Shown one piece after another: positions 1-61,587 of a DNA stretch of 61,587 nucleotides. How positions within the stretch are numbered: the first letter of the stretch is position 1; the number at the start of each line of letters is the position of its first letter. This DNA is from a virus. The notes beneath the pieces are model-generated. The model was not told the DNA's origin, ran no database searches, and saw only the letters and a program-made list of their open reading frames with translations. The stretch is from IMG/VR virus record IMGVR_UViG_3300043395_002060, positions 1 to 61,587 of that record; one strand, 5' to 3'. The position numbers and the translations under genes were made by a program.

Positions 1-78
1 CTCATCTCTACCTGCGTTTTGTTCAGGTTGTTGTAGGTAGATACTGGCATCGTATGATGATGTGAAAAATTTATGCAT
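1..78 (-). CDS. N-terminal fragment of an unrecognised, probably virion, protein
   Basis: Only the first 26 codons are inside the window (MHKFFTSSYDASIYLQQPEQ...), with the frame open to base 1. The ATG begins one base after the stop codon of the gp6-like gene, so it belongs to the same baseplate operon and is very likely a tail or baseplate component. The fragment is too short to assign a family. Confidence 0.6.
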   Translation of the reverse strand, partial: MHKFFTSSYDASIYLQQPEQNAGRDE

Positions 79-79
79 A

Positions 80-2104
80 TTATAAAGCTCTTCCTTTTAT
101 ATCTTTGTTAGGGTATTTTACTTCGAATATAGATGGGTCTAAAGATGGATATACTATCTTACCTTTAGTTGCTGCTTCTATATTATATTTGTTTGGTGAA
201 TAATTGCCATCTCCGGCACATAAATTATGTATTTTAACGGATGGAACACTCATTACACCTTCTACATTTGCCAATATTAATTCTATTTCGGAAATATTGA
301 TTGTTTTATTAAATGTCCAATTATCTATTTCAAAATACGATTGTAATTCTGCTAAACAAGCTGATAATACTTCTGATTTATTATAATTCTGATAGCAAAT
401 CACTTCAAAATCAACACCAATATTTACAATGAATCCATCGATAATATTAACACCATCGGTAATCATTCTATATTCACCTAAATAAGTTTTTAAGTTTTGT
501 TTTATAGCTTGATTCAATGTTGTTAATTTTTTATTACCATCATACCCCAATACATACATATTGATTGCAAATGGATTATTTATTTCAGATAGCGATGTTT
601 TCTTTTGTGTAAGATATTTTACCAATTCTTTTTGAATATCTTGCTTTGAACTTCCTTTTAATTCATCTACTATATTTACAAACTCTGCAATATTTTGTGG
701 AGATGCTAATATAGATGCAGGTGAATTATTATCTATTTCTCCATCAGGCGAAACATATACTTTTGCAACACTACCATATCTTTCTGGCATTGATAAAGCT
801 CTTACAACATAATCTTGTCTTGTAACTGCTCTATTTTGAGAACCAAACATTGCTATTGCGTTTTGTCTGATTTCTTCAATTGATTCAGCCCCTCTACCAC
901 CAACTGCTGCTTCTAAATTTTCAACAGCCACAGTTCCTTTGGTTGCTCCATATAGTGGTAATAAATTTTCTGGCATAGATAATAAATCTTCAGAAAACTC
1001 TATGTTTCTTATATTAGTTAAATCACCTTGATTAACATTTGATTCAATCCCACCGCCAATCAAATATTCTATGTTTAAAGTTTCACCGGTTGGTGCTACT
1101 CCAAATGTATTTGTTTTTAGGAAATTAGATGGGTCTATTCCTTCGTTCAATCTATTAATAGAATGTGCTAACCCTAAACCAATATTTTTAGTATTGGGTA
1201 AAATGGTTTCATCTGGCATAGCGTTATTACCACTACCAAATTGTAAATCCATTGTATTATCAGAGTTTACTTTTACTGAAAATCTATTAGGAACTTTTTG
1301 AACTTCTAAAATATATGGAACTGATTCAGAATAGTTTGATAATTCACTTTTAGATTCTATATTAGGTTGTTCTACAAAAATACTTTCTTGTGCTAAATAA
1401 GGAACTTCATACCATTTAACGGCGCCACCATCAGATGTTACAGATGTTATAGAAATTATGTTTGTATCATCTAATGTAGTTGTTACATATTCTTCGTAAT
1501 CAGAAGAAAATGAAACAGTCTTATTAACTTTTCTTGCTGATATTGCCTTTACTTTTTTAGTAACTAAATATCTCGTAGGTGCTCCTGTTGTAGCATCTCT
1601 TTCATATACATCGATTTCTCTATCAGTTGTATTTGCGAAATCAACATCATCGGTTGTAATAAATGATACATTTGAATTAGAAGTTGATTCTACAACAAGT
1701 CCACTTTTTATCTTTAATAAAAACCTAGTATCAATTGTATAATCAGGTGCAGAGCCGGCAGGAACTAATTGATAAATAGTTAATGTAACTACCGCAGGTG
1801 ATGTTACTTTTGGTTTATATCCCATCGATTGTGCTAATGCCATAACATTCTTACGTTCCGTGGCATGAGACAACATCGATTCTTTTAATTGAGTGTCTTG
1901 GTAAAATGAAAGAATATCACCAATGGCAGCCGCTTGTTCAACGAACACCATACCTGGCGATGCTTCATTGAAATCCGAATAACTATTTGGGAAATATGTT
2001 TTAGTAAAATCAATAAGATTTTGTTTGAAAGATTCGAAGTCCTTTCCAACGTAATTTATATTCTTACTACTACCAAATGTCTTTTTTACAGGTTTAATTG
2101 CCAT
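80..2104 (-). CDS. Baseplate wedge protein, T4 gp6-like (baseplate J family)
   Basis: A 674-residue structural protein. In T4, gp6 dimers join neighbouring wedges of the baseplate and form its inner ring. The N-terminal region has the typical segment NEASPGMVFVEQAAAIGD (residues 46-63). The second half has the baseplate-J signature GGRGAESIEEIRQNA (402-416) followed by AVTRQDYVVRAL (426-437). Length is close to T4 gp6. The gp25-like gene lies one base upstream, the usual neighbour of gp6 in T4-type baseplate clusters. The start ATG sits just after that gene's stop, so the two are likely translationally coupled. Family is clear from sequence; exact position in this phage's baseplate is inferred from T4. 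Confidence 0.9.
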   Translation of the reverse strand: MAIKPVKKTFGSSKNINYVGKDFESFKQNLIDFTKTYFPNSYSDFNEASPGMVFVEQAAAIGDILSFYQDTQLKESMLSHATERKNVMALAQSMGYKPKVTSPAVVTLTIYQLVPAGSAPDYTIDTRFLLKIKSGLVVESTSNSNVSFITTDDVDFANTTDREIDVYERDATTGAPTRYLVTKKVKAISARKVNKTVSFSSDYEEYVTTTLDDTNIISITSVTSDGGAVKWYEVPYLAQESIFVEQPNIESKSELSNYSESVPYILEVQKVPNRFSVKVNSDNTMDLQFGSGNNAMPDETILPNTKNIGLGLAHSINRLNEGIDPSNFLKTNTFGVAPTGETLNIEYLIGGGIESNVNQGDLTNIRNIEFSEDLLSMPENLLPLYGATKGTVAVENLEAAVGGRGAESIEEIRQNAIAMFGSQNRAVTRQDYVVRALSMPERYGSVAKVYVSPDGEIDNNSPASILASPQNIAEFVNIVDELKGSSKQDIQKELVKYLTQKKTSLSEINNPFAINMYVLGYDGNKKLTTLNQAIKQNLKTYLGEYRMITDGVNIIDGFIVNIGVDFEVICYQNYNKSEVLSACLAELQSYFEIDNWTFNKTINISEIELILANVEGVMSVPSVKIHNLCAGDGNYSPNKYNIEAATKGKIVYPSLDPSIFEVKYPNKDIKGRAL

Positions 2105-2105
2105 T

Positions 2106-2540
2106 TTATTTTGTTATATTAATTTGTATCGATTCTGATAAATTTGGGTTTGATACCAATGAAAACTTTATGTCTAAAGCTATTTTATTTGTATCAATAT
2201 CATTTTCATCATAATCAAATATAATTGTATCGATATTCAAATATGGCAACCAAGTTGATACTGCATTAACTATTGCATTTTCAATAGATTGTTCTATCCC
2301 ATCGGTTATTTGTTCAAACAACACCTTCCAAACATCACAACCAAATTCAGGTTGCATCATTCTTTCACCTTTTTTAGTCAATATCAGATTTTTTAAATTA
2401 TCTGATGCTTGTTGTAAAGTTGTATAGTTTGTTGCAAAGATACCATTAGAATCAGAACGTTTATTTATTCCAATCCCTAATACTTTGTAATCATTTTCCG
2501 TTAAATCGGTTACTTTAACTTTACCAAGCTCTATTGCCAT
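2106..2540 (-). CDS. Baseplate wedge protein, gp25-like (GPW/gp25 family)
   Basis: A 144-residue protein with the gp25/GPW core: the segment LKNLILTKKGERMMQPEFGC (49-68), then W71 and a helix containing IENAIVNAVSTWLPY (86-100). Family members are small lysozyme-fold-like wedge proteins that bind gp6 and help trigger sheath contraction; they are not active lysozymes. It lies between the unknown 172-residue gene and the gp6-like gene with spacings of one base on each side, which is consistent with a single baseplate operon. Confidence 0.9.
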   Translation of the reverse strand: MAIELGKVKVTDLTENDYKVLGIGINKRSDSNGIFATNYTTLQQASDNLKNLILTKKGERMMQPEFGCDVWKVLFEQITDGIEQSIENAIVNAVSTWLPYLNIDTIIFDYDENDIDTNKIALDIKFSLVSNPNLSESIQINITK

Positions 2541-2541
2541 A

Positions 2542-3060
2542 TTATCTTAATCCTTTATCTTTTTCTTGCTGTGAAAAAACTTTCGTTAAATCACTATAAT
2601 CTCTACTCAATGCTTTTTGAATAGCATCCAACCCAGCGTTTCCTGTTGATGGTATATTTTGTGGAACACTATTCATTCTATAATCCATTGTATCCCACCC
2701 ATCTTCTTCATATTGTGTAGGTTGCATCATATCCAATATAGAATTTTCTTCCATCATTCCTACATCAGTTCTTTGCTCTGCACTAAATGGAGTTGTCATA
2801 TTCAACACTTCGTTCAACATAGGATTCGATGTATATTCCTTCATTTGTTGAGGTCTTTGCTGTTGTATGGGTTGTTGCTTTCTAACTGGCTGTGCCGCAA
2901 TTTCTGTCATCTCTCTCAATGTTGGAGATGTTGTTTTCTTTTGTGAGTTTAATGTAACTGCACCGGATTTTATCATTTTTGCCAATTCTTCTTTGACTTG
3001 CTGCTTAACTTCACGTTGAACAACCTCTTTGATTAATCCGACTAATAATTTTGAATCCAT
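2542..3060 (-). CDS. Hypothetical protein, Gln/Met-rich, within the baseplate operon
   Basis: 172 residues, family not recognised. Residues 1-35 look like a charged amphipathic helix (KEVVQREVKQQVKEELAKM). The middle (55-80) is rich in Q, P and R, and the rest is Met/Asn/Gln-rich and probably flexible. Such a helix plus low-complexity tail is common in small phage tail or scaffold proteins, but that is inference. It lies 40 bases after the 414-residue gene and one base before the gp25-like gene, so a structural or assembly role is likely from context only. Confidence 0.75.
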   Translation of the reverse strand: MDSKLLVGLIKEVVQREVKQQVKEELAKMIKSGAVTLNSQKKTTSPTLREMTEIAAQPVRKQQPIQQQRPQQMKEYTSNPMLNEVLNMTTPFSAEQRTDVGMMEENSILDMMQPTQYEEDGWDTMDYRMNSVPQNIPSTGNAGLDAIQKALSRDYSDLTKVFSQQEKDKGLR

Positions 3061-3099
3061 AATTATGTTATTTTATAATAAATATTGAAAGTTTGTATT

Positions 3100-4344
3100 T
3101 TATCCTACGATTGTATATCCACTCCAATTGATAATAGCCGGAGCGGGTGGCGCTGGTGGTGGATATTGAGCTATAACACTCATAGTTCCGCCTGTACCCA
3201 TTAAATGTTGTTGTGCTGCATTTATAAAAGGACCTAATAATATATTCGATGGAATTGTAAATAAAATAGTTGGTGGAATAAAATTGATATATGGTATATC
3301 GGGTATTTTATCTTTAATAGCATCGTATGCCATTGCTTTTATTTCTTCTTCTGTTGGTAATTGTTCTTCTATTTGTTTTTTTAATTCCTCTTTTGTTGGT
3401 ATCTTTGGAATAGAAATGTCAGGCAATTCTATATCAGGCTTAACACCATCTATTGTATCTTTAACAAATTTTTTAATCTGTTCTTTTGTAGGTTTTGGAT
3501 TTGGAATAGATTCGGAAGCGTTTATAGCAACTTGTATTATAGCCAATATTGGTTGCAATATAATTTCTTCTATTGGTTTTATGAGTTGTTCTTTGATAAC
3601 TTTTACAGCCTCCTCTAATAATTTATTTTTTGCTTCTTCTATTAATTTTTGTCTATCAGGTAATTTCGGAAAAGGAATTTTAATAGATTTTTTTATTTGT
3701 GAGCCAGTTGATGGTTTTTTCTTTTTAGCTTCTTTTAGTTTTCTGATAATTTCAACCGCCGCTTTAATAATTGGATTATCTTTCAAATTACTATCAACCG
3801 GTTCTTTGTTTATTATTTTTTGTGCAGTTTCATATACCGGAATAGTTAATTCTGACAAAGGTGGTATTGCAGGTAGTGTTATGGTTTGCTTTTTTAATTC
3901 ATCTTCCAAAACTTTCATAGCTTCTACTTCTGCTTTATGAATAGCTGCCGATGTGGTTAATTGTATCGGATTTGGTCCAATATTCATAACAGCTCCTGGA
4001 GCAGGTGGTGTGGTTTGCCATCCACCGGGTCTCAATATTGGATTGGGAATTGGTGCCATTTCGGCACCCATCCAATATGCTTCAAATGCAGCCGGGCATA
4101 TTTCTTCTAATAGATTAAAATTAGAACCTTTTAATGCTATACCTTTTTTCATTGCATTTGCAATAACTTCAGCCATACCATTTACATTCCCATTTATTAC
4201 GGGAACTCCGTTCATCATATCGCCACCTCTTTTTATACAAGCATCATATTCTTCGGCATAAAAACGAGCAAACCCTTCAACATCAAATGCATATTTGAAG
4301 GATATCATTGCGTTTAAAACATTTAATCCGAATATTGTCCACAT
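3100..4344 (-). CDS. Putative virion protein, Pro-rich with long helical middle
   Basis: 414 residues, no family recognised. The N-terminus (MWTIFGLNVLNAMISFKYAF) is followed by a small globular part with conserved-looking Y-E-Y and GGDMMNG. A Pro/Gly segment lies around 100-125. A long charged region (200-345) alternates Lys/Glu helices with Pro-rich linkers. The C-terminus is again Pro/Ala-rich and ends in GYTIVG. It starts immediately upstream of the spike gene's stop and is probably co-translated with it. Position between the spike protein and the gp25-like protein suggests a baseplate or tail-tube component, but the sequence itself does not prove it. Confidence 0.75.
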   Translation of the reverse strand: MWTIFGLNVLNAMISFKYAFDVEGFARFYAEEYDACIKRGGDMMNGVPVINGNVNGMAEVIANAMKKGIALKGSNFNLLEEICPAAFEAYWMGAEMAPIPNPILRPGGWQTTPPAPGAVMNIGPNPIQLTTSAAIHKAEVEAMKVLEDELKKQTITLPAIPPLSELTIPVYETAQKIINKEPVDSNLKDNPIIKAAVEIIRKLKEAKKKKPSTGSQIKKSIKIPFPKLPDRQKLIEEAKNKLLEEAVKVIKEQLIKPIEEIILQPILAIIQVAINASESIPNPKPTKEQIKKFVKDTIDGVKPDIELPDISIPKIPTKEELKKQIEEQLPTEEEIKAMAYDAIKDKIPDIPYINFIPPTILFTIPSNILLGPFINAAQQHLMGTGGTMSVIAQYPPPAPPAPAIINWSGYTIVG

Positions 4345-5568
4345 TTATGATTTACTTAAATAATTTTTAGCAGATAGTAAAGTATTTAATTTACCTTTTA
4401 TAGCTTTAAATGCTGGAATATTTACAGGACCAGTTGATGTTGGCCCACAAGGAGTAGCATATACTTGCTTTGTTATTTCATCTATTAACTCTCCCATTAA
4501 TTTTACTAATTCACCACCCAATACCATCTTTTGTACATCCGCACCAGCTCCTCCCTCACCTTTGTTTTTTCCTAAATAAACTTTACCATTTTCGGAATTA
4601 AGGAATATCTGATTAGCTCCTTTGGAATGAATGGTTACGTTATTATTGGTATGTAGGTAAATATCTTTTGCAGCATCTATTGAATATTGTCCATCAGTTA
4701 TAACACCGGTATTACCTTTACCAAATATGATAAATTCTTTTGCTTTAGCTGATAGTATTATTCTATCCGAATTTACCCAAAGTTGGTCACCACTCAAATC
4801 TTTTGAGTTTGGGTAATTTTTGAATGCTTTTTTTTCCTTTTTAATTGTTTCTTTGAATGGAACTTTTATTTTATTAGATGTAATATAGATTGATGTACCA
4901 TCTTTATTAATATCTTCTTCAACCAAAGTACCAATTGGTTTTAAATCCAATTCAGGGTTTTGCTTATTACGAATGAATATACCGGAAGATGCTGTTTTAC
5001 CATCTTCTGTTAAAAAGAATTCGGAAAATCTAATTGTATTACCAACTCTACCCTGAATAATAGTATCTCCTTCTTTTGGTTTTAAAAATTTAATTTTTTC
5101 ATTTACCTTATATTCATTCTTATCATCTTTCTTTTTATCAGAACTTTGTCCACCCGTTTTTGCAGTGTTTGCCATAGATGAACCACCACCACCGCCTTCT
5201 GCTTTAACACCATCTACTAATTCTGTATTTTTATAAGTAATATAATCTCTTCTATATGAAGTGTATGGACTGATTGTATATGGAAGCCAAAATATATTAT
5301 TTTCATCAATTTCCATTATAATTACAGTCTCTCCTTTAATTGGCATTGTAAAATTATTCTTATCGAATGGATAAGCATAATATTCGGTAGTCATACCTTC
5401 ATAATGAAATGTTATAGCACCATAGAATCTGGCATCCTTATCTCCAAAATCCTCATTCTTATTATAAATTGGAATATAATCGGATTCCTCACCTTTTTTA
5501 TAAGGTAGTAAATCATCCGTTATTGGATAAACAGTGTGTACAGTTGCTAAAAAAGATTTTATCTCCAT
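4345..5568 (-). CDS. Baseplate spike / hub protein, gp5-VgrG-like without a lysozyme domain
   Basis: 407 residues. The N-terminal ~130 residues form a beta-rich part with GEVIIMEIDENN-type strands, as in the OB fold of gp5/VgrG proteins. A Gly/Ser-rich linker (GGGGSS) follows. A second beta-rich domain (GDTIIQGRVGNTIRF) leads into a repetitive C-terminal part with short strands such as DAAKDIYLHTNNNVTIHSKG and NQIFLNSENGKVYLGKN, which resembles the triple-stranded beta-helix needle of tail spikes. No lysozyme motif is visible, unlike T4 gp5. It would puncture the outer membrane at the tail tip. It overlaps the upstream 135-residue gene by one base (TAATG). Confidence 0.75.
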   Translation of the reverse strand: MEIKSFLATVHTVYPITDDLLPYKKGEESDYIPIYNKNEDFGDKDARFYGAITFHYEGMTTEYYAYPFDKNNFTMPIKGETVIIMEIDENNIFWLPYTISPYTSYRRDYITYKNTELVDGVKAEGGGGGSSMANTAKTGGQSSDKKKDDKNEYKVNEKIKFLKPKEGDTIIQGRVGNTIRFSEFFLTEDGKTASSGIFIRNKQNPELDLKPIGTLVEEDINKDGTSIYITSNKIKVPFKETIKKEKKAFKNYPNSKDLSGDQLWVNSDRIILSAKAKEFIIFGKGNTGVITDGQYSIDAAKDIYLHTNNNVTIHSKGANQIFLNSENGKVYLGKNKGEGGAGADVQKMVLGGELVKLMGELIDEITKQVYATPCGPTSTGPVNIPAFKAIKGKLNTLLSAKNYLSKS

Positions 5569-5975
5569 TACTTTACTTTTTCTTTTATCTCTTCGATTTC
5601 AATTTGAATATCGGTTAGTTTTTCATCTGCTTTTTTTTCAACCTCACTAATAGTATCTTCCAAATCAGTTAATAATTGAGCTTTTTCACTTTCACTTAAC
5701 CAACCATCTTCTCCAATACCCTTAGCTTCAGCTGCTGCTAATCTTTGTGCAATTGTTGCAAGTTTAATTAAGTGGTCATCATTTTTAATTGATGCATCAA
5801 TAAGGTCTTTGATAATTGGAGCAATAACAGTTGCTTCACCAACATTTTTAATTAATTTACGAAGAGATTCAATCATTTCTGAAATATTCTTCTTTTTGTT
5901 TTGTTGGTTTTCATATATATCTTTAAACAATGATGATAGATTTTTACCATCAAATAATTGAAATTCGTTTGCCAT
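5568..5975 (-). CDS. Hypothetical coiled-coil protein
   Basis: 135 residues, highly charged, with predicted helical heptads over most of its length, especially the C-terminal LEDTISEVEKKADEKLTDIQ region. No family recognised. It is linked by one-base overlaps (TAATG) to the spike gene downstream and the SGNH gene upstream. It could be a chaperone or tail-associated helical protein; nothing in the sequence decides this. Confidence 0.75.
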   Translation of the reverse strand: MANEFQLFDGKNLSSLFKDIYENQQNKKKNISEMIESLRKLIKNVGEATVIAPIIKDLIDASIKNDDHLIKLATIAQRLAAAEAKGIGEDGWLSESEKAQLLTDLEDTISEVEKKADEKLTDIQIEIEEIKEKVK

Positions 5976-6751
5976 TATATTAATTTGTTTCCTACTATAT
6001 AATTATAAAGTTCTTCACTTATTAGTTTATAACCATCTTTATTAGGGTGTTGTGTTGCTCTAGTATCATATGTAGCATCTTGATATTCCCAAATATCCAA
6101 TCTATTTGTTTTAATTAGAAATTCTCTAAAAGTTTGTTTATTAAATTTCCAATAATAAGTTTTATCTATATTATCGGTAACATCATCTTTTTTATGTAAA
6201 TCAATAAGCATGTTTTCAATACTATCACACATTACATATTTTATGTTATATGATTCAAACAATTTTTGTAAAAAAATTATATAATTTTGATTAACAATAT
6301 TATAATAATTTTGATTAAACAATTCTGCTATAAAAAGATTTTTAAAATCTATTAAGAAATCGTTGTATTTATCATTGTTACTTCTAAATGAGTTTACAAA
6401 TTTTTCCGGCGTTTGTATTAAATGTTTGACACTCCAACTAACCCATTCTCCTTTTGGTAAAAACGGGACATAATCTCTTAAAGATGAACTCCACATAACA
6501 ACAACTAAATCATCTTCTCTTATTCTACCATCTTGCACATCAGTTACAATTTGATTAAATATTTTATTATTAGCATTTCCACTAATACCATTATTGTGAT
6601 GCGATACACCCAATTTATCAGCTAAATACTTTGGCCAAGAATGATTGTTTCTGAATAATCTCTTATCATCTCTATCGGTTAGGGTTCTTTCTATTTCTAT
6701 TTCTGCTCCTTCACCTTCTGTCCAACTACATCCGTATGTGTGTAAAATCAT
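5975..6751 (-). CDS. SGNH/GDSL-hydrolase-like protein
   Basis: 258 residues with the SGNH blocks in order: block I as YGCSWTEGEG (6-15) with the nucleophile Ser in GCSWTEG, block II/III as NNGISGNANNKI, and block V as HPNKDGYKLI near the C-terminus. Family members are serine esterases or acyl hydrolases, often acting on glycan acetyl groups. Its ATG overlaps the carbamoyltransferase stop (ATGA), so the two are translationally coupled, which suggests a shared substrate such as a surface or virion glycan. That link is inference. A second SGNH-like protein lies at 21110-21742. Confidence 0.8.
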   Translation of the reverse strand: MILHTYGCSWTEGEGAEIEIERTLTDRDDKRLFRNNHSWPKYLADKLGVSHHNNGISGNANNKIFNQIVTDVQDGRIREDDLVVVMWSSSLRDYVPFLPKGEWVSWSVKHLIQTPEKFVNSFRSNNDKYNDFLIDFKNLFIAELFNQNYYNIVNQNYIIFLQKLFESYNIKYVMCDSIENMLIDLHKKDDVTDNIDKTYYWKFNKQTFREFLIKTNRLDIWEYQDATYDTRATQHPNKDGYKLISEELYNYIVGNKLI

Positions 6752-8445
6752 GCTTTTTTAATTAAATAATTACCTAATACCAAATAATCCATATCACAAT
6801 TTTTGAATGTCCAAATTGCTTTATGTGGGTCATTTGTCATCGTATGTCCTCTTAAATTAAATGATGTATTTAATAAAATGGGAGTGCCACTTATCTTTTC
6901 AAATTCTTTTAATAATGTATGATATAATGGATTTTGTTCTTTTCTAACAGTTTGAATTCTTGCTGAATTATCAACGTGAGTTACTGATGGAATACTTTTA
7001 TATTTGGTAACTTGCACCACTTGATTCATATATGGAACTTCTCCTTCTGAACTAAAATATTTTGTATAATCTTCAATTGTTACCGATGGAGCAAATGGTC
7101 TAAACATTTCTCGTTTCTTAACAACTCTATTAATTCTATCCCTTACATCAGGTAAATGTGGGTTGGCTAATATAGAACGATTGCCTAAAGCTCTTGCACC
7201 AAATTCGGTTCTACCTTGAAACCATCCAACAACTGCTCCATCATTTATTAATTGCGCAACTTCTTTACATAATTTAGAATCATTTTTAATTAATTCTATT
7301 TTTAGTTTTTTATGTTTAGAAATAATATCAAACAATTTAGAATCATTCCATTCCGGTCCTAAATATGGAGATTGGTTATCTCCATTTGGTTTTTTATTAT
7401 GACCTAATACATTATGATATTGATATAGACAAGCGCCAATAGCAGAACCGGCATCGGATGGTGCAGGTGGAATCCATACATTTTTAACCGCCGAATGTTT
7501 CATAATTTTACCATTAGCAGTTCCATTATATGCACAACCACCACTCAATACTAAATTGTGATTATTAGATTGATGAATACAATGATTCACTAAAAAATAA
7601 AATTGAGATTCATACCATCTTTGTAAAGCCGCTGCTAAATCCATATGATGTTGTTCTATATCGGATTCAGGCGTACGTGGTTCGAATCCAATTAGATTGG
7701 CAAGTTTGATATTAAACATAGTTTTATCCGAATATTCCCATTCAAATAAACTCATATTGATATTAATCAATTTTTCAAAATCCAATGATGATATTTTTTC
7801 AAATACATCTCTATATTTCATATAATCACCATATGGTGCTAATCCCATTACTTTATATTCACCACCATTTGGTTTGAAACCCAAATATGCAGTTATAGCT
7901 GAATATACTAATCCCAATGAGTGTGGAAACTTTAATGATTTTATAAATCTGAATTCATTGTTATCACAGCTAACCGCATACATCGTATCCCATTCTCCAA
8001 CACCATCAATTGATATCGCTACCGATTCATCGTATGGTGATGTATAGTGTGCATAAGCTATATGAGAAAGATGATGCTTTGTATAGGTTATAACTCCATT
8101 ATATCCAATCATTTTTAATTTGTTTTGAATATCACCTTCGGTTTCAGCCCATCTTTTTTTAAATTCTTTCCATTGCTTTGGATATCTAAATCCAAACCAT
8201 TTACCAACGGTCTTTTTAACTCTATCGTATTTTACATCGGGTTCTTCATACCAACATACCATATCAACTTCATCTATTGTGATATGCGCATACTCTAATA
8301 CCCACTCTATTGCCTTAAACGGAAAAGAACTATCGTGCTTAATGCCCGATAGTTTCTCTTCTTCTATTGCTGCTACAACCTTACCATCTATAACTAAAGC
8401 TGCTGCTGAATCGTGGTAAAATCCCGATAATCCTAATTGAATCAT
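6748..8445 (-). CDS. Carbamoyltransferase, NodU/CmcH/TobZ family
   Basis: 565 residues, full length for the family. The N-terminal YrdC/Kae1-like part has LGLSGFYHDSAAAL (4-17), the metal/ATP-binding H-L-S-H (125-128) and SIDGVGEWD, then SGGCAYNGTANGK. The C-terminal part has GWFQGRTEFGARALGNRSI and MFRPFAPSV. The enzymes make carbamoyl-adenylate from carbamoyl phosphate and ATP and transfer the carbamoyl group to a hydroxyl. Known acceptors include Nod factors, antibiotics and, in phages, 5-hydroxymethylcytosine in DNA. No hydroxymethylase is visible in this window, so the acceptor here is unknown. The gene is coupled to the SGNH gene downstream and follows the sigma-factor gene by three bases. 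Confidence 0.92.
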   Translation of the reverse strand: MIQLGLSGFYHDSAAALVIDGKVVAAIEEEKLSGIKHDSSFPFKAIEWVLEYAHITIDEVDMVCWYEEPDVKYDRVKKTVGKWFGFRYPKQWKEFKKRWAETEGDIQNKLKMIGYNGVITYTKHHLSHIAYAHYTSPYDESVAISIDGVGEWDTMYAVSCDNNEFRFIKSLKFPHSLGLVYSAITAYLGFKPNGGEYKVMGLAPYGDYMKYRDVFEKISSLDFEKLININMSLFEWEYSDKTMFNIKLANLIGFEPRTPESDIEQHHMDLAAALQRWYESQFYFLVNHCIHQSNNHNLVLSGGCAYNGTANGKIMKHSAVKNVWIPPAPSDAGSAIGACLYQYHNVLGHNKKPNGDNQSPYLGPEWNDSKLFDIISKHKKLKIELIKNDSKLCKEVAQLINDGAVVGWFQGRTEFGARALGNRSILANPHLPDVRDRINRVVKKREMFRPFAPSVTIEDYTKYFSSEGEVPYMNQVVQVTKYKSIPSVTHVDNSARIQTVRKEQNPLYHTLLKEFEKISGTPILLNTSFNLRGHTMTNDPHKAIWTFKNCDMDYLVLGNYLIKKA

Positions 8446-8448
8446 AAA

Positions 8449-9138
8449 TTAAATTTTTATATCACCATATACATCAAATTCATTATATAAATCCATTTGC
8501 TTTTCTTTCATTTTGTTTACAACTTTGGTTATATAATGAGTTGGAAATCCTGTCATCTCTCTAATAAGTAGGTATAAAGATTTTTTATTGAAACTTTCGA
8601 TGTAATTTGCTCTTCTAAATAATTCCAAAACCGCATCTGCTATTTGCATATCTCGTTTCTTTGGAAAATGGTTTTCTAAATGAACATCCCAATATGCCAA
8701 CATTCTTTCATTAAAAGTTCTATGTTCTTCGTTTCTAGTCTCTTCTGCCCAATTATTTTCAGTATCCCAATTTTCTGGCATAGATGACATTACATCCGTA
8801 TCTTTATATCTTTTATAATTTGCATTATTATTTAAAATAAGATAATTTCTTGCAACAATTGTAAAATAAGAGAATGCTTTACCTTTACCCTCTTGGTACA
8901 TATGAATCTTCTCAATCATAAATGCAACAACCTCTGCCATAACATCTTGTGGGTCATCATCGAAATAAGAGAATTTCCATTTGTTATAAACGATTTCAGC
9001 TAATTTTTCAAATGAATGCTGAATTCTATCTTTGTATATCTTATTTCTTACTAATTGTTCGGTTGCTTTGTTGTATTCTATGATGGCATCTTCGGTATCC
9101 TTCGTAAAATACATTCTTGGGACTCTTTTTCTAGGCAT
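8449..9138 (-). CDS. Late-transcription sigma factor, T4 gp55-like
   Basis: 229 residues. It has the small sigma-70 region-2-like core seen in T4 and cyanophage gp55: YFDDDPQDVMAEVVAFMIEK, then KGKAFSYFTIVARNYLILNN with aromatic residues where region 2.3 melts the promoter. A C-terminal helical part follows. It would recruit host RNA polymerase to late promoters. No clear T4-type late promoter (TATAAATA) before the structural genes was found by eye. It overlaps the upstream 83-residue gene by eight bases. Confidence 0.85.
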   Translation of the reverse strand: MPRKRVPRMYFTKDTEDAIIEYNKATEQLVRNKIYKDRIQHSFEKLAEIVYNKWKFSYFDDDPQDVMAEVVAFMIEKIHMYQEGKGKAFSYFTIVARNYLILNNNANYKRYKDTDVMSSMPENWDTENNWAEETRNEEHRTFNERMLAYWDVHLENHFPKKRDMQIADAVLELFRRANYIESFNKKSLYLLIREMTGFPTHYITKVVNKMKEKQMDLYNEFDVYGDIKI

Positions 9139-9382
9139 TTTCGTTAAAATCTTTGAATTGAATGATTGTGTTACTTATTTGATTAAATAAAGAACCTACT
9201 TCATCATCCTTCTCAAACATTTGTGCATTATCAATTTTGCGCAAAGTCTCCAGTAATGTTTGGTTATTAATTTCTTGCTCTTCTATAAACTCTTCGTATT
9301 TTTCTAATTTATTAAATAAATTAACTATTGTATAACCAGCTGCTATCAATAATACGATTAAAAAAATAATTATAATTTCCAT
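9131..9382 (-). CDS. Small membrane-anchored coiled-coil protein
   Basis: 83 residues. Residues 1-21 form one hydrophobic helix (MEIIIIFLIVLLIAAGYTIV), followed by a charged helical segment (NKLEKYEEFIEEQEINNQTL). Orientation is probably cytoplasmic C-terminus. Function unknown. It overlaps the sigma-factor gene by eight bases and lies one base from the deformylase gene, so it is part of that operon. Confidence 0.75.
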   Translation of the reverse strand: MEIIIIFLIVLLIAAGYTIVNLFNKLEKYEEFIEEQEINNQTLLETLRKIDNAQMFEKDDEVGSLFNQISNTIIQFKDFNENA

Positions 9383-9383
9383 A

Positions 9384-10022
9384 TTAAGCTATTTCATATC
9401 CTTGTAAATAATATTTATTGGCGTTCTTATATTTAATCTCCACCAACTCTCCTTCAGGCGATTTCATTACAATTTTATCATTTCTACCATAAGATTGCTT
9501 TTTAACAATTTGAGTAGAATAAACTCTATCCTTAATAGTAATTCCATCTAAATGGTCAATCTCATGCTGAGCGATTACAGTCAACATTGTTTCATCCGAA
9601 ATCTGACCATCCAACTCTCTATCCTTTTCTGGGTTTACACTAAATGTAATTTCTCCCAAATTATCAGTTTGGACAGTAATTGATGTTGAACGAATTGTTC
9701 TCAATGGTTTTTCAACAGTTTTTGGAATTGATAAACATCCTTCATAAAATAAAAACCCTTCATTAGAACGATTTACAATTGTAGGGTTTAAAAGGTATAA
9801 TTCAGTATCATTATATTTGATAACACATGCTCTTTTATTTAAACCTAATTGATTTGCTGATAGCCCCAATCCACCCATTCCTTCCAATGCGGCAAATAAT
9901 GTTTTTTGTAAAATATCCGATTCCATTTGATTTAGTTCGGATTTTGGAACGGGATTTTTAAGATGTTTGTTAAAATCGGGATTTGGCATTCCTGTTGATG
10001 TTCTGTCTGTAATTAATTTCAT
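9384..10022 (-). CDS. def: Peptide deformylase
   Basis: 212 residues with all three deformylase motifs: GLGLSANQ (51-58, motif 1), EGCLS (94-98, metal-ligand Cys in motif 2) and QHEIDHLDG (152-160, motif 3 with two His ligands and the catalytic Glu). It removes the formyl group from nascent N-terminal Met. Phage deformylases are well known in marine T4-like phages, where they are thought to keep translation products maturing late in infection. All catalytic residues are present, so it should be active. Confidence 0.95.
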   Translation of the reverse strand: MKLITDRTSTGMPNPDFNKHLKNPVPKSELNQMESDILQKTLFAALEGMGGLGLSANQLGLNKRACVIKYNDTELYLLNPTIVNRSNEGFLFYEGCLSIPKTVEKPLRTIRSTSITVQTDNLGEITFSVNPEKDRELDGQISDETMLTVIAQHEIDHLDGITIKDRVYSTQIVKKQSYGRNDKIVMKSPEGELVEIKYKNANKYYLQGYEIA

Positions 10023-10036
10023 AACTTTATTTGTAA

Positions 10037-10156
10037 TTAAAATAATAATTCATATACTACTACTCCCAATAATGAGATTAAAGCTCCAATAATTCCTATT
10101 GATGCTAAATCATATGAATCTTTCATTTGTTGTTTTGTTTTTCCTTGATTTTCCAT
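10037..10156 (-). CDS. Small single-helix membrane protein
   Basis: 39 codons starting MENQGKTKQQMKDSYDLASI, with a hydrophobic segment (residues 18-34) and a short tail. It fills the gap between the UV endonuclease gene and the deformylase gene. Start ATG is one base from the upstream stop. Function unknown. Confidence 0.6.
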   Translation of the reverse strand: MENQGKTKQQMKDSYDLASIGIIGALISLLGVVVYELLF

Positions 10157-10157
10157 T

Positions 10158-11033
10158 TTATTTAATAAAAGGTAATATTGCTAATTCTTTTGCTTTTGCT
10201 TCTACCATAATATCAACTTTGTGTCGATATGTGTTTGGTAATTGTTTGATATAATCCGAATGTGCTTGTGGTTTAGCTCCTTCTTTGGATTCCGAATAGT
10301 GAACAACCGGCGTAACACCGCTTTTTCTCCAAGTACTTGCTGCTAATAACAATGCTTGTTGTTCTGATAATCCACCATCGCAGAATTTGTGATGATGATA
10401 ATCGAAAACAATTGGAATGCCAATTTTATTGTGAATATACATTAAATCCGATACAGAATACATAGATGCTTTATCATCATTCTCAATTGTTAATCGTTTT
10501 TGAACCGATGGAGATAATCTTTTAAAGTTTTCACAAAATCTATCCATTGCTGCTATTTTATCTCCATAAACTCCATTACAATGAATATTAATCTTATTGT
10601 ATGGAGTTTTAGATAAACCCATCATATCAAAAACCTTACCATGTAATTCCAAGTCAGCAATAGTTTTAGTTACAACTGCTTCGTTTGGTGAAACTAATAC
10701 GTTAAATGGACCTGGATGTGATGTAATACGAATATTATGAAATTTAGCGAAATCACCTGCTTTTTTGAGTTCTGATTTGATTTCCTTATAATCTTTAAGA
10801 GTAGTAATATCGATACTATCGCCCCACGGAATTATGCCAGATGATAAACGAAAGAAATAGATATCATTTTGTCTATTCCATTCTAATATTTTGATAATAT
10901 CCTTTGCATTCGCTAATGCAAGTTCGGAAACATAGTCTAAACCTTTAATGTTTAGAGTCTTTTTAACCATTGTACGATTAGTGGTAACTTTCTTACCAAT
11001 AGTCATATTAATACAAGCGTATCCTAAATTCAT
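10158..11033 (-). CDS. uvsE: UV-damage endonuclease (UvsE/UVDE family)
   Basis: 291 residues from the chosen start (MNLGYACINM). The TIM-barrel family motifs are present: FFRLSSGIIPWGD, RITSHPGPFNVLVSP, KINIHCNGVYGDK, LTIENDDKA and IVFDYHHHKF, giving the metal-binding His/Glu/Asp set. The enzyme nicks DNA 5' to UV photoproducts and starts repair. An upstream in-frame ATG at 11069 is unlikely because the promoter -7 element lies at 11059-11066; the start at 11033 leaves a leader of about 22 bases. It is the first gene of the operon that runs into the deformylase and sigma genes. Confidence 0.92.
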   Translation of the reverse strand: MNLGYACINMTIGKKVTTNRTMVKKTLNIKGLDYVSELALANAKDIIKILEWNRQNDIYFFRLSSGIIPWGDSIDITTLKDYKEIKSELKKAGDFAKFHNIRITSHPGPFNVLVSPNEAVVTKTIADLELHGKVFDMMGLSKTPYNKINIHCNGVYGDKIAAMDRFCENFKRLSPSVQKRLTIENDDKASMYSVSDLMYIHNKIGIPIVFDYHHHKFCDGGLSEQQALLLAASTWRKSGVTPVVHYSESKEGAKPQAHSDYIKQLPNTYRHKVDIMVEAKAKELAILPFIK

Positions 11034-11058
11034 ATTGTATATTTTAGATTTTAATAAA

Positions 11059-11090
11059 CAAATATACAAAAAATAATTTAAAAAACCAAA
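11059..11090 (-). promoter_or_regulatory. Bacteroidota-type promoter of the uvsE operon
   Basis: Reading the minus strand: TTTGG (11086-11090), 20 bases between TTG and the -7 box, then TATATTTG (11059-11066). This matches the -33 TTG / -7 TANNTTTG promoter type of Bacteroidota exactly. Confidence 0.8.
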
Positions 11091-11093
11091 TTA

Positions 11094-12176
11094 TTAATAG
11101 GTTTTTATAGAATCTGTTTTAGATTCCTCTTCAAGTCTGATTTTGTTGAATTCTCTGATTGTTCCGTTTTTGTTATTTATCCAATATTGAACGGCTTTTG
11201 GGTTATTTATCCAAATTGCTTTGTTATCCCACGGAAAATCGGGATGCATGTAATCTTCCCATTTTAGATTTAAATTATTTTCCACCAATTCTTCATTTTT
11301 TTCTTCAATTGGTAAATTTTTTCCACTATATTCGATATTTTGTGAAATATTTTCCACTAAATCCTCTTTTTTATCACCATAAACTTCATATAGCCCCAAT
11401 TTTTGGTCATCTTCCATCATTTTGGTTAAAATCTCTCTTTGTTTCTTTTTTTTATCATCAATCAAACCATTGAAAGCGATAATTAAAGCAACCGCTAATG
11501 GGTCAAACACAATTACAATCAAAAATATGAAAAATTTCACTACATTTTTCAATTCCATACCAAATGCTTCGGCAACAAATCGGAATCCACCAACTTCTTT
11601 CTCTAAATCTAAATTTTTTAATTTAATTTCGTTGATTTTTTCGGTATTTTGAGCGTTTTCGGCTTGTAATTTTTCAATTTGTGAGTTAATTTTTGTAGTT
11701 TGGCGGTCTTTACTGTCAATACTACGCAGTAAACGGCTATTTACTCTACCCTTATCGATTATTTGTGATTGAGTTTGTTGTAAATTTGATAATTGTGTAG
11801 TAAATTGATTAATTTGTTGCTCGTTTGTAGTAATTTTAGTTTGATAAACCGCGATTTCTCTATCTACAACTTGCAATTTAAGCGATTGTGCCTGAAAAGC
11901 ATTTGAAAGATATCCAAAAATACCTGCTGAAGTGATTAACATTAATAATGCTACGGCTGATGTTAGATACCATTTATTAAATCCGGCAATTTCATCCCAT
12001 TTTTGTTTAAGATATGTAGCTGCTACTAATTTAGCTAATTCCAATGAGGATGCCATTACCATTACGGATACCGATGCTCCTGCAAATAAAACACCCAAAC
12101 CTGTTACGGAAAAGTATGCGGCACATCCAGCAATAACTATTGCCGAAAATCCGACTAATAATTTAAGCCAATTCAT
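11094..12176 (-). CDS. Four-helix membrane protein with long periplasmic or cytoplasmic coiled coil
   Basis: 360 residues. Hydrophobic segments lie near 4-24, 28-48, 70-90 and 212-236. Between helices three and four is a coiled coil (about 95-200) with heptads such as QTKITTNEQQINQFTTQL and NSQIEKLQAENAQNTEK. The C-terminal 120 residues are charged and include KWEDYMHPDFPWDNKAIWI. Family not recognised by name, though proteins of this layout occur in T4-like marine phages. A role in the host envelope, for example lysis timing or exclusion, is only a guess. Confidence 0.8.
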   Translation of the reverse strand: MNWLKLLVGFSAIVIAGCAAYFSVTGLGVLFAGASVSVMVMASSLELAKLVAATYLKQKWDEIAGFNKWYLTSAVALLMLITSAGIFGYLSNAFQAQSLKLQVVDREIAVYQTKITTNEQQINQFTTQLSNLQQTQSQIIDKGRVNSRLLRSIDSKDRQTTKINSQIEKLQAENAQNTEKINEIKLKNLDLEKEVGGFRFVAEAFGMELKNVVKFFIFLIVIVFDPLAVALIIAFNGLIDDKKKKQREILTKMMEDDQKLGLYEVYGDKKEDLVENISQNIEYSGKNLPIEEKNEELVENNLNLKWEDYMHPDFPWDNKAIWINNPKAVQYWINNKNGTIREFNKIRLEEESKTDSIKTY

Positions 12177-12177
12177 A

Positions 12178-12354
12178 TTATCTATTTATTGATACTAATT
12201 CAGATACTCTTTCTACTAATTTTCGAGCATCATCAATAACAATATTAACATCAGATGGTGATAATTGTTGTGCGCCGTTAGAAACGTTCTTTAAAATACG
12301 CAATTTGCCATCTATTGACTCTAATAAAATTTGTATTTGTTCGTTATATTTCAT
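12178..12354 (-). CDS. Small hypothetical helical protein
   Basis: 58 residues (MKYNEQIQILLESIDGKLRI... ending ELVSINR), helical and without membrane segments. It starts 19 bases after the hsp20 terminator hairpin and ends one base before the membrane-protein start. A promoter nested in that terminator (12409-12440) may drive it. Confidence 0.7.
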   Translation of the reverse strand: MKYNEQIQILLESIDGKLRILKNVSNGAQQLSPSDVNIVIDDARKLVERVSELVSINR

Positions 12355-12372
12355 AATAATAAGTATTTTTAA

Positions 12373-12408
12373 ATAAAAAAAAGGTGGTAAATATACTTCA
12401 CCACCTTT
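12373..12408 (-). terminator. Rho-independent terminator after hsp20
   Basis: On the minus strand a 9-bp stem AAAGGTGGT/ACCACCTTT (12380-12388 with 12400-12408) closes an 11-base loop and is followed by a run of eight T. Confidence 0.85.
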
Positions 12409-12440
12409 ATAAGATACGAAAAAAAATTGAATTATCCAAC
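12409..12440 (-). promoter_or_regulatory. Possible promoter nested at the hsp20 terminator
   Basis: TTGG at the hsp20 stop codon, 20 bases, then TATCTTAT (12409-12416), preceded by the CG seen in most promoters here. The -7 box departs from TANNTTTG at two bases. Its start point would fall inside the terminator stem, so transcripts from it could not form that hairpin. Confidence 0.4.
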
Positions 12441-12812
12441 TTTAATTGAGATAGATTTTGCTTTTCTCTCTTCTTTCTTATCGATTGTTAAAATAAGTAA
12501 CCCATTAGAAAATTTAGCTTCTGTTTTAGTTCCATCGTAATCAGCGCCTACACTAAATGTAATATCAATATCTTCTACTAATTTGGAAGTATTTTCTTCT
12601 TTTTTTGCTTTTATTGATACTTCCTCATCGGTAACATATAATTTAATGTTTTTTATATCGTGTCCTAAAACACTAAATGTTGCCTGTAATTTACCATCTT
12701 CCAATACTTTTGCTTCATAGTGAGAAGGTAATTTTTTGTAAGTAGAAAAATCGTTTGTGAAAAACGTTTCAAATAAATTGTCTAAATTAGATAAATTTGC
12801 TGTTGTGTACAT
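12432..12812 (-). CDS. hsp20: Small heat-shock protein (Hsp20/alpha-crystallin)
   Basis: 126 residues with an alpha-crystallin domain: HYEAKVLEDGKLQATFSVLG (N-terminal strands), DEEVSIKAKK, and the family's C-terminal signature FSNGLLILTIDKKEERK followed by an I-x-I-like tail (SISIKV). It is an ATP-independent holdase chaperone. Hsp20 genes are common in T4-like cyanophages. The gene is monocistronic here: its own terminator follows and another terminator precedes it. Confidence 0.92.
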   Translation of the reverse strand: MYTTANLSNLDNLFETFFTNDFSTYKKLPSHYEAKVLEDGKLQATFSVLGHDIKNIKLYVTDEEVSIKAKKEENTSKLVEDIDITFSVGADYDGTKTEAKFSNGLLILTIDKKEERKAKSISIKVG

Positions 12813-12847
12813 AATTGTAAATATTTTTGTTTAAAATAAAAATTCGG

Positions 12848-12876
12848 TCAATATAGTTCAAATATTATACCAACAA
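12848..12876 (-). promoter_or_regulatory. Likely hsp20 promoter (imperfect)
   Basis: -7 box TATATTGA at 12848-12855. The nearest TTG (12874-12876) is at 18 rather than 20 bases. It lies between the upstream terminator and hsp20, leaving a leader of about 30 bases. Confidence 0.45.
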
Positions 12877-12903
12877 AAAAAGTATGACGATTAGTCATAC
12901 TTT
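12874..12903 (-). terminator. Terminator after the HD-domain gene
   Basis: A perfect 10-bp stem AAAGTATGAC/GTCATACTTT (12879-12888 with 12894-12903) with a 5-base loop, followed on the minus strand by seven T. Confidence 0.85.
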
Positions 12904-12931
12904 CTTAAATATTATTGACAAATTGTCAGTA

Positions 12932-13579
12932 TTACATTTCATTATCTTGCGATTCGATAACAGTACTCATATGGTCTGCCCAATGCATTATGTAAGGAAT
13001 TTTATATTTCATTCTCTTACTAATATCAAAAACTTTTAAGTATTTCATATTATCTTCATCATATAAACCATCGGTAAGTTTCATACCAAAATATTCTGCT
13101 TCTGAAAATGTTATACCATAATGCTGAAGAACAAATATAGTTCTATCGGTATGTGTCATATGATGTAATTCCGGATTAGATGCAAAAACTTTACCTTGAT
13201 TCTTAATGTGCCATTCTGAAGGATTTGGAATATAGAATGGTTTACCTTTAGTTCCTAATTTACCTAAATCGTGATGTAATGCAACAAATATTAATTCTTC
13301 ATCAGTAAAGTCTGGCTTACCGCCAAGCTGAATAAATAACTCTTTAACTTTAAGAGCATTTTTACAAACATTAAAAATATGGTCAATGTATCCACCTACA
13401 TAGCAATTATGATAACCCGCATTTCCACTAGCTGGAGCAATTGCAAGATTCATACCTAATTCTTCTTCTGAATACATAAAAAGAAGTTTCTCTAACCTAT
13501 CATCTTTAAAATATTTTTTGATGATGGCAATAAATCTCTCGTAGTTGTCTTTCAGTTCTTTTTCTGTCTTTTGTTTCAT
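12932..13579 (-). CDS. HD-domain phosphohydrolase
   Basis: 215 residues. The metal site is seen as GGYIDHIFNV (His67), LHHDLGK (HD at 103-104) and later His residues in HHMTHTDRTIFV. This is the HD superfamily, whose members hydrolyse phosphate esters of nucleotides or nucleic acids. Substrate cannot be read from the sequence; nucleotide-pool control or clearing of a signalling nucleotide are possible. It has its own promoter and terminator. Confidence 0.85.
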   Translation of the reverse strand: MKQKTEKELKDNYERFIAIIKKYFKDDRLEKLLFMYSEEELGMNLAIAPASGNAGYHNCYVGGYIDHIFNVCKNALKVKELFIQLGGKPDFTDEELIFVALHHDLGKLGTKGKPFYIPNPSEWHIKNQGKVFASNPELHHMTHTDRTIFVLQHYGITFSEAEYFGMKLTDGLYDEDNMKYLKVFDISKRMKYKIPYIMHWADHMSTVIESQDNEM

Positions 13580-13665
13580 AACCTTTATTTTTAAGTTTTA
13601 TTTTAATTCTTTTAGTTTTCAGTGCTGTCTGCTGTCTGCTTTAGAGTAATAATAAAAAGATACCA

Positions 13666-13697
13666 CAAATATACAAAAATTTTTTCAAATTTCCAAA
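13666..13697 (-). promoter_or_regulatory. Promoter of the HD-domain gene
   Basis: TTTGG (13693-13697), 20-base spacing, TATATTTG (13666-13673). Leader about 80 bases; it contains a tandem copy of GCAGACA (13623-13640 region, minus strand). Confidence 0.8.
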
Positions 13698-13701
13698 TAT
13701 T

Positions 13702-14025
13702 TTAGAATAAATCTTTTTTTGTTAAGATTTTATATAGAATTTCAACCTCTTCTTCCGATACTAATTCAGGCATATCTTCATCAAAAAGTCGCATTGTATA
13801 TAGGGATACTCCATCTTCGGATTCAAATTCACCCGATTCGGATGACCATAACGCCGGTATTGTATCTAAATTATTTTCTAATTCTTCTTCTGTAACTGAA
13901 AGTAATGGTATTACATAATAGTAAAAATCTTCTCCCAAAGATTCATCTTTCATTTCAATTCGAATGCATGGATTCCATTTATGGAAACTAGCTTCAGTTA
14001 TTGGAGTTTGAGGCACTGTTATCAT
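13702..14025 (-). CDS. Hypothetical acidic protein
   Basis: 107 residues, strongly acidic (many Glu/Asp, for example LWSSESGEFESEDGVSLYTM). No family recognised. It is the last gene of the modification island in transcription order but has its own promoter. The promoter lies so close that the mRNA is probably leaderless. Confidence 0.75.
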   Translation of the reverse strand: MITVPQTPITEASFHKWNPCIRIEMKDESLGEDFYYYVIPLLSVTEEELENNLDTIPALWSSESGEFESEDGVSLYTMRLFDEDMPELVSEEEVEILYKILTKKDLF

Positions 14026-14030
14026 AACCC

Positions 14031-14061
14031 TAAATATACCAAAAATTATTTAAAATAACAA
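14031..14061 (-). promoter_or_regulatory. Promoter giving a near-leaderless mRNA
   Basis: TTG (14059-14061), 20 bases, TATATTTA (14031-14038). Only five bases (GGGTT) separate the -7 box from the ATG at 14025, so transcription should begin at or within a few bases of the start codon. Confidence 0.7.
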
Positions 14062-15300
14062 CTATAATAATGATTTATTTGATATTTTAATTCCGTTTCC
14101 AATGATTTCTAAAAAAGAATTTTCATTTTCTATTTTTGATATTAAAGATGTATGGCATTCAATTATCCATTTTTTACATAAATCATAATTGTAATCAAAA
14201 TTTTCTAAAAAATCTTTTACAAATATTGAAAACTTTTTTGCATCTCCTTTGTGATTTACAAATTCATTATAGAACGGATGCGGTGATACGTTTAATATTT
14301 TTTGAATAATATCCAATGGATACGAATGCGTAGATATAAATGGAATTTTCGCCAGTATTAATCCATATGATTTTTCTGAAAGATATTGAGATGTAAAATC
14401 ACCTTTAAACCAAGACCAACTTTCATCTAATATTTGCATTTTTGATAAATTTAAAAATCTAAAAAATACTTCATATTCGACACCCATTTGATAATCCAAT
14501 AATTTTAGATTTTGAAAATCAGATTTACCTTCCAATGTATTTAAATTAATATTTTTAATTTCAGATAATTCTGAATCATATTTATCATAAACTCTATTTT
14601 TAAAAAAACTAGCTCTTTGCAAAAATATATCATCATTATTCAAATATGCCAAATTTTTTAAAATCTCAACCCTATATGGTTTATGCCTTCTAATTGAATA
14701 CATTAATTTATAATCAAAATTTAATTTTTGATAAACCCTACCAAATTCATACCAATATCTAATATTAATTAATTCATTCCACTGCCATAGTGTGTTGGTT
14801 AAAGCAAAGTGGATATTTGGATATGATTTATGTATTTTTTCATTTATAAATAAATTATCCGTTATTATAATATGATTATTTAATTTTGCAATTTGATTTT
14901 CCAAATCAACTATATACGAATCGTTAGTATCTGCTTTATCTAAAATTTTTTCTGTTCTAAACAATGTAATTATCCAACCCGATTTACCTTCTAATAATTT
15001 TATAAATCTTTTTATAAATGGAGTATCTTCGATACCATTACTAACATCTATATCTGAATAGTGTTCGTAAAAATGTCTTTTCCTTAAAGCAGTGAAAAAA
15101 TCCAATAAGTGATAACCATCATCATTATTGTTAAATTCTGGATTAAAAACGAATTCCAAATCAATACTATTATATTTACATTTTACAATACCAATTTTCT
15201 GAAAATTAAAATCGGTTAAATCATATATTCTATCCGTTGTATTATGAGCTAATTTAATAAATAATTCATCCGTAAACCAATGATGTACATAAATTTTCAT
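14062..15300 (-). CDS. SEK-family putative glycosyltransferase (member 1)
   Basis: 412 residues. It shares two signatures with six other proteins here: an R-x-H-K-like patch before a Leu-rich helix (SIRRHKPYRVEILKNLAYL, about 202-220) and YLSEKSYGLILAKIPF (306-321). The S-E-K-[TS]-x(n)-P-F layout recalls the donor-binding loop of fucosyltransferase-type (GT10) GT-B enzymes, but similarity is distant and the call is inference. It ends SNKSLL, matching the C-termini of neighbours. Its start overlaps the stop of the upstream GT-A-like gene (ATGA). Confidence 0.55.
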   Translation of the reverse strand: MKIYVHHWFTDELFIKLAHNTTDRIYDLTDFNFQKIGIVKCKYNSIDLEFVFNPEFNNNDDGYHLLDFFTALRKRHFYEHYSDIDVSNGIEDTPFIKRFIKLLEGKSGWIITLFRTEKILDKADTNDSYIVDLENQIAKLNNHIIITDNLFINEKIHKSYPNIHFALTNTLWQWNELINIRYWYEFGRVYQKLNFDYKLMYSIRRHKPYRVEILKNLAYLNNDDIFLQRASFFKNRVYDKYDSELSEIKNINLNTLEGKSDFQNLKLLDYQMGVEYEVFFRFLNLSKMQILDESWSWFKGDFTSQYLSEKSYGLILAKIPFISTHSYPLDIIQKILNVSPHPFYNEFVNHKGDAKKFSIFVKDFLENFDYNYDLCKKWIIECHTSLISKIENENSFLEIIGNGIKISNKSLL

Positions 15301-16001
15301 ATTAATGAGTTTTCAATTGATAATGGATTTGAATTATATTTTTGCTGTCCTACAAAATGAGTATAATGATAATTTGGCTTACCCAATCTGTTTGATAAAT
15401 TTTGTATTTTATAATTTTTAGAAAGTAATGTTAATAAATATTGAGATGTAATAGTACAACACATATAAAAATATTCCATATTATGTTTATTATCATTACA
15501 AAATTGATACATTTTATACCATCTATCCAAATACAAATCTTTTAATTCGGAATTGTTTATTTTAAGTAATCCAATATTGATTACTCTTTGTGATTTATTT
15601 TCCCATTCTGGTATTATATCGCCTATTCCTAAATATGTCAATTCATTTACGCACTTTGAATATAAATCTATCCAACTTTCCCAACCATCAAAATATAAAT
15701 CTACATCAGAATTAAATTCAGGCAATTTTGAGTGAAATATTATATCACCATCTATCAATACGCCATTATTTTTATCCAATAATGGTAATGTTTTAAACCC
15801 ATCCCAAAAAGTAAAAGTAGTATTTATATAATTTGATACATCAACATATTCATCAAATATATTTGTATTTGTATAAATTTCGGTTGCATGTCCATATTTT
15901 TTAGCAGATTTTATACTATTGATGTAATACGATTTTATTACTTCAAATCTATGGGAATCATCTTTGTGTACATTTTTATCAAAAGTATAAATCAAATTCA
16001 T
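15297..16001 (-). CDS. GT-A-type glycosyltransferase-like protein (copy 1)
   Basis: 234 residues. The D-x-D metal/nucleotide-sugar motif is in GVLIDGDIIFHSKLP (about 79-93), after the N-terminal Rossmann-like part (MNLIYTFDK). A later segment VINIGLLKINNSELKDLY matches the acceptor-side strand of GT8-like folds, and a C-terminal His/Gln (HFVGQQKY) may complete the metal site. It should transfer a sugar from a nucleotide sugar; acceptor unknown. It is a paralogue of the next upstream gene and overlaps it by one base. Confidence 0.7.
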   Translation of the reverse strand: MNLIYTFDKNVHKDDSHRFEVIKSYYINSIKSAKKYGHATEIYTNTNIFDEYVDVSNYINTTFTFWDGFKTLPLLDKNNGVLIDGDIIFHSKLPEFNSDVDLYFDGWESWIDLYSKCVNELTYLGIGDIIPEWENKSQRVINIGLLKINNSELKDLYLDRWYKMYQFCNDNKHNMEYFYMCCTITSQYLLTLLSKNYKIQNLSNRLGKPNYHYTHFVGQQKYNSNPLSIENSLI

Positions 16002-16732
16002 TATATAATACTTTTATTGAAAATTGAATTAACGTGATTAAAAAACTTTTGTTTAAATTTTGTTTCCGATGCATAATGTGTGTAATCATTAAAATCTTTA
16101 CAAAACTTATAAGTTATTCCCTTTGCTTCCATTACTTTTGGAAAATAATATTCACATACAACAATTGATGGGTCGTTCCAATTCGTTAAATTCTCAAATG
16201 GTTCTATATTTTCTAAATAATATTTACGAAATTTATAATATGAATTTATTAAGATATCTTTTGCTGATTGAGAATTAAATTTTAAAATACCAACATTGGA
16301 TGCATGTAACCCATCATAATCGAAATATTCTATGTTAGATGGAACATCGTATTTTTTAAATATATCCATATATCTTTTGAATTTTTTATTTTTAGTATTC
16401 AAAAGTTTTGTCTCAAATAGAACATCGCAATCGTTTGGTAAATTTAATTTTGACTCCAAAATAACATCACCATCAATCGTAACACAATTTAAATCTTCTT
16501 TTGAGTGTATGAATATTTTCAAATCATCGGTAAGTATGAATTCTTCATTTTCAATACTTACAAATTCATCTATATCATCTTTTAGATTTTCATATATGAA
16601 ATCGCAACCATATAATTTTATAGTATAGCCCAATTGTTTTGCTCTACGCATTGCTGCTTTATAGTATATTACCACCCAATCGTTATCGGTATAATTACCC
16701 ATCTTTGTAGTAAAACTATAAATTAATTTCAT
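16001..16732 (-). CDS. GT-A-type glycosyltransferase-like protein (copy 2)
   Basis: 243 residues. Same layout as the neighbouring 234-residue protein: MKLIYSFTTKMGNYTDNDW, a DGD motif in CVTIDGDVILESKLNLP, ASNVGILKFNSQSAKDILIN and a C-terminal His-containing tail (DYTHYASETKFKQ). The two probably arose by tandem duplication and then diverged strongly. The last residues are FNKSII, encoded across the TAATG junction with the following gene. Confidence 0.7.
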   Translation of the reverse strand: MKLIYSFTTKMGNYTDNDWVVIYYKAAMRRAKQLGYTIKLYGCDFIYENLKDDIDEFVSIENEEFILTDDLKIFIHSKEDLNCVTIDGDVILESKLNLPNDCDVLFETKLLNTKNKKFKRYMDIFKKYDVPSNIEYFDYDGLHASNVGILKFNSQSAKDILINSYYKFRKYYLENIEPFENLTNWNDPSIVVCEYYFPKVMEAKGITYKFCKDFNDYTHYASETKFKQKFFNHVNSIFNKSII

Positions 16733-17142
16733 TATATTAGATTAACCTTTTCTTTAGCAAATTTATTTACAGTTTCCCAATATGTACTATCTCCATAATA
16801 TGTACAAACTTCTTCGCCAACTTCTATATCTCTTTGTGCTACAAATTCAAACGTTCTATTTTCTTTATTTGTTCTCCAAAAAGCATTATTATTATCTGAA
16901 TGATTATAGATTGCGCCATATCCCAATGGTATTACATATTCTTCAACTTTACCATGCGATGGAAAATTAAATTTATGATTAACTAAAAAAGAATCAAATG
17001 TTCCCAATTTAAATGGAATAGTTAAAAGATGGCATTCTTCTATTATTTCATCTTTTTTTATTGATTCTATTGTAAATACGCCATATCCATGTATTGGAGA
17101 TGTTCTTACTTCTACTTTAGTTGGGGATTTTAATGTAACCAT
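16732..17142 (-). CDS. SET-domain protein (putative lysine methyltransferase)
   Basis: 136 residues, a minimal SET domain. Visible motifs: HGYGVFT (18-24, SAM-binding), YNHSDNNN (79-86, the N-H-S core that forms the pseudoknot) and GEEVCTYYG (109-117, the E-x-x-x-Y-G segment with catalytic Tyr). There is no pre- or post-SET region. SET enzymes methylate lysines in proteins; the target could be a phage structural or host protein. It is coupled by a one-base overlap to a second SET-like gene. SET genes in phages are rare but known. Confidence 0.85.
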   Translation of the reverse strand: MVTLKSPTKVEVRTSPIHGYGVFTIESIKKDEIIEECHLLTIPFKLGTFDSFLVNHKFNFPSHGKVEEYVIPLGYGAIYNHSDNNNAFWRTNKENRTFEFVAQRDIEVGEEVCTYYGDSTYWETVNKFAKEKVNLI

Positions 17143-17528
17143 TATATTATACTTTTATTAACAACTATTTCTTCATCAATATAATCAAAGTTAAATATTT
17201 CATATGACAAAATCAAACTTTCTGGCAAATTAATCAATTTAACTACACTCAAATAATCAACAGTCAATTCAGTATGCTTTGGAATTATTTGATTAGAATA
17301 TAGTTCAATAATATTTTCGTTTTTGATTAATGTTAAATTTGGATTTTCATTATGATTTAAATATCTACCCAATGGATTCGTTTCAATCCACCCATCATAT
17401 ATAGGTCTACTTTCGGATGTAACCAATTCATTTTTTGTAAAATAAAAACCTATTAATTTGTTAGATGGGATGAATTCGGTTGATATAACACCCGTACCTC
17501 TACTTTTAAAGTTATATAAGGAATACAT
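17142..17528 (-). CDS. Second SET-like protein, more diverged
   Basis: 128 residues. SET motifs are present but altered: SRGTGVIST (9-17), GRYLNHNENPN (54-64, N-H-N in place of N-H-S) and HTELTVDYL (85-93, D-Y in place of Y-G). It may be an active methyltransferase with different specificity or a non-catalytic partner of the adjacent SET protein. It ends VVNKSII. It overlaps genes on both sides by one base. Confidence 0.7.
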   Translation of the reverse strand: MYSLYNFKSRGTGVISTEFIPSNKLIGFYFTKNELVTSESRPIYDGWIETNPLGRYLNHNENPNLTLIKNENIIELYSNQIIPKHTELTVDYLSVVKLINLPESLILSYEIFNFDYIDEEIVVNKSII

Positions 17529-18031
17529 TAAATGATTGATTTAGTCATATTTAAATTTTCTTCTCTTAAAAATAACACCATCGATAATCTTTCGCCTGAT
17601 ATTAATTTTGTAACTTCATGCGGTGTTGTTGGATTTATAATTGATAATGAACCTTGTTCTCTCGACGCAATTTCTTTACCAACTATTAAATCACCGCCTT
17701 CATATTCATTTGAATCACTTAATTGAATTAAATATGTTTTATAGATTATATCAACTCCATACTTTGAAAAATCAGTATGTCGTGCTAAATTATCACCCTT
17801 TTGATAACGCATAAATTTAACCAATGGGATTGATTTAACACCCCATTGGTTTAACTTATTTTCTAAAAATTTGATTAATTCTTCGTTTTTAGTCGAAGTA
17901 TATTTGGCAGATGAATTACTAAATTTTAATTTTACACCACCATAATTCTGAACATCATCCGATGATTCTTCCAAATCGATATTATAAAATCCCTTAATAT
18001 ACTCACACTCATCTTTAGTGAATACAACCAT
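17528..18031 (-). CDS. 2-oxoglutarate/Fe(II) dioxygenase (prolyl-4-hydroxylase type)
   Basis: 167 residues. The iron ligands are H85-x-D87 (ARHTDFS) and H138 (TPHEV), and R148 (SGERLSM) would bind 2-oxoglutarate; the jelly-roll strands include SNEYEGGDLIVG and GSLSIINP. Such enzymes hydroxylate Pro, Lys or other side chains, or nucleic acid bases. In this operon with SET and glycosyltransferase genes, hydroxylation that creates an acceptor for a sugar is an attractive idea, as in collagen-type Lys modification, but it is inference. The last residues are MTKSII. Confidence 0.85.
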   Translation of the reverse strand: MVVFTKDECEYIKGFYNIDLEESSDDVQNYGGVKLKFSNSSAKYTSTKNEELIKFLENKLNQWGVKSIPLVKFMRYQKGDNLARHTDFSKYGVDIIYKTYLIQLSDSNEYEGGDLIVGKEIASREQGSLSIINPTTPHEVTKLISGERLSMVLFLREENLNMTKSII

Positions 18032-18046
18032 AACCTATTTGTTTAA

Positions 18047-18184
18047 TTACATATGCTTTGCCTTAAAGTAAGCAATGAAATTAGAAACAATTTCTGAAAT
18101 CTTTTGCTTTTGTGTTGCGGTTGTTGCCGTTACACCCTTATTAGCCAAATCAGCTTTTGTAAAAGTTTTATATACGTTTGCCAT
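18047..18184 (-). CDS. Small hypothetical protein beside the Hint protein
   Basis: 45 residues (MANVYKTFTKADLANKGVTA...), basic, Thr/Ala-rich, probably one or two helices. It starts seven bases after the stop of the 754-residue Hint protein and may be translated with it. No family recognised. Confidence 0.65.
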   Translation of the reverse strand: MANVYKTFTKADLANKGVTATTATQKQKISEIVSNFIAYFKAKHM

Positions 18185-18191
18185 TTTAAAA

Positions 18192-20456
18192 TTATTTATT
18201 ATGAACTAATATTCCGTTTGCGTAAAAATTATGGTTATCTTCAACAGTAAAGATATATGTTTGAGTATCCCCTAAATCCATTTCAACAATATCTTTAATA
18301 GCCGTTTGTGATTTTGATTCATTTACAAATACTAAATCACCTACTTTTATTTGTCTAACATCTTTTCCAATATTATATCTACTATTTGTTAAGAATGGAG
18401 CGTAAGATGCTAATTCACCATTTCCACCTGCTACAAAGAATGGGTGGTCATATGTACATATAATTTCAGTTTGATTAGCAAATACATATTTAACCATATC
18501 ATCATGTATTGGAGTTTTTACACCAACAACTTTTTTAGATTCGTTTTCTATTCCGTTAAATGATAATACTTCATCACCAATAACAACATCTTCAATATTC
18601 TTTTCAGAACCATCTGCCATTGTTACTTTAGTTCCGGCTACAAAACAAGAACCTCCACCATATTTAAAATTATGAACCAATATACCTTCTGCAAAATATG
18701 TGTGATTATCTTTAACATCTAAAATGTGATACACTTCCACTTCACCACTCAAATCTTGTCTATCTACAATTACTGATTCTGATTTATCTTTCTTAATTAC
18801 AATATCGCCTTTTAAGATATCTTGCGCTGCTACCCAACCTTTTCCTTTGATATAGAATTTATGTAAAGGAGTTGATTTAACAACTGAACCATCACCTGTT
18901 TCTAATTGAATTAATAAGAATTCTTTTTTCTTTAAAATATTTCCAATAGAACCTTCTGCTAAAACACCTGTTTTTTCGTTGTAAGTTAATAACTTATCAT
19001 CGGTTGTTAAATCTTCAATGTTCTTTTCAGTACCATCTGCTAAAGTAATTTTAGTTCCAGCTGGGAAACAGTTGTGTGTTACAATTTTAACACTTAATTC
19101 ACCATTATATAAGAAGTAAGTATCACTTGATTCAACGTCAATAATGTGAGTATGATAATCTCCATCTAAAATTTCACCAATTACCGATTGGATTTCGACT
19201 ACACCACCATTCAAATTGATAAGTTTGTGTTTGGTTTCATCTATTTCAGAAATAGTTTCGTATCTTAATACATCTTTTTCAATATCATAAATCAATAAGT
19301 GTGCTCCACCCGATGCTCTAAAATCAGAGCCATCTACCATTGTTATGTGAAATATAGTATTATTTGATAATTCTTGCTGAATATTATTTACAACAACTGA
19401 AGATGTTTCATATGAACCTGATGGTAAATCAGAACCACCAAAAGACCATTGCATGAATTCCGAAACAACATCAGTATCAGGCGCACCTTCTATAAAATAA
19501 GATTTCAAAGATGTACCAACCGATGCACTACATATTAATACAGGCGTACCATCTTCTTTAACGATTGATTCCTCTTCAAAAATACCACCCCAGTTATTAA
19601 CAGTTGCAAATTTAGGATAATTAGTTGTTAATTCATAATAATGTTTAATATTTGATTGATTAACAAATTGCTCATCATTAAATTCGATAGATGTTGGTTT
19701 TTCAAATAATCCTTCATTTATAAAGCTACCAAATGTAATTACATCCAAATTAGAACCATAAATAGCATTTACAGAACGAATACTTTTAACTTTAGTATCG
19801 GCAGGATTTTCATAAAACTTTATCAACAAATTATTTTCGGGAAAAGATGCCTTTAAACCATCATATCTCGATACTTCGGATAAATTTGAATATCCTATTT
19901 TGACAAATTTAATAGAACTATTAACGTTTGCGTTTAAATCTTTAACAGCCACATCCGGCATTGTAGATGAATTAAATTCTAATGGTAATATATCAGTAAC
20001 ACCCGTTACAGATGATGAAACATAGTATTCAACAATTGAACCGCTATCTCCATTTGAATTAAATAAATCTAAAGGAGCTAATTTATTTTTTGCATATTCC
20101 GAATCAAAAATAGCTGATTCATCATAAGCCAATCTTAAAATAAATTTATTATCCGAATCAGCAATAGTATTTGGATATATAGTTGTATCTTCTTCTAAAT
20201 GATTTTGAAAAAGAGTTATAAACGATGCATTATCTGCTATACTTTGAGATAAAGCATTTATAAATCCACTTTGAAATGATTTAGATATAGTATGTACTTC
20301 GGTTATAGAATTTTGATTCAATACATCAATAAACGATGTAAAATCTAAATTAGTTAAACCACCCGGCGCTATAGCTGTATCGGTATTTATTTCCATTAAA
20401 CGAAGATTTCCATTAACATCTTCGATGAAATCCATTGAAAAAAGAGTTCCTTTCAT
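18192..20456 (-). CDS. Large protein with tandem C-terminal Hint (intein-like) domains
   Basis: 754 residues. Residues 463-596 are one Hint domain: CFPAGTKITLADGTEKN at its start, the TPLH motif (529-532) and YHILDVKDNHTYFAEG ending in VHN-F. Residues 604-753 are a second: CFVAGTKVTMADGSEKN, TYDH (668-671), ending in VHN-K at the protein C-terminus. Residues about 343-462 look like a third, degenerate Hint: DGSDFRASGGAH aligns with the TPLH region and HIIDVESSDTYFLYNG leads to THN, directly before Cys463. The +1 residues (Phe, Lys) are not splicing nucleophiles, so cleavage or ligation as in bacterial intein-like domains is more likely than classic splicing. The N-terminus (FSMDFIEDVNGNLRLMEINT) resembles the end of an ATP-grasp site. 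The rest is unrecognised and may be structural. Confidence 0.85.
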   Translation of the reverse strand: MKGTLFSMDFIEDVNGNLRLMEINTDTAIAPGGLTNLDFTSFIDVLNQNSITEVHTISKSFQSGFINALSQSIADNASFITLFQNHLEEDTTIYPNTIADSDNKFILRLAYDESAIFDSEYAKNKLAPLDLFNSNGDSGSIVEYYVSSSVTGVTDILPLEFNSSTMPDVAVKDLNANVNSSIKFVKIGYSNLSEVSRYDGLKASFPENNLLIKFYENPADTKVKSIRSVNAIYGSNLDVITFGSFINEGLFEKPTSIEFNDEQFVNQSNIKHYYELTTNYPKFATVNNWGGIFEEESIVKEDGTPVLICSASVGTSLKSYFIEGAPDTDVVSEFMQWSFGGSDLPSGSYETSSVVVNNIQQELSNNTIFHITMVDGSDFRASGGAHLLIYDIEKDVLRYETISEIDETKHKLINLNGGVVEIQSVIGEILDGDYHTHIIDVESSDTYFLYNGELSVKIVTHNCFPAGTKITLADGTEKNIEDLTTDDKLLTYNEKTGVLAEGSIGNILKKKEFLLIQLETGDGSVVKSTPLHKFYIKGKGWVAAQDILKGDIVIKKDKSESVIVDRQDLSGEVEVYHILDVKDNHTYFAEGILVHNFKYGGGSCFVAGTKVTMADGSEKNIEDVVIGDEVLSFNGIENESKKVVGVKTPIHDDMVKYVFANQTEIICTYDHPFFVAGGNGELASYAPFLTNSRYNIGKDVRQIKVGDLVFVNESKSQTAIKDIVEMDLGDTQTYIFTVEDNHNFYANGILVHNK

Positions 20457-20516
20457 ATTTTATTGTTTGAATTATTTCTTATATAAATATGTGTTTTTGA
20501 TTTTAAACTACCATAT

Positions 20517-20747
20517 TTATTCTACTTTATCCCACTTCTTTAAATCACACGTTCCTTTTTTTGGTGTAAATATTTTCTTACCTATCGGACACCCACATTC
20601 ATTACATTTATAAGTAAATACAACGGATTCTACCATAGAATCGCAAGTTGTACATATGGATAATCTTTTTTGAGCAAGTTTATTCTGCTCAAGCGTTGGA
20701 TTGCTCGCTATTTTCCAAGCGGCGTATATTTCTTTTATATCTATCAT
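20517..20747 (-). CDS. Small zinc-ribbon protein
   Basis: 76 residues from MIDIKEIYAAWKIASN. Four-cysteine zinc site: CTTC near the middle and CNECGCPIGKK with a final Cys (GTCDLKKW). An in-frame ATG at 20762 is possible. The gene overlaps the 3' end of the upstream 123-residue gene by 59 bases. Small zinc-ribbon proteins like this occur in many T4-like phages; function unknown. Confidence 0.75.
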   Translation of the reverse strand: MIDIKEIYAAWKIASNPTLEQNKLAQKRLSICTTCDSMVESVVFTYKCNECGCPIGKKIFTPKKGTCDLKKWDKVE

Positions 20748-21060
20748 TTTTCTTCTTTTCAATATATTTCATTATACGAATTATATCTTTACACATTTCA
20801 TACTGCTCCCTATCTATTAGGGTATTCTTTATCCATTCTAAAACTTCGACATATTCTTCTTTAGTAAACATAACATATGCCGGAATTCCTTCGAATCTAA
20901 ACATAATTAGTTCGTTGGCGTTTTTATTTCCCTTAAAATTATCGATTAATGTAATAATTGTTGAAAGGTTATCATTTGATAAATGTACACGATTTACATA
21001 ATCAAACCAATTGAGTCTGATATAGCCCTTTTCTAAAGTTTGTAGGAATTTACTGTTCAT
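20689..21060 (-). CDS. Hypothetical protein with extended 3' overlap
   Basis: 123 residues (MNSKFLQTLEKGYIRLNWFD...), helical second half with a very basic tail (YIEKKKNDRYKRNIRR). Family not recognised. Its last 20 codons overlap the start of the zinc-ribbon gene in another frame. A 9-bp inverted repeat lies just upstream at 21080-21101. Confidence 0.65.
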   Translation of the reverse strand: MNSKFLQTLEKGYIRLNWFDYVNRVHLSNDNLSTIITLIDNFKGNKNANELIMFRFEGIPAYVMFTKEEYVEVLEWIKNTLIDREQYEMCKDIIRIMKYIEKKKNDRYKRNIRRLENSEQSNA

Positions 21061-21079
21061 AACGGAGAGGATAGTATAT

Positions 21080-21101
21080 TAGTATATACATATATATACT
21101 A
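21080..21101. repeat. Operator-like inverted repeat
   Basis: TAGTATATA, four bases, TATATACTA: a perfect 9-bp inverted repeat 20 bases upstream of the 123-residue gene. It could be a regulator-binding site or an RNA hairpin. Confidence 0.5.
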
Positions 21102-21109
21102 AATTAAAA

Positions 21110-21742
21110 TTATCCGATACCCACATATTTTTCCGTTTTTATTTTAGAAATACACCATTGAGCAAAATCACATTGCCCTCTTTCCGACCAATGATAATCC
21201 ATTATTTTATCATTCGTTTCATCGCTTATTCGTTCATATGTTATTTTTGGAATGCCCCAATCATAATCAGACCAAGTTGAATTTATAAAGATATTTGATT
21301 TAAAAGTATGCTTTAATAGATTTATCCAATTTTGAACTTCTTTTTTATAAAGAATATGATTTCTATTAACAAATATCTCATTAATAGTTCTTTCGCTTAT
21401 TTCATTTGGTATCAGATTATCCTTTTGTTTTAATTCGAAACTACCCGGTTGTATCGAAACCCATTTATCCAATCGGTGATTTACTAATCTAAATCTACTT
21501 AATCCACTCCATAAAATAATAACAATATCATTTTCTCCAATGGAATTCACATTTTGACAAACCGATTCAAATATATCAGCATTGGAAAATCCTGCTTTAG
21601 CAAAGTTAAAAGACTTGATTCCTAACTCTTCTGAAATTATTTCTGAATAGGTTTTTGGTATATATCCTTTCCATATGGAATAGGGTGAATTGGTTTTCCA
21701 ATTTTCGCTAAAAGAATCCCCAAATACAAATAATCTTTTCAT
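21110..21742 (-). CDS. SGNH-hydrolase-like protein (second copy)
   Basis: 210 residues from MKRLFVFGDSFSENW. Block I is FGDSFSE with the Ser nucleophile; block II/III is AKAGFSNADIFES; the catalytic D-x-x-H is in MDYHWSERG. It is only distantly related to the protein at 5975-6751. The start at 21742 is preferred because an upstream ATG (21757) would overlap the small upstream gene by 11 bases. Substrate unknown; deacylation of a glycan is a typical SGNH role. Confidence 0.75.
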   Translation of the reverse strand: MKRLFVFGDSFSENWKTNSPYSIWKGYIPKTYSEIISEELGIKSFNFAKAGFSNADIFESVCQNVNSIGENDIVIILWSGLSRFRLVNHRLDKWVSIQPGSFELKQKDNLIPNEISERTINEIFVNRNHILYKKEVQNWINLLKHTFKSNIFINSTWSDYDWGIPKITYERISDETNDKIMDYHWSERGQCDFAQWCISKIKTEKYVGIG

Positions 21743-21746
21743 AGGA

Positions 21747-21836
21747 TTAAATATCATCGAACAACCAAAACATTAATCTAACCCCTAAAATCAGAGCTAT
21801 AATAAATAATCCACATAAGATGATTACCTCTAACAT
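21747..21836 (-). CDS. Very small membrane protein
   Basis: 29 residues (MLEVIILCGLFIIALILGVR...), essentially one membrane helix with a short acidic tail (WLFDDI). Spacing to the SGNH gene is four bases. Function unknown. Confidence 0.5.
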   Translation of the reverse strand: MLEVIILCGLFIIALILGVRLMFWLFDDI

Positions 21837-21837
21837 T

Positions 21838-21856
21838 TGGTGGGGGGTTGGGGGGC
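21838..21856 (+). other. G-tract cluster on the plus strand
   Basis: Two runs of six G with a flanking GG (GGTGGGGGGTTGGGGGG) in an otherwise A+T-rich genome, in the gap between two membrane-protein genes. It could form a G-quadruplex on the plus strand. Confidence 0.5.
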
Positions 21857-21906
21857 CAGTCGTTTTTTAAAGAAATTTTTTTCTTATCTCTATTGATAGA
21901 ACCTAT

Positions 21907-22014
21907 TTATTTTCGTTTTAAGCGATTCCACTTCCAATTGGGATAATATACCATAAATCCCAAAATGAGCAAAATTAACCCCAAAAGAATGAACGGAATC
22001 ATCATTACGCCCAT
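21907..22014 (-). CDS. Small membrane protein
   Basis: 35 residues from MGVMMIPFILLGLILLILGF, one membrane helix and a basic Trp-containing tail (YPNWKWNRLKRK). The longer in-frame stretch upstream overlaps the 88-residue gene and is not used. Function unknown. Confidence 0.55.
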   Translation of the reverse strand: MGVMMIPFILLGLILLILGFMVYYPNWKWNRLKRK

Positions 22015-22034
22015 TATTATGTTAAATAGGAATT

Positions 22035-22301
22035 TTAAAGTGAGTTGTATATACCCACTACCCCTACTATTAACCAAAATACGTTTAATAAAATGTAAGG
22101 TCGGTTGTCTCTTTCCCATGCGCAATAAGTTAAAATGCCGGCATCGATGGTATTCCATATCCACATCCATAAAAATGGAGTATCTTTATTTAAAATAGAT
22201 AGCGTACCAAAAGCAAGAACTCTCATTACCACTCCTATTCCTTCCAATAATTCCAATGTCTTATCGGACTTGATTAATTTTCCTTTAGATTGTTGTTTCA
22301 T
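22035..22301 (-). CDS. Three-helix membrane protein
   Basis: 88 residues. Hydrophobic segments near 20-36, 41-58 and 68-86, with WMWIWNTIDAGILTYCAW and RPYILLNVFWLIVGVVG. The pattern is recognisable from small membrane proteins in other phages, but no function is known. It starts six bases after the 352-residue gene. Confidence 0.7.
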   Translation of the reverse strand: MKQQSKGKLIKSDKTLELLEGIGVVMRVLAFGTLSILNKDTPFLWMWIWNTIDAGILTYCAWERDNRPYILLNVFWLIVGVVGIYNSL

Positions 22302-22307
22302 AAACTA

Positions 22308-23366
22308 TTATTTTTGTTGTACAGCTCCTTTTTGAATTTCTCTAACAAAGTTATCCCATCCTCCCTTTTGTTGAACATAGGATGTAATACCACCCGCTTC
22401 GGAGATTTTCTCATTCAAACTCTTTTGAGTGGTTTTTAGGGCATCGGTTTCTATTTTAAGTGCTTCAGCGGATTTCTTTGCCAATTGTTGTGTTGCTTCC
22501 GTTTGAGCATCTACCGCAATATCTTTAGGGGTTTGTTCTACCACTTTAACTGCGGTTGCGGAATCCGTTATGAATGAATCTACGGATTGTTCCTCATCGA
22601 TAGTTTGAGCAACGACCCTTTCGAATTTCTTAACACCAACGGATGGTGGGGTATCTCCTTTATAGAAAGTATTTTTAATTGCAGTGAAATCGGCATTTAA
22701 TAGATTTAGACGGGAATTGATTTCCTTTAAAAAGGTATCCAATTTCTTTTGGTCAAACTTACCATCTTCTTGCGCAGTAGCAACGTTTATAGGTTCAATC
22801 GAATAAGCCGATGGATTGGCAAGTTTCCAATCCCATATAGCAAATGAATCGCCCCTTTTATCTATCCCATCGGTTAGTGTCCAATCGATTTGGTTAATAA
22901 GGTTAATAGGAACTCCTCCTTCCTTCTCACCTTCGAATAACCACTCAACGGATTCGACACCCGCAAAAGAATTAGTATTCTTCATCTTTTTAGAAGAAGT
23001 AACAAGCCCATTAGTATCTAATGTCAGTATAGGGATAGTCTTACCTATGGTTACTGATTTATCCTTTATAGTGATAGAACCATTAGATAGTATAGAGAAG
23101 TGTGGGTTCTGAAACTCCTTTATAGAATCCAAAGTCTTTTGAGAACATAAGTATTCACCTGAAGATAGGGATACGATAACCGAATCCGTCTTTAATAGGG
23201 GTTTAAGGATATCCTCCGATTGAAACTTACCTAATGGAAACTCCAATGGTTTTATTTCACCTCCCTTATTAGAGTTGGGTGAATCCGCAATAGAACTCAC
23301 CTTAAAGGTCTCTTCTCCTATACTATACCTTTGTGGGTTGTTCGTTATATTTTTCGATGATATCAT
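22308..23366 (-). CDS. Hypothetical 352-residue protein
   Basis: No family recognised. The first ~200 residues look beta-rich with SGEYLCSQKTLDSI and SLSSGEYL-type turns; the last 100 are helical and Ala/Lys/Gln-rich (DAQTEATQQLAKKSAEALKI). It overlaps the upstream 103-residue gene by 44 bases, and no later ATG gives a plausible start before residue 109. It could be a structural protein or a secreted factor without a visible signal; undecided. Confidence 0.7.
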   Translation of the reverse strand: MISSKNITNNPQRYSIGEETFKVSSIADSPNSNKGGEIKPLEFPLGKFQSEDILKPLLKTDSVIVSLSSGEYLCSQKTLDSIKEFQNPHFSILSNGSITIKDKSVTIGKTIPILTLDTNGLVTSSKKMKNTNSFAGVESVEWLFEGEKEGGVPINLINQIDWTLTDGIDKRGDSFAIWDWKLANPSAYSIEPINVATAQEDGKFDQKKLDTFLKEINSRLNLLNADFTAIKNTFYKGDTPPSVGVKKFERVVAQTIDEEQSVDSFITDSATAVKVVEQTPKDIAVDAQTEATQQLAKKSAEALKIETDALKTTQKSLNEKISEAGGITSYVQQKGGWDNFVREIQKGAVQQK

Positions 23367-23634
23367 TAAATGCTTTCTTATATATAGTTACTTCCTTTAT
23401 ATTCTTTCTACTCTTTTGAGATATTCGATAAACCTCTCTTTGGAACTCCTTATACTTACCCTCATCAATCATATACATAATCATTCCATTCATAGCAGAT
23501 TCATCTTTATCCCGTTTATCCCACTTTTCGGTTATTGATACCCCATCTTCTACCCAAGGGCCGAATATATGTGCCACTCCTATTGATGTTCCAAACTCTT
23601 CCGATATCCATTCAAATACTGAATCTCTTAACAT
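23323..23634 (-). CDS. Hypothetical 103-residue protein
   Basis: MLRDSVFEWISEEFGTSIGV..., with an N-terminal W-containing part and a basic helical C-terminus (YRISQKSRKNIKEVTIYKK). Not recognised. A promoter-like sequence lies about 45 bases upstream. Confidence 0.65.
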   Translation of the reverse strand: MLRDSVFEWISEEFGTSIGVAHIFGPWVEDGVSITEKWDKRDKDESAMNGMIMYMIDEGKYKEFQREVYRISQKSRKNIKEVTIYKKAFNDIIEKYNEQPTKV

Positions 23635-23679
23635 ATCTCTCTTTCGTTTAAAAGTTCTCTTATAAATATATACGTTCTA

Positions 23680-23711
23680 CAAAGATACGAAAATTAATTC
23701 ACAATTCCTAA
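23680..23711 (-). promoter_or_regulatory. Promoter-like site with TTAGG -33 variant
   Basis: -7 box TATCTTTG (23680-23687), CG just before it, and TTAGG at the place where TTTGG is expected (20-base spacing). The same TTAGG variant is seen before the tRNA array. Confidence 0.5.
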
Positions 23712-24090
23712 TAGATTTTAAATCGGCTAAGTCCCACTTATAGGGGGTTTAAAGGGGGTTATAGGACGCCTAGTGTATCACACTACTATATAAAAAAGGG
23801 TTTCCACAGCGAAAAAACCGGGCTCGGTATTTAAGCGTACCCGACCCGGCGTGAGCACACGTCCGCTTTCTCGCTTTACGTGAAATTCAGTTGGGGGGGG
23901 GGTCTACCGTTAAGGCATAAGAAAGCCCGTAACTCGCTAAAGCTACGGGCGGATTGTGTTGTAGTTAGATGTTTATCTAATTACTTATTTAACTAACCTT
24001 CTAAATACTATACTATGTTGTTCTTCTTATATACTATATGTTGTTATGTATATACTATACTAGCTGATTTTATTTTTATTAGTGTCCGCA
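23712..24090. other. Non-coding, G+C-rich structured island
   Basis: No gene seen. It holds two G5 runs (TAGGGGGTTTAAAGGGGGTT, 23743-23762), an imperfect hairpin 23818-23849 (CCGGGCTCGG with CCGACCCGG, one bulge), a run of ten G at 23893-23902, a terminator hairpin (23925-23950), and a repetitive TATACTATGTTGTT-like stretch (24006-24062). Its composition is unlike the surrounding DNA. Confidence 0.6.
23917..23950 (-). terminator. Terminator after the 76-residue gene
   Basis: Stem GCCCGTA/TACGGGC (23925-23931 with 23944-23950), followed on the minus strand by TTTCTTA. Confidence 0.65.
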
Positions 24091-24321
24091 CTATGCTTGT
24101 GCAATAGGTGGGTTTAGGATTAGTGATTCCTTTAGATACTCATCTTGCTCAGCTTCAAACGCCTCCGCTTCCTGCTCTATCAGTTTGATTACCTTTAGTG
24201 CGGAACGTAGTTCATTCAAGCGTTTACTGGCTTCCCACTTTGGTTTACCATCTCTCATTGCTCTAATGCGTTTCATAAGGACCGCCTCCGCTTTCTCTAA
24301 TACTACAATTGCTTCATTCAT
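24091..24321 (-). CDS. Small helical hypothetical protein
   Basis: 76 residues, largely one long helix pair (EKAEAVLMKRIRAMRDGKPK, SKRLNELRSALKVIKLIEQ) with an acidic C-terminal half. It begins three bases after the SprT-like gene's stop, so the two form one operon. Function unknown. Confidence 0.7.
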   Translation of the reverse strand: MNEAIVVLEKAEAVLMKRIRAMRDGKPKWEASKRLNELRSALKVIKLIEQEAEAFEAEQDEYLKESLILNPPIAQA

Positions 24322-24324
24322 ATA

Positions 24325-24729
24325 CTATCTATTTAATTTGTGTTTAATACTTGCCCATAGGGTAGGGTAGTGTTCGTTCTCTGCTCTTATCGCTTCCTTC
24401 TCATAGGGGTTATTCCTATACCCAGTCCTAGCTAATGATTCATCATACTTACTCATCGTTTGTAGCTGATGTTGCCATTCGTGTATGATTGTCTTAATGA
24501 ATTCTTTTATGCTAGGGGTATTGTTATAATATACTATAATCTCGTTGTCCCAATACCTATACTCACCCATATCCTCATCCCCTTCCATGCTCTTATAGAA
24601 CGTAACTACTACATCGTACTTCTTTCTACTATTCACTCCCATATTCCTTCTACACCATGTCTCAGCCATTCTGCCGATGCGTAACGCCTCCGCTCTGCTT
24701 GATATAGGTGATTTCAATGTATATTTCAT
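24325..24729 (-). CDS. SprT-like zinc metallopeptidase
   Basis: 134 residues with the zinc motif HEWQH (83-87) in IKTIIHEWQHQLQTM and a downstream acidic segment (NPYEKEAIRAENEH) that could give the third ligand. SprT/Spartan-type folds cleave DNA-bound proteins or act as DNA-associated proteases; small phage versions are common. The assignment to the superfamily is good, the function is inferred. Confidence 0.75.
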   Translation of the reverse strand: MKYTLKSPISSRAEALRIGRMAETWCRRNMGVNSRKKYDVVVTFYKSMEGDEDMGEYRYWDNEIIVYYNNTPSIKEFIKTIIHEWQHQLQTMSKYDESLARTGYRNNPYEKEAIRAENEHYPTLWASIKHKLNR

Positions 24730-24738
24730 TCAAATAGT

Positions 24739-24774
24739 TTTAAAATAAAAAGAGTGGCTGTTCGGTACAGCCAC
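24739..24774 (-). terminator. Terminator after the lipoprotein/tRNA unit
   Basis: Perfect stem GTGGCTG/CAGCCAC (24754-24760 with 24768-24774) followed on the minus strand by TCTTTTTATTTT. Confidence 0.8.
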
Positions 24775-24852
24775 CCTTCAAGTGGTAAACGCTTGTTGTA
24801 AATGTAAATCAATCAATCAATCAGAGAATAACCAAATATACCGAATGCGTTG

Positions 24853-24923
24853 AGCGGTGGGGCAGAATCGAACTACCTCCTTCGACCTGGACGGCCATTG
24901 TGCTACCGGAACACTTCCACCGC
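24853..24923 (-). tRNA. tRNA-Gly(UCC), atypical anticodon loop
   Basis: A 71-base cloverleaf: acceptor GCGGTGG/CCACCGC, D-arm GTG/CAC with GGTAG in the loop, T-arm GGTAG-TTCGATT-CTGCC. Canonical counting puts UCC at 34-36, and U73 with G1-C72, C2-G71 fits glycine identity. Position 33 is G instead of the near-universal U, and the anticodon stem has an A-A mismatch plus two wobbles. No CCA is encoded. A standard tRNA-Gly(UCC) lies at 58903-58974. Confidence 0.7.
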
Positions 24924-24927
24924 TTAT

Positions 24928-24946
24928 AGGGGGCGACCTCACCCCC
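24928..24946 (-). other. G/C hairpin between lipoprotein gene and tRNA
   Basis: GGGGG, eight bases, CCCCC immediately 5' of the tRNA on the minus strand, without a T run. It could be a processing signal. Confidence 0.4.
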
Positions 24947-24952
24947 GTTGGA

Positions 24953-25114
24953 TTACTTCACTGCTGAAGTGTCTGCTGCTGGAGCCGCTGTTGTATCAAC
25001 TGCTACTGCTGCTGTATCAACTGCTGTTGAATCAGCTTTAGCTTCAGTTGAAGCGTTACCACCACATGACATTAACCCTACGGTCACCAATACTGCTAAT
25101 AGTACCTTTTTCAT
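24953..25114 (-). CDS. Small lipoprotein, Ala/Thr/Asp-rich
   Basis: 53 residues. Type-II signal peptide MKKVLLAVLVTVGLMSC with lipobox LMSC, cut before Cys17; the mature part is 37 residues rich in Ala, Thr, Asp and Val. A Bacteroidota-type promoter lies 29 bases upstream. Such a short lipoprotein would be anchored in the envelope and could act in superinfection exclusion or lysis; function is not shown by the sequence. Confidence 0.75.
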   Translation of the reverse strand: MKKVLLAVLVTVGLMSCGGNASTEAKADSTAVDTAAVAVDTTAAPAADTSAVK

Positions 25115-25143
25115 TGTTTATTGTTTTAGTTTTAAATATAATA

Positions 25144-25174
25144 CAAATATACGAAATTATTTCGATATATACAA
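25144..25174 (-). promoter_or_regulatory. Promoter of the small lipoprotein gene
   Basis: TTG (25172-25174), 20 bases, TATATTTG (25144-25151). AAAATAATT lies at 25185-25193, nine bases upstream of the -33 pentamer, as in three other promoters. Confidence 0.8.
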
Positions 25175-25206
25175 GCCTTTCGGCAATTATTTTTTAGTTA
25201 AATAGT

Positions 25207-25240
25207 GGGACCGGCTATATTGGTATCCACCACCGGTCCC
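25207..25240 (-). terminator. Hairpin after the 87-residue gene
   Basis: Perfect 8-bp stem GGGACCGG/CCGGTCCC (25207-25214 with 25233-25240) with an 18-base loop. The following T run is weak, so termination is likely but not certain. Confidence 0.6.
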
Positions 25241-25251
25241 TCTATATGATA

Positions 25252-25515
25252 TTATGCTAACATTGCCTTCTTCACCTCTCTCGCCTTCTTCAATGAAGTT
25301 GCGAACTCTGATTGACCAGCTACTCTCACTCTATAAGATACCTTACCACTTCCGTAAGTAATCTTTTGAATGTTAGATACTACAGTCTCATAAGATGTAC
25401 TGCGCTTAGCAGCCTTACGAGTTGTTTTACCTTTAGCAGGTGTGAAGTTAATGTTGTTACCTTTAGCACTCTTAAAAGTAACTGTCTTAGCGGTTTTGTT
25501 TGACTTTGTAGCCAT
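25252..25515 (-). CDS. Small basic protein, possible DNA-binding
   Basis: 87 residues, very rich in Lys, Thr and Ala in the first half (KSNKTAKTVTFKSAKGNN). The second half KVSYRVRVAGQSEFATSLKK resembles the three-strand plus helix pattern of AP2-type or phage integrase arm-binding domains. This is a weak resemblance. It has its own strong promoter and terminator, suggesting high expression and perhaps a nucleoid-like role. Confidence 0.7.
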   Translation of the reverse strand: MATKSNKTAKTVTFKSAKGNNINFTPAKGKTTRKAAKRSTSYETVVSNIQKITYGSGKVSYRVRVAGQSEFATSLKKAREVKKAMLA

Positions 25516-25588
25516 TTTGTTTAAATTTTAATCCAGCGTAGTTGAATAGAGGTCTACGCCTTCACCTCATTATTAATGTTGATTTATA

Positions 25589-25620
25589 CAAATATACGAC
25601 AATTTTTCCGAATTGCCAAA
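25589..25620 (-). promoter_or_regulatory. Promoter of the basic-protein gene
   Basis: TTTGG (25616-25620), 20-base spacing, TATATTTG (25589-25596), with CG before the -7 box. Confidence 0.85.
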
Positions 25621-25672
25621 TATTTTCTAGTCTATTTAGAAAATAATTTATAACTCATTGATAACCAATGAA

Positions 25673-25963
25673 TTAACCATCGATACGTTCTGCTAGCTCT
25701 ACTGCAGCCAGTGCATCTTTGTGGGCTGATACAACCCCTTTAACATGCTGATATCCTTTGATATCCAATGCTTTAGCCTCTACTTTATTGGCTTCAAGCT
25801 TCTGAATGAACTTAATAGCGTATTCTTCGTTACCGAATAGCTTTTGAATACCTCTACGTTTGTGGGTAAGCTCGACTAGATTAGTACGTTTCTTACCATC
25901 TTTAGTACGCAGGAACTTCACTTTTGGGGTAATAGTGTAACCTCTTGGGATTTTGTAACTCAT
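25673..25963 (-). CDS. Hypothetical basic protein
   Basis: 96 residues (MSYKIPRGYTITPKVKFLRT...), with HKRRGIQKLFGNEEYAIKF and a helical C-terminus. Not recognised. It is one of four genes here beginning ATGAGTTA. Confidence 0.7.
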   Translation of the reverse strand: MSYKIPRGYTITPKVKFLRTKDGKKRTNLVELTHKRRGIQKLFGNEEYAIKFIQKLEANKVEAKALDIKGYQHVKGVVSAHKDALAAVELAERIDG

Positions 25964-25975
25964 ATCGTTTATGTT

Positions 25976-26131
25976 TTATTTATTATCTAATTGGTCAACC
26001 GCATCAGCATATCCATCGGACCAGCTGTATTCTTTCTCCTGTTCGATTAGTTCTATTAACTTATCGTTGTACTCTGCCGGCAGATTCAATGTGCCGATAA
26101 ATTCTAATGTTTCGTTATCTAAATTAGTCAT
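25976..26131 (-). CDS. Small acidic hypothetical protein
   Basis: 51 residues (MTNLDNETLEFIGTLNLPAE...), acidic, probably helical. It lies between the 96- and 123-residue genes with 12-base spacings, in line with the operon. Confidence 0.65.
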   Translation of the reverse strand: MTNLDNETLEFIGTLNLPAEYNDKLIELIEQEKEYSWSDGYADAVDQLDNK

Positions 26132-26143
26132 ATATAAATTGTT

Positions 26144-26512
26144 TTAATATTCTAAACTAGCCAAATACTCTTTACCTTCAGCAACACCCATATTAGGTGA
26201 ATACTCAATTGTTTCAACTTCTTCGTCAATTGCAACAGGCTCATTAACACGATATAGAACCGGATACTTAACCACTACAGACCACACTTTAGCAATTCGT
26301 CTGAACAAATCTTTTGGTAGGTACTGTGAATTAATAATCAATTCATCGTAAAGGTATCCATCGTATAAACCATACAATTGGTTAATCAATTCCCAACTGC
26401 CGGCACCATTATCGCCTTTAGTACCAAAACGAGCCAAATCAATGATAGAGCCAATCTCACTCAAAGTCTCTCTATCCATATTCTCATGTCGATTAAATAA
26501 ACTATAACTCAT
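26144..26512 (-). CDS. Hypothetical protein
   Basis: 122 residues from MSYSLFNRHENMDRETLSEI. Start chosen at 26512 because it follows the upstream small membrane gene's stop by one base. The sequence has WELINQLYGLYDGYLYDELI and an acidic C-terminus. Not recognised. Confidence 0.7.
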   Translation of the reverse strand: MSYSLFNRHENMDRETLSEIGSIIDLARFGTKGDNGAGSWELINQLYGLYDGYLYDELIINSQYLPKDLFRRIAKVWSVVVKYPVLYRVNEPVAIDEEVETIEYSPNMGVAEGKEYLASLEY

Positions 26513-26513
26513 A

Positions 26514-26618
26514 TTACTTATTTTTAGGTGATTCAAAAATGGTTTTAATTAATGCATAAACTACTAAAACAATGCCTGAAAGAATAATAGCTTCGAAAAT
26601 TGTAATGTGTGTACCCAT
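26514..26618 (-). CDS. Small single-helix membrane protein
   Basis: 34 residues (MGTHITIFEAIILSGIVLVV...), one hydrophobic helix and a basic tail (SPKNK). Function unknown. Confidence 0.6.
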   Translation of the reverse strand: MGTHITIFEAIILSGIVLVVYALIKTIFESPKNK

Positions 26619-26641
26619 ATAGGTGAATTTAATTTTAATGA

Positions 26642-27007
26642 TTAATGAGCGGCAATTACTGAATCAATAGCCGATTTAGTGAAACCAAACGCTTCTTTCA
26701 ACTCCTTACGAAGTTTAACCTCATTCACATACTTACCAACTGAAACTGAATAGTCAGATAAAATCCTATTCAATGTAATGTTGTCCTGTTTCAACAACTT
26801 AATCAAAGAAACCGCCTCAGCGTATTGTTTCTTCGTTCTATAAGGGAACTGATAACGTTTACCAAAGATATCGGTAAAAGTGATAATCGGAGTACCCGCC
26901 TTAATAACTCTTTCCTTATTAGCCGGAACATTTTTGTACATTCCAAACTTTTCGTAATTCATTGATGTGTAACTCATAACTGATTGATTTAATTGTTCGT
27001 AACTCAT
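26642..27007 (-). CDS. Hypothetical protein
   Basis: 121 residues, basic, with DIFGKRYQFPYRTKKQYAEA and a helical C-terminus. Two starts are possible: 27007, giving a leader of only about four bases from the nearest promoter, or Met11 at 26977 (also ATGAGTTA), giving a leader of about 35. Not recognised. Confidence 0.7.
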   Translation of the reverse strand: MSYEQLNQSVMSYTSMNYEKFGMYKNVPANKERVIKAGTPIITFTDIFGKRYQFPYRTKKQYAEAVSLIKLLKQDNITLNRILSDYSVSVGKYVNEVKLRKELKEAFGFTKSAIDSVIAAH

Positions 27008-27015
27008 TTACATAG

Positions 27016-27065
27016 TAAATATAGACAATTCTGCGCACATGGCCAAACTTTTTATGAATTATTTT
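27016..27065 (-). promoter_or_regulatory. Promoter with upstream AAAATAATT element
   Basis: AAAATAATT (27057-27065), nine bases, TTTGG (27043-27047), 20-base spacing, TATATTTA (27016-27023). Confidence 0.75.
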
Positions 27066-27101
27066 TCACTTTTTTTAAAATAATTTCTAAGCCATTCAGA
27101 A

Positions 27102-27147
27102 TCAATGAGTTACGCATTAAGAATTAAAGTAATTTATAACTCGTTGA
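27102..27147. repeat. Two copies of a TCAATGAGTTA-type element
   Basis: TCAATGAGTTA at 27102-27112 (plus) and TCAACGAGTTA at 27137-27147 (minus). Further copies at 25651-25661 and 44843-44853, all in intergenic DNA near promoters. Confidence 0.5.
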
Positions 27148-27184
27148 TAATCAATTTTACTCTCTTCCCGCCCTCACCGCCCTA

Positions 27185-27215
27185 TAAAAATACGAAAAAA
27201 ACCTGAAAAAGTCAA
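27185..27215 (-). promoter_or_regulatory. Second, distal promoter of the 27.0-kb operon
   Basis: TTG (27213-27215), 20 bases, TATTTTTA (27185-27192), with CG before the -7 box. It would add a leader of about 175 bases. Confidence 0.5.
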
Positions 27216-27731
27216 GGGATGTGGATAACTTTTTATTGGATTTATATGGGAATTTTTTGTTATATAATTTACATTATGTTAAATAGATTGTATTATTCCA
27301 ATACACTTTTGCTCTAATGCTTTTATCTCGCCCTGGAGCAAAGCGAACAGAACGTAGACGCCTCCACGCTTTCACAGCTATTTACATTTGTAAACGTTAG
27401 TGAATTTTTCCGATATAGCCAAATTTATTTCAGCGATAGCGTTTGTTTACATTTGTACACAGCTCTTTTGTGTTACGGATTTTAGGGCAAATGGCCAAAT
27501 ATTCCACAGAATTTTTTTTGCTCTCACGGCGTGAAAGGGTGGTGTCCATTCAAAACTTATGCCACACCCCTTATCACCCTCTTGATTGTTTGTTCTATAT
27601 TCATATATAAATATATATTATGATAGACATCGTTGGTTATTACACACTTTTTACCACTTTCTCCCACTTTATTCCCTCACCTCTATTTTGATATGCTTTA
27701 TGGAGCACTTTCATTTGATATATTAATTACC
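27216..27731. other. Non-coding region, candidate origin or control region
   Basis: No gene seen on either strand. It holds a perfect DnaA-box match TTATCCACA (minus, 27220-27228); two TTTACATTTGTA elements, 27381-27395 (palindromic TTTACA-TT-TGTAAA) and 27446-27460; two TTTGGC sites followed at 20 bases by TAAC (27392-27422 and 27468-27498); and an A+T run with TATATAAATATATATTAT (about 27603-27620). The combination suggests replication initiation or a regulatory hub, without proof. Confidence 0.5.
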
Positions 27732-28073
27732 TTAAAAGTATATCTTGCGGATTGAATAGTACTTACCATCGTATAGCTCAAAAGAATTCGTCAATAGGTA
27801 CTCTTCGGCCTTTTGTAGTGTTTCGAATCGAAGGATAGAGTATGGATTCGTTTTATGATTCCTATCCACTATCGCTATATCCTTATAATCTTTTCCTCTT
27901 AAAATGATTTGTGGTTTATCGCCCATTCCATAGTTACTCACTAATATATCAGCATTCCATTTCGTTGGTAGGTTTTCAGTATAGAGTGCTTCATCCTTAC
28001 TCCACCATTGGGTATCCATTAACCATTTACCCTCACTACATTCGTATATACAATACCATCCTTTCATAGTCAT
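27732..28073 (-). CDS. Hypothetical protein
   Basis: 113 residues (MTMKGWYCIYECSEGKWLMD...), rich in Trp and Tyr. The pattern of short beta strands followed by a helix (TLQKAEEYLLTNSF) suggests a small alpha/beta fold. Not recognised. It is the last gene of the small-protein operon that starts near 33.6 kb. Confidence 0.7.
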   Translation of the reverse strand: MTMKGWYCIYECSEGKWLMDTQWWSKDEALYTENLPTKWNADILVSNYGMGDKPQIILRGKDYKDIAIVDRNHKTNPYSILRFETLQKAEEYLLTNSFELYDGKYYSIRKIYF

Positions 28074-28086
28074 CTTTGATACGTTA

Positions 28087-28236
28087 CTATCCTTTGTTTA
28101 TCTTATACCTCTTATTCCTTTGTTCCTCTTCTCTTTGTATCCTTTCCTTATACTTCCTTTCTAATCTCTTTTGTATCAAAGCTAGTGTCAGTACTACTAT
28201 ACCTATTCCTATTATTGTTCCTATCTTATATAACAT
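28087..28236 (-). CDS. Small membrane protein with basic tail
   Basis: 49 residues: one hydrophobic helix (KIGTIIGIGIVVLTLALI) then a highly charged helix (RLERKYKERIQREEEQRNKR). Function unknown. Confidence 0.6.
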   Translation of the reverse strand: MLYKIGTIIGIGIVVLTLALIQKRLERKYKERIQREEEQRNKRYKINKG

Positions 28237-28271
28237 ATTTAGCTGAATTTATTTTATTAAGTGTGTCGAGC

Positions 28272-28595
28272 TTAATCCCTACTAAACACATCTATTAAGA
28301 ACGTTTCCAATTGGTTTTGAAATTCCTTTTTATCCTTTATCATTCCCCTCGTCAATAACCATATCTTATTGCCCGTTTTCATCTTATACATTCCATCACT
28401 TCTTTGCTCCCTTTCCAAATGAACATATGTCGACCACTTCTTTGTTTGTGGTACAAAGCTCATCGGATTGTATATTTTGATTTCCCTTTCCATTCCAATA
28501 ACGTATTCTCTTTCGGTTATATCCATATCGGTTATATACCATCCATCCGAAAACTGCGTATTGGCTAAGTTTAAAAATCCTACTATATCTAACAT
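28272..28595 (-). CDS. Hypothetical protein
   Basis: 107 residues with DGWYITDMDITEREYVIGME and KKWSTYVHLEREQ, likely a small beta-rich fold ending in a helix. Similar in style to its upstream neighbour (118 residues), but I cannot show homology. Not recognised. Confidence 0.7.
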   Translation of the reverse strand: MLDIVGFLNLANTQFSDGWYITDMDITEREYVIGMEREIKIYNPMSFVPQTKKWSTYVHLEREQRSDGMYKMKTGNKIWLLTRGMIKDKKEFQNQLETFLIDVFSRD

Positions 28596-28618
28596 AAGTC
28601 AATTTTAATTGCGTTGTT

Positions 28619-28975
28619 TTATATTTTTATTTTATTGATTGAATTCCCTTCTCTTAATTGCTCCAATACATATCCCAACCATAAACGGCAATCTTCCATC
28701 GTTCTCAACTCATCTATATGACAATCCTTTTTAACGTATTCGCCCGATTCACTCCAACCTCCAATTGAATAGTGTTTAAAAAACTTTTCACCACTCGGCC
28801 TTCTCTTCAAATCCATATAATGAGTCGTATTCTTACATCCGTGTAGTATTTTGAATACATACATTATAGGGTGAACCTCAACCGATTCCACATAGAATCC
28901 CTTTGTATTGGGCATCCATTTTGATTCCAATGATTCACCTTCTATCTTATCTATATTCTTTATATCCAATAACAT
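28619..28975 (-). CDS. Hypothetical protein
   Basis: 118 residues with VHPIMYVFKILHGC and HYMDLKRRPSGEKFFKHYSI, a mixed alpha/beta protein ending in a helix (DCRLWLGYVLEQLREG). Not recognised; part of the small-protein operon. Confidence 0.7.
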   Translation of the reverse strand: MLLDIKNIDKIEGESLESKWMPNTKGFYVESVEVHPIMYVFKILHGCKNTTHYMDLKRRPSGEKFFKHYSIGGWSESGEYVKKDCHIDELRTMEDCRLWLGYVLEQLREGNSINKIKI

Positions 28976-28976
28976 A

Positions 28977-29114
28977 TTACTTACTCACATTCACATTTTG
29001 CTGAAATAATTTCAACTCACTCTTTATTTCCAAAATATACCACATTTGAAATAAGATGCATAACGCCATAAATCCAAATGCTATCCAAATACTATTCCTT
29101 TCAAACCATTTCAT
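28977..29114 (-). CDS. Small membrane protein
   Basis: 45 residues: a short basic start (MKWFERNS), one hydrophobic helix (WIAFGFMALCILFQMWYI) and a helical tail. It overlaps the upstream gene's end by 14 bases. Function unknown. Confidence 0.6.
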   Translation of the reverse strand: MKWFERNSIWIAFGFMALCILFQMWYILEIKSELKLFQQNVNVSK

Positions 29115-29382
29115 TTTCTACTCTATCTTTATTCCTATCTTTACTCAAAGACGCACTATCAATAAAATTTTCCTTTAACGACTCACCCCCAACCCCCGCC
29201 CCTTCCTTCGGTTCGTTTTCTAATGGTGCGTAATATTCTTTACAATGCTCACATTGTGTTTCACATTTACCATTATCTTCTATATGACTTTGACAATATC
29301 TAAAACTCTTATCCATATTTTGAATATATGTAGTCCCATCTTCTAAAGGAAATGTTTTTTGTAAATACTCTTCCCTATTCAT
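29101..29382 (-). CDS. Small Cys-containing hypothetical protein
   Basis: 93 residues from MNREEYLQKTF. Four cysteines (RYC, GKC, TQCEHC) could bind zinc. The C-terminal half is acidic and disordered. The start at 29382 follows the upstream stop by one base. Not recognised. Confidence 0.65.
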   Translation of the reverse strand: MNREEYLQKTFPLEDGTTYIQNMDKSFRYCQSHIEDNGKCETQCEHCKEYYAPLENEPKEGAGVGGESLKENFIDSASLSKDRNKDRVENEMV

Positions 29383-29383
29383 A

Positions 29384-29638
29384 TTAATCAATTACCTCTT
29401 CTACATCAATCCAGCTATCGTGTCCATCTTCATCGTATGAATTTTCATCTTCATCCAATAACATATCCAACATAGGTATGCCATCTTTGTGTTCAAATTC
29501 ACCTTCTAAAATTAAATCTGAAATTTGCTCCTTTGTTAATCCTTCTAATTCGGGATAATCATTCGTGTCAATTTCAATTGCGTTTTTGTATGCCCATACT
29601 ACATACGTTTCACCATAGTTAATAAGATACTTTGCCAT
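29384..29638 (-). CDS. Acidic hypothetical protein
   Basis: 84 residues, very acidic C-terminus (DEDENSYDEDGHDSW). N-terminal strands MAKYLINYGETYVVWAYKN are followed by a helix with LEGLTKEQISDLI. Not recognised; it may mimic nucleic acid charge, which is a guess from composition. Confidence 0.7.
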   Translation of the reverse strand: MAKYLINYGETYVVWAYKNAIEIDTNDYPELEGLTKEQISDLILEGEFEHKDGIPMLDMLLDEDENSYDEDGHDSWIDVEEVID

Positions 29639-29642
29639 AATT

Positions 29643-29882
29643 TTATAATGTTTTGAAATATTTACTTTTACCTTTTCTTGCTAATTGAATTTCATCGTGA
29701 AGTGTTTTACCTTCCTTTTCTAATTCCTTTTCTATCTCATTAAGTCTTTGCCACTTTCGAATTTCTCTTTGTTCTTCTTCTTTCCCACCAAAAACATAAT
29801 AATGAAGAAGTGCCCCGAATATACCCGGTGGTTCGGGTAAACAAAATCCCGCTAATATTATCAATAATACAAATGTCATCAT
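29643..29882 (-). CDS. Small membrane-anchored protein
   Basis: 79 residues with an N-terminal hydrophobic segment (MMTFVLLIILAGFCLPEPPG) and a charged coiled-coil tail (QRLNEIEKELEKEGKTL). Overlaps the upstream membrane gene by four bases (ATGA). Confidence 0.65.
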   Translation of the reverse strand: MMTFVLLIILAGFCLPEPPGIFGALLHYYVFGGKEEEQREIRKWQRLNEIEKELEKEGKTLHDEIQLARKGKSKYFKTL

Positions 29883-30151
29883 AACTTAAAATTTAAATAC
29901 CATTTACTGAATTTATATATTACCATTACTATCCCTGCTATCAGCCACATTGGCATTGTCATAAACCAAAAAGTAGACATTCCAATATAAAAATCATTAT
30001 TACTTTCCCAATCATCCGGCCATCTATCTTCGGGCTTTATTGAATCATAATCTATATCGTTTATTCTTTTACCAAAGAATTTAAAGAATGTAAGTGTCAA
30101 TAAAAATCCTATTGGATATATTATCATTAATATCATTACTGCTATACTCAT
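29879..30151 (-). CDS. Two-helix membrane protein
   Basis: 90 residues: helix 1 in VMILMIIYPIGFLLTLTFF, an acidic loop (DSIKPEDRWPDDW), helix 2 in STFWFMTMPMWLIAGIVMVI. Function unknown; one of several membrane proteins in this operon. Confidence 0.7.
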   Translation of the reverse strand: MSIAVMILMIIYPIGFLLTLTFFKFFGKRINDIDYDSIKPEDRWPDDWESNNDFYIGMSTFWFMTMPMWLIAGIVMVIYKFSKWYLNFKL

Positions 30152-30152
30152 A

Positions 30153-30461
30153 CTATTTTCCTATTGTTTTTAAAAGTAATTTTGTTATTTTATTCCAACG
30201 CCATTCTCTCTTCTGCTCTTCTATTGTCATTGGCTCTTTGTCATCATCCGTATTGTTATACACATTCACACTACCATATGAAGCCCACATAGATTGTAAA
30301 TACAATTGATGTAAGTGTGGTGGAACATCTTTGAAATCACCCGTTATTTCAATTGGTAATTTTGTACCAGTCCCTACTATCGTTTGTGATGCTTTGATAG
30401 TAACTTTAGTGCTACCTTCCATCGTTAAATGTGATGAATCATTTGATATTGTTATACTCAT
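30153..30461 (-). CDS. Hypothetical protein
   Basis: 102 residues from MSITISNDSSHLTMEGSTKV, beta-rich in the first half, helical at the end (EEQKREWRWNKITKLLL). The start at 30461 is preferred because it follows the upstream stop at 30464. Not recognised. Confidence 0.65.
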   Translation of the reverse strand: MSITISNDSSHLTMEGSTKVTIKASQTIVGTGTKLPIEITGDFKDVPPHLHQLYLQSMWASYGSVNVYNNTDDDKEPMTIEEQKREWRWNKITKLLLKTIGK

Positions 30462-30463
30462 AT

Positions 30464-30943
30464 TTAAATTGTTTGCATACAAATTATAATCTTTTCAGGC
30501 GTATCAATTTCCTCTTTTGTTACCCAAAGCGTTTTACTATCGTACTGCATTATGTAATGCCCACTATCCGTTTGCCTTCTATGTAGTAATATAGTATAAG
30601 CTTCATTCATTCTATCATTATTCAAATGAAATTCATAATACTTGTCCTCTTCTACAACTCCGGTGATAGTTAATCTGTCATCGTACTTTTCACCTACTAT
30701 TCTATGGATGTTTTTTATTTTCAGCTTTGTTTCTTTTGCTTCGAACAAATCTTTATTCTGCTTCATCCATTCATCTATTACCATACGAGCCTGCTGCTCC
30801 GCAACATCTTTTATTTGTTGAGCAATATTTGAGTTCGGTTGTGCTATATTTACAACTCCATTCGCATTTGCTGCTATTGTACCCGTCAATTGTGTTAATC
30901 CTTTACTTTGAAATGATTTTGGCGGTATTGGTAAGTGTGCCAT
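30464..30943 (-). CDS. Hypothetical protein
   Basis: 159 residues: Gln/Ala-rich N-terminus (NSNIAQQIKDVAEQQARMVI), then a beta-rich part (DDRLTITGVVEEDKYYEFHL) ending QTDSGHYIMQYDSKTLWVTK. Not recognised. Internal helix plus beta-domain layout suggests a small soluble domain. Confidence 0.7.
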   Translation of the reverse strand: MAHLPIPPKSFQSKGLTQLTGTIAANANGVVNIAQPNSNIAQQIKDVAEQQARMVIDEWMKQNKDLFEAKETKLKIKNIHRIVGEKYDDRLTITGVVEEDKYYEFHLNNDRMNEAYTILLHRRQTDSGHYIMQYDSKTLWVTKEEIDTPEKIIICMQTI

Positions 30944-30946
30944 ATA

Positions 30947-31228
30947 TTAATCAATTGATATGTAACATTTAATTCCATCTTCACTTTCAAATAACCAATG
31001 TGTAAATTCATAATCACTCGCCATATATACCTCTTCTTTTATGAATCTAAATCTTCTGAATCCTCCCGTTTTTGGATTATCAATAAAGAATTGTTGCTTT
31101 TGATTTGGAAATGCTTCGGGATGAATATTACCATCCGGCATTACACATTCCAAATAAGGAGCTTCAGCAAAGAATTCATTGTTAGCTTTATCCCATCTAA
31201 ATTGGCTTATGTGATAACGATATTCCAT
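30947..31228 (-). CDS. Hypothetical protein
   Basis: 93 residues from MEYRYHISQFRWDKANNEF, with repeated aromatic-charged strands (TGGFRRFRFIKEEVYMASD). The start at 31228 follows the upstream stop by one base. Not recognised. Confidence 0.65.
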   Translation of the reverse strand: MEYRYHISQFRWDKANNEFFAEAPYLECVMPDGNIHPEAFPNQKQQFFIDNPKTGGFRRFRFIKEEVYMASDYEFTHWLFESEDGIKCYISID

Positions 31229-31229
31229 A

Positions 31230-31457
31230 TTAAAGTTTATTAAATACATTTAAAATTGAATCAACACTTAATAATTCAGAAATTTTAACCATTATAGCGC
31301 CGGATTCAGACTCTACTACACATAAATCATCCATTGCTTTTTTATGAATCAATATTCTGTTGTTCGATTGAATGAATTCATAATAATATTCGTTATCATT
31401 TACAGATTGAATATCATTTTTACCAACGAATTCGTTCAAATTTTGAATTACTAGCAT
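31230..31457 (-). CDS. Hypothetical protein
   Basis: 75 residues, alternating beta strands (NEYYYEFIQSNNRILIHKKA) ending in a helix. Not recognised; spacing of three bases to the next upstream gene. Confidence 0.65.
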   Translation of the reverse strand: MLVIQNLNEFVGKNDIQSVNDNEYYYEFIQSNNRILIHKKAMDDLCVVESESGAIMVKISELLSVDSILNVFNKL

Positions 31458-31460
31458 ATA

Positions 31461-31841
31461 TTAAAGTTTATTAGTTTCTAATCGTGTTTTGTTTTCCCTT
31501 TCTAATTGGCGAGAATATCTTTCTTTCATTCCGATTATACGATGAAAATCTTTGTATGCTGCTGGATGATAATCTTTTAAATAAGATAAACCCAAATCAA
31601 ATTCACTTATAATATCTTCATATCTGCTTTCCCTACTATCAAACGCATCTTCGTTGAATTGTATTTCGGTTTGAAGAGAATCAACCACATTTTCCAAAGA
31701 ATCAACTCTCAATACCAATTCATCGTAGTGTGATTTTGTTGGTAATTTTTCAGTACCTTTATGTGATACGCCATACACTACTGCAATACCCATTATTAGT
31801 ATTGCACTCAATGCAACTTTTAATTTAAAATTTGTATCCAT
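31461..31841 (-). CDS. Membrane-anchored coiled-coil protein
   Basis: 126 residues: one membrane helix (LKVALSAILIMGIAVVYGVS), then a coiled coil (ELVLRVDSLENVVDSLQTEI). It resembles phage i-spanin-type layouts (anchor plus periplasmic coiled coil), and the next gene downstream is a small outer-membrane-type lipoprotein, so an i-spanin/o-spanin pair is possible. That pairing is inference from order and topology. Confidence 0.65.
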   Translation of the reverse strand: MDTNFKLKVALSAILIMGIAVVYGVSHKGTEKLPTKSHYDELVLRVDSLENVVDSLQTEIQFNEDAFDSRESRYEDIISEFDLGLSYLKDYHPAAYKDFHRIIGMKERYSRQLERENKTRLETNKL

Positions 31842-31842
31842 T

Positions 31843-32088
31843 TTATTTGATATATGTTATTTTAACCTTATCGGGTCTTTTATCTTCTTTTATAATATTT
31901 CTAGCCCATTCTAATGTATAACTTCCATTGTAAGTTCTAACGCCTTCCCATTCGGAAACTAAAAATCGTTTCTCTGGAAAGTAATAAGTAGTCCCATTCG
32001 GATGTGATACTACTTTAATACGATACGATGTGCAACTTGCTAATGCTAACACTCCCATTAACATTAGTAATACTATTCTTTTTTTCAT
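31843..32088 (-). CDS. Small lipoprotein (possible o-spanin partner)
   Basis: 81 residues. Signal peptide with lipobox LASC (MKKRIVLLMLMGVLALASC), cut before Cys19. Mature part 63 residues with HPNGTTYYFPEKRFLVSEW. It follows the membrane coiled-coil gene by one base. As the pair is an inner-membrane coiled coil plus an outer-membrane lipoprotein, a spanin role in lysis should be considered, though lysis genes such as an endolysin are not adjacent. Confidence 0.75.
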   Translation of the reverse strand: MKKRIVLLMLMGVLALASCTSYRIKVVSHPNGTTYYFPEKRFLVSEWEGVRTYNGSYTLEWARNIIKEDKRPDKVKITYIK

Positions 32089-32520
32089 CTATGTTATTTT
32101 CCAATTCTTTCTAAATTCATCAAACGTTGGCATATTTTGTGACCACGAATGTGTTGCTCCACTATTAGCTACTACATTTAATATTCCATTTGCTTTTGAT
32201 TCTGATTCAGTTAAATAATCTTCAATACAAAGTTCATAAATTTGTCTGAAACCACTCATACTTTGTAGCATATCGTAGTTTATCATTCGTTGAACTTTTA
32301 TTTTACTAAACTTATCTTCTAATATCAAAGCATAATATTTAATAGAACCAAAATCATTATAGGTTGAATCTAAATCTAATAACATATATAGCTTATTCTT
32401 TGTTGTCAAATCCATTACATCAGCTATGTATTGTGTATTAATAGCATTATGAATTGGATTCAATATTGAATAACCTTTATAAGTTATACCATGCAATTTT
32501 TCCCAACCGCTGATTTTCAT
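32089..32520 (-). CDS. Hypothetical protein
   Basis: 143 residues (MKISGWEKLHGITYKGYSIL...), mixed alpha/beta with LDLDSTYNDFGSIKYYALIL. Not recognised; adjacent to the lipoprotein gene with no gap. Confidence 0.7.
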   Translation of the reverse strand: MKISGWEKLHGITYKGYSILNPIHNAINTQYIADVMDLTTKNKLYMLLDLDSTYNDFGSIKYYALILEDKFSKIKVQRMINYDMLQSMSGFRQIYELCIEDYLTESESKANGILNVVANSGATHSWSQNMPTFDEFRKNWKIT

Positions 32521-32521
32521 A

Positions 32522-32665
32522 TTAAGAGAATAGAGCTTTTAATACTGTCCAAATCATAGATACGCCAAATGCTATTATGGATAATCCAAATAGAATTCCA
32601 CCGATGAACAAAGTTCCTTCTAAAATTTCGGCTAATTTTACTTTTGTTTTTTCACTTATTTTCAT
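32522..32665 (-). CDS. Small membrane protein
   Basis: 47 residues: charged start (MKISEKTKVKLAEILEG) and one hydrophobic helix (LFIGGILFGLSIIAFGVSM). Stop overlaps the next start region by one base. Function unknown. Confidence 0.6.
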   Translation of the reverse strand: MKISEKTKVKLAEILEGTLFIGGILFGLSIIAFGVSMIWTVLKALFS

Positions 32666-32676
32666 ATTATATAGTT

Positions 32677-33204
32677 TTAAAAAGGTAATGCTGGGTCTGC
32701 TAATTCTAATAATTTTGTTCTAATCCAAGTTGGTTGATTTAAAAATTCTCTTTTAATCGTAGCTTCCGGCTTTGTTTCAAATACGGATTTCATATGAAGT
32801 TTTATTTCACCATCTTTAGTAGGATTTTTGAATACCGTCAGTTGAGCTTCGTTTAATACATTTTTAGTAGCCCTACATACCCAACTGAAATTATCTTCAG
32901 CTAATGATAAATTTCTACCAACGTAAATGATTTCATAGGTAGCACCTTTGTGTTCAATTTTACCACTCAACTTTTCGGGGTTAGCAAAATGTATTTGTTT
33001 TCTACCATCAACTTTTAGTAATTCCTTTTCTATTTGCAATTTCAAATCGTTATTTGATTTGATTCTATCTATTTCCAACTGCAATTGTTTAGCAGCATCA
33101 ACAGCTGCTGACATTGCAACTGAAGAGCTGATATTAGAATTACTCAAATTAATACCCAACAAACGAGCAAATTCATCCAATGCTAATGAATCTTTAGTTT
33201 CCAT
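32677..33204 (-). CDS. Hypothetical protein
   Basis: 175 residues: helical N-terminus (SAAVDAAKQLQLEIDRIKSN) and a beta-rich C-terminal half (HKGATYEIIYVGRNLSLAED). Not recognised. Overlaps the upstream 60-residue gene by 11 bases. Confidence 0.7.
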   Translation of the reverse strand: METKDSLALDEFARLLGINLSNSNISSSVAMSAAVDAAKQLQLEIDRIKSNNDLKLQIEKELLKVDGRKQIHFANPEKLSGKIEHKGATYEIIYVGRNLSLAEDNFSWVCRATKNVLNEAQLTVFKNPTKDGEIKLHMKSVFETKPEATIKREFLNQPTWIRTKLLELADPALPF

Positions 33205-33376
33205 CTTTACTCTTTTTTAATTCCGCAATTTTCTTTTCTACTTTTGCTATTTTATTTTTATAACTTTCAATTGCAACACTACGAGACCATTTACCCATAT
33301 TGTTTACGGGCACTTTATCTTCGTAGTATTTCAATTGTGCTTTTAGCTCTTTTAATTCTTTGAATAATGGCATCAA
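33194..33376 (-). CDS. Small coiled-coil protein
   Basis: 60 residues, Lys/Glu-rich helix (KELKELKAQLKYYEDK ... KNKIAKVEKKIAELKKS). Overlaps the DUF2693-like gene by four bases (ATGA). Confidence 0.65.
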   Translation of the reverse strand: MMPLFKELKELKAQLKYYEDKVPVNNMGKWSRSVAIESYKNKIAKVEKKIAELKKSKDGN

Positions 33377-33642
33377 CTTACATTTAAAATTTTTGTATAA
33401 TTAAAACTTCTCCACCCCTCTTTCTCTAAATCGTAAACTGTAATTAAATCAGTTTCAATTGGATTTCCATTCTCATCCAACTTTACAACCTTATCCGTTT
33501 TTGGCTGTTGTGCTTCGGGAATCTTACTCGTCTGCTTTGTGCATAACATTGTACGTTCCGAACCATCTGCTTTTGTAAAGGTTACACTAACCGATTCCAT
33601 TTGCAATTTCTCTAATAACTCGTCTTTTGTAATTTGTAACAT
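33373..33642 (-). CDS. DUF2693-like small beta-barrel protein
   Basis: 89 residues from MLQITKDELLEKLQMESVSV. Family signature: VTFTKADGSERTMLCT and ITVYDLEKEGWRSFNYTKI, as in DUF2693 (SH3-like barrel) proteins found in Bacteroidota and their phages; function unknown in the family. The start at 33642 is chosen because the promoter's -7 box lies at 33670-33677 and excludes the ATG at 33672. Confidence 0.8.
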   Translation of the reverse strand: MLQITKDELLEKLQMESVSVTFTKADGSERTMLCTKQTSKIPEAQQPKTDKVVKLDENGNPIETDLITVYDLEKEGWRSFNYTKILNVS

Positions 33643-33669
33643 ATCGTTTATTTTTGATTTATATTTAAA

Positions 33670-33701
33670 CAAATATACGAATTTTATTCCAATTTTCCAA
33701 A
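33670..33701 (-). promoter_or_regulatory. Promoter of the 33.6-27.7 kb small-protein operon
   Basis: TTTGG (33697-33701), 20-base spacing, TATATTTG (33670-33677). The -33 box directly adjoins the T run of the preceding terminator. Confidence 0.85.
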
Positions 33702-33702
33702 T

Positions 33703-33724
33703 AAAAAAAGGGTTATTTAAACCC
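33703..33724 (-). terminator. Terminator overlapping the stop of the 70-residue gene
   Basis: Stem GGGTT/AACCC (33710-33714 with 33720-33724), then seven T. The stop codon lies within the hairpin loop. Confidence 0.75.
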
Positions 33725-33926
33725 CTTCTATTTTAGCTTCTTCTATAAGATTGACAAACAAATATTCATTGGTTTGCATACTCTTTAATATCTTTTCACA
33801 TCTATAATATTCTTTTAATATATTAGCATTATCACCGCCCAACTCTTTTGTTATTTTATGATATGGCACTCTTGCTACTATTTCATACAATTCATCACCG
33901 ACTTTTACTAAATCTAATTTTCTCAT
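33717..33926 (-). CDS. Hypothetical protein
   Basis: 69 residues from MRKLDLVKVGDELYEIVARV, a mixed beta/helix protein. The start at 33926 overlaps the upstream membrane gene's stop by four bases (ATGA), which is the common junction here. Not recognised. Confidence 0.65.
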   Translation of the reverse strand: MRKLDLVKVGDELYEIVARVPYHKITKELGGDNANILKEYYRCEKILKSMQTNEYLFVNLIEEAKIEGV

Positions 33927-34264
33927 TTCCAAAAAATTTGAACACTTAATATACCCATTGCTAATAATAAACAAATAAATGTTTTAGTAGTAATTGGTTC
34001 TTTAAATAAGATATAACTCATTAGAGCAAATACAATTATACCAATTGCAAATCCAATCAATCTGCTTGGCCATATTTCTCCATTGAAATGATATACGAAT
34101 GATTCTACTGATTTTATAAATAACCAGCTTATGGGTACTGCAATTCCCAACATTAGATATGGATATCTAGCGTACCAATTCCATTTAATGTTTCCCTGTA
34201 ATTGTAAAAATGTTAATACCTGGGCTATAAAGCCGTAGATAAATCCTAAAAGTAACCTATTCAT
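33923..34264 (-). CDS. Four-helix membrane protein
   Basis: 113 residues with hydrophobic segments near 3-19, 35-51, 70-87 and 95-110. The last half (IVFALMSYILFKEPITTKTF) recalls half of a DMT/EamA-type transporter or SMR protein, a weak resemblance. Function unknown. Confidence 0.7.
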   Translation of the reverse strand: MNRLLLGFIYGFIAQVLTFLQLQGNIKWNWYARYPYLMLGIAVPISWLFIKSVESFVYHFNGEIWPSRLIGFAIGIIVFALMSYILFKEPITTKTFICLLLAMGILSVQIFWK

Positions 34265-34276
34265 TTAATTTATTTT

Positions 34277-34456
34277 TTAATCCATATATTCCGAAATGTC
34301 TATACCATCGACATCTTCATCATCATATATTTCATCTTCGATTTCATACAAAGCTTCCCATATATTATCAATTAGTGGATGGTATGTTCCTTCGTTTTCA
34401 ATTTGCTTCAAGTCATCTTTGATTGAAGAAATCAATTTTAAAATTTGCTGTTTCAT
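34277..34456 (-). CDS. Small acidic protein
   Basis: 59 residues (MKQQILKLISSIKDDLKQIE...), ending in a very acidic stretch (YEIEDEIYDDEDVDGIDI). It starts one base after the SEK-family gene's stop. Not recognised. Confidence 0.7.
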   Translation of the reverse strand: MKQQILKLISSIKDDLKQIENEGTYHPLIDNIWEALYEIEDEIYDDEDVDGIDISEYMD

Positions 34457-34457
34457 A

Positions 34458-35621
34458 CTAAAATTTATTGTAAATTGTTTTTAATGTTTGTTTATAAAAA
34501 TTTTCAATAAATATAGTATTATTATTTTTTGTTTCAATATATTTGTAATATAAATCATGCAACGAATTACCACTTAATAAAGTTTCTATTCGTTTACTTA
34601 TATTATTCATTCTGATTACGTCATCTTCAATTGTATCATATTCATGCAGCCAATCATTCATTTCAAAATCAAATCCAAATTTATCTTTTAATAATTTTAA
34701 TGTATTTGGCTTTGATACCATAATAAATGGATTACCCATTCTAATTGCTTTAAACGTTTTTTCACTAATATTATTCCAATCTTTTCTATTACCATCTTTG
34801 TGATAAAATTGAGTTTCCAATATTATTTCAAAGTAAGTATTTAAATAATGAGATATGTTCACATTTGGAGAATAATTTTTTGTTTTTAGTAATTCATTGG
34901 AATCAAAATCGGGCCAATGTGGAACTCTTTCCAATATTTTGAATTTACGATATTCATCTTGCTTATCTTTAGGAACAAATATATCAAAGCAATCTGGCTC
35001 CCAATTCTCATCAGTAGAACTCCATATAAAATTATTTTCTAATAGATTTTTTTCATAAAAATAGTTTAATAGTTGTATTTTATGAAACCTAATGTGTCCT
35101 GATAAAAATAAACCTTTGAATGGTCTGATATGCCGTTTTTCCCATTTATTTATGGTATTAAAACTATTTAGTACATCATTTGATATCAAATTATGTATGG
35201 CATGCCACATATGTTGCTCGTAATATATTATATCGTTTGATACTGATATTAAATTTTTATCTAAAAAATATAATTCTCTATTACATTCTTTTCTACAAAA
35301 ATCATAAACATCGGTTGATATTTCTTGGTTATCATAAGATGATAAATCTACAAATATATTTTTACAATTTGTATCAAATACGTTCTTCAAAACTACTAAA
35401 GCTGCAGGATTTTCGTAAAAAATGTTAGTTGAAAAACTTACAATTATAGAAGTATGAATATCAGCATCAGTATATTCTACCAATTCTATTGGATAATTTT
35501 CCTGATAAAAACTCGTCAATAATTCACTGCAAATATCAAATGGTTTATTGTTTTGAATAATCCATTCGGATTTTAAATCATTAATTGTTTTAACTATACT
35601 AATAAAGCAAACTTTTTTCAT
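34458..35621 (-). CDS. SEK-family putative glycosyltransferase (member 2)
   Basis: 387 residues, closely related to its neighbour (35621-36805). Shared signatures: GLFLSGHIRFHKIQLLNYFY (170-189) and ISEKTFKAIRMGNPFIM (285-301), with WLHEYDTIEDD after it. The SEKT...PF loop recalls the sugar-donor site of GT-B fucosyltransferase-type enzymes. It probably arose by tandem duplication with the next gene. Function is inferred; acceptor unknown. Confidence 0.6.
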   Translation of the reverse strand: MKKVCFISIVKTINDLKSEWIIQNNKPFDICSELLTSFYQENYPIELVEYTDADIHTSIIVSFSTNIFYENPAALVVLKNVFDTNCKNIFVDLSSYDNQEISTDVYDFCRKECNRELYFLDKNLISVSNDIIYYEQHMWHAIHNLISNDVLNSFNTINKWEKRHIRPFKGLFLSGHIRFHKIQLLNYFYEKNLLENNFIWSSTDENWEPDCFDIFVPKDKQDEYRKFKILERVPHWPDFDSNELLKTKNYSPNVNISHYLNTYFEIILETQFYHKDGNRKDWNNISEKTFKAIRMGNPFIMVSKPNTLKLLKDKFGFDFEMNDWLHEYDTIEDDVIRMNNISKRIETLLSGNSLHDLYYKYIETKNNNTIFIENFYKQTLKTIYNKF

Positions 35622-36805
35622 TAAAATTTATTAAATATTTTTGTTAATGAATTGTTATAAAAATTATTAACAAATATTGGATAATTATCTTTTGATTTAA
35701 AATATTCATAATGTAAATCGTGTAAATCAGAATTACTTAAACTCAATATATCTTTAATTTTTGATTGAATTGCTATCATTCTTTTTGAATCATCTTCAAT
35801 AGAATCATATTCGTGTAACCAACCATTCATTTCAAAATCAAATCCATAATCTTCTTTCAAAATATTCAAAATATTAGCTTTACCTAAAAAAACAAATGGA
35901 TGGTCCATTAACAAAGCTTTCAATGTTTTTTCACTTACACTTGCCCAATTGGTTTGAGTGGCGCGCGTACCTCGTAAAAATTTAGTTCTATGATAAAATT
36001 GAGTTTCCGGAATCACTTCAAAATATGTATTGAAATAATGCATATGATTTACCTGAAATGAATAATTGTAGTATTTAAATTTATCATTTAAATCATAATC
36101 ATGCATATTTGGAACTCTTTGTAATATTTTAAATTTACGATATTCCTCTTCATTATGCGCCGGTATAAATTCATTGAATAAACTTGGCTCCCAATTTTCA
36201 TCAGTAGAACTCCACAAAAAATTCTCATCCAATAAATTATTTTCATACAAATAATTTAATAATTGTATTTTGTGAAATCTAATGTGGCCCGATAAAAATA
36301 AACCTTTGTATTGTTTACCAAATTTACTACACCAATTATTTATCTTTTTATATTCCTTTATATAATGTGGAATATACATATCAACGTGAAACGAACTATT
36401 TTCAAAAAACAAAGTATCATCTTCTAATATGAGATTTTTGCTTATAAAATATAATTCTTTATCACATTCATTTCTACAAAAACTATAAAATTCCGGCTCT
36501 ACATCTTGATGGTCGTAAGTTGCCAATTCAATAAATAATTTTTTATAATTTAAATTAAATATTTTTTTAAGATTATCTAAAAATACAATATCATCCATAT
36601 CAATAACTTCTATTACGCATATTGCCGTTGTATCGATATCGATTGAATCGTAATTTTTAAAGTCCAATGGATAACCTTTGGAATACATAGAAGTAATAAC
36701 TTCAGATATGTGTGGTGGTTGATTTGGTCTTAAATCTTCCCAATACCATACGAATTTATCATTGTCTGTTTTACGTTTTAATTTAAAGAAGCAGACTTTT
36801 TTCAT
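35621..36805 (-). CDS. SEK-family putative glycosyltransferase (member 3)
   Basis: 394 residues. Same signatures as member 2: GLFLSGHIRFHKIQLLNYLY (168-187), WSSTDENWEPS, SVSEKTLKALLMDHPFVF (289-306), WLHEYDSIEDD. Overlaps member 2 by one base and member 4 by 23 bases. The near-identical stretches between members 2 and 3, with divergence elsewhere, indicate a duplication that has kept the putative active-site regions. Confidence 0.6.
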   Translation of the reverse strand: MKKVCFFKLKRKTDNDKFVWYWEDLRPNQPPHISEVITSMYSKGYPLDFKNYDSIDIDTTAICVIEVIDMDDIVFLDNLKKIFNLNYKKLFIELATYDHQDVEPEFYSFCRNECDKELYFISKNLILEDDTLFFENSSFHVDMYIPHYIKEYKKINNWCSKFGKQYKGLFLSGHIRFHKIQLLNYLYENNLLDENFLWSSTDENWEPSLFNEFIPAHNEEEYRKFKILQRVPNMHDYDLNDKFKYYNYSFQVNHMHYFNTYFEVIPETQFYHRTKFLRGTRATQTNWASVSEKTLKALLMDHPFVFLGKANILNILKEDYGFDFEMNGWLHEYDSIEDDSKRMIAIQSKIKDILSLSNSDLHDLHYEYFKSKDNYPIFVNNFYNNSLTKIFNKF

Positions 36806-37868
36806 ATTTTTGTAACATTTCTTTTTTAAATTCTATAAATCTATTTTTATTAAATAGATGTTTTTCATAAATCATATCAAAATTATCAGCATACTTTTGC
36901 TGAATATCATTTGTATGTAATTGAGTGACTATGCTATCCAATCTTTCCAAATCATTTTTTATACAATCAAATCTATAATCAAATAATTCACCAAATAATT
37001 CAAATCCCCACTCTTTTATTTTATTAAATGAATTTGGTAAATTAAATGAAATGAATGGATAACCCAACGATAATGGTTTGAATGTTTTTTCTGAAAAGTT
37101 CAATAAATTTTCATCATTCTTAACCGGATTTATAGATAAATAATATATGGTTTCACTAATTATTTCGGCAATATGATTTTTATAGAAATCTAAATTAGGT
37201 GTAACACCAACACTATTTAATATATAATCGGATGATGCATTATTGTGATACTCTAAATCATTGTGATTATCTATATCTAAACGTTTAGGAAGTAATGCAT
37301 GAATATCCAAATCTTTATAAATATCTTTGAATTCATATGGTATTTCCAACATAATTAAAGCCTCATCCACTGCTCTTTGTGACCAACTAATATTTTTTAG
37401 TTGATTTAAACCATATAATTTATCTAAAAATAATAATCTATGATATCTAGCATGTCCTCCTAAATAAAAATAACTATTTTGAATAGTATCTTTATTTAAG
37501 ATAAATTCCATTTTAGTAATTCTATATATCAAAGGGTCTATATATAGCCAATTATCTTTTTCAACTGCATTTTTAGATATAACATATATTTCATTTGCTT
37601 TTATTAGTTTAATAAAGTGTTGTATATCTTCGTATCTAAAAATTAAATCATCTGCACTAAAATCTACAAATACTTTATCGTATTCGGATAAATTTAATTC
37701 AAAATCAAATTCATTCATTCCAAATGAACCGGAATAAAATAAATGTAGTACTTTTTTAGATGTATTAAATTTGGAATATAATTCATCTTTAGCATAATTT
37801 AATTCTAAAAAGGATTTATCTACATCAACTATTTTATTAAATTTATTGAATACTTTAAATTCTATCAT
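36783..37868 (-). CDS. SEK-family putative glycosyltransferase (member 4)
   Basis: 361 residues, more distant. GGHARYHRLLFLDKLYG (137-153) and NFSEKTFKPLSLGYPFISF (257-275) match the family pattern. The N-terminal third has no counterpart in members 2 and 3. Ends YEKSLLL. Overlaps the 99-residue gene upstream by four bases. Confidence 0.55.
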   Translation of the reverse strand: MIEFKVFNKFNKIVDVDKSFLELNYAKDELYSKFNTSKKVLHLFYSGSFGMNEFDFELNLSEYDKVFVDFSADDLIFRYEDIQHFIKLIKANEIYVISKNAVEKDNWLYIDPLIYRITKMEFILNKDTIQNSYFYLGGHARYHRLLFLDKLYGLNQLKNISWSQRAVDEALIMLEIPYEFKDIYKDLDIHALLPKRLDIDNHNDLEYHNNASSDYILNSVGVTPNLDFYKNHIAEIISETIYYLSINPVKNDENLLNFSEKTFKPLSLGYPFISFNLPNSFNKIKEWGFELFGELFDYRFDCIKNDLERLDSIVTQLHTNDIQQKYADNFDMIYEKHLFNKNRFIEFKKEMLQKYEKSLLL

Positions 37869-38164
37869 AACAAATTTTGTAAATCACGTATTTTACTACA
37901 TTTTTCATACTCTTCTACTTCTAAAAAATACGCCATTGCTTTTTCTAAAGTAATGTGAATGTTTTTCTTTTCCAAAACAAATACAACATTATCAGATAGA
38001 TTTGAAACCAAAACAGCTTCAATTGCATCCAAATCTTCTTTCAGAAGTTTTTCTGAAAATCTAACTAACTCCGAATAAATGATATATCGATTAGCAATTA
38101 ACCACGATTGTAATGATTGATTACCTAAATCGATGTGTAATATGTTTGGGTTTGGTTTGTTCAT
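37865..38164 (-). CDS. Hypothetical protein with UVR-like C-terminus
   Basis: 99 residues. The C-terminal AMAYFLEVEEYEKCSKIRDL resembles the UVR motif of UvrB/UvrC (two short helices that bind each other). The rest is unrecognised. It could bind a partner carrying a similar motif; this is inference. Confidence 0.65.
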   Translation of the reverse strand: MNKPNPNILHIDLGNQSLQSWLIANRYIIYSELVRFSEKLLKEDLDAIEAVLVSNLSDNVVFVLEKKNIHITLEKAMAYFLEVEEYEKCSKIRDLQNLL

Positions 38165-38655
38165 ACAAATAAATATTCCAATCCTTTAGTATTTTTTCTT
38201 TTAAATAAAATATCCATTTCGGATTTTGTGGTTGCTTCTTTACATTGTTTTTTATACCAATAGTATAAATCTTCCAATGTTCCTTTACCCCTTTGTCTCT
38301 CCATTGCTTTATCCCATAAATCCTTACCGAATTCAGCTGCTAATTCTTTTTGTAGTTTCCAAAGGATTCTATTCTCATCGGTTAATGCTTCCATTTCCAA
38401 TTTCAATGCTTTGATTCGTTTCATTCTTCCCGCTTCCAAAGATGCCTGAATACGATTCTGCTCATCCGTTCCCCCATAATTCTTATAAGCATCCGCACTA
38501 GCTTTCTCGGCAGATTCCTTAACCAACCTAGCCTCACTAAACATATAAGAATAATCAAAGTCACCATTTCGTATCTTTAATAAAAGTGGAGCATCTGCTT
38601 TAAGTGGTTTGTTTGGTCTACCTTTTGTCCACCATCTATATTTGTTATATCCCAT
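38161..38655 (-). CDS. Hypothetical charged helical protein
   Basis: 164 residues, basic N-terminus with RWWTKGRPNKPLKADAPLLL and a mostly helical body (MKRIKALKLEMEALTDENRI). Overlaps the UVR-like gene by four bases. Not recognised; DNA- or protein-binding cannot be decided. Confidence 0.7.
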   Translation of the reverse strand: MGYNKYRWWTKGRPNKPLKADAPLLLKIRNGDFDYSYMFSEARLVKESAEKASADAYKNYGGTDEQNRIQASLEAGRMKRIKALKLEMEALTDENRILWKLQKELAAEFGKDLWDKAMERQRGKGTLEDLYYWYKKQCKEATTKSEMDILFKRKNTKGLEYLFV

Positions 38656-38667
38656 TTGTTTTAAGTT

Positions 38668-39849
38668 TTATTGCCAACTTCTATTTGAAGTTTTAAATTT
38701 GTTAGTTGCTTTATCCCATTTGAAAAATGCACCCATACTAGCATTTACATTAAATAAATCCAAATACCCATCAAAATTACAATCAGCTACAACAAAGTTA
38801 GGTAATCCAAAAGTTTTATATGGTGTACCATCCACCGGCATTCTATCCTTATTTAAAGTAAATGTACCATCACCATTATTTTCGTAGTAAAAATAATAAT
38901 GTTTATTTTCCAAAACCATATGATTATCTACATTAACTCTTTGAGCAATAAATATAATATCTTTTCTACCTACTTTTCGAAAATCACCAGTCATCGCTCT
39001 AGCTGATAAATATCCGTTTGGCATTTCACTAAATGTAAATGAAGATTTTGGTGTATTGAATACATCAAATACTATTTTTGGCTTTTCAACACAAAAATAA
39101 ATCAAATCAGATTTACCATCATTATCCATATCTTCATATGAATGCTGATTCATAGTAAAGTTTTTCATATCATCCGAAACGTTTTTGAAAGGAGTTGATA
39201 CGAATGTAGTACCATTCCATTCCCAATATTCATTAACGTTAGGTTGTCCCAATATCAATACATCTTTATTTTGAGATATTTTGCCAGTTACCAAAACAAA
39301 GGAATTTTCTTTCACCGCAGTTACAATTGTTTTGTTACCATCAAATCCCCATCTAGTATTCCAATAAACAGTAACAGGAGTTTTTTCGGGATTAGAAATT
39401 ATATTCCAAAGATTATCCGGCCCATTATCAAAAACTGCAATATCTTTGTAACCATCACCATTAAAATCACCACTCGTCAATTCACTACCACCTTTCCATA
39501 AATTGGTAATATCTTTAATAGTACCATCATCCATAACAACGTATGGGTCTAATAAATCGTAAATGATTTTTGTACCCACAACAGATTGATTATGACGCAT
39601 AGTAATCATATCATATCTACCATTGTTATCAAAATCAATTAGAGCATTTTGGCTAATTTGCTTATATTTAGCCAGCGAATCATACAAAATTGTCAAATAA
39701 GGATATGTAGAAATCATTCTATTATCCTGCCATAAAACCTCCGTATCATTTGATACTGAAGGATTACTATTTACAATCGGAACTACATATTCTTTCTCAC
39801 AACTCGTTAGTAGTATTAAAGTTACTATTACTGATAATATATTTTTCAT
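38668..39849 (-). CDS. Lipoprotein with FG-GAP/VCBS-type repeats
   Basis: 393 residues. Signal peptide with lipobox LTSC (MKNILSVIVTLILLTSC), cut before Cys17. At least four calcium-binding loops of the FG-GAP/VCBS type: DFDNNGRYD, DFNGDGYKD, DMDNDGKSD and DCNFDGYLD, spaced as in a beta-propeller. Such proteins are usually cell-surface or secreted bacterial proteins. In a phage this would be displayed on the infected cell. It might block receptors or bind a glycan. Confidence 0.85.
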   Translation of the reverse strand: MKNILSVIVTLILLTSCEKEYVVPIVNSNPSVSNDTEVLWQDNRMISTYPYLTILYDSLAKYKQISQNALIDFDNNGRYDMITMRHNQSVVGTKIIYDLLDPYVVMDDGTIKDITNLWKGGSELTSGDFNGDGYKDIAVFDNGPDNLWNIISNPEKTPVTVYWNTRWGFDGNKTIVTAVKENSFVLVTGKISQNKDVLILGQPNVNEYWEWNGTTFVSTPFKNVSDDMKNFTMNQHSYEDMDNDGKSDLIYFCVEKPKIVFDVFNTPKSSFTFSEMPNGYLSARAMTGDFRKVGRKDIIFIAQRVNVDNHMVLENKHYYFYYENNGDGTFTLNKDRMPVDGTPYKTFGLPNFVVADCNFDGYLDLFNVNASMGAFFKWDKATNKFKTSNRSWQ

Positions 39850-40012
39850 TATAATATTTTTTAACTATACCTTCTATAAAATCTATACATTCGGAATCAC
39901 CGCTGATAGAATCATATTTAGTATATCGTTTAACAAATGTTTCTATACCTACCTCATCCAATTCCTTTTGAATTTGTAGTATGCTACCCACATAACATTG
40001 ATTGAATCCCAT
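39797..40012 (-). CDS. Hypothetical protein overlapping the lipoprotein start
   Basis: 71 residues (MGFNQCYVGSILQIQKELDE...). The last 17 codons overlap the lipoprotein gene in another frame. Spacing to the upstream gene (eight bases) supports it as real. Not recognised. Confidence 0.55.
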   Translation of the reverse strand: MGFNQCYVGSILQIQKELDEVGIETFVKRYTKYDSISGDSECIDFIEGIVKKYYNEKYIISNSNFNTTNEL

Positions 40013-40020
40013 TATTTTCT

Positions 40021-40401
40021 TTAATTTATTTTACTTCCGTAATCATCAAACCCATCTTCTTCAGCATTATGCTGAGCCAAAGCATCATCAATGTATTCTT
40101 CTGGCAAATTAGCTACATAATTTTTAAAAGCTTTCTTCAAAGCTTCATTTGGTTTAGCATGCTCTGCTTCCCATTCATCAGCTCTATCTTCTTCAATGAA
40201 ATTCATTCCTGCTTCTTTTACCCAATCTCTAAATCCATCTTTACTGAATCCCATAGCGATTGTAAGTGATTCGAATACTTCCATCAATTCATTTAAATCA
40301 ATATCACTATGGTCGATTTCGATTGTAATCGTTTTATCGTAGTGTTTAGCAGTTACAATAGTTGGTTTATTAAAACCTGTTTTAAAATTTGTATAATCCA
40401 T
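40021..40401 (-). CDS. Acidic hypothetical protein
   Basis: 126 residues, acidic, with ITIEIDHSDIDLNELMEVFE and a helical C-terminus (EALKKAFKNYVANLPEEYID). Not recognised. Confidence 0.7.
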   Translation of the reverse strand: MDYTNFKTGFNKPTIVTAKHYDKTITIEIDHSDIDLNELMEVFESLTIAMGFSKDGFRDWVKEAGMNFIEEDRADEWEAEHAKPNEALKKAFKNYVANLPEEYIDDALAQHNAEEDGFDDYGSKIN

Positions 40402-40412
40402 ATTTTTCTATT

Positions 40413-40757
40413 TTAATCAAACCATTGAGTTCGGTTTGTTTTAATATTCTTAATTCCAGCATCTTTAAATTTTGGGTCACCACCCAACTTTTCAGCTGCC
40501 TTTGCTATATTTTCCATACGAGCTTCATCACCTTGCTTACCAATTTCTTTAGCTTTTCGTAACTCTTCAGTTGTAAGCGTATCGCCTTTAGTCCAAGCTG
40601 CGAAATGTTTTGTTTCGTATGAACCCAATGGACGAGTAAATTGTTTTAGATATGCCGCTTTTTGGTCTAAATAGCTAAAGAAATCAGCTTCATTTAATGC
40701 TGATAACTCTTCATCAGTTAGCTCCGAGTTTGGATTGTAAGTAACCATCGATATCAA
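40413..40757 (-). CDS. Hypothetical charged protein
   Basis: 114 residues; an alternative start is Met4 (40748). Helical, with YLKQFTRPLGSYETKHFAAW. Overlaps the upstream 117-residue gene by up to 44 bases. Not recognised. Confidence 0.65.
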   Translation of the reverse strand: MISMVTYNPNSELTDEELSALNEADFFSYLDQKAAYLKQFTRPLGSYETKHFAAWTKGDTLTTEELRKAKEIGKQGDEARMENIAKAAEKLGGDPKFKDAGIKNIKTNRTQWFD

Positions 40758-41067
40758 TATTAGGGTTTAATTTATAAACTAATTCACCATTGGCATCTAC
40801 TGAATCTATATTCAATATACCATCCACTACCAAATCACTAAATACATTTTGGATACCTTCTCTATAATTGTTTTGAATGATTTCTTCAAATTGCTCATCA
40901 TTCAAATACATATCATCGATTTGCTCCCAATTGTATTGCATTTGTTTTTCCAATTCTTGTCTTAACTTAAATCGGTCACAAAATATATACTCTTCGAAAA
41001 AATTGGAACGTTCCAATTGATTCATAATATTATCAGCCGTTTCAATTATTTCAGTTAGTATGTTCAT
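40714..41067 (-). CDS. Acidic hypothetical protein
   Basis: 117 residues from MNILTEIIETADNIMNQLER. The longer open frame reaching 41271 lies over another acidic gene and is not used. Asp/Asn-rich C-terminus (GELVYKLNPNIDIDGYLQSK). Not recognised. Confidence 0.65.
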   Translation of the reverse strand: MNILTEIIETADNIMNQLERSNFFEEYIFCDRFKLRQELEKQMQYNWEQIDDMYLNDEQFEEIIQNNYREGIQNVFSDLVVDGILNIDSVDANGELVYKLNPNIDIDGYLQSKLGAN

Positions 41068-41329
41068 CGGATTTGTTTTCGTTAAATAATCTAAATGCTT
41101 CCTCTTCTTCTTCCTTTGTAGGATGATATGTTGATTTGTAATACTCATCATCGTAAAACAAATCATCGGGAAATATAGAACCACTTGCCACACTTTCCCA
41201 AAATTCAATTTCTTCTTTAGCTCTTTGCTCAGCCCATTGTTGGAAATGATATTCATCATCCAAAAAATCAACGTTACTACCAGTCATTTGTTGCTGATAT
41301 TCCATAAATAATTCTTTCATTCTACCCAT
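41051..41329 (-). CDS. Acidic hypothetical protein
   Basis: 92 residues, very acidic (FLDDEYHFQQWAEQRAKEE ... PTKEEEEEAFRLF). It overlaps the downstream gene by 17 bases. Not recognised. Confidence 0.65.
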   Translation of the reverse strand: MGRMKELFMEYQQQMTGSNVDFLDDEYHFQQWAEQRAKEEIEFWESVASGSIFPDDLFYDDEYYKSTYHPTKEEEEEAFRLFNENKSDEHTN

Positions 41330-41333
41330 AACT

Positions 41334-41726
41334 TTAGTATTTAAGTGTTAAAGATTGTTTTATATTATCCAACAATTCCAATTCATTTTGGAATACACTC
41401 TCATCAAATTCATCCCTCGCTTTTTCAATAGCTGAACGAACAATATCACTCAATATATCGTGGAACTTTGAAACACCACTATATTGTAATGTGAATTTGT
41501 GATTTGTAATTGTTACTTCGAATTCGGTTATTCGAATCCAATATTCTTTTTGCTTATTTACAATAAAGAATCGATGAGTCAAAGGCGCCATCTTAATATC
41601 AGATTGTGGATGTTTACACATTTCTTCTACGATATCAATGATACGCTGTTCTTTTTCGTTTGGTTTATACTTCCCTCTTATATTACTCATAATTGAGGAA
41701 AATAATGTTTCAGTTTGATTAACCAT
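41334..41726 (-). CDS. Hypothetical protein
   Basis: 130 residues (MVNQTETLFSSIMSNIRGKY...), beta-rich middle (KEYWIRITEFEVTITNHKFT) with helical ends. Its promoter lies 26 bases upstream. Met13 (SIM-SNIRG) is an alternative start. Not recognised. Confidence 0.7.
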   Translation of the reverse strand: MVNQTETLFSSIMSNIRGKYKPNEKEQRIIDIVEEMCKHPQSDIKMAPLTHRFFIVNKQKEYWIRITEFEVTITNHKFTLQYSGVSKFHDILSDIVRSAIEKARDEFDESVFQNELELLDNIKQSLTLKY

Positions 41727-41752
41727 ATGTTTAAGTTTTAACTTTTTATATT

Positions 41753-41802
41753 ACAATATACGAAATTTTTTCCAATTAATCAAGTATTATTTTACTTATT
41801 TT
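41753..41802 (-). promoter_or_regulatory. Promoter within the 3' end of a lipoprotein gene
   Basis: TTG (41781-41783), 20 bases, TATATTGT (41753-41760). A near match to the upstream element, AAAATAAGT (41794-41802), is at the same nine-base distance. Confidence 0.65.
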
Positions 41803-42285
41803 CACCAACCCATTTGATTTAGCCACTATAGTCATAGTATCACCCTTCATATTATACATAGGTGCAATGACTGTATTAATACTACCATCTGCCGAGTTGT
41901 AACAAACGGGATTGATTGTAGGTACCTGAGCCGTTTTCATATTATATACTTTAATACTATCTACAATCTGCCAACCCAATCCTCTCCAAGTCCTACGATA
42001 TATTGTACCAATCGTTTCACCTTGCTTCAGTGTCCAATAATGTGAACTTTCCCACTCCACCTTTTCTCTCGGATTATCTGGCACTCTACCATTGACTCTA
42101 ATTGAGCCGGATATGGTTTGAATGTTTTGAGTTGATGTTGAATATAGCTTAAAATGAGAATACCCATTTCCATCAATTGGTAAACGGGTATCAATATTCA
42201 TTTCAACGTTATTCGGAAATATATCATCCTTTGTACATCCTAACATAAACAATGTTAGAATATAAACTAATGCTATGGGTTTCAT
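41776..42285 (-). CDS. Lipoprotein
   Basis: 169 residues. Signal peptide with lipobox MLGC (MKPIALVYILTLFMLGC), cut before Cys17. Mature part beta-rich (ISGSIRVNGRVPDN ... IVAKSNGLVKISKIIL). No family recognised. Fourth lipoprotein of the window; envelope location is clear, function not. Confidence 0.75.
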   Translation of the reverse strand: MKPIALVYILTLFMLGCTKDDIFPNNVEMNIDTRLPIDGNGYSHFKLYSTSTQNIQTISGSIRVNGRVPDNPREKVEWESSHYWTLKQGETIGTIYRRTWRGLGWQIVDSIKVYNMKTAQVPTINPVCYNSADGSINTVIAPMYNMKGDTMTIVAKSNGLVKISKIILD

Positions 42286-42286
42286 A

Positions 42287-42583
42287 CTATTCAGTTTGAG
42301 TAGTTAATATTAATTCGAATTTATCAGCTGCTTTTTTATCCTGCTCTTTTAGTATTTCTAAAGCAACTTCATAACGTCCTACGATTGTTTGTTGAACAAA
42401 TAATTCACTTTGTAATGAATCCAATGTTTCTGATTTGGCGATATCACCATTAGATGCCGCTGAATTGTTTACAACTTCGGATTTCATTTTGAGTTCTTTT
42501 ATCTCATTGTTCTGCATATAGATTACACTTAACAATGCAATAGCTGTTCCCAATCGTAATAATGGATTTATAAACTTTTTCAT
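42287..42583 (-). CDS. Membrane-anchored coiled-coil protein
   Basis: 98 residues: one membrane helix (FINPLLRLGTAIALLSVIYM) followed by a coiled coil. Directly upstream of the lipoprotein gene, the same order as at 31.5-32.1 kb, so this is a second candidate spanin-like pair. Overlaps its upstream gene by four bases. Confidence 0.65.
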   Translation of the reverse strand: MKKFINPLLRLGTAIALLSVIYMQNNEIKELKMKSEVVNNSAASNGDIAKSETLDSLQSELFVQQTIVGRYEVALEILKEQDKKAADKFELILTTQTE

Positions 42584-42849
42584 AGTTGTTGTATTTTAAC
42601 TAAAACTTCGGTTACATCTTTCTTTGAAAGATATCCCAATACATCATTTGTAATTGGGGTATCATATGTTAAACTACCATCATCCTTCAATACTGCTAAT
42701 TCATATAATCCTTCTTTACCACCATAAGTAAATGGAGTACATACTACACTAGCGCCAAACCCATTTTCAAATTTAATGATAGCTTGAACACCATTATCGT
42801 GTCCAAAGTTTGGATGTGGTTTAAATTCTAAATCTTTAAATGTTTTCAT
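42580..42849 (-). CDS. Hypothetical protein
   Basis: 89 residues, beta-rich (GVQAIIKFENGFGASVVCTP) with a C-terminal helix. Not recognised. Confidence 0.7.
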   Translation of the reverse strand: MKTFKDLEFKPHPNFGHDNGVQAIIKFENGFGASVVCTPFTYGGKEGLYELAVLKDDGSLTYDTPITNDVLGYLSKKDVTEVLVKIQQL

Positions 42850-42860
42850 TTTATTTAATA

Positions 42861-43022
42861 TTAAAGCTCTTCAGCTATTCCTAAAATTTCAGCTATAATG
42901 AATAGCACACCGGCAATCCATATTTCAGATTTACAAAGTGCGATTCCGGCAGCAATTCGTAATGTAGATTTAACTACACTAATTCGAAAGTGCCAATTTG
43001 TTTTTGATTCTTTTATTTGCAT
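42861..43022 (-). CDS. Small membrane protein
   Basis: 53 residues (MQIKESKTNWHFRISVVKST...), one hydrophobic helix (WIAGVLFIIAEILGIA). Its ATG shares a base with the upstream stop. Function unknown. Confidence 0.55.
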   Translation of the reverse strand: MQIKESKTNWHFRISVVKSTLRIAAGIALCKSEIWIAGVLFIIAEILGIAEEL

Positions 43023-43264
43023 TATGCTATGATTTTATTTGTGATTCGTAAAATTGTTGCTTCATCTTCTTTGGACAACCTCCAACTATTACCAATTAGT
43101 TTTCTAACATTGGTATCCCATTCATCAGAATTTTCATCATCGGGATGATTACCTATTTGCTTTGGGCAATATCCATCATCGTAAAGTTCATCAGCTAATT
43201 CCTGTTTTTCGTATGAAGATAAACTATATAGAATATCATCAATATCAATATCAATACTTGCCAT
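43022..43264 (-). CDS. Acidic hypothetical protein
   Basis: 80 residues, very acidic N-terminus (MASIDIDIDDILYSL) and WDTNVRKLIGNSWRLSKEDE. Not recognised. First gene after the MoxR terminator; no clear promoter seen. Confidence 0.65.
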   Translation of the reverse strand: MASIDIDIDDILYSLSSYEKQELADELYDDGYCPKQIGNHPDDENSDEWDTNVRKLIGNSWRLSKEDEATILRITNKIIA

Positions 43265-43296
43265 AATTTTATATTTAAAGTTATTTTATCATTAAT

Positions 43297-43334
43297 TAAA
43301 AAAACATAGAGCCCCACCAAAGGTGGGGTCTATG
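43297..43334 (-). terminator. Strong terminator after the MoxR-type gene
   Basis: Stem CCCCACC/GGTGGGG extended by CATAGA/TCTATG with a one-base bulge (43305-43334), then seven T on the minus strand. One of the strongest terminators here. Confidence 0.85.
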
Positions 43335-43337
43335 CGG

Positions 43338-43382
43338 CGGGGTGGGTGAGTTATGAGTTATGAGTTATGAGTAACCACCCCG
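43338..43382. repeat. Hairpin with tandem TGAGTTA repeats in its loop
   Basis: Stem CGGGGTGG/CCACCCCG (43338-43345 with 43375-43382). The loop holds three tandem copies of TGAGTTA and a partial fourth. Function unknown. Confidence 0.55.
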
Positions 43383-43389
43383 TATATCA

Positions 43390-44610
43390 TTACCAAACAA
43401 TTTCATCTTTTTGCTCCTCAACTACATTCTCATACAATGTAGAATCGTTTTCAGCTCTCATATACTTTTGAACTAATTGTTTGATGTAAGTTCGTTCTGA
43501 ATCCATACCACCATCTTGCGAATAAAGTGGGAAGATAGCAACCTCAGCGGCCTCAATGATATTGAAACCATCGTAAATCAATCCAGCCATCTCAACAGCG
43601 ATACGAGTCGAAACTGCGGTAGTGATTTTACCAACATCGGATTTGATTTGGTCACGAGTGTGAGCGGCGATTTCAGCGATTGCTTTTAAATCTTCAGAGT
43701 TAGCTTCTGGATATAACATCGAAAGTAATTCGAATTCCTGCTCAGCGTTTAACACATCCACTTCGATAGTTACGAAACGGTCAATCAACGCACGGTCAAG
43801 AACACGTGTCGATGTAAATTCGTTACCGATGTTAGCAGTGGCGATAAAGGTAACACCTTCAGCTACTTTAACAATTGGAGAATCAACAGCCTCATCCAAA
43901 CGTAAGTAACGTTGTCCGGCATCCAACACAGTCATTAAGATGTTCCATGCTTCAGGGTGTGAACGGGATAACTCATCCAATAACACAACCGAATAAGGAG
44001 TCTTAATTGCTTTAACGAAAGCGGATTCGTTGAAGTAAGTACCATCTGCTTTACTGAAGTGGGTATTACCAATTAACGATGCTCTCGGGTCCTGCGTTGC
44101 TCCTAGATTGAAATAGAAGAACGGACGATTAAGAGCTTCAACCAATGCTTTAGCCGCCATAGTTTTACCACTACCAGCGGGTCCGGTCATCATAATGTTT
44201 TTAGCTCTAACCGCTGAACGAAGTAAGTATTTCCACTTCAATTCAGTCATAATAAGATTTTTAGGTTTTAACTTAAATCCATCTTTGTGGATAAAGTCAA
44301 TAACGGCTGTATGGTCGGTTGGATTTTCCACAACAGTCTCAGCCAATTCAGTATTGATTGGTTTAACTAATGCTTCGTTGTATTCATTGATATCAACCAT
44401 ACGGAAAGATTTTTTACCGGCTTTGTTAATGTGCCCACGAATAGCCGAATTAGATTTGTGAGCTTTTTTACGAAGAAACGATGTAACTAATGTTGAATCG
44501 GTTTCAACTTCACCATTGGTATTAACCAAATTAAAACGGCTACCAATGTTTTCAACTTTGTAGATTTCAGATGTGTAACCTACTAACACTTCATTTTTTA
44601 ACTTACTCAT
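43390..44610 (-). CDS. MoxR-type AAA+ ATPase (CobS-like)
   Basis: 406 residues. N-terminal ~120 residues are phage-specific. The AAA+ core has GPAGSGKT (143-150, Walker A), VVLLDE (208-213, Walker B), ATAN (257-260, sensor 1) and DRALIDR (272-278, arginine-finger region). MoxR/CobS ATPases work with VWA-domain partners to insert metals or remodel protein complexes. The VWA partner is the next gene upstream (44900-47062), and the two promoters share the same upstream element. CobS-like genes are known in T4-like phages; substrate here is unknown. Confidence 0.88.
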   Translation of the reverse strand: MSKLKNEVLVGYTSEIYKVENIGSRFNLVNTNGEVETDSTLVTSFLRKKAHKSNSAIRGHINKAGKKSFRMVDINEYNEALVKPINTELAETVVENPTDHTAVIDFIHKDGFKLKPKNLIMTELKWKYLLRSAVRAKNIMMTGPAGSGKTMAAKALVEALNRPFFYFNLGATQDPRASLIGNTHFSKADGTYFNESAFVKAIKTPYSVVLLDELSRSHPEAWNILMTVLDAGQRYLRLDEAVDSPIVKVAEGVTFIATANIGNEFTSTRVLDRALIDRFVTIEVDVLNAEQEFELLSMLYPEANSEDLKAIAEIAAHTRDQIKSDVGKITTAVSTRIAVEMAGLIYDGFNIIEAAEVAIFPLYSQDGGMDSERTYIKQLVQKYMRAENDSTLYENVVEEQKDEIVW

Positions 44611-44657
44611 AACTGTATATTTAAAAGGTTTATAACTAACTAACTCTCAATTGTTCC

Positions 44658-44707
44658 ACAATATACGAAATTTTCCCGAATCCGCCAAATATTTTATTAA
44701 TTATTTT
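44658..44707 (-). promoter_or_regulatory. Promoter of the MoxR-type gene
   Basis: AAAATAATT (44699-44707), nine bases, TTTGG (44685-44689), 20-base spacing, TATATTGT (44658-44665). Confidence 0.8.
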
Positions 44708-44866
44708 CAAAAAAAATCAAAATATTTTCAGATATTAACCACAATAATAGGGCTGTAAACTCACAGAAACCCGGTAAATTTCGATTCAATTGTTCAAATA
44801 GGGTAACTACCTTCCCAATCATATTAGTATAATTTAAATACATAACTCATTGATTTATAATACAAT

Positions 44867-44893
44867 ATAACTGGCTGATAATCAACCAGTTAT
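44867..44893 (-). terminator. Hairpin after the VWA gene
   Basis: Perfect 8-bp stem ATAACTGG/CCAGTTAT with an 11-base loop, no strong T run. Probably a weak terminator or mRNA 3' end. Confidence 0.5.
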
Positions 44894-44899
44894 AAGGGT

Positions 44900-47062
44900 T
44901 TATTTTTTAAGGAATAATTCGTTCAAAGTCTTTGTAATTGGAACGATATTTTCGATATCGATAAATCGGCTATCTTCACCATACATACGTTTGAATTTAC
45001 GTTTAGAGTTTTCACTATCGTAATCCGAAACGAAGTAAGCCATCATATTGATACCTTGCTCCTTCATTTTCTTAACCATTTTACGAGTGTGCTCAATAGC
45101 AACATCACCATAATAGTTAGTACCATCTTCACTAAAGTTAGGTTCACCATCACAAATGTTTAAGAAGTAAGAATCGATATCCTTTGTGGTTGGAACGAAG
45201 TGTTTCATAGTTGCTTCGTAACACAAACCTTCAGGCGTTGTACCATTAGCGTGAAGCGCTGGGAACAAACGTTTTACTTTATCGAACTTATCTACACGCG
45301 AATCATACGCCTGGCAGATGTAAGGTTTTCTACCCCAAATACCACGAATAGTTACCTGAACATTTAAGTTGGAAACCATCGAAGCTGCTTTACAAATAGC
45401 GATTGTAGTAGTTAATGCTCTATCCCAAGTTCTACCACTCATTGAACCACTACCATCTAAACTGATGTGTAAGTTAGCTTTCTTAAACTTATCAACATCT
45501 TTGGTGCTGAATACGTTTACATAATCATAACCAAGTCCGGCAATCAATCTACGGTCAATCTTACCACTTTTTTGACGAGGGTTATCGGTAACACGTTCTT
45601 CAGAACGAACAGCCAATCGTTTACCTAACAACGTACCTAATTGAATTCCCTTTCTTAAAGTTGCTTCATTGTAGTTAGAAAAACGAGCTTCTTCTTTACC
45701 CCAACCTCTCCACCAATCAGCGAATGGGAACGAAGGGTCTTTCATTAACTCTTCAGTCATTTTTTTAGAAACGATACATTGTGTACCACGTAAGAAACCC
45801 GAATCACCAATTTGCTCACCACCAACACTAACCATTTCAGTACCACTTTGCTCAACCGATTCAAGCATCTGGTCATCTTTCTTTGAGATAGCTTTCTTTT
45901 TGATTTTGTTATCAATGAAATCTTTTTGATTCTGAATCTTTTTGTTAAGTTGGCGTTTAACGTTATCAGATAATGATTGTTTAGCTTTACCTTCCGCATC
46001 ATCTTTATCACCATCAGCCGTAGCGTTATCATCATCAGATTCAGTACCACCCATAGTAGGTTGTTCTTTCATAGAACCACCACCCATCGATGGCGATTGT
46101 TCATCGTTGAAAGCATCACTATCAGCATCGTTTTGTTCTTGCTCACTACCACCCTGTCCTTCAGTTTGTTGTGGTTCACCGTCCTTATCTTCACCACCAC
46201 CTTGTCCGGCATCGGAAGGTGCTTGTGGAAGCGGGTCGATTGCTTTGGCGATAATCTCAGCGATTTGTTCAGCTACTAATAAACTATCAGAAGTTGATTT
46301 CAATCGGTTGATGTTTTTAAGGTCAATCAATGAATAAATCTTAACTAATCCTTTCAACTTTTTTAAATCAGTATTTGGGTTGGTAAGGTTGATAATACGG
46401 AACATATATGAAGCAATCGTTTCATCGGTATATTCATCCGAAACCAAACCTTTATCGATTACTTTATCATTGAAGTATTCATCGTATAAAGCACGATAGT
46501 AATCTCTATAACCTGGACACGTAGTGAAAATGAAATTATCAATACGTCTATCTTCTACATAGTTAGTAAGTGATTTAACTAAACCCCAAATCTCACCGCC
46601 AGCTGGATGATATCCTTTCGATTCAAATAAATCTCTCAAATATTGAGGAACTGAATACAAACTGAAAGTATCAAAGTTTGTTAGGTTAATGTGGGATGCT
46701 TCGTGCAATGCCAAACCAACAGCCACGTCGAATTTTTCTGGCTTAACTTCAGCCGATAATACAACGTGCTTACCATCGGTATAAGAATCACCTTTTTTGT
46801 AGAACTTAACCGGAATAGATTTGTTAGTAAGAATGTTTACGAAGTTAGCGATAGCTCTTCGATGAGCCGATAATCTTAACAACTCAACAGTTGAAGATTC
46901 TGAAGTAGATAACTTTTTTGTAACGAATTCACCTTTCGTATCATCGTAATACGATTCAGCGAACATGTCATCATCGTAATTACTCCATTCATCAGCCCAA
47001 AACGATGAAGCGTAACTAACTTTTGATTTTTTGTTGGAACTAAATTTAGATAGATAACTCAT
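44900..47062 (-). CDS. VWA-domain protein with N-terminal HExxH motif (CobT-like partner of MoxR)
   Basis: 720 residues. N-terminal part has HEASH (120-124), a zinc-protease-like motif, and VEDRRID (169-175), which fits the CobT-type ED-R-I pattern and may give another ligand. Residues about 276-362 form a Gly/Asp/Gln-rich acidic linker. The VWA domain has the MIDAS D-G-S-G-S (536-540). MoxR-VWA pairs cooperate in metal insertion or in unfolding; a protease-like N-terminus would add cleavage or be structural only. Start ATGAGTTATC; its promoter lies 38 bases upstream. Confidence 0.85.
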   Translation of the reverse strand: MSYLSKFSSNKKSKVSYASSFWADEWSNYDDDMFAESYYDDTKGEFVTKKLSTSESSTVELLRLSAHRRAIANFVNILTNKSIPVKFYKKGDSYTDGKHVVLSAEVKPEKFDVAVGLALHEASHINLTNFDTFSLYSVPQYLRDLFESKGYHPAGGEIWGLVKSLTNYVEDRRIDNFIFTTCPGYRDYYRALYDEYFNDKVIDKGLVSDEYTDETIASYMFRIINLTNPNTDLKKLKGLVKIYSLIDLKNINRLKSTSDSLLVAEQIAEIIAKAIDPLPQAPSDAGQGGGEDKDGEPQQTEGQGGSEQEQNDADSDAFNDEQSPSMGGGSMKEQPTMGGTESDDDNATADGDKDDAEGKAKQSLSDNVKRQLNKKIQNQKDFIDNKIKKKAISKKDDQMLESVEQSGTEMVSVGGEQIGDSGFLRGTQCIVSKKMTEELMKDPSFPFADWWRGWGKEEARFSNYNEATLRKGIQLGTLLGKRLAVRSEERVTDNPRQKSGKIDRRLIAGLGYDYVNVFSTKDVDKFKKANLHISLDGSGSMSGRTWDRALTTTIAICKAASMVSNLNVQVTIRGIWGRKPYICQAYDSRVDKFDKVKRLFPALHANGTTPEGLCYEATMKHFVPTTKDIDSYFLNICDGEPNFSEDGTNYYGDVAIEHTRKMVKKMKEQGINMMAYFVSDYDSENSKRKFKRMYGEDSRFIDIENIVPITKTLNELFLKK

Positions 47063-47100
47063 ATATTACTCAATTTTGTTGTTTAACTCTCAATTACTCT

Positions 47101-47150
47101 GCAATATACGAAGAAATTTCGAGTTCGCCAAACAATTTGGTAATTATTTT
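47101..47150 (-). promoter_or_regulatory. Promoter of the VWA gene
   Basis: AAAATAATT (47142-47150), nine bases, TTTGG (47128-47132), 20-base spacing, TATATTGC (47101-47108). Same arrangement as the MoxR promoter. Confidence 0.8.
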
Positions 47151-47180
47151 TAAAATATTTTGTAAATAATTGAAAATCAA

Positions 47181-48311
47181 TCAATTATACATAATATTTT
47201 TTTTATATGTGTAATTCATTGATTTTGAATCAAATACATCTGTCATCCATTTTGATGTATAATTTTCTTTATCGTGTAATAATGATAATAACAATTGCTT
47301 ATTATGCTTTATTTTGGATTGAACTGAATCGGAATAGTAATAAGATTCATTTAGATTTGTAAAAAAATCATCATCCGATTCAAAATACATTTGAAATCCC
47401 AATTCTTTCAAAGCATTTTCATATAAATAATTTTTAGGTATTATATGAAATACGTTTTCGAATAAAATGGGAAATATGGTTTTGCCAGTTATAGATGAAA
47501 AATAATTAAAAACATCAAATTCATCATCAGATATTATTGGAGAACATGCTTCCGATATAATGTTAAACATAGATACTGAATGGGCTTTTATCAAATTTTC
47601 ACGCTGCTTTGCTTGGTCTTGAATATTGAAATTTTCAGAATCTAATATTTTTTGATATGTTTCAAAGAATTTTATATCGATATTGTTTTGTTCAATAAAT
47701 TTTATTTGTTGACTATGTTTATAAAATGGATTTAATTTTGATAATTTTTCCAAAGTCATTGGAATTTTACTATTAGCATCAAAATTGTGATAAGTTATTA
47801 AATTGGAATCAGAATTCAATAAATTAAATTCCCTTAATAACTGAATAACATAATCTTTATGAGGCGCTCTATTGTAAGTAAAGTATAATAATAATTTTTC
47901 TTTCTTATTTTTTTGCTTTATTTGTTCATTATTAATGAAGCAATTACTATAAGCATTTACAATAGTATTTTTTATAGGTACATATAATAATCTATCACTA
48001 TTAATGAATTTTTTCAGATATTGTTCGTATCCAAATGTGAAATTAGAAAATAAAACATATTTACCTTCATTTATCAATTTAACAACTAAATCTTTTATTT
48101 TAACACTAAACCAATGTTCACTATAAGCAAATATGATAAATTTATATGGCTTAAAATATTCAAATAGAAGGTCGCATAATTCATCTGTTGGTTCATTATA
48201 AAATGAATCATGCAATACAATACATTCATTATTCAAAAATGTTATACCATTAAATGTATTTGATAATCGATAATGAGCTTCTAAATACTCTGTATTATAA
48301 TGTGAAATCAT
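47181..48311 (-). CDS. SEK-family-like putative glycosyltransferase (member 5, divergent)
   Basis: 376 residues from MISHYNTEYLEAHYRLSNTF; an ATG at 48371 is possible but lies inside the upstream gene. It keeps the YNRAPHKDYVIQLLREFNLL patch but has GKTIFPILFENVFHI in place of SEKT...PF. It is probably a diverged family member; activity is uncertain. Confidence 0.5.
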   Translation of the reverse strand: MISHYNTEYLEAHYRLSNTFNGITFLNNECIVLHDSFYNEPTDELCDLLFEYFKPYKFIIFAYSEHWFSVKIKDLVVKLINEGKYVLFSNFTFGYEQYLKKFINSDRLLYVPIKNTIVNAYSNCFINNEQIKQKNKKEKLLLYFTYNRAPHKDYVIQLLREFNLLNSDSNLITYHNFDANSKIPMTLEKLSKLNPFYKHSQQIKFIEQNNIDIKFFETYQKILDSENFNIQDQAKQRENLIKAHSVSMFNIISEACSPIISDDEFDVFNYFSSITGKTIFPILFENVFHIIPKNYLYENALKELGFQMYFESDDDFFTNLNESYYYSDSVQSKIKHNKQLLLSLLHDKENYTSKWMTDVFDSKSMNYTYKKNIMYN

Positions 48312-48465
48312 CTGTTGCCGTAAATCCTTTAGCTTTTGGAACTGAATTTGTTTGTGGCTTATTACCAACAACTGTAATCTTCGTTTGTGGTTGCTGATTA
48401 TTTTCTAATAGATTTTTAATATCTGTAAGCAAATTTATTAATTGTTGAAATTGTTCGTTTGTCAT
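48295..48465 (-). CDS. Small hypothetical protein
   Basis: 56 residues (MTNEQFQQLINLLTDIKNLL...), helical N-terminus, basic Pro-rich tail. Its ATG overlaps the upstream stop (ATGA), supporting translation. Not recognised. Confidence 0.6.
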   Translation of the reverse strand: MTNEQFQQLINLLTDIKNLLENNQQPQTKITVVGNKPQTNSVPKAKGFTATDDFTL

Positions 48466-49505
48466 AATATATTGTATTCTTTGAATAGATTTTTATTCAA
48501 TATTTTTTTAATTACTTCAAAGTTATTTGTAGGAATTATTTCATTTGAATTATAGCATTCAAATATAGATTCCATAACACATTCCGGTGTATATTCTGTT
48601 ATATATTTTGAATTTGAAAACCAAAATCCAGCTTCATGCAATTCTTTTATATGCATTGGTGATGTTATCAATATCGTATTTGTATTGAATATTTCCATAA
48701 ATGCACCCTTCATTATTTTTTCAGAAGTAAAATATGGTAAATCAAAAAACAAAGGAGCCATAGGGTTTTCATTTCTTCTATTGAAATGCGTTTCAGCTGT
48801 TATGAAATAATTGCAATTTGCAAAATCAAATGGTAAAGCTAAATGCTGATTTCTATATAATTGGGATAATTGAAACATACCTTGCGTTTTATAAGATAAA
48901 ATTAAGGCATCTTGCTTTGTTGAAAAAAAATCAATATATCCGTTTCTCCAATGCCTATCTTCATTTTTTAATTTAGATGATGTTACACCATACATCCCAA
49001 CTTTATAATCTTTTCTAAATGTATCTTTTATCAGATTATCGTAATGTATGTAGCACAATCCATTAAAATAATTAAAATAATGAATTGAAAAATCCATACT
49101 ATAATTGTAATTTGAAAATTCCAAAAATTCTTTTATCCATGTGGAACTATACACACTTACGCCGGATTGCATTAATCTTTCCCAAATTTTATTGGTACTA
49201 TGCATGGCTTCACCAAAATACCAAAAAACAAAATATTTTTTAGATGGGTTTAGATTTTCAAAAAAATTATCTAAATAGGAAAATGAATTATTACTATCTT
49301 GTAAAAGTAATTCAAATATATTTAATTCGATGATATCGTATTTATCATCATCATTCCGATTGGAATTTCTATCGTATATAAAAATATGGTCTTTGGTTTT
49401 AAACCACCAAAGACCATTATTTAAACTATCGGTTTCAATTATTTCATCCTTAAAGCAACCTTCAGCTATGAAATATGTGAATTCCAATGCTAATTTTATA
49501 ACCAT
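48462..49505 (-). CDS. SEK-family putative glycosyltransferase (member 6)
   Basis: 347 residues. YFTSEKIMKGAFMEIFNTN marks the family loop, with TAETHFNRRNENPMAP before it and LKNEDRHWRNGYIDFF as the R-x-H-like patch. The P-F is replaced by N-T-N-T. Assigned by pattern and length, not by close identity. Confidence 0.5.
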   Translation of the reverse strand: MVIKLALEFTYFIAEGCFKDEIIETDSLNNGLWWFKTKDHIFIYDRNSNRNDDDKYDIIELNIFELLLQDSNNSFSYLDNFFENLNPSKKYFVFWYFGEAMHSTNKIWERLMQSGVSVYSSTWIKEFLEFSNYNYSMDFSIHYFNYFNGLCYIHYDNLIKDTFRKDYKVGMYGVTSSKLKNEDRHWRNGYIDFFSTKQDALILSYKTQGMFQLSQLYRNQHLALPFDFANCNYFITAETHFNRRNENPMAPLFFDLPYFTSEKIMKGAFMEIFNTNTILITSPMHIKELHEAGFWFSNSKYITEYTPECVMESIFECYNSNEIIPTNNFEVIKKILNKNLFKEYNIL

Positions 49506-49518
49506 AATTTAGCTAATT

Positions 49519-49707
49519 TTATTCAGCTGGAGATGTTTCTGATGTAGCATCATCAACTATCCAATTGTCAGGTCTTGCTTCATATTTGTTTTCGGTGTTA
49601 TTTTCTAACAACCAAGCAATAGCTTCATCGTGTGATAAACCCGTCATTCCTTCAATTGCCAAATCAGCATCAACTGTTAAGTCTACGATACAATATTTTT
49701 TTTCCAT
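49519..49707 (-). CDS. Small acidic hypothetical protein
   Basis: 62 residues (MEKKYCIVDLTVDADLAIEG...), with GLSHDEAIAWLLENN. Not recognised. Confidence 0.65.
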   Translation of the reverse strand: MEKKYCIVDLTVDADLAIEGMTGLSHDEAIAWLLENNTENKYEARPDNWIVDDATSETSPAE

Positions 49708-49757
49708 AATAATGTTTTTTTAGTTTATTAATCAATGATAAATATCAAATTTAAAAT

Positions 49758-49964
49758 TTAAAACTCATTTTCAGTATGAACATTATTATCATCCCATGCA
49801 TCTCTACCGGCTGATTTTGTTACTTCATTGTTTTCCCAATTTAAAAAATCCTCACCTTTGTAATCGGGATGATTTTTTTGCATATAATCAATACCTTCAA
49901 CCCATCTCCAAGCTATTAAGCCAGAAAATAGTATAATGATTCCAATAACCAATAGTTGCTCCAT
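49758..49964 (-). CDS. Small membrane-anchored protein
   Basis: 68 residues: N-terminal helix (QLLVIGIIILFSGLIAWRWV) and an acidic soluble tail. Function unknown. Confidence 0.65.
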   Translation of the reverse strand: MEQLLVIGIIILFSGLIAWRWVEGIDYMQKNHPDYKGEDFLNWENNEVTKSAGRDAWDDNNVHTENEF

Positions 49965-49981
49965 ATGTTTGTTTTTTTAGT

Positions 49982-50605
49982 TTAGTCCCACCAACCTCTC
50001 ATATCAGAACCATTGAACCACTCATCCCACGCACTATTTTGTTCTTCTTTAGGTAAAGTTTTTAAATGCTTTTTGAAATCCAAATGTGATTGACCTTTGA
50101 AGATATTCCACAACTCTCTCCATTCTTTATCATCTATAACAGATGCTAATTTGAATACCTTTGTGTTATGTGCTCTCTCTTCTTTGGTTTCATTCTCAAC
50201 CATTCTATATAAACCATCTTCGGTTGGTTCAAAATCAAATGGTTTTAAATATAATTGCCCCAACTCAAGTTCAGCTTGTGCTATATAATTATCATCCAAA
50301 CGATTATCAATAAGTTTAATTGCTCTACGAATCTTATTCAACTTTTTAGTTCTACCGATTGGTTCTTCGATTCCTTTCTTTTGTAAATTCTTCTCCATAA
50401 TAATAAGAGAACGTCTTAACATTTCTAATGTATAACGATAATCCCACCATTGATGCGAATACAACTCTTTGCGGAAACGCCAAATGTTACCAATGAAGTT
50501 TGGAATACCTCGTCTAATGAAATTCCACACTTTCCATAATTTAGTATCATACCAAACTAATCTTTCTACACTTTCAAAAAATGTATCTTTAAATTTTACA
50601 TCCAT
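49982..50605 (-). CDS. Hypothetical protein
   Basis: 207 residues, Trp- and Arg-rich, with WWDYRYTLEMLRRSLIIMEK and a helical C-terminus (WNIFKGQSHLDFKKHLKTLP). I know this type only as an uncharacterised protein in phages. No catalytic motif seen. Confidence 0.75.
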   Translation of the reverse strand: MDVKFKDTFFESVERLVWYDTKLWKVWNFIRRGIPNFIGNIWRFRKELYSHQWWDYRYTLEMLRRSLIIMEKNLQKKGIEEPIGRTKKLNKIRRAIKLIDNRLDDNYIAQAELELGQLYLKPFDFEPTEDGLYRMVENETKEERAHNTKVFKLASVIDDKEWRELWNIFKGQSHLDFKKHLKTLPKEEQNSAWDEWFNGSDMRGWWD

Positions 50606-50609
50606 AATT

Positions 50610-50777
50610 TTAATGTTTTGAACGGCCTCTACCTAATTTTTCTAAATCGGAATAAGAGCCACTGCTTTTTGTTTTTTTAATAAATTTACCCGTTGTTTCA
50701 TTATAAGTTGGCGCTGTGATGAATTCATATATAATCCATATCCACAATATTGCCAATGTGATAATTACTATTTTCAT
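50610..50777 (-). CDS. Small membrane protein
   Basis: 55 residues: hydrophobic helix (IVIITLAILWIWIIYEF) and a basic, Gly/Ser-rich tail. Starts one base after the cREC gene's stop. Function unknown. Confidence 0.6.
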   Translation of the reverse strand: MKIVIITLAILWIWIIYEFITAPTYNETTGKFIKKTKSSGSYSDLEKLGRGRSKH

Positions 50778-50778
50778 A

Positions 50779-51240
50779 TTAATCCTTTTTCATTATTCGA
50801 TATCTACGATGTCTTTCTTCTTCACTCATATGATTATCATATGTGTGCCCAATATTAACTTTTATACACAATTCTGGCAATTTTTGGTTTCTAAAATAAT
50901 TGTTTATATAACCTATAATATTTGCCGAACCAATTGGATTAGCTGAATGAACGTAGATTTGTGGTAATGGAATGCTTTTAGCTATTGATTCAGACACCAA
51001 CCATTTAGCACAATCGTATCCCGTCTTTTCCTCTATTCTTTTATAATCCAATTCAAAGTTTGGTTTTGTATTGGTATAATATTCAATCATAGCACTTTCA
51101 CCTAAATCGTGGTCTAATGAAATTACTTCATAATTTTCTAAACCATTTAATCTAATATGTGCTACAAATTCATCATAATTTTTAACAACTTCCCATTCTC
51201 CTTCTGTTGGTATTCGTACATCATCTAAATACAAATACAT
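50779..51240 (-). CDS. Cyclic-phosphate-processing receiver (cREC)-like protein
   Basis: 153 residues from MYLYLDDVRIPTEG. Receiver-like core: LYLDDVR, VISLDHDLGES, YDCAKWLVSESI and LPQIYVHSANPIGSANI. This matches the cREC family, a receiver-fold group linked by genome context to cyclic-phosphate ends of RNA. The metallophosphoesterase gene is next upstream, which supports an RNA-end role. The start at 51240 is used because the ATG at 51258 overlaps the upstream stop. Confidence 0.75.
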   Translation of the reverse strand: MYLYLDDVRIPTEGEWEVVKNYDEFVAHIRLNGLENYEVISLDHDLGESAMIEYYTNTKPNFELDYKRIEEKTGYDCAKWLVSESIAKSIPLPQIYVHSANPIGSANIIGYINNYFRNQKLPELCIKVNIGHTYDNHMSEEERHRRYRIMKKD

Positions 51241-51250
51241 TTTTTTATTT

Positions 51251-52033
51251 CTATTCATCTATAAAATCTATTAATTCTCTATGTAAAAAATCATAATCAA
51301 ATGTGATTGGTTTGTTTATTGGGTCATAACTTAAATCACACGTACATCCATTAAAAGCGTATCCCCATTTTGTTGGTTTATATCCATAACCTTCGTGAAT
51401 GTGACCCGAAAAGTGTAATTGAGGATTAATATCATTTAACCTGTGATATAAATCAGCACATCCTACATTTTCATGTGTTCTCATAGTTTTATCACAATAC
51501 CCATAAATTGGTCCGTGAGTAACTACAATATCGGTATCTTCGGGTATCTGATTCCACATTTGAACCGAATCATTTCCCCTATCTACATTGAATGCCCAAT
51601 TATATCCAAAGGTTGCAGAATAAGGTGAACCCCAAATCTTAATATCCTCTAACATCACATAAGAGTTTTCCAAATAGAATACGTTTGGGTTTAAACTATC
51701 TAATAATTCATTTAACCATTCCGGCTTACCTTCCGATGGTATATGTTCTAATCCCTCGGTTTCCCATACTGAACGTCTACCATCAAAATAATCAATTTTA
51801 TTTTGCATCAAAAATTCGGATTCAAAACTCATATCGTGATTTCCGGCAATGAAAATCTTATACATATAGTTATCAATTCCATTAAACCATTTAATGAAAT
51901 CGGTTACTTCAGATTTTCTACCCAATGAAGATATATCACCGGAGTGAATAAGGATATCTCCGCCTGGCAATCTACCATTCAATTTTTTGTGTTTGTTGTG
52001 GGTATCACTAATATGTGTGATTCTCATTTTCAT
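51251..52033 (-). CDS. Metallophosphoesterase (calcineurin-like)
   Basis: 260 residues with the full metal site: HISDTHNKH, IHSGDI, AGNHDMSF, VVTHGPI and FSGHIHEG. These enzymes split phosphomono- or diesters using two metal ions. Beside the cREC gene it may act on 2',3'-cyclic RNA ends or on nucleotides. All motifs are intact. Overlaps neighbours slightly on both sides. Confidence 0.85.
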   Translation of the reverse strand: MKMRITHISDTHNKHKKLNGRLPGGDILIHSGDISSLGRKSEVTDFIKWFNGIDNYMYKIFIAGNHDMSFESEFLMQNKIDYFDGRRSVWETEGLEHIPSEGKPEWLNELLDSLNPNVFYLENSYVMLEDIKIWGSPYSATFGYNWAFNVDRGNDSVQMWNQIPEDTDIVVTHGPIYGYCDKTMRTHENVGCADLYHRLNDINPQLHFSGHIHEGYGYKPTKWGYAFNGCTCDLSYDPINKPITFDYDFLHRELIDFIDE

Positions 52034-52232
52034 AACCTTCTTCTTTTTGTCCTACCAATTGATATGCATCATAAGTTGCTTCGATAGCAGTTTCTATTGC
52101 TTTATATATTTCTTCATCATATTCTGATAATGGATGTTCCAAACAATGCTCATGCAATGTAGATGCTAAAACATATAACCTATCCATCAATTCCAAATAA
52201 TGGCCCGGATTAATTTCGGATTTAGATACCAC
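52008..52232 (-). CDS. Small hypothetical protein (start uncertain)
   Basis: 74 residues if GTG at 52232 is used (VVSKSEINPGHYLELMDRLY...). The next ATG (52187) gives 59 residues; an ATG at 52319 lies far inside the upstream gene and is unlikely. The segment YLELMDRLYVLASTLHEHCL is typical of a small phage protein family of unknown function. Confidence 0.55.
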   Translation of the reverse strand: MVSKSEINPGHYLELMDRLYVLASTLHEHCLEHPLSEYDEEIYKAIETAIEATYDAYQLVGQKEEGYENENHTY

Positions 52233-52497
52233 TTGATTTTTCTTTATGAGTTTGAATATATTTTTTATAATCGATTTGCCTAACAGCCCCATCGTTTTCA
52301 GGAGTGCCATCGGAATCATCTATTAATATGGATATATTACCATCCATCTTAACACCGATTCCATAAAATCCAAAACCTTCACAAATCATTGGTTTAAAAT
52401 GTCCTTTTGGAATCGTTGAAGCAATTTCTTCAATATCGAAATCCCAAGGGAACTCCGGGTCATATATTTCTGCCCATTGTTTACTGAACTCTGCCAT
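52222..52497 (-). CDS. Hypothetical protein
   Basis: 91 residues (MAEFSKQWAEIYDPEFPWDF...), with a compact beta part (GFGFYGIGVKMDGNISILID). Not recognised. First gene after its promoter. Confidence 0.7.
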   Translation of the reverse strand: MAEFSKQWAEIYDPEFPWDFDIEEIASTIPKGHFKPMICEGFGFYGIGVKMDGNISILIDDSDGTPENDGAVRQIDYKKYIQTHKEKSSGI

Positions 52498-52515
52498 AAT
52501 ATTCGTATTTATCCG

Positions 52516-52547
52516 TAAATATACGAAAAATTATCCGTATTTCCAAA
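52516..52547 (-). promoter_or_regulatory. Promoter of the 52.5-kb operon
   Basis: TTTGG (52543-52547), 20-base spacing, TATATTTA (52516-52523). The -33 box joins directly to the T run of the preceding terminator. Confidence 0.8.
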
Positions 52548-52574
52548 TAAAAAAACCCATAAATTATGGGTTTT
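52547..52574 (-). terminator. Terminator overlapping the stop of a small basic gene
   Basis: Perfect 11-bp stem AAAACCCATAA/TTATGGGTTTT around one base (52552-52574), then T run on the minus strand. Confidence 0.75.
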
Positions 52575-52671
52575 AGGTTTTTTTCTTAAAAATCCCACGC
52601 TTTTGTTGTTCTTTGCGTGTTTTCTTCGCAATTCTCTTACGATTTTTGTTTATTCTTTCTCTGTTTGTCAT
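52573..52671 (-). CDS. Very small, highly basic protein
   Basis: 32 residues (MTNRERINKNRKRIAKKTRK...), almost half Lys/Arg. Its stop lies in the terminator stem. It could bind nucleic acid or be packaged with it; the sequence shows only charge. Confidence 0.55.
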   Translation of the reverse strand: MTNRERINKNRKRIAKKTRKEQQKRGIFKKKT

Positions 52672-52699
52672 AGTAAATTAGTTTATTATCTATAAGTAT

Positions 52700-53377
52700 T
52701 TACTTATAAAAATAACTAATGCCAGACCATTTATTTTCTACAATATCTTTTATTTCAATTCTTTTACCATTGGTATATTTACCTGCTCTAATTTCAGCTA
52801 TCAATTGTGGAACTCCCATATTATCTTCTGAAAGTGCTGTATCGTGAAATCCAACAATTCCACCCGGCTTTACTAATGGATAATATAATAAAAAATCACA
52901 TAATACTGATTCATACGAATGATTACCATCTATGAATAAGAAGTCAATTTCTGAAACTTTTGAATATACATCTGCTATGTTTTTTTCATCATTTGAATAT
53001 CCAACAAAGAATTGAGAACGACCATCATCCAATGTCCAATCACCATAAAACTTTTTCATATTACGGCCAAACTCCCTAATCCTTTCAAAGTTTTTTTCTA
53101 TGGTAATAACTTTATCATATATTTGTCTCCAAAGAAAATGCGTACTACCGAAAAATCCTAATCCGATTTCTAAACATATTTTAGTATCGGATTTAAGTAA
53201 TACATCTATAAATTTAGATAACTCTTCTTTGTTTTGTTGAATACCAACTTCTTCATTTAAGAAATTATTGTGTACTGCATAATATGGATTAAAATCTATT
53301 GGAACATATCCACCATTTCCTTTATCGGAAACCCAATCATCCAATTGAAACAATATTTTTTCGGCTGTCTTATTCAT
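52700..53377 (-). CDS. Class I SAM-dependent methyltransferase
   Basis: 225 residues. SAM-binding motif LEIGLGFFGSTHF, then VITIEKNFER (acidic residue after strand 2), IDFLFIDGNHSYE and PGGIVGFHDTAL. This fits the Methyltransf_24-type family that acts on sugars or small molecules. It lies beside glycosyltransferase-like genes, consistent with glycan methylation, but that is inference. Confidence 0.8.
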   Translation of the reverse strand: MNKTAEKILFQLDDWVSDKGNGGYVPIDFNPYYAVHNNFLNEEVGIQQNKEELSKFIDVLLKSDTKICLEIGLGFFGSTHFLWRQIYDKVITIEKNFERIREFGRNMKKFYGDWTLDDGRSQFFVGYSNDEKNIADVYSKVSEIDFLFIDGNHSYESVLCDFLLYYPLVKPGGIVGFHDTALSEDNMGVPQLIAEIRAGKYTNGKRIEIKDIVENKWSGISYFYK

Positions 53378-53395
53378 TAACTGATTAAATTAAAA

Positions 53396-53548
53396 TGGCT
53401 GTAGCGGAGGGATTCGAACCACTCAAATGGAGATTCAGTTAGTAACACATTCCGGCCGGAAAGGTGGTCTACCCCTATATCACTAACCTATTTCTTTATC
53501 CACACCCCCGAGACAGGAGGGCACGTCTGCCAATTTCGTCACACTACA
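53396..53548 (-). tRNA. Interrupted or chimeric tRNA-like gene, 153 bases
   Basis: The two ends pair as an acceptor stem (TGTAGTG with CGCTACA) and the 3' end encodes G73-CCA (53396-53399). The 5' part has a D-arm of class II style (ACG...TTGGCAGA...CGT) and a 5-bp anticodon stem CCCTC/GGGGG with loop CTGTCTC (GUC read by position). The 3' part has a TTCGAAT T-loop on a bulged stem. Between them lies a segment far longer than any variable arm. It has its own 7-bp pairing GGTTAGT/ACTAACT and TTCC-GGCC-GGAA. It may be an intron-containing tRNA, a fusion of two decayed tRNAs, or a functional oddity. Confidence 0.5.
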
Positions 53549-53553
53549 ATGTG

Positions 53554-53638
53554 CAGAGAGTGAGGGATTCGAACCCCCGTTACCTTTCAGTAAAACAGTT
53601 TTCAAGACTGCCGCCATCAACCTCTCGGCCAACTCTCT
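53554..53638 (-). tRNA. tRNA-Ser(UGA)
   Basis: Class II tRNA with acceptor AGAGAGT/ACTCTCT, anticodon loop CTTGAAA, long variable arm and GGTTCGAATCC T-arm. G73 as usual for serine. Confidence 0.9.
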
Positions 53639-54716
53639 ATTTATTAATTAAAAGATTAATTTCATTAACCTTATCAGAGTATATATAATCAAATAATTTA
53701 TTTTTATTATTTTTTGCTTTTTTAACTGCTAAATTATATAAATTATCAAATTCATCATCTGAACAATTTTTCATAAATCTACAAAAATTTTTGTAATTTT
53801 CATAATTTATACCTTCAAATTCTTCATTCAATGTATAATAACCTTTATTTTTCAGTTCTTTTACTAAAAAATCATTTGCATTTACATAGAATGGAGTACT
53901 ATACATCAATCCTTTTGTTGTTTTTTCACTTAAAAAGTACACCATATCATATGTGTAATCTAAAGTCTCTAAAACTAAATTAAATTTACATTTGTTATAA
54001 TCTAATGGATTCGAAAAATGTATAGATGCCGGATTTGCTTCAAAGTGAAAATAATCATTTTCATTGAAAGCTTTTTTGTGAAATCTATCTATATTTTCAA
54101 ATTCTTTTACAGAATTAATTCTACCGATTCTATCTTGAGCTTTAGTATATACAAACACTTTATTCAATCTTTCGGTATTAATATTTAAATAGTAATCATT
54201 TGTAAAATTAAATCCAACTTTAATTGCTCCAAATAATAAACCATAATTGATATCAAAAAAGAATTTATCTAAATTTTTATATTCCCATTGAAACCATTTA
54301 GAGTCATCAATTGTTTTTGATGATGAAAAAAAGTATTTTAAATTTTTATATTCGTAAATACTATATGGATTATTATCCGATATAAATTCGCCTGGGTTAT
54401 ACATTATGGAGTAATCAAAATTTGAAAAATCCATTTTACGTTCTAAATGATTTATTATAAATTCATCAGTTCCACTATCGGTAAATACATAATGCACATA
54501 ATTTTCTTTTGAAAGAGAATTAAGAGTTAAAAATAATTTCTGATTATTGAATATATTTTTTATAAACAATAAATAAAAATCATAATCATTTGCATAATAT
54601 ATTACATATTCATCATTATCATTAATTTTTGTTTTATTTTTACATATATTGTATATAAAAAAAGATGCCGAATCTTTTAATCCACAACAAATAATTTTTT
54701 TATTAATGATATCCAT
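53637..54716 (-). CDS. SEK-family putative glycosyltransferase (member 7)
   Basis: 359 residues. VYFLSEKTTKGLMYSTPFYV carries the SEKT...PF signature. KVFVYTKAQDRIGRI and FHKKAFNENDYFHF lie where other members have the R-x-H patch. Its stop overlaps the tRNA-Ser 5' end by two bases. Confidence 0.55.
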   Translation of the reverse strand: MDIINKKIICCGLKDSASFFIYNICKNKTKINDNDEYVIYYANDYDFYLLFIKNIFNNQKLFLTLNSLSKENYVHYVFTDSGTDEFIINHLERKMDFSNFDYSIMYNPGEFISDNNPYSIYEYKNLKYFFSSSKTIDDSKWFQWEYKNLDKFFFDINYGLLFGAIKVGFNFTNDYYLNINTERLNKVFVYTKAQDRIGRINSVKEFENIDRFHKKAFNENDYFHFEANPASIHFSNPLDYNKCKFNLVLETLDYTYDMVYFLSEKTTKGLMYSTPFYVNANDFLVKELKNKGYYTLNEEFEGINYENYKNFCRFMKNCSDDEFDNLYNLAVKKAKNNKNKLFDYIYSDKVNEINLLINK

Positions 54717-54720
54717 TGAT

Positions 54721-54951
54721 TTATAATATTCTTCTACTATTTCTTCTTCTAGCTTCTTCAGCTTCCTTATACCAACGAATCCAAGTTAATGAAATATCGA
54801 TAGGAGCTAATACCCAAGCCATCATCATAACCATAATTGTATCCAATTCAGGTGAGTTGCCAGTTGGTCCTTCATCGTAACGATGTTTATACTTTCGAAA
54901 AAGCTGGAACATACAATAAATGATACAAATTACATAATACGTTATAAACAT
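54721..54951 (-). CDS. Two-helix membrane protein
   Basis: 76 residues: helix 1 (FITYYVICIIYCMFQLF), a charged loop with YKHRYDEGPTGNSPELD, helix 2 (IMVMMMAWVLAPIDISLTWI) and a basic tail. The next 234 bases upstream hold no gene I can support. Confidence 0.65.
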   Translation of the reverse strand: MFITYYVICIIYCMFQLFRKYKHRYDEGPTGNSPELDTIMVMMMAWVLAPIDISLTWIRWYKEAEEARRRNSRRIL

Positions 54952-55185
54952 AACTTTTGTTTTTAGTGGTTAATAGATTTGAGTTTGTGAGGTTGAATCC
55001 AATTAAAAAGGTTATTCAGGTTTCAATGAGTTTTGATTATATTGACTTGCCGACAAGAGACCCTAATATTGTTGAAATTTGTTAATTATTCATTATCTTA
55101 TTCGTTCATCCGCTATTTTGGCATCATAGTAGAATTGTAAGAATAAACTAATCAATCAGTTTCAAACCCCACTCACTCAATATTT

Positions 55186-55614
55186 TTAAATTTGAGTATT
55201 GGAGTTATGAATATCTAATTCATTCTGCAATGCCTCAACTCTATCTTGTAGTTTTGAAACAATTGCTTCAATTTCTACAATATTTAATTCTACTTCTTTT
55301 ACTGAAACGACACTTCCGTATCTTTCATTAATTTTACCTTCTTCCGTTGGAACTTTTTTCAATTCCTTAATCATCCCTTTCAATTCTGCCAATGCGAAGA
55401 TTTTATCATACACCGGTTGGTTTGCTTTATGGATTTGTGCTTTCAATTCTACCAACTCATTTGATAGAGTATGGATTCTGTCTAAAGTAGCACTCATAGA
55501 ATATCTACGAGGATTACCTTCTTCAATTGAGTTATACTTTTTCAAAATCTCAAATTGAGCTTTCAAATCAGTAACCAATTTGTTCTTTTGTTTTAATGCT
55601 TGTTTTACATTCAT
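55186..55614 (-). CDS. Hypothetical coiled-coil protein
   Basis: 142 residues, helical throughout with heptads (ALKQKNKLVTDLKAQFEILK ... VSKLQDRVEALQNELDIHN). Not recognised. Driven by its own promoter. Confidence 0.7.
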   Translation of the reverse strand: MNVKQALKQKNKLVTDLKAQFEILKKYNSIEEGNPRRYSMSATLDRIHTLSNELVELKAQIHKANQPVYDKIFALAELKGMIKELKKVPTEEGKINERYGSVVSVKEVELNIVEIEAIVSKLQDRVEALQNELDIHNSNTQI

Positions 55615-55640
55615 TGTTTTAAATTTTATTGTTTGTTATA

Positions 55641-55672
55641 CAAATATAGTACAATTATTTCAAATTACCAAA
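55641..55672 (-). promoter_or_regulatory. Promoter of the coiled-coil gene
   Basis: TTTGG (55668-55672), 20-base spacing, TATATTTG (55641-55648). Confidence 0.85.
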
Positions 55673-55673
55673 T

Positions 55674-55967
55674 TTATTTTATTTTGTTATCATACAAATT
55701 TTGTAATCGATTTATATGTTGATATATTTCATATCTAACTGCATCTTTTAATTCTTCATTTTGAATCAAAACGCCACCCTTATCTTTCCAACCCCAATAC
55801 CAACCACCTTCAGTATTTTGTGATTTAGCTGATATAGAATAATCAATAGTTATGGTAGGTTCATCGGTATGTAGATACTTTTCATCATTCCAACGAATTG
55901 TAGCCCATATACCAACTGTCCCACCATCTCTATATGTATCTATATTGTGAATTAAAATTACACTCAT
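55674..55967 (-). CDS. Hypothetical protein
   Basis: 97 residues, beta-rich N-terminal two-thirds (IDTYRDGGTVGIWATIRWND, GGWYWGWKDKGGVLI) ending in a helix. Not recognised. Follows the RNA ligase gene in transcription order by nine bases. Confidence 0.65.
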   Translation of the reverse strand: MSVILIHNIDTYRDGGTVGIWATIRWNDEKYLHTDEPTITIDYSISAKSQNTEGGWYWGWKDKGGVLIQNEELKDAVRYEIYQHINRLQNLYDNKIK

Positions 55968-55976
55968 ATATTTATT

Positions 55977-57134
55977 TTAATGTGAATCACCTACATTGTG
56001 TTTTTCAGCGAAGATTAAATAATCAGGGTTGATTACCTTTGCTATTTTCTCTCTACCTTTAGATTGATGTTTGATTACAATACCTTCTTCTGGCACTTTA
56101 GTACCTTTGATGTAGTTATTGAATACATACTTATCTTGCACTTCTTGTGACCATCTACCATAATATAATTGCTCCACATATGGTAATTCCAAAATGTGTT
56201 CGATTAACAACTTTGAATTGATTGGGTCTAAATACTCACCTTCCTCTTTTACATCGAATCCTACGAACTCAATCTCTTTTAACCCATAATCATATCCCTT
56301 TTGAATTCCAGCTCCGTAAATCTCACCATATAAGGTAATGCCATCACCAATTTCAGGCTCCATCGCATCACTCTTAACATAATCCCACAACTTTTGTTTG
56401 ATGTTATATTTCTTTTCGATTTCATACCAAACATTAGTATCATAGAATCCATTAGAGTCTGAACCTTTCTCTACATTATGTGAACCAACTACGAATTCAT
56501 ATTCAATCCATTTGTCTGCTAATCCAATGAACTTTCTAATTTTATCCCATAATGATAATTTGTTTTTCTTAACAATACCATAACGGGCATTAGTTCCGTG
56601 AATCTTACGAGTGATTTCAACTGTGTCCTCTTCGGTAAACATTCCCGGCACATTCTTTAAGTTAGGGAATTTGTAATAGACATGGAAGTTTGGATTGTCT
56701 TGATAACGAATCTTTCTACCTCCTGCTAATTGAACCATTTTAACAGGTGGTTCATATTTGAAGATTCCTAAATGAGCCATCATATCATCACCTTCATTAC
56801 AAAAATATCCAATTCCTTTTGCAAAGAATTTTTTCATTTGTGGTAAACTATCTAATGAAATGATTAAACATTCCGAATATACTCCTCTCAACTTTACAGT
56901 TCGAACTCTACCCCCATTTCTCAAATAATTAGTAACACCCAATTCATCCGATAATGTTTGTGGAATAACTGCATCTGTCGTTGTACATACTACCAATTCA
57001 CCTACTTTATGTGCTCCTTTTTTAACAATACAATTCCAACCACCAATAGTTGCTAATTGAATATTATCAGCACCTTCAATTGGTTTGATTTCTTTAATTC
57101 TTGCTACATAGCAAACTGAATTATTATTTTCCAT
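55977..57134 (-). CDS. RNA ligase, DRB0094/Rnl5-like, with N-terminal OB domain
   Basis: 385 residues. N-terminal ~100 residues resemble the OB fold seen in Deinococcus RNA ligase (VCYVARIKEIKPIEGADNIQ). The ligase core has the nucleotidyl-transfer motif K-I-H-G (K177 is the expected lysine nucleophile), LYGEIYG, EGIVIKH and AKVINPDYL. It seals RNA 3'-OH/5'-phosphate ends using ATP. The kinase, phosphoesterase and HAD phosphatase genes follow upstream at 5 bases or less, so this is the sealing step of an RNA-repair operon. Confidence 0.88.
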   Translation of the reverse strand: MENNNSVCYVARIKEIKPIEGADNIQLATIGGWNCIVKKGAHKVGELVVCTTTDAVIPQTLSDELGVTNYLRNGGRVRTVKLRGVYSECLIISLDSLPQMKKFFAKGIGYFCNEGDDMMAHLGIFKYEPPVKMVQLAGGRKIRYQDNPNFHVYYKFPNLKNVPGMFTEEDTVEITRKIHGTNARYGIVKKNKLSLWDKIRKFIGLADKWIEYEFVVGSHNVEKGSDSNGFYDTNVWYEIEKKYNIKQKLWDYVKSDAMEPEIGDGITLYGEIYGAGIQKGYDYGLKEIEFVGFDVKEEGEYLDPINSKLLIEHILELPYVEQLYYGRWSQEVQDKYVFNNYIKGTKVPEEGIVIKHQSKGREKIAKVINPDYLIFAEKHNVGDSH

Positions 57135-57139
57135 TTCTT

Positions 57140-57559
57140 TTAAAGTTTAATACTGAATCTATCTTTCATTTGTTCTAACTTTTCTTTTGGAACTCCATGT
57201 TGATTTACACCACCATGTCTATTCTCTACAATCAAAGAGAATACTTTGTATCCATATTTTTCAGCTAATTTGAAATAATCTTCCATTTCCCATTCTTGTG
57301 TGAATGTATTAGATACTACGATGTTTGTATAGAATTGTGCATTTGCTTGATTATCTTGCATAAAGGTTTCAACTCTAAACTTACACCAATTGTGTGCTTT
57401 TGGTAAATCTCTTGCATTGAATTTGTATTCGCCAGTTTCTTCATCAACAAAATACATATCTGCTTCACAAATAACATATTCACTCCACATTGCTTCAGCA
57501 AATGTAGATTTACCAGCTCCTGGCAATCCTCTTAATAATATTAAATTTTTTGGTAACAT
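57140..57559 (-). CDS. P-loop polynucleotide-kinase-like protein
   Basis: 139 residues with GLPGAGKST (11-19) and the C-terminal part NTFTQEWEMEDYFKLAEKYG and VENRHGGVNQHGVP, typical of T4-Pnkp-type kinase domains in phages. It should phosphorylate 5'-OH RNA ends. T4 Pnkp fuses kinase and 3'-phosphatase; here the phosphatase is likely the separate HAD gene. Lies one base from the metallophosphoesterase gene. Confidence 0.85.
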   Translation of the reverse strand: MLPKNLILLRGLPGAGKSTFAEAMWSEYVICEADMYFVDEETGEYKFNARDLPKAHNWCKFRVETFMQDNQANAQFYTNIVVSNTFTQEWEMEDYFKLAEKYGYKVFSLIVENRHGGVNQHGVPKEKLEQMKDRFSIKL

Positions 57560-57560
57560 A

Positions 57561-58214
57561 TTATCTATAATTTTCTACAATTTCGTGATGGTCAAACTCA
57601 AACATACTTTTGATTGGTTGCTTGTCCATCAAACTTAATACAGTTCTCATTTCAATTGGATACAATGCGTTACCATCACATCCCACATCCATCATCTTAC
57701 CCACACCAATTCTTTTATTGGGTGTAAAGTGAACGTGTCCATGTAAGTGAATTGCACCTCTTGCCATATTATCCCAACTTGCAATTGGAAAGTGCATTAA
57801 TGCAAATCGTTGTTCACCGGCAAAGTGTGTTCCCACATTCCATTTAACATTTAAGTTTAGGTATTTATTTACTGAACTGAATAAAGATTGACAATTTTCT
57901 CTATTATTTTCAATGTGATGGTCGTGGTTACCTGTAATGATGTGAATGTTTTTACAAAAGATTTGATTTCTGAATATTTCAATTTGTTCAAATCCACCAA
58001 AACTCCAATCACCTAAATGAAATAGAATATCATCTTGTCCTACAAACTCGTTGATATTAGCAACTAAATGAGCATTCATTTGTTCTAATGACTTGAATTC
58101 TCTACAAGTTACGGGGTCTGTCCACTTTGTTGTGGCAGAACAAATATTAGCATGGTTGTAGTGGGTATCACTGGTGAACCATAATTTCTGTCCTTTATTT
58201 AATGTTAGTTTCAT
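57561..58214 (-). CDS. Metallophosphoesterase of the RNA-repair operon
   Basis: 217 residues with FTSDTHYNHANI, LFHLGDWSFGG, IITGNHDHH and LHGHVHFTP. Metal-site motifs intact. In this operon it could open 2',3'-cyclic phosphates before the HAD enzyme removes the phosphate. Overlaps the HAD gene by four bases. Confidence 0.85.
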   Translation of the reverse strand: MKLTLNKGQKLWFTSDTHYNHANICSATTKWTDPVTCREFKSLEQMNAHLVANINEFVGQDDILFHLGDWSFGGFEQIEIFRNQIFCKNIHIITGNHDHHIENNRENCQSLFSSVNKYLNLNVKWNVGTHFAGEQRFALMHFPIASWDNMARGAIHLHGHVHFTPNKRIGVGKMMDVGCDGNALYPIEMRTVLSLMDKQPIKSMFEFDHHEIVENYR

Positions 58215-58813
58215 TTTAAAAAACTTATTATTTTTTCTTTAATTCCACTTTGTTTGATTCCTTCTCTACTCGATGGAGTCAATACAAAGTTATCCAAACC
58301 CCAATCGTAATTGTATTCCATACTATAATGCATCTGAACTTTTCCCATATTCAAATCATCAATAGATACCCAATGTGTAATTTCTGGGTGGTCTACCAAA
58401 TATTGTTTGATTTCTATTGAACGGGTTTGTTCTAAATCCATTTCTCTATTCCACGGAAACCCAGCAGGATATTCTTTAGCATAATGAGTACATTCACCCA
58501 AATTCTTTGTGAATGCTATGGGTTTCTTTTTGATGCCCTGTGATTCATAATATTCACCCATCTCATCAACAGTGGCCCATCTTTTCCAATCAGAAGAGAT
58601 AATAATTTCAGCATCAGTTTCTTCCAATATTTCATTTAATATCTTAATTGCTTTCTTATTAAAATTATCAAATCGAGATAGAACTGGCAAAGATGCTACC
58701 GATTGTGATAACTTTCTACCTGCTTCTCTTTGTTTCTTAAATCTACCACCCCATTCGGTTGCTAAACATATAACACCATCGTGGTCTAAAAATATTACTT
58801 TCATAACTTTCAT
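58211..58813 (-). CDS. HAD phosphatase of the RNA-repair operon
   Basis: 200 residues with the HAD nucleophile motif FLDHDGV (D10, D12), a Ser/Thr motif in IIISSDWKRW and a later acidic pair (VSIDDLN). It fits the HAD group found in multi-domain RNA-repair proteins. Likely role: removal of 3'-phosphate before ligation. First gene of the repair operon, immediately downstream of tRNA-Gln in transcription. Confidence 0.82.
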   Translation of the reverse strand: MKVMKVIFLDHDGVICLATEWGGRFKKQREAGRKLSQSVASLPVLSRFDNFNKKAIKILNEILEETDAEIIISSDWKRWATVDEMGEYYESQGIKKKPIAFTKNLGECTHYAKEYPAGFPWNREMDLEQTRSIEIKQYLVDHPEITHWVSIDDLNMGKVQMHYSMEYNYDWGLDNFVLTPSSREGIKQSGIKEKIISFLK

Positions 58814-58825
58814 TTTATTAAATTG

Positions 58826-58896
58826 TTACCCGAGCTGGATTCGAACCAACCCTAAATGCACCAAAAACATTTGTGCTACCGCTACACCATCGGGCA
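58826..58896 (-). tRNA. tRNA-Gln(UUG)
   Basis: Acceptor TGCCCGA/TCGGGTA (one G-T), D-arm GTGT...GCAC, anticodon loop TTTTGGT, T-arm GTTGG-TTCGAAT-CCAGC, A73. Confidence 0.9.
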
Positions 58897-58902
58897 ATTT
58901 TG

Positions 58903-58974
58903 AGCAGATAGTCAGAATCGAACTGACATCTCAGGCTTGGAAGGCTAGAGTAATAACCATTATACGATATCTGC
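58903..58974 (-). tRNA. tRNA-Gly(UCC)
   Basis: Acceptor GCAGATA/TATCTGC, anticodon loop CTTCCAA, T-loop TTCGATT, U73. Standard tRNA-Gly; compare the atypical copy at 24853-24923. Confidence 0.9.
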
Positions 58975-59034
58975 ATTTGTAGGTGGGACTAACCTACTTC
59001 AAATGTGTACACCATTCATTATACCGTCCTTTTG

Positions 59035-59108
59035 TGGGCCAGTCTGGGCTCGAACCAGAGACCTACTGATTATGAGTCAGTTGCTCTAACCAACTGAGCT
59101 ACAAGCCC
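59035..59108 (-). tRNA. tRNA-Met(CAU)
   Basis: Anticodon loop CTCATAA, T-arm TCTGG-TTCGAGC-CCAGA, acceptor GGGCTTG/CTGGCCC with one T-T mismatch. Could also be a tRNA-Ile2 with modified C34. Confidence 0.85.
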
Positions 59109-59111
59109 GAA

Positions 59112-59159
59112 TATCGTTTATACTAACGATAATTCAATGTATCGTTTATATCAACGATA
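59112..59159. repeat. Two 20-base hairpin repeats between tRNA genes
   Basis: TATCGTTTATACTAACGATA (59112-59131) and TATCGTTTATATCAACGATA (59140-59159), each with a 7-bp stem. They fill the whole gap between tRNA-Met and tRNA-Ala and may guide tRNA processing. Confidence 0.75.
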
Positions 59160-59160
59160 G

Positions 59161-59234
59161 TGGAGATAGAGGGATTCGAACCCACGACCCTCTGCGTGCA
59201 AGGCAGATGCTCTAGCCAACTGAGCTATATCCCC
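59161..59234 (-). tRNA. tRNA-Ala(UGC)
   Basis: Acceptor GGGGATA/TATCTCC (one G-T), anticodon loop CTTGCAC, T-loop TTCGAAT, A73. One mismatch in the T stem. Confidence 0.9.
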
Positions 59235-59239
59235 CATTG

Positions 59240-59326
59240 TACCTCGGGCCGGAGTCGAACCGGCACGGACGTTTTCTGTCCAAAGGATTTTAAGTCCTTC
59301 GTGGCTACCAATTACACCACCGAGGC
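59240..59326 (-). tRNA. tRNA-Leu(UAA)
   Basis: Class II tRNA: acceptor GCCTCGG/CCGAGGT, anticodon loop CTTAAAA, long variable arm (GGAC...GTCC), T-loop TTCGACT, A73. Confidence 0.9.
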
Positions 59327-59331
59327 AACTA

Positions 59332-59799
59332 TTAGATTTTTCTTACTACAACTCCAACTAGCTTTGTATGTTTATCGGTTTCATTAATAAGAATATCTAT
59401 TTTATTTCTGAATCTACTATTCATTAAATCTCTCACATACCAAACTCCACTATACTTTCCGGCATTTTCTAATACAACCTTTTCACCCCATTTAAAATGC
59501 CTTTTCAAATCTCTACTAACTGCTATAATTCTATGTTTCTTTGGATTCCTCATATTGATTTCAAATCCACTAGCGGTTACATTTGGTGTTGAATCACATT
59601 GTTGTTCAACTGCGTTATAAGTTGTTAAGGTTACTTTTCTTTTGAAATCTTTTTTAATTTTCTTTTCAGATTTACTTTCAAAATTACTATTAACTTCTTC
59701 TACTTCAGTTTGCTCCACTTCTTCCACTTTTGGTAAATGTGTATCTATAATGTATAGAATAAAAAAAAGTGTAACATAAGTAATAAATACATTTTTCAT
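59332..59799 (-). CDS. 3D-domain / RlpA-like double-psi barrel protein
   Basis: 155 residues: an N-terminal membrane helix (VFITYVTLFFILYIIDTHL), a charged linker with KSEKKIKKDFKRK, then the domain TLTTYNAVEQQCDSTPNVTA, IIAVSRDLKRHFKWGEKVVL and GVWYVRDLMNSRFRNKIDIL. The final D-L-M...I-D-I pattern has the 3D-type aspartates. Such domains cut peptidoglycan glycan strands, so it may be a lysis or entry enzyme. It sits between tRNA blocks. Confidence 0.82.
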   Translation of the reverse strand: MKNVFITYVTLFFILYIIDTHLPKVEEVEQTEVEEVNSNFESKSEKKIKKDFKRKVTLTTYNAVEQQCDSTPNVTASGFEINMRNPKKHRIIAVSRDLKRHFKWGEKVVLENAGKYSGVWYVRDLMNSRFRNKIDILINETDKHTKLVGVVVRKI

Positions 59800-59828
59800 A
59801 ACTTTTAAGTTTTAGTGACAATTAATAG

Positions 59829-59902
<74 letters not shown>

Positions 59903-59907
59903 ATATG

Positions 59908-59981
59908 CGGGATGTACGGGATTCGAACCCGTGACCTCCACCGTGACAGGGTGGCATTGTAACCAACTCTACTAACATCCC
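59908..59981 (-). tRNA. tRNA-Asp(GUC)
   Basis: Acceptor GGGATGT/ACATCCC, anticodon loop CTGTCAC, T-arm ACGGG-TTCGAAT-CCCGT, G73. Confidence 0.92.
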
Positions 59982-59986
59982 AATTG

Positions 59987-60060
59987 AGCCTCCGGTCGGA
60001 TTCGAACCAACGACCACCTGATTACAAATCAGGAGCTCTGGCCAGCTGAGCTACGGAGGC
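59987..60060 (-). tRNA. tRNA-Thr(UGU)
   Basis: Acceptor GCCTCCG/CGGAGGC, anticodon loop TTTGTAA, T-loop TTCGAAT, U73. Confidence 0.92.
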
Positions 60061-60065
60061 AATTG

Positions 60066-60137
60066 TACTCGGTACGGGATTCGAACCCGTGCTACATCCG
60101 TGAAAGGGATGCGACCTAACCTCTAGTCGAACCGAGC
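60066..60137 (-). tRNA. tRNA-Glu(UUC)
   Basis: Acceptor GCTCGGT/ACCGAGT, anticodon loop CTTTCAC, T-arm ACGGG-TTCGAAT-CCCGT, A73. Confidence 0.92.
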
Positions 60138-60171
60138 GTTTACATATTATCCATTATTTCAAAGAACATTA

Positions 60172-60203
60172 CAAATATACGAAAACTTTTCCATATATCC
60201 TAA
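60172..60203 (-). promoter_or_regulatory. Promoter of the tRNA / RNA-repair unit
   Basis: -7 box TATATTTG (60172-60179) with CG before it and TTAGG in the -33 place (20-base spacing). It would drive tRNA-Glu and everything down to the repair genes unless a terminator intervenes; I see none. Confidence 0.65.
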
Positions 60204-60210
60204 TTCTATT

Positions 60211-60798
60211 TTACATTTTTTTAAAGTGTATGTTCACTTCATTTTTCGGGCATCCACCAATTGAGTTATATTTCCAATCAATATCATATCCGTTTTTATC
60301 AAAGAAAGCAACAAATTCAGAAAATGATGGCTGATTATCATATAATTTCCATTCAGTATCTTCCGAAAGACTTTCACATATTCCTTCTTTAACTATTCCA
60401 ATCTTATTTCCAAACCCATTCAATACATCTAAATCACTTCCTTGCGTATCTATTGAAACAAACTCTATTTCATCAATACCAATTTCTTCAATAAAGGTAT
60501 CCATTCTAACACATTCTACTTCAATTTTGTTCATTTCACCCATAGTTGGTCCATTACCCCAATCCATTAAACTAGAACAACTATCCAAAGAACATATATT
60601 AAATGGAACTAATCCATTAATGTTTGAAACAGCTTTTTCAAAGATAATATAATTTTTTGGTATTTCAAACTTATTGTAATTGGATTTTACGATTTCTGAA
60701 TTTGGTTCAAAAGCGTAAACAACTAATGATTCATCAGCTTTTGCTTCTTCCAAAAATTCCATCGATACGTGTAATCCAATTACAATTTTTATTCTCAT
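60211..60798 (-). CDS. FkbM-family methyltransferase
   Basis: 195 residues from MRIKIVIGLHVSMEF; the longer frame starting at 60822 overlaps the upstream gene by 28 bases, this start by four. Family motifs: VYAFEPNSE (SAM site), FEKAVSN, VRMDTFIEE and VSIDTQGSDLDVLNGF. FkbM enzymes O-methylate sugars or small molecules. Together with the methyltransferase at 52.7 kb it supports a glycan-modification theme. Confidence 0.82.
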   Translation of the reverse strand: MRIKIVIGLHVSMEFLEEAKADESLVVYAFEPNSEIVKSNYNKFEIPKNYIIFEKAVSNINGLVPFNICSLDSCSSLMDWGNGPTMGEMNKIEVECVRMDTFIEEIGIDEIEFVSIDTQGSDLDVLNGFGNKIGIVKEGICESLSEDTEWKLYDNQPSFSEFVAFFDKNGYDIDWKYNSIGGCPKNEVNIHFKKM

Positions 60799-61250
60799 AC
60801 CTTTACTAAATGGTCGGCACAATATGTTGCAATTGGGCCTAATGATTTGTATCTAACTTTATAACCCATACCTTCAACCATACCAACAGCTTGTCTGAAC
60901 ACTTCGTTTGATTTGAATTTAGGGTCTGGATTAATATCAATATCAATCCATCTCACTTTTGGTAATCCAGCTTCTTTCATTGCTTCAGCAACTTCAACTG
61001 AATACCAAACTTCATTTAATAAACGAGTAGAACGAGTCCATTCCCTTTTAGTTGTCCACTTATTAAATAAAACATGTGCTCCTTTTCCAACATCATATAA
61101 AGCAACTACAATAGCATATATGGTTTTATCTGAAAAGTTTTGTGAATCGCAACCAATTAGTATTTCTGCGTTTGGTTTTGTTTCCAACCATTCACCAACA
61201 TAATTCATCAAATCAACTTTCTGTCCATCGTGTAGCCGTTTGTATTCCAT
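60795..61250 (-). CDS. RNase H-like protein (DUF458 type)
   Basis: 151 residues. Conserved acidic positions IGCDSQN (first Asp) and WIDIDINPD, with final YCADHLVK, fit the RNase H-like fold of the DUF458 family. Catalytic activity in the family is not established. It lies at the edge of the tRNA array, so an RNA role is plausible. Confidence 0.78.
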   Translation of the reverse strand: MEYKRLHDGQKVDLMNYVGEWLETKPNAEILIGCDSQNFSDKTIYAIVVALYDVGKGAHVLFNKWTTKREWTRSTRLLNEVWYSVEVAEAMKEAGLPKVRWIDIDINPDPKFKSNEVFRQAVGMVEGMGYKVRYKSLGPIATYCADHLVKV

Positions 61251-61287
61251 AGCTGTTTTATTTTATATATAAACAATTTCGTTTTTG

Positions 61288-61361
61288 TGTCCATAGAAAG
61301 ATTCGAACTTTCACAAACTGGGTTCTAAAGCCAGTGCGGTTACCAATTACGCCATACGGAC
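61288..61361 (-). tRNA. tRNA with UAG anticodon (Leu-type) but short variable loop
   Basis: Acceptor GTCCGTA/TATGGAC, D-arm GCG/CGC, T-arm GAAAG-TTCGAAT-CTTTC. Canonical counting gives loop TTTAGAA and anticodon UAG (reads CUA, Leu) with a C-C mismatch closing the loop; an alternative pairing gives a 9-base loop. It lacks the long variable arm expected for tRNA-Leu. Confidence 0.65.
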
Positions 61362-61369
61362 ATTTTCAG

Positions 61370-61455
61370 TAGAGAGTGAGGGGCTCGAACCCTCGCGACT
61401 TTAACATCCTAACGATTTAGCAAACCGTCCCCTTCACCAACTTGGGTAACTCTCT
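61370..61455 (-). tRNA. tRNA-Ser(GCU)
   Basis: Class II tRNA with acceptor AGAGAGT/ACTCTCT (same as the Ser(UGA) copy), anticodon loop TTGCTAA, long variable arm, T-loop TTCGAGC. Confidence 0.88.
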
Positions 61456-61461
61456 ATTTGG

Positions 61462-61533
61462 GGTGAATAATGGGATTCGAACCCATACTAACAGAACCAC
61501 AATCTGTCGTGCTACCCTTACACAATAAACACC
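61462..61533 (-). tRNA. tRNA-His(GUG)
   Basis: Anticodon loop TTGTGGT, T-arm ATGGG-TTCGAAT-CCCAT, G at -1 opposite C73 as required for histidine. The acceptor stem (GTGTTTA with TATTCAC) has two T-T mismatches. Confidence 0.85.
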
Positions 61534-61538
61534 ATATG

Positions 61539-61587
61539 TTGCGTGTATGAGGTTCGAACTCATTTGGCCATCCTTATGAGAGATAGC
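61539..61587 (-). tRNA. tRNA-Met(CAU), 3' part only, cut by the window end
   Basis: Anticodon loop CTCATAA, T-arm ATGAG-TTCGAAC-CTCAT and the 3' acceptor strand ACACGCA with A73. The 5' part lies beyond the window. Second CAU tRNA of the array; one may be an initiator or an Ile2 type. Confidence 0.75.

Follow-up and report, generated by a model that had tools for sequence, protein, structure and literature searches.

All six enzymes encoded at 14062-18031 of the window, the whole 61,587-nt stretch of viral DNA that was analyzed, share a C-terminal peptide with the consensus K-[SKTN]-[LI]-[IL] (about Lys-Ser-Leu-Ile). This tag is under selection at the protein level, as codon usage indicates, and it is concentrated in loci that carry a constant core of two proteins, an ATP-grasp-BIL protein and a 45-aa partner. 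With moderate confidence, we interpret these genes as a modular phage modification system, in which interchangeable enzymes would dock to the constant core via the tag and act on one substrate. An earlier note on this DNA, which had described six consecutive minus-strand genes with one- to four-base overlaps, mentioned neither the tag nor the ATP-grasp domain, and it also lacked the 45-aa protein and the interchangeability of the enzyme set. The open reading frames (ORFs) lie exactly as described, with a 4-base ATGA overlap at one junction (15297-15300) and 1-base TAATG overlaps at the other four. The unit exceeds six genes, as it includes the 45-aa ORF and the 754-aa Hint protein. The genes and tags are listed below, with scores from the tag profile (PWM).

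14062-15300, minus strand: E412, GT-B-fold glycosyltransferase-like, 412 aa (AlphaFold, Foldseek); ends ...NKSLL; tag NKSLL at 14065-14079, minus strand, PWM score 10.3
15297-16001, minus strand: GT2, GT-A-like with DGD motif, 234 aa (homology to GT1); ends ...ENSLI; tag ENSLI at 15300-15314, minus strand, PWM score 7.5
16001-16732, minus strand: GT1, GT-A-like with DGD motif, 243 aa (DGD, homology); ends ...NKSII; tag NKSII at 16004-16018, minus strand, PWM score 9.7
16732-17142, minus strand: SET1, lysine methyltransferase-like, 136 aa (Pfam SET 2e-11); ends ...EKVNLI; tag KVNLI at 16735-16749, minus strand, PWM score 8.0
17142-17528, minus strand: SET2, SET-domain protein, 128 aa (Pfam SET 5.5e-9); ends ...NKSII; tag NKSII at 17145-17159, minus strand, PWM score 9.7
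17528-18031, minus strand: 2OG-Fe(II) oxygenase, prolyl-hydroxylase-like, 167 aa (PF13640 7.7e-8); ends ...TKSII; tag TKSII at 17531-17545, minus strand, PWM score 10.0
18047-18184, minus strand: m45, 45-aa ORF, partner of the ATP-grasp-Hint protein (conservation); no tag
18192-20456, minus strand: 754-aa ATP-grasp-BIL-Hint-Hint protein (Pfam Intein_splicing 9.8e-17, Hint families); no tag

The tag profile was trained on six divergent loci. When applied to the 80 ORFs of the window, it recovers the six island proteins and one more (hypergeometric 2e-8). In 49 held-out loci, the tag rate declines with distance from the ATP-grasp-Hint gene, from 62% at +1 to 47% at +2 and +3 and 9% at nine or more genes away; 104 of 264 genes near the core are tagged versus 22 of 248 far from it (p 2e-16). 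AT-rich viral loci that lack the core yield 5 of 565 genes at a score of at least 4. The 2OG enzymes, which were located for this count with a C-terminally clipped profile, are tagged in 67 of 104 cases in core-bearing loci and in 0 of 108 outside, so that the tag can be eliminated as a trait of the 2OG family. Among SET relatives outside core loci, 0 of 17 reach a score of 5, with one at 4.9. The tag codons match the genome background, non-overlapping genes are also tagged (50/143 near vs 15/217 far), and nearly all other coupled genes of the window are without a tag; on these grounds, overlapping stop/start or ribosome-binding sequences were rejected as the source of the tag. Part of the cassette genes are untagged, and four core loci (L176, L189, L204, and L211) have few or zero tagged neighbors. 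The ATP-grasp-BIL protein and m45 are both untagged. Because tag similarity is not clearly higher within than between loci (p 0.10), co-evolution of tag and receptor is without support. The entropy profile of the tagged representatives is circular because the tag selected those sequences; its E412 family part is less so.

The gene set recurs as a whole on other contigs, which places its recurrence above chance. The gene order is identical in L085, SET1 occupies another position in L084 and L003, and in L083 the 2OG gene is cut off by the contig end. In L003 the block is inverted among conserved neighbor genes, and the island moves as one unit. The proposal of the earlier note that these genes act together, which it tied to conserved co-occurrence in related phages, is supported by this recurrence, by the mobility of the block, and by the common C-terminal tag. 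The neighboring Hint protein, suggested there as a possible target, does belong with the island and moves with it. Among 50,697 phage isolate records, searches with E412, GT1, and SET2 returned no match, and the sole match to SET1 was an unannotated 735-kb phage; generic Hint similarity apart, the ATP-grasp-BIL core was not found in isolate phage records either.

Among the six island proteins, Pfam recognizes the two SET proteins and one 2OG-FeII_Oxy_3 domain and gives no match for E412, GT1, or GT2. The 412-aa protein had been assigned to a "SEK family", but no recognized family has that name, and its fold is GT-B-like. The AlphaFold model of E412 (pLDDT 87, pTM 0.88) is disordered at residues 406-412, tag included, and its structural matches (Foldseek/VIA) are almost all GT-B enzymes: RsSenB, TarM, WaaG, and PglA. 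Residues 1-405 of the model align to SenB, TarM, WaaG, and PglA with Z 11-13, and the alignment to RsSenB covers 298 residues (Z 13.1, rmsd 4.6). As modeled, a two-Rossmann GT-B fold extends across the whole chain, and E412 is a predicted glycosyltransferase. Relatives of E412 are found in 37 viral loci, and none were confirmed when bacterial genomes were searched. For GT1 and GT2, the earlier GT-A-like label is putative: they are homologous to each other (22-25% identity), and D87-G88-D89 (GT1 numbering) is invariant across 15 GT1/GT2-type sequences, but a sequence search of the PDB gave no match and Pfam gave at most a weak match to DUF6734, so that "GT-A-like" reflects the invariant DGD and the mutual homology only. 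GT1 relatives in L083, L084, and L085 are 74-77% identical.

The SET and oxygenase assignments of the earlier note hold. SET1 and SET2 contain the motifs NHSDNNN/TYYG and LNHNENPN/ELTVDY, and a profile of both retrieves PBCV-1 vSET (7.6e-10) and SETD proteins from the PDB; judged by their NH(S/N) and Tyr motifs, they are members of the SET-domain family. The 167-aa protein is assigned by sequence to the PF13640 2OG-Fe(II) oxygenases, with the HxD...H triad and the 2OG-binding Arg present (H85-x-D87, H138, and R148 are invariant in six relatives).

The ATP-grasp-BIL and 45-aa proteins form the constant core of the system. The 754-aa protein has 347 relatives in IMG/VR and is divided as follows.

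19602-20456, minus strand: residues 1-285, ATP-grasp-like domain in permuted order, with D9 and E22-x-N24-T25 at the N-terminus
19071-19601, minus strand: residues 286-462, degenerate BIL/intein-fold domain without Cys1, ending in the invariant H461-N462
18669-19070, minus strand: residues 463-596, second Hint domain (Cys463 ... His595-Asn596; Pfam, alignment)
18648-18668, minus strand: residues 597-603, FKYGGGS, between two predicted self-cleaving domains (alignment)
18198-18647, minus strand: residues 604-753, third Hint domain (Cys604 ... His752-Asn753; Pfam, alignment)

In the first domain, D9, E22, N24, T25, R108, K172, and R227 are conserved without exception among 21 sequences with identities as low as 20%, and Foldseek returns YjfC (2.3e-5), YgiC, and plant glutathione synthetase (6.6e-5) at a TM of about 0.3; with these conserved residues and modest scores, residues 1-285 are probably an ATP-grasp domain. 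The protein carries BIL/Hint domains, as indicated by the Hint fold and C-terminal His-Asn, and the BIL domain matches 6y75 (Z 19.1) and 2lwy (Z 18.6). Standard splicing is ruled out for this domain because Cys1 is absent. Cys1 is present in domains two and three, but the next residue after these domains is Phe and Lys, respectively (a single Lys after Asn753), rather than C/S/T, and a protein-splicing intein was rejected. FKYGGGS, which appears in the alignment as FKYGGGS/FKYSGGS/FKYGGGF, may possibly be released as a peptide, and in one clade 26-33-aa Cys/Trp-rich tails follow the HN. In almost every locus retrieved, the ATP-grasp-Hint gene is followed by an m45 homologue (67 distinct sequences; 56-73% identity in L003, L084, and L085); m45 is conserved over its full length, with no variable core.

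Approximately 53 sequence families are tagged across loci, representing at least eight enzyme classes and including radical SAM, halogenase, FkbM, APS-kinase, and sulfotransferase-like proteins. A flavin halogenase is found only in loci with Trp in the post-HN peptide (8/20 vs 0/43), and sulfotransferase-like genes accompany Tyr in this peptide (24/27 vs 12/36); both associations are confounded by clade, and outside the Cys-rich clade the latter has a p of only 0.04. The FKYGGGS of the window has a Tyr, yet the island is without a sulfotransferase gene.

In the modular system that we propose, the island would be the variable, enzyme-carrying part, and the ATP-grasp-BIL/Hint protein and its 45-aa partner would be the core. 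The interchangeable clients here would be the 2OG hydroxylase, two SET proteins, two GT-A-like enzymes, and one GT-B-like glycosyltransferase. The four- to five-residue tag would serve for docking: each enzyme would be recruited through it to a common receptor, for which the ATP-grasp-BIL protein and the 45-aa partner are the likeliest candidates. The enzymes may act in sequence on one substrate, with hydroxylation followed by glycosylation, plus lysine methylation, and the likeliest substrate would be either the 45-aa protein or the tail that cleavage at the conserved His-Asn would free from the ATP-grasp-BIL protein. The earlier note had suggested hydroxylation before sugar transfer, and this order agrees with minimal loci (L152, L158, L178, and L181) in which a tagged 2OG enzyme is the only one encoded after the ATP-grasp-Hint and 45-aa genes; a hydroxylase that came first, with glycosyltransferases added later, fits these loci. 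A narrower and tentative version, which we consider unlikely as it stands, is a ribosomal-peptide factory in a large family of uncultured phages, in which the ATP-grasp-BIL peptide would be freed by BIL/Hint chemistry and the enzymes recruited by the tag; one universal recruiting tag would allow enzymes to be swapped in by simply gaining it.

A short hydrophobic C-terminal peptide is a typical signal for proteolysis or sorting, and the tag could be a degradation or localization signal (a host protease degron or membrane, virion, or compartment targeting) instead of a docking peptide. In favor of this, two large genomes also encode tagged members of these enzyme classes as single genes at other sites, so that a tagged gene need not always lie with the core gene. 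We nevertheless doubt this explanation: the tag rate falls steeply away from the ATP-grasp-BIL gene, the tag is mostly on one functional class of protein, and the constant core is untagged. Furthermore, the L226 genome also holds untagged 2OG enzymes, and the tag is therefore not a general expression feature. The presence of a 2OG oxygenase together with glycosyltransferases is also the logic of base-J and phage DNA hypermodification, in which oxidation of a base is followed by glucosylation. This is very improbable here, given that at E<=1 Pfam matches the 2OG protein only to the prolyl-hydroxylase-like PF13640, Asp_Arg_Hydrox, and poxvirus C4, with no TET/JBP, and that SET, radical SAM, halogenase, and sulfotransferase-like partners misfit.

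We likewise regard it as rather improbable that the island modifies a polysaccharide or makes a small molecule, with the ATP-grasp enzyme forming an amide bond. SGNH/GSCFA, FkbM, APS kinase, and sulfotransferase-like genes would also suit glycans, but SET domains are known as protein lysine methyltransferases, the island is without nucleotide-sugar or polyketide machinery, and the core is unmatched in isolate phages. The nearest precedent is provided by jumbo cyanophage clusters of halogenase, 2OG, carbamoyltransferase, and glycosyltransferase genes, predicted to function in capsule decoration or to make a secondary metabolite (PMC7824862). The S-SSM6a cluster, from a large T4-like phage, resembles the tagged islands in combining 2OG oxygenases with a flavin halogenase, methylases, and sugar enzymes (PMC7824862), and the content of such clusters also varies between relatives; however, the closest clusters (S-SSM6a, P-SSM2, and HTVC008M) are without a shared C-terminal tag, and the window's island has SET proteins and lacks the halogenase, carbamoyltransferases, and HemK-like methylase of S-SSM6a. 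Compatible with docking, and possible although still on the unlikely side, is decoration of a virion tail fiber or of a virion-displayed ATP-grasp-BIL protein for receptor diversification or immune shielding. Glycosylated mycobacteriophage virions, cited in PMC12619734, are a precedent. Cassettes adjoin tail-fiber genes in L136 and L109, T4-like baseplate genes lie ~12 kb downstream in the window, and several ATP-grasp-BIL homologues end in a Cys-rich stretch with a weak S74 chaperone match. However, the S74 scores (L114, 7.8e-4; L110, 5.9e-3) are below Pfam's cutoff, and there is no recognized fiber gene beside the window's island or in most examined loci.

The components of the proposed tag-docked system resemble known ones in part. 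The phage BIL domain shares the fold and C-terminal His-Asn of described BIL domains, but it is without Cys1, sits behind an ATP-grasp-like domain, and is followed by variable peptides or more Hint domains. The ATP-grasp-like domain shares the E-x-N-T metal-site motif, the conserved Lys and Arg, and Foldseek matches with the permuted glutathione-synthetase/YjfC ligases, but is phage-encoded and fused to BIL/Hint domains. Both SET proteins have the compact domain of PBCV-1 vSET/SETD, but here two divergent tagged copies occur in a bacterial-type virus. As in RiPP clusters, a small ORF lies beside tailoring enzymes and a self-processing precursor-like protein, and the tailoring set across relatives is RiPP-like (2OG, radical SAM-SPASM, halogenase, ATP-grasp, methyltransferases); in contrast to a leader peptide, the recognition-like element is on the C-termini of the enzymes. 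Peroxisomal PTS1 -SKL and encapsulin cargo peptides are short C-terminal targeting tags, likewise of a few residues on enzymes of unrelated folds, but their sequences differ from that of the phage tag, and the resemblance is by logic only. Open-access literature searches, in which absence is little proof of absence elsewhere, found no shared C-terminal motif of this kind, no phage protein combining BIL and ATP-grasp, and no phage RiPP.

If the tag docks, it would be a portable recruitment code that makes unrelated enzymes members of one pathway, an organizing principle for which these searches found no description in phages, and it would account for how phages put together modification islands whose content keeps changing. 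The tag would then also be a search handle for new modification enzymes and their substrate and, being short and transferable, could be used to build enzyme assemblies. The ATP-grasp-BIL/45-aa pair, widespread in IMG/VR with 347 matches, becomes directly testable.

The six consecutive minus-strand ORFs of the island are present exactly as the earlier note gave them, and the tight coupling described there is borne out, in the form of one ATGA and four TAATG overlaps. The genes treated here are as follows.

14062-18031, minus strand: the island, encoding a 2OG oxygenase, SET2, SET1, GT1 (243 aa), GT2 (234 aa), and E412 (412 aa)
18047-18184, minus strand: 45-aa ORF, part of the core pair
18192-20456, minus strand: 754-aa ATP-grasp-BIL/Hint protein (BIL, bacterial intein-like domain), part of the core pair

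Pfam agrees that two of the proteins contain SET domains and that the 2OG oxygenase is of the prolyl-hydroxylase type. E412, previously described as SEK-family, gave no match in the Pfam search. Its AlphaFold model (28 input sequences, pLDDT 87, pTM 0.88) is aligned along its full length by GT-B glycosyltransferases (SenB, Z 13.1, 298 residues, rmsd 4.6; also TarM, WaaG, and PglA). The 234-aa and 243-aa proteins are mutually homologous, and their common invariant D-G-D motif is suggestive of a GT-A identity, which sequence searches did not confirm. Three distant E412 paralogues (411-445 aa) lie in tandem at L140 1508-5312 without other island genes, and a SET1 relative (45.6% identity) occurs at 692213-692551 of LR756501.1, an unannotated 735-kb uncultured phage.

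The window enzymes end in TKSII, NKSII, KVNLI, NKSII, ENSLI, and NKSLL, which constitute one common C-terminal peptide (the tag). In operons around E412, the final two residues are both I, L, or F in 153 of 176 genes, compared with rates of 5.7% at internal positions of these proteins and 3.4% in AT-rich viral loci that lack the core. When a profile of five positions was trained on six divergent loci, with the window and its close kin left out, it recovered from 80 window ORFs all six island proteins and one other (hypergeometric 2e-8); the latter (36783-37868, minus strand) ends in EKSLLL and scores 5.4. Across 49 distinct held-out loci, 62% of the genes immediately after the ATP-grasp-BIL gene are tagged, against 47% for the following two and 9% at a distance of at least nine genes, and 104/264 genes near the core are tagged vs 22/248 far from it (p 2e-16; the tag p-values ignore shared ancestry). 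Among 2OG enzymes, gathered by a profile clipped at the C-terminus, 67/104 in core loci carry the tag vs 0/108 outside. The 53 tagged sequence families include radical SAM, flavin halogenase, FkbM, SET, APS kinase, GSCFA, and PhyH by Pfam name, with weaker support for a sulfotransferase assignment; shared ancestry does not account for this spread across unrelated folds. The computational evidence establishes both the tag and the core pair well.

The tag is selected at the protein level. Its synonymous codons match the usage of the genome, genes with a gap before the next gene are tagged in 50/143 cases near the core vs 15/217 far from it, and nearly all other overlapping genes of the window are without it. 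In E412, the last residues are conserved whereas the preceding linker is more variable, and the model shows the tail as disordered. Elsewhere in the genomes of two large relatives, which were sampled, there are more tagged genes, mostly SGNH-like, 2OG, radical-SAM-like, and kinase-type, and some untagged 2OG enzymes. On one 245-kb contig, from a genome that also has a tagged island, neighbouring untagged 2OG-type enzymes lie beside a tagged SGNH-like gene (L226 9178-12110). The window itself has an SGNH-hydrolase-like gene (5975-6751, minus strand) ending in VGNKLI, with a tag score of 3.7, slightly below threshold. It adjoins a NodU/TobZ-type carbamoyltransferase gene (6748-8445, minus strand); this pair, 5.6 kb downstream of the island and conserved in L083-L085, is possibly a second modification locus.

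The 754-aa protein family has 347 IMG/VR matches, for which 80 loci were fetched, and its constant part is the first 462 residues. Residues 286-462 have an intein/BIL fold (6y75, Z 19.1; 2lwy, Z 18.6) that lacks Cys1 but ends in an invariant His-Asn. The stretch before it (residues 1-285) resembles an ATP-grasp domain of permuted order: D9, E22-x-N24-T25, R108, K172, and R227 are invariant in 21 sequences with identity down to 20%, and Foldseek retrieves glutathione synthetase, YjfC, and YgiC (2e-5 to 3e-4); these observations support the assignment without proving it. The endings after His-Asn are interchangeable among relatives; the window has one of the forms with one or two Hint domains, and others have either a Cys-rich region, weakly matched by the S74 chaperone, or a 26-33-aa Cys/Trp/Tyr-rich peptide. 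Such peptides, with regular Cys spacing, occur in L113, L115, L116, L118, L121, L122, L127, L136, L216, L218, L220, and L221. Directly downstream in nearly all loci is a 38-55-aa protein (67 distinct sequences) that starts with a conserved xYK and finishes in a helix-like C-terminal stretch, the last residues of which are KxKH in most members. A small Cys4 zinc-type protein adjoins the core (window 20517-20762, minus strand; L110:7106-7432; L115:6120-6407); it carries the tag in some loci (KKSIL, KKSLI) but not in L085.

The window belongs to a T4-like phage, with baseplate proteins present in the 61.6-kb IMG/VR fragment, and four other contigs bear close relatives of the island. In L085, the order is ATP-grasp-Hint protein, 45-aa ORF, 2OG, SET2, SET1, GT1, GT2, and E412; L083 has the same order, but the contig is cut within the first 2OG gene, and a second is present. 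SET1 is shifted to between GT2 and E412 in L084 and L003, and in L003 the block is inverted, with neighbours conserved with the window and an extra 2OG gene. Comparison of these blocks shows that the enzymes move together with the genes for the Hint protein and the 45-aa protein. The unit is larger than six genes, and mobile. Genes for an Hsp20-like chaperone and an HD-type phosphohydrolase (12432-12812 and 12932-13579, minus strand) border the island in the majority of its close relatives.

BIL domains, ATP-grasp ligases, and SET, 2OG, and GT-B enzymes are already known families. In a search of freely accessible published papers, the combination, above all the shared C-terminal tag, was not found. 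The closest described system, the S-SSM6a jumbo-cyanophage cluster, is predicted to serve capsule decoration or halogenated-metabolite synthesis (PMC7824862); it has enzyme types in common with the island but not the tag, which is absent from similar enzymes of the nearest known clusters checked (HTVC008M, P-SSM2, and S-SSM6a). Capsule or metabolite synthesis is a less probable alternative for the island as well, as is virion decoration. Large aquatic Bacteroidota phages recently described (PMC12619734) may be relatives of the window phage, which carries 13 tRNA genes at 53553-61532 on the minus strand.

The earlier suggestion that the enzymes act together holds in part and can be extended. 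The tag is missing from the constant ATP-grasp-BIL and 45-aa proteins and present on the variable members, and from this hub-and-clients layout we infer that each enzyme docks by its tail onto the core, where a held substrate would be modified; a localisation or degradation signal is the less probable alternative for the tag. Of the elements of this mechanism, the identity of the substrate is the least certain. Flavin halogenase genes occur solely where the post-His-Asn peptide has Trp (8/20 vs 0/43; one such locus, L138, falls outside the Cys-rich clade), and sulfotransferase-like genes accompany Tyr in it (24/27 vs 12/36), both associations being confounded by clade; they suggest, without proving, that the released peptide is the substrate. 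Hydroxylation would be the basal step, into which glycosyl, methyl, sulfo, or halogen additions may be plugged, and this fits the minimal loci L152, L158, L178, and L181, in which a tagged 2OG enzyme adjoins the core pair.
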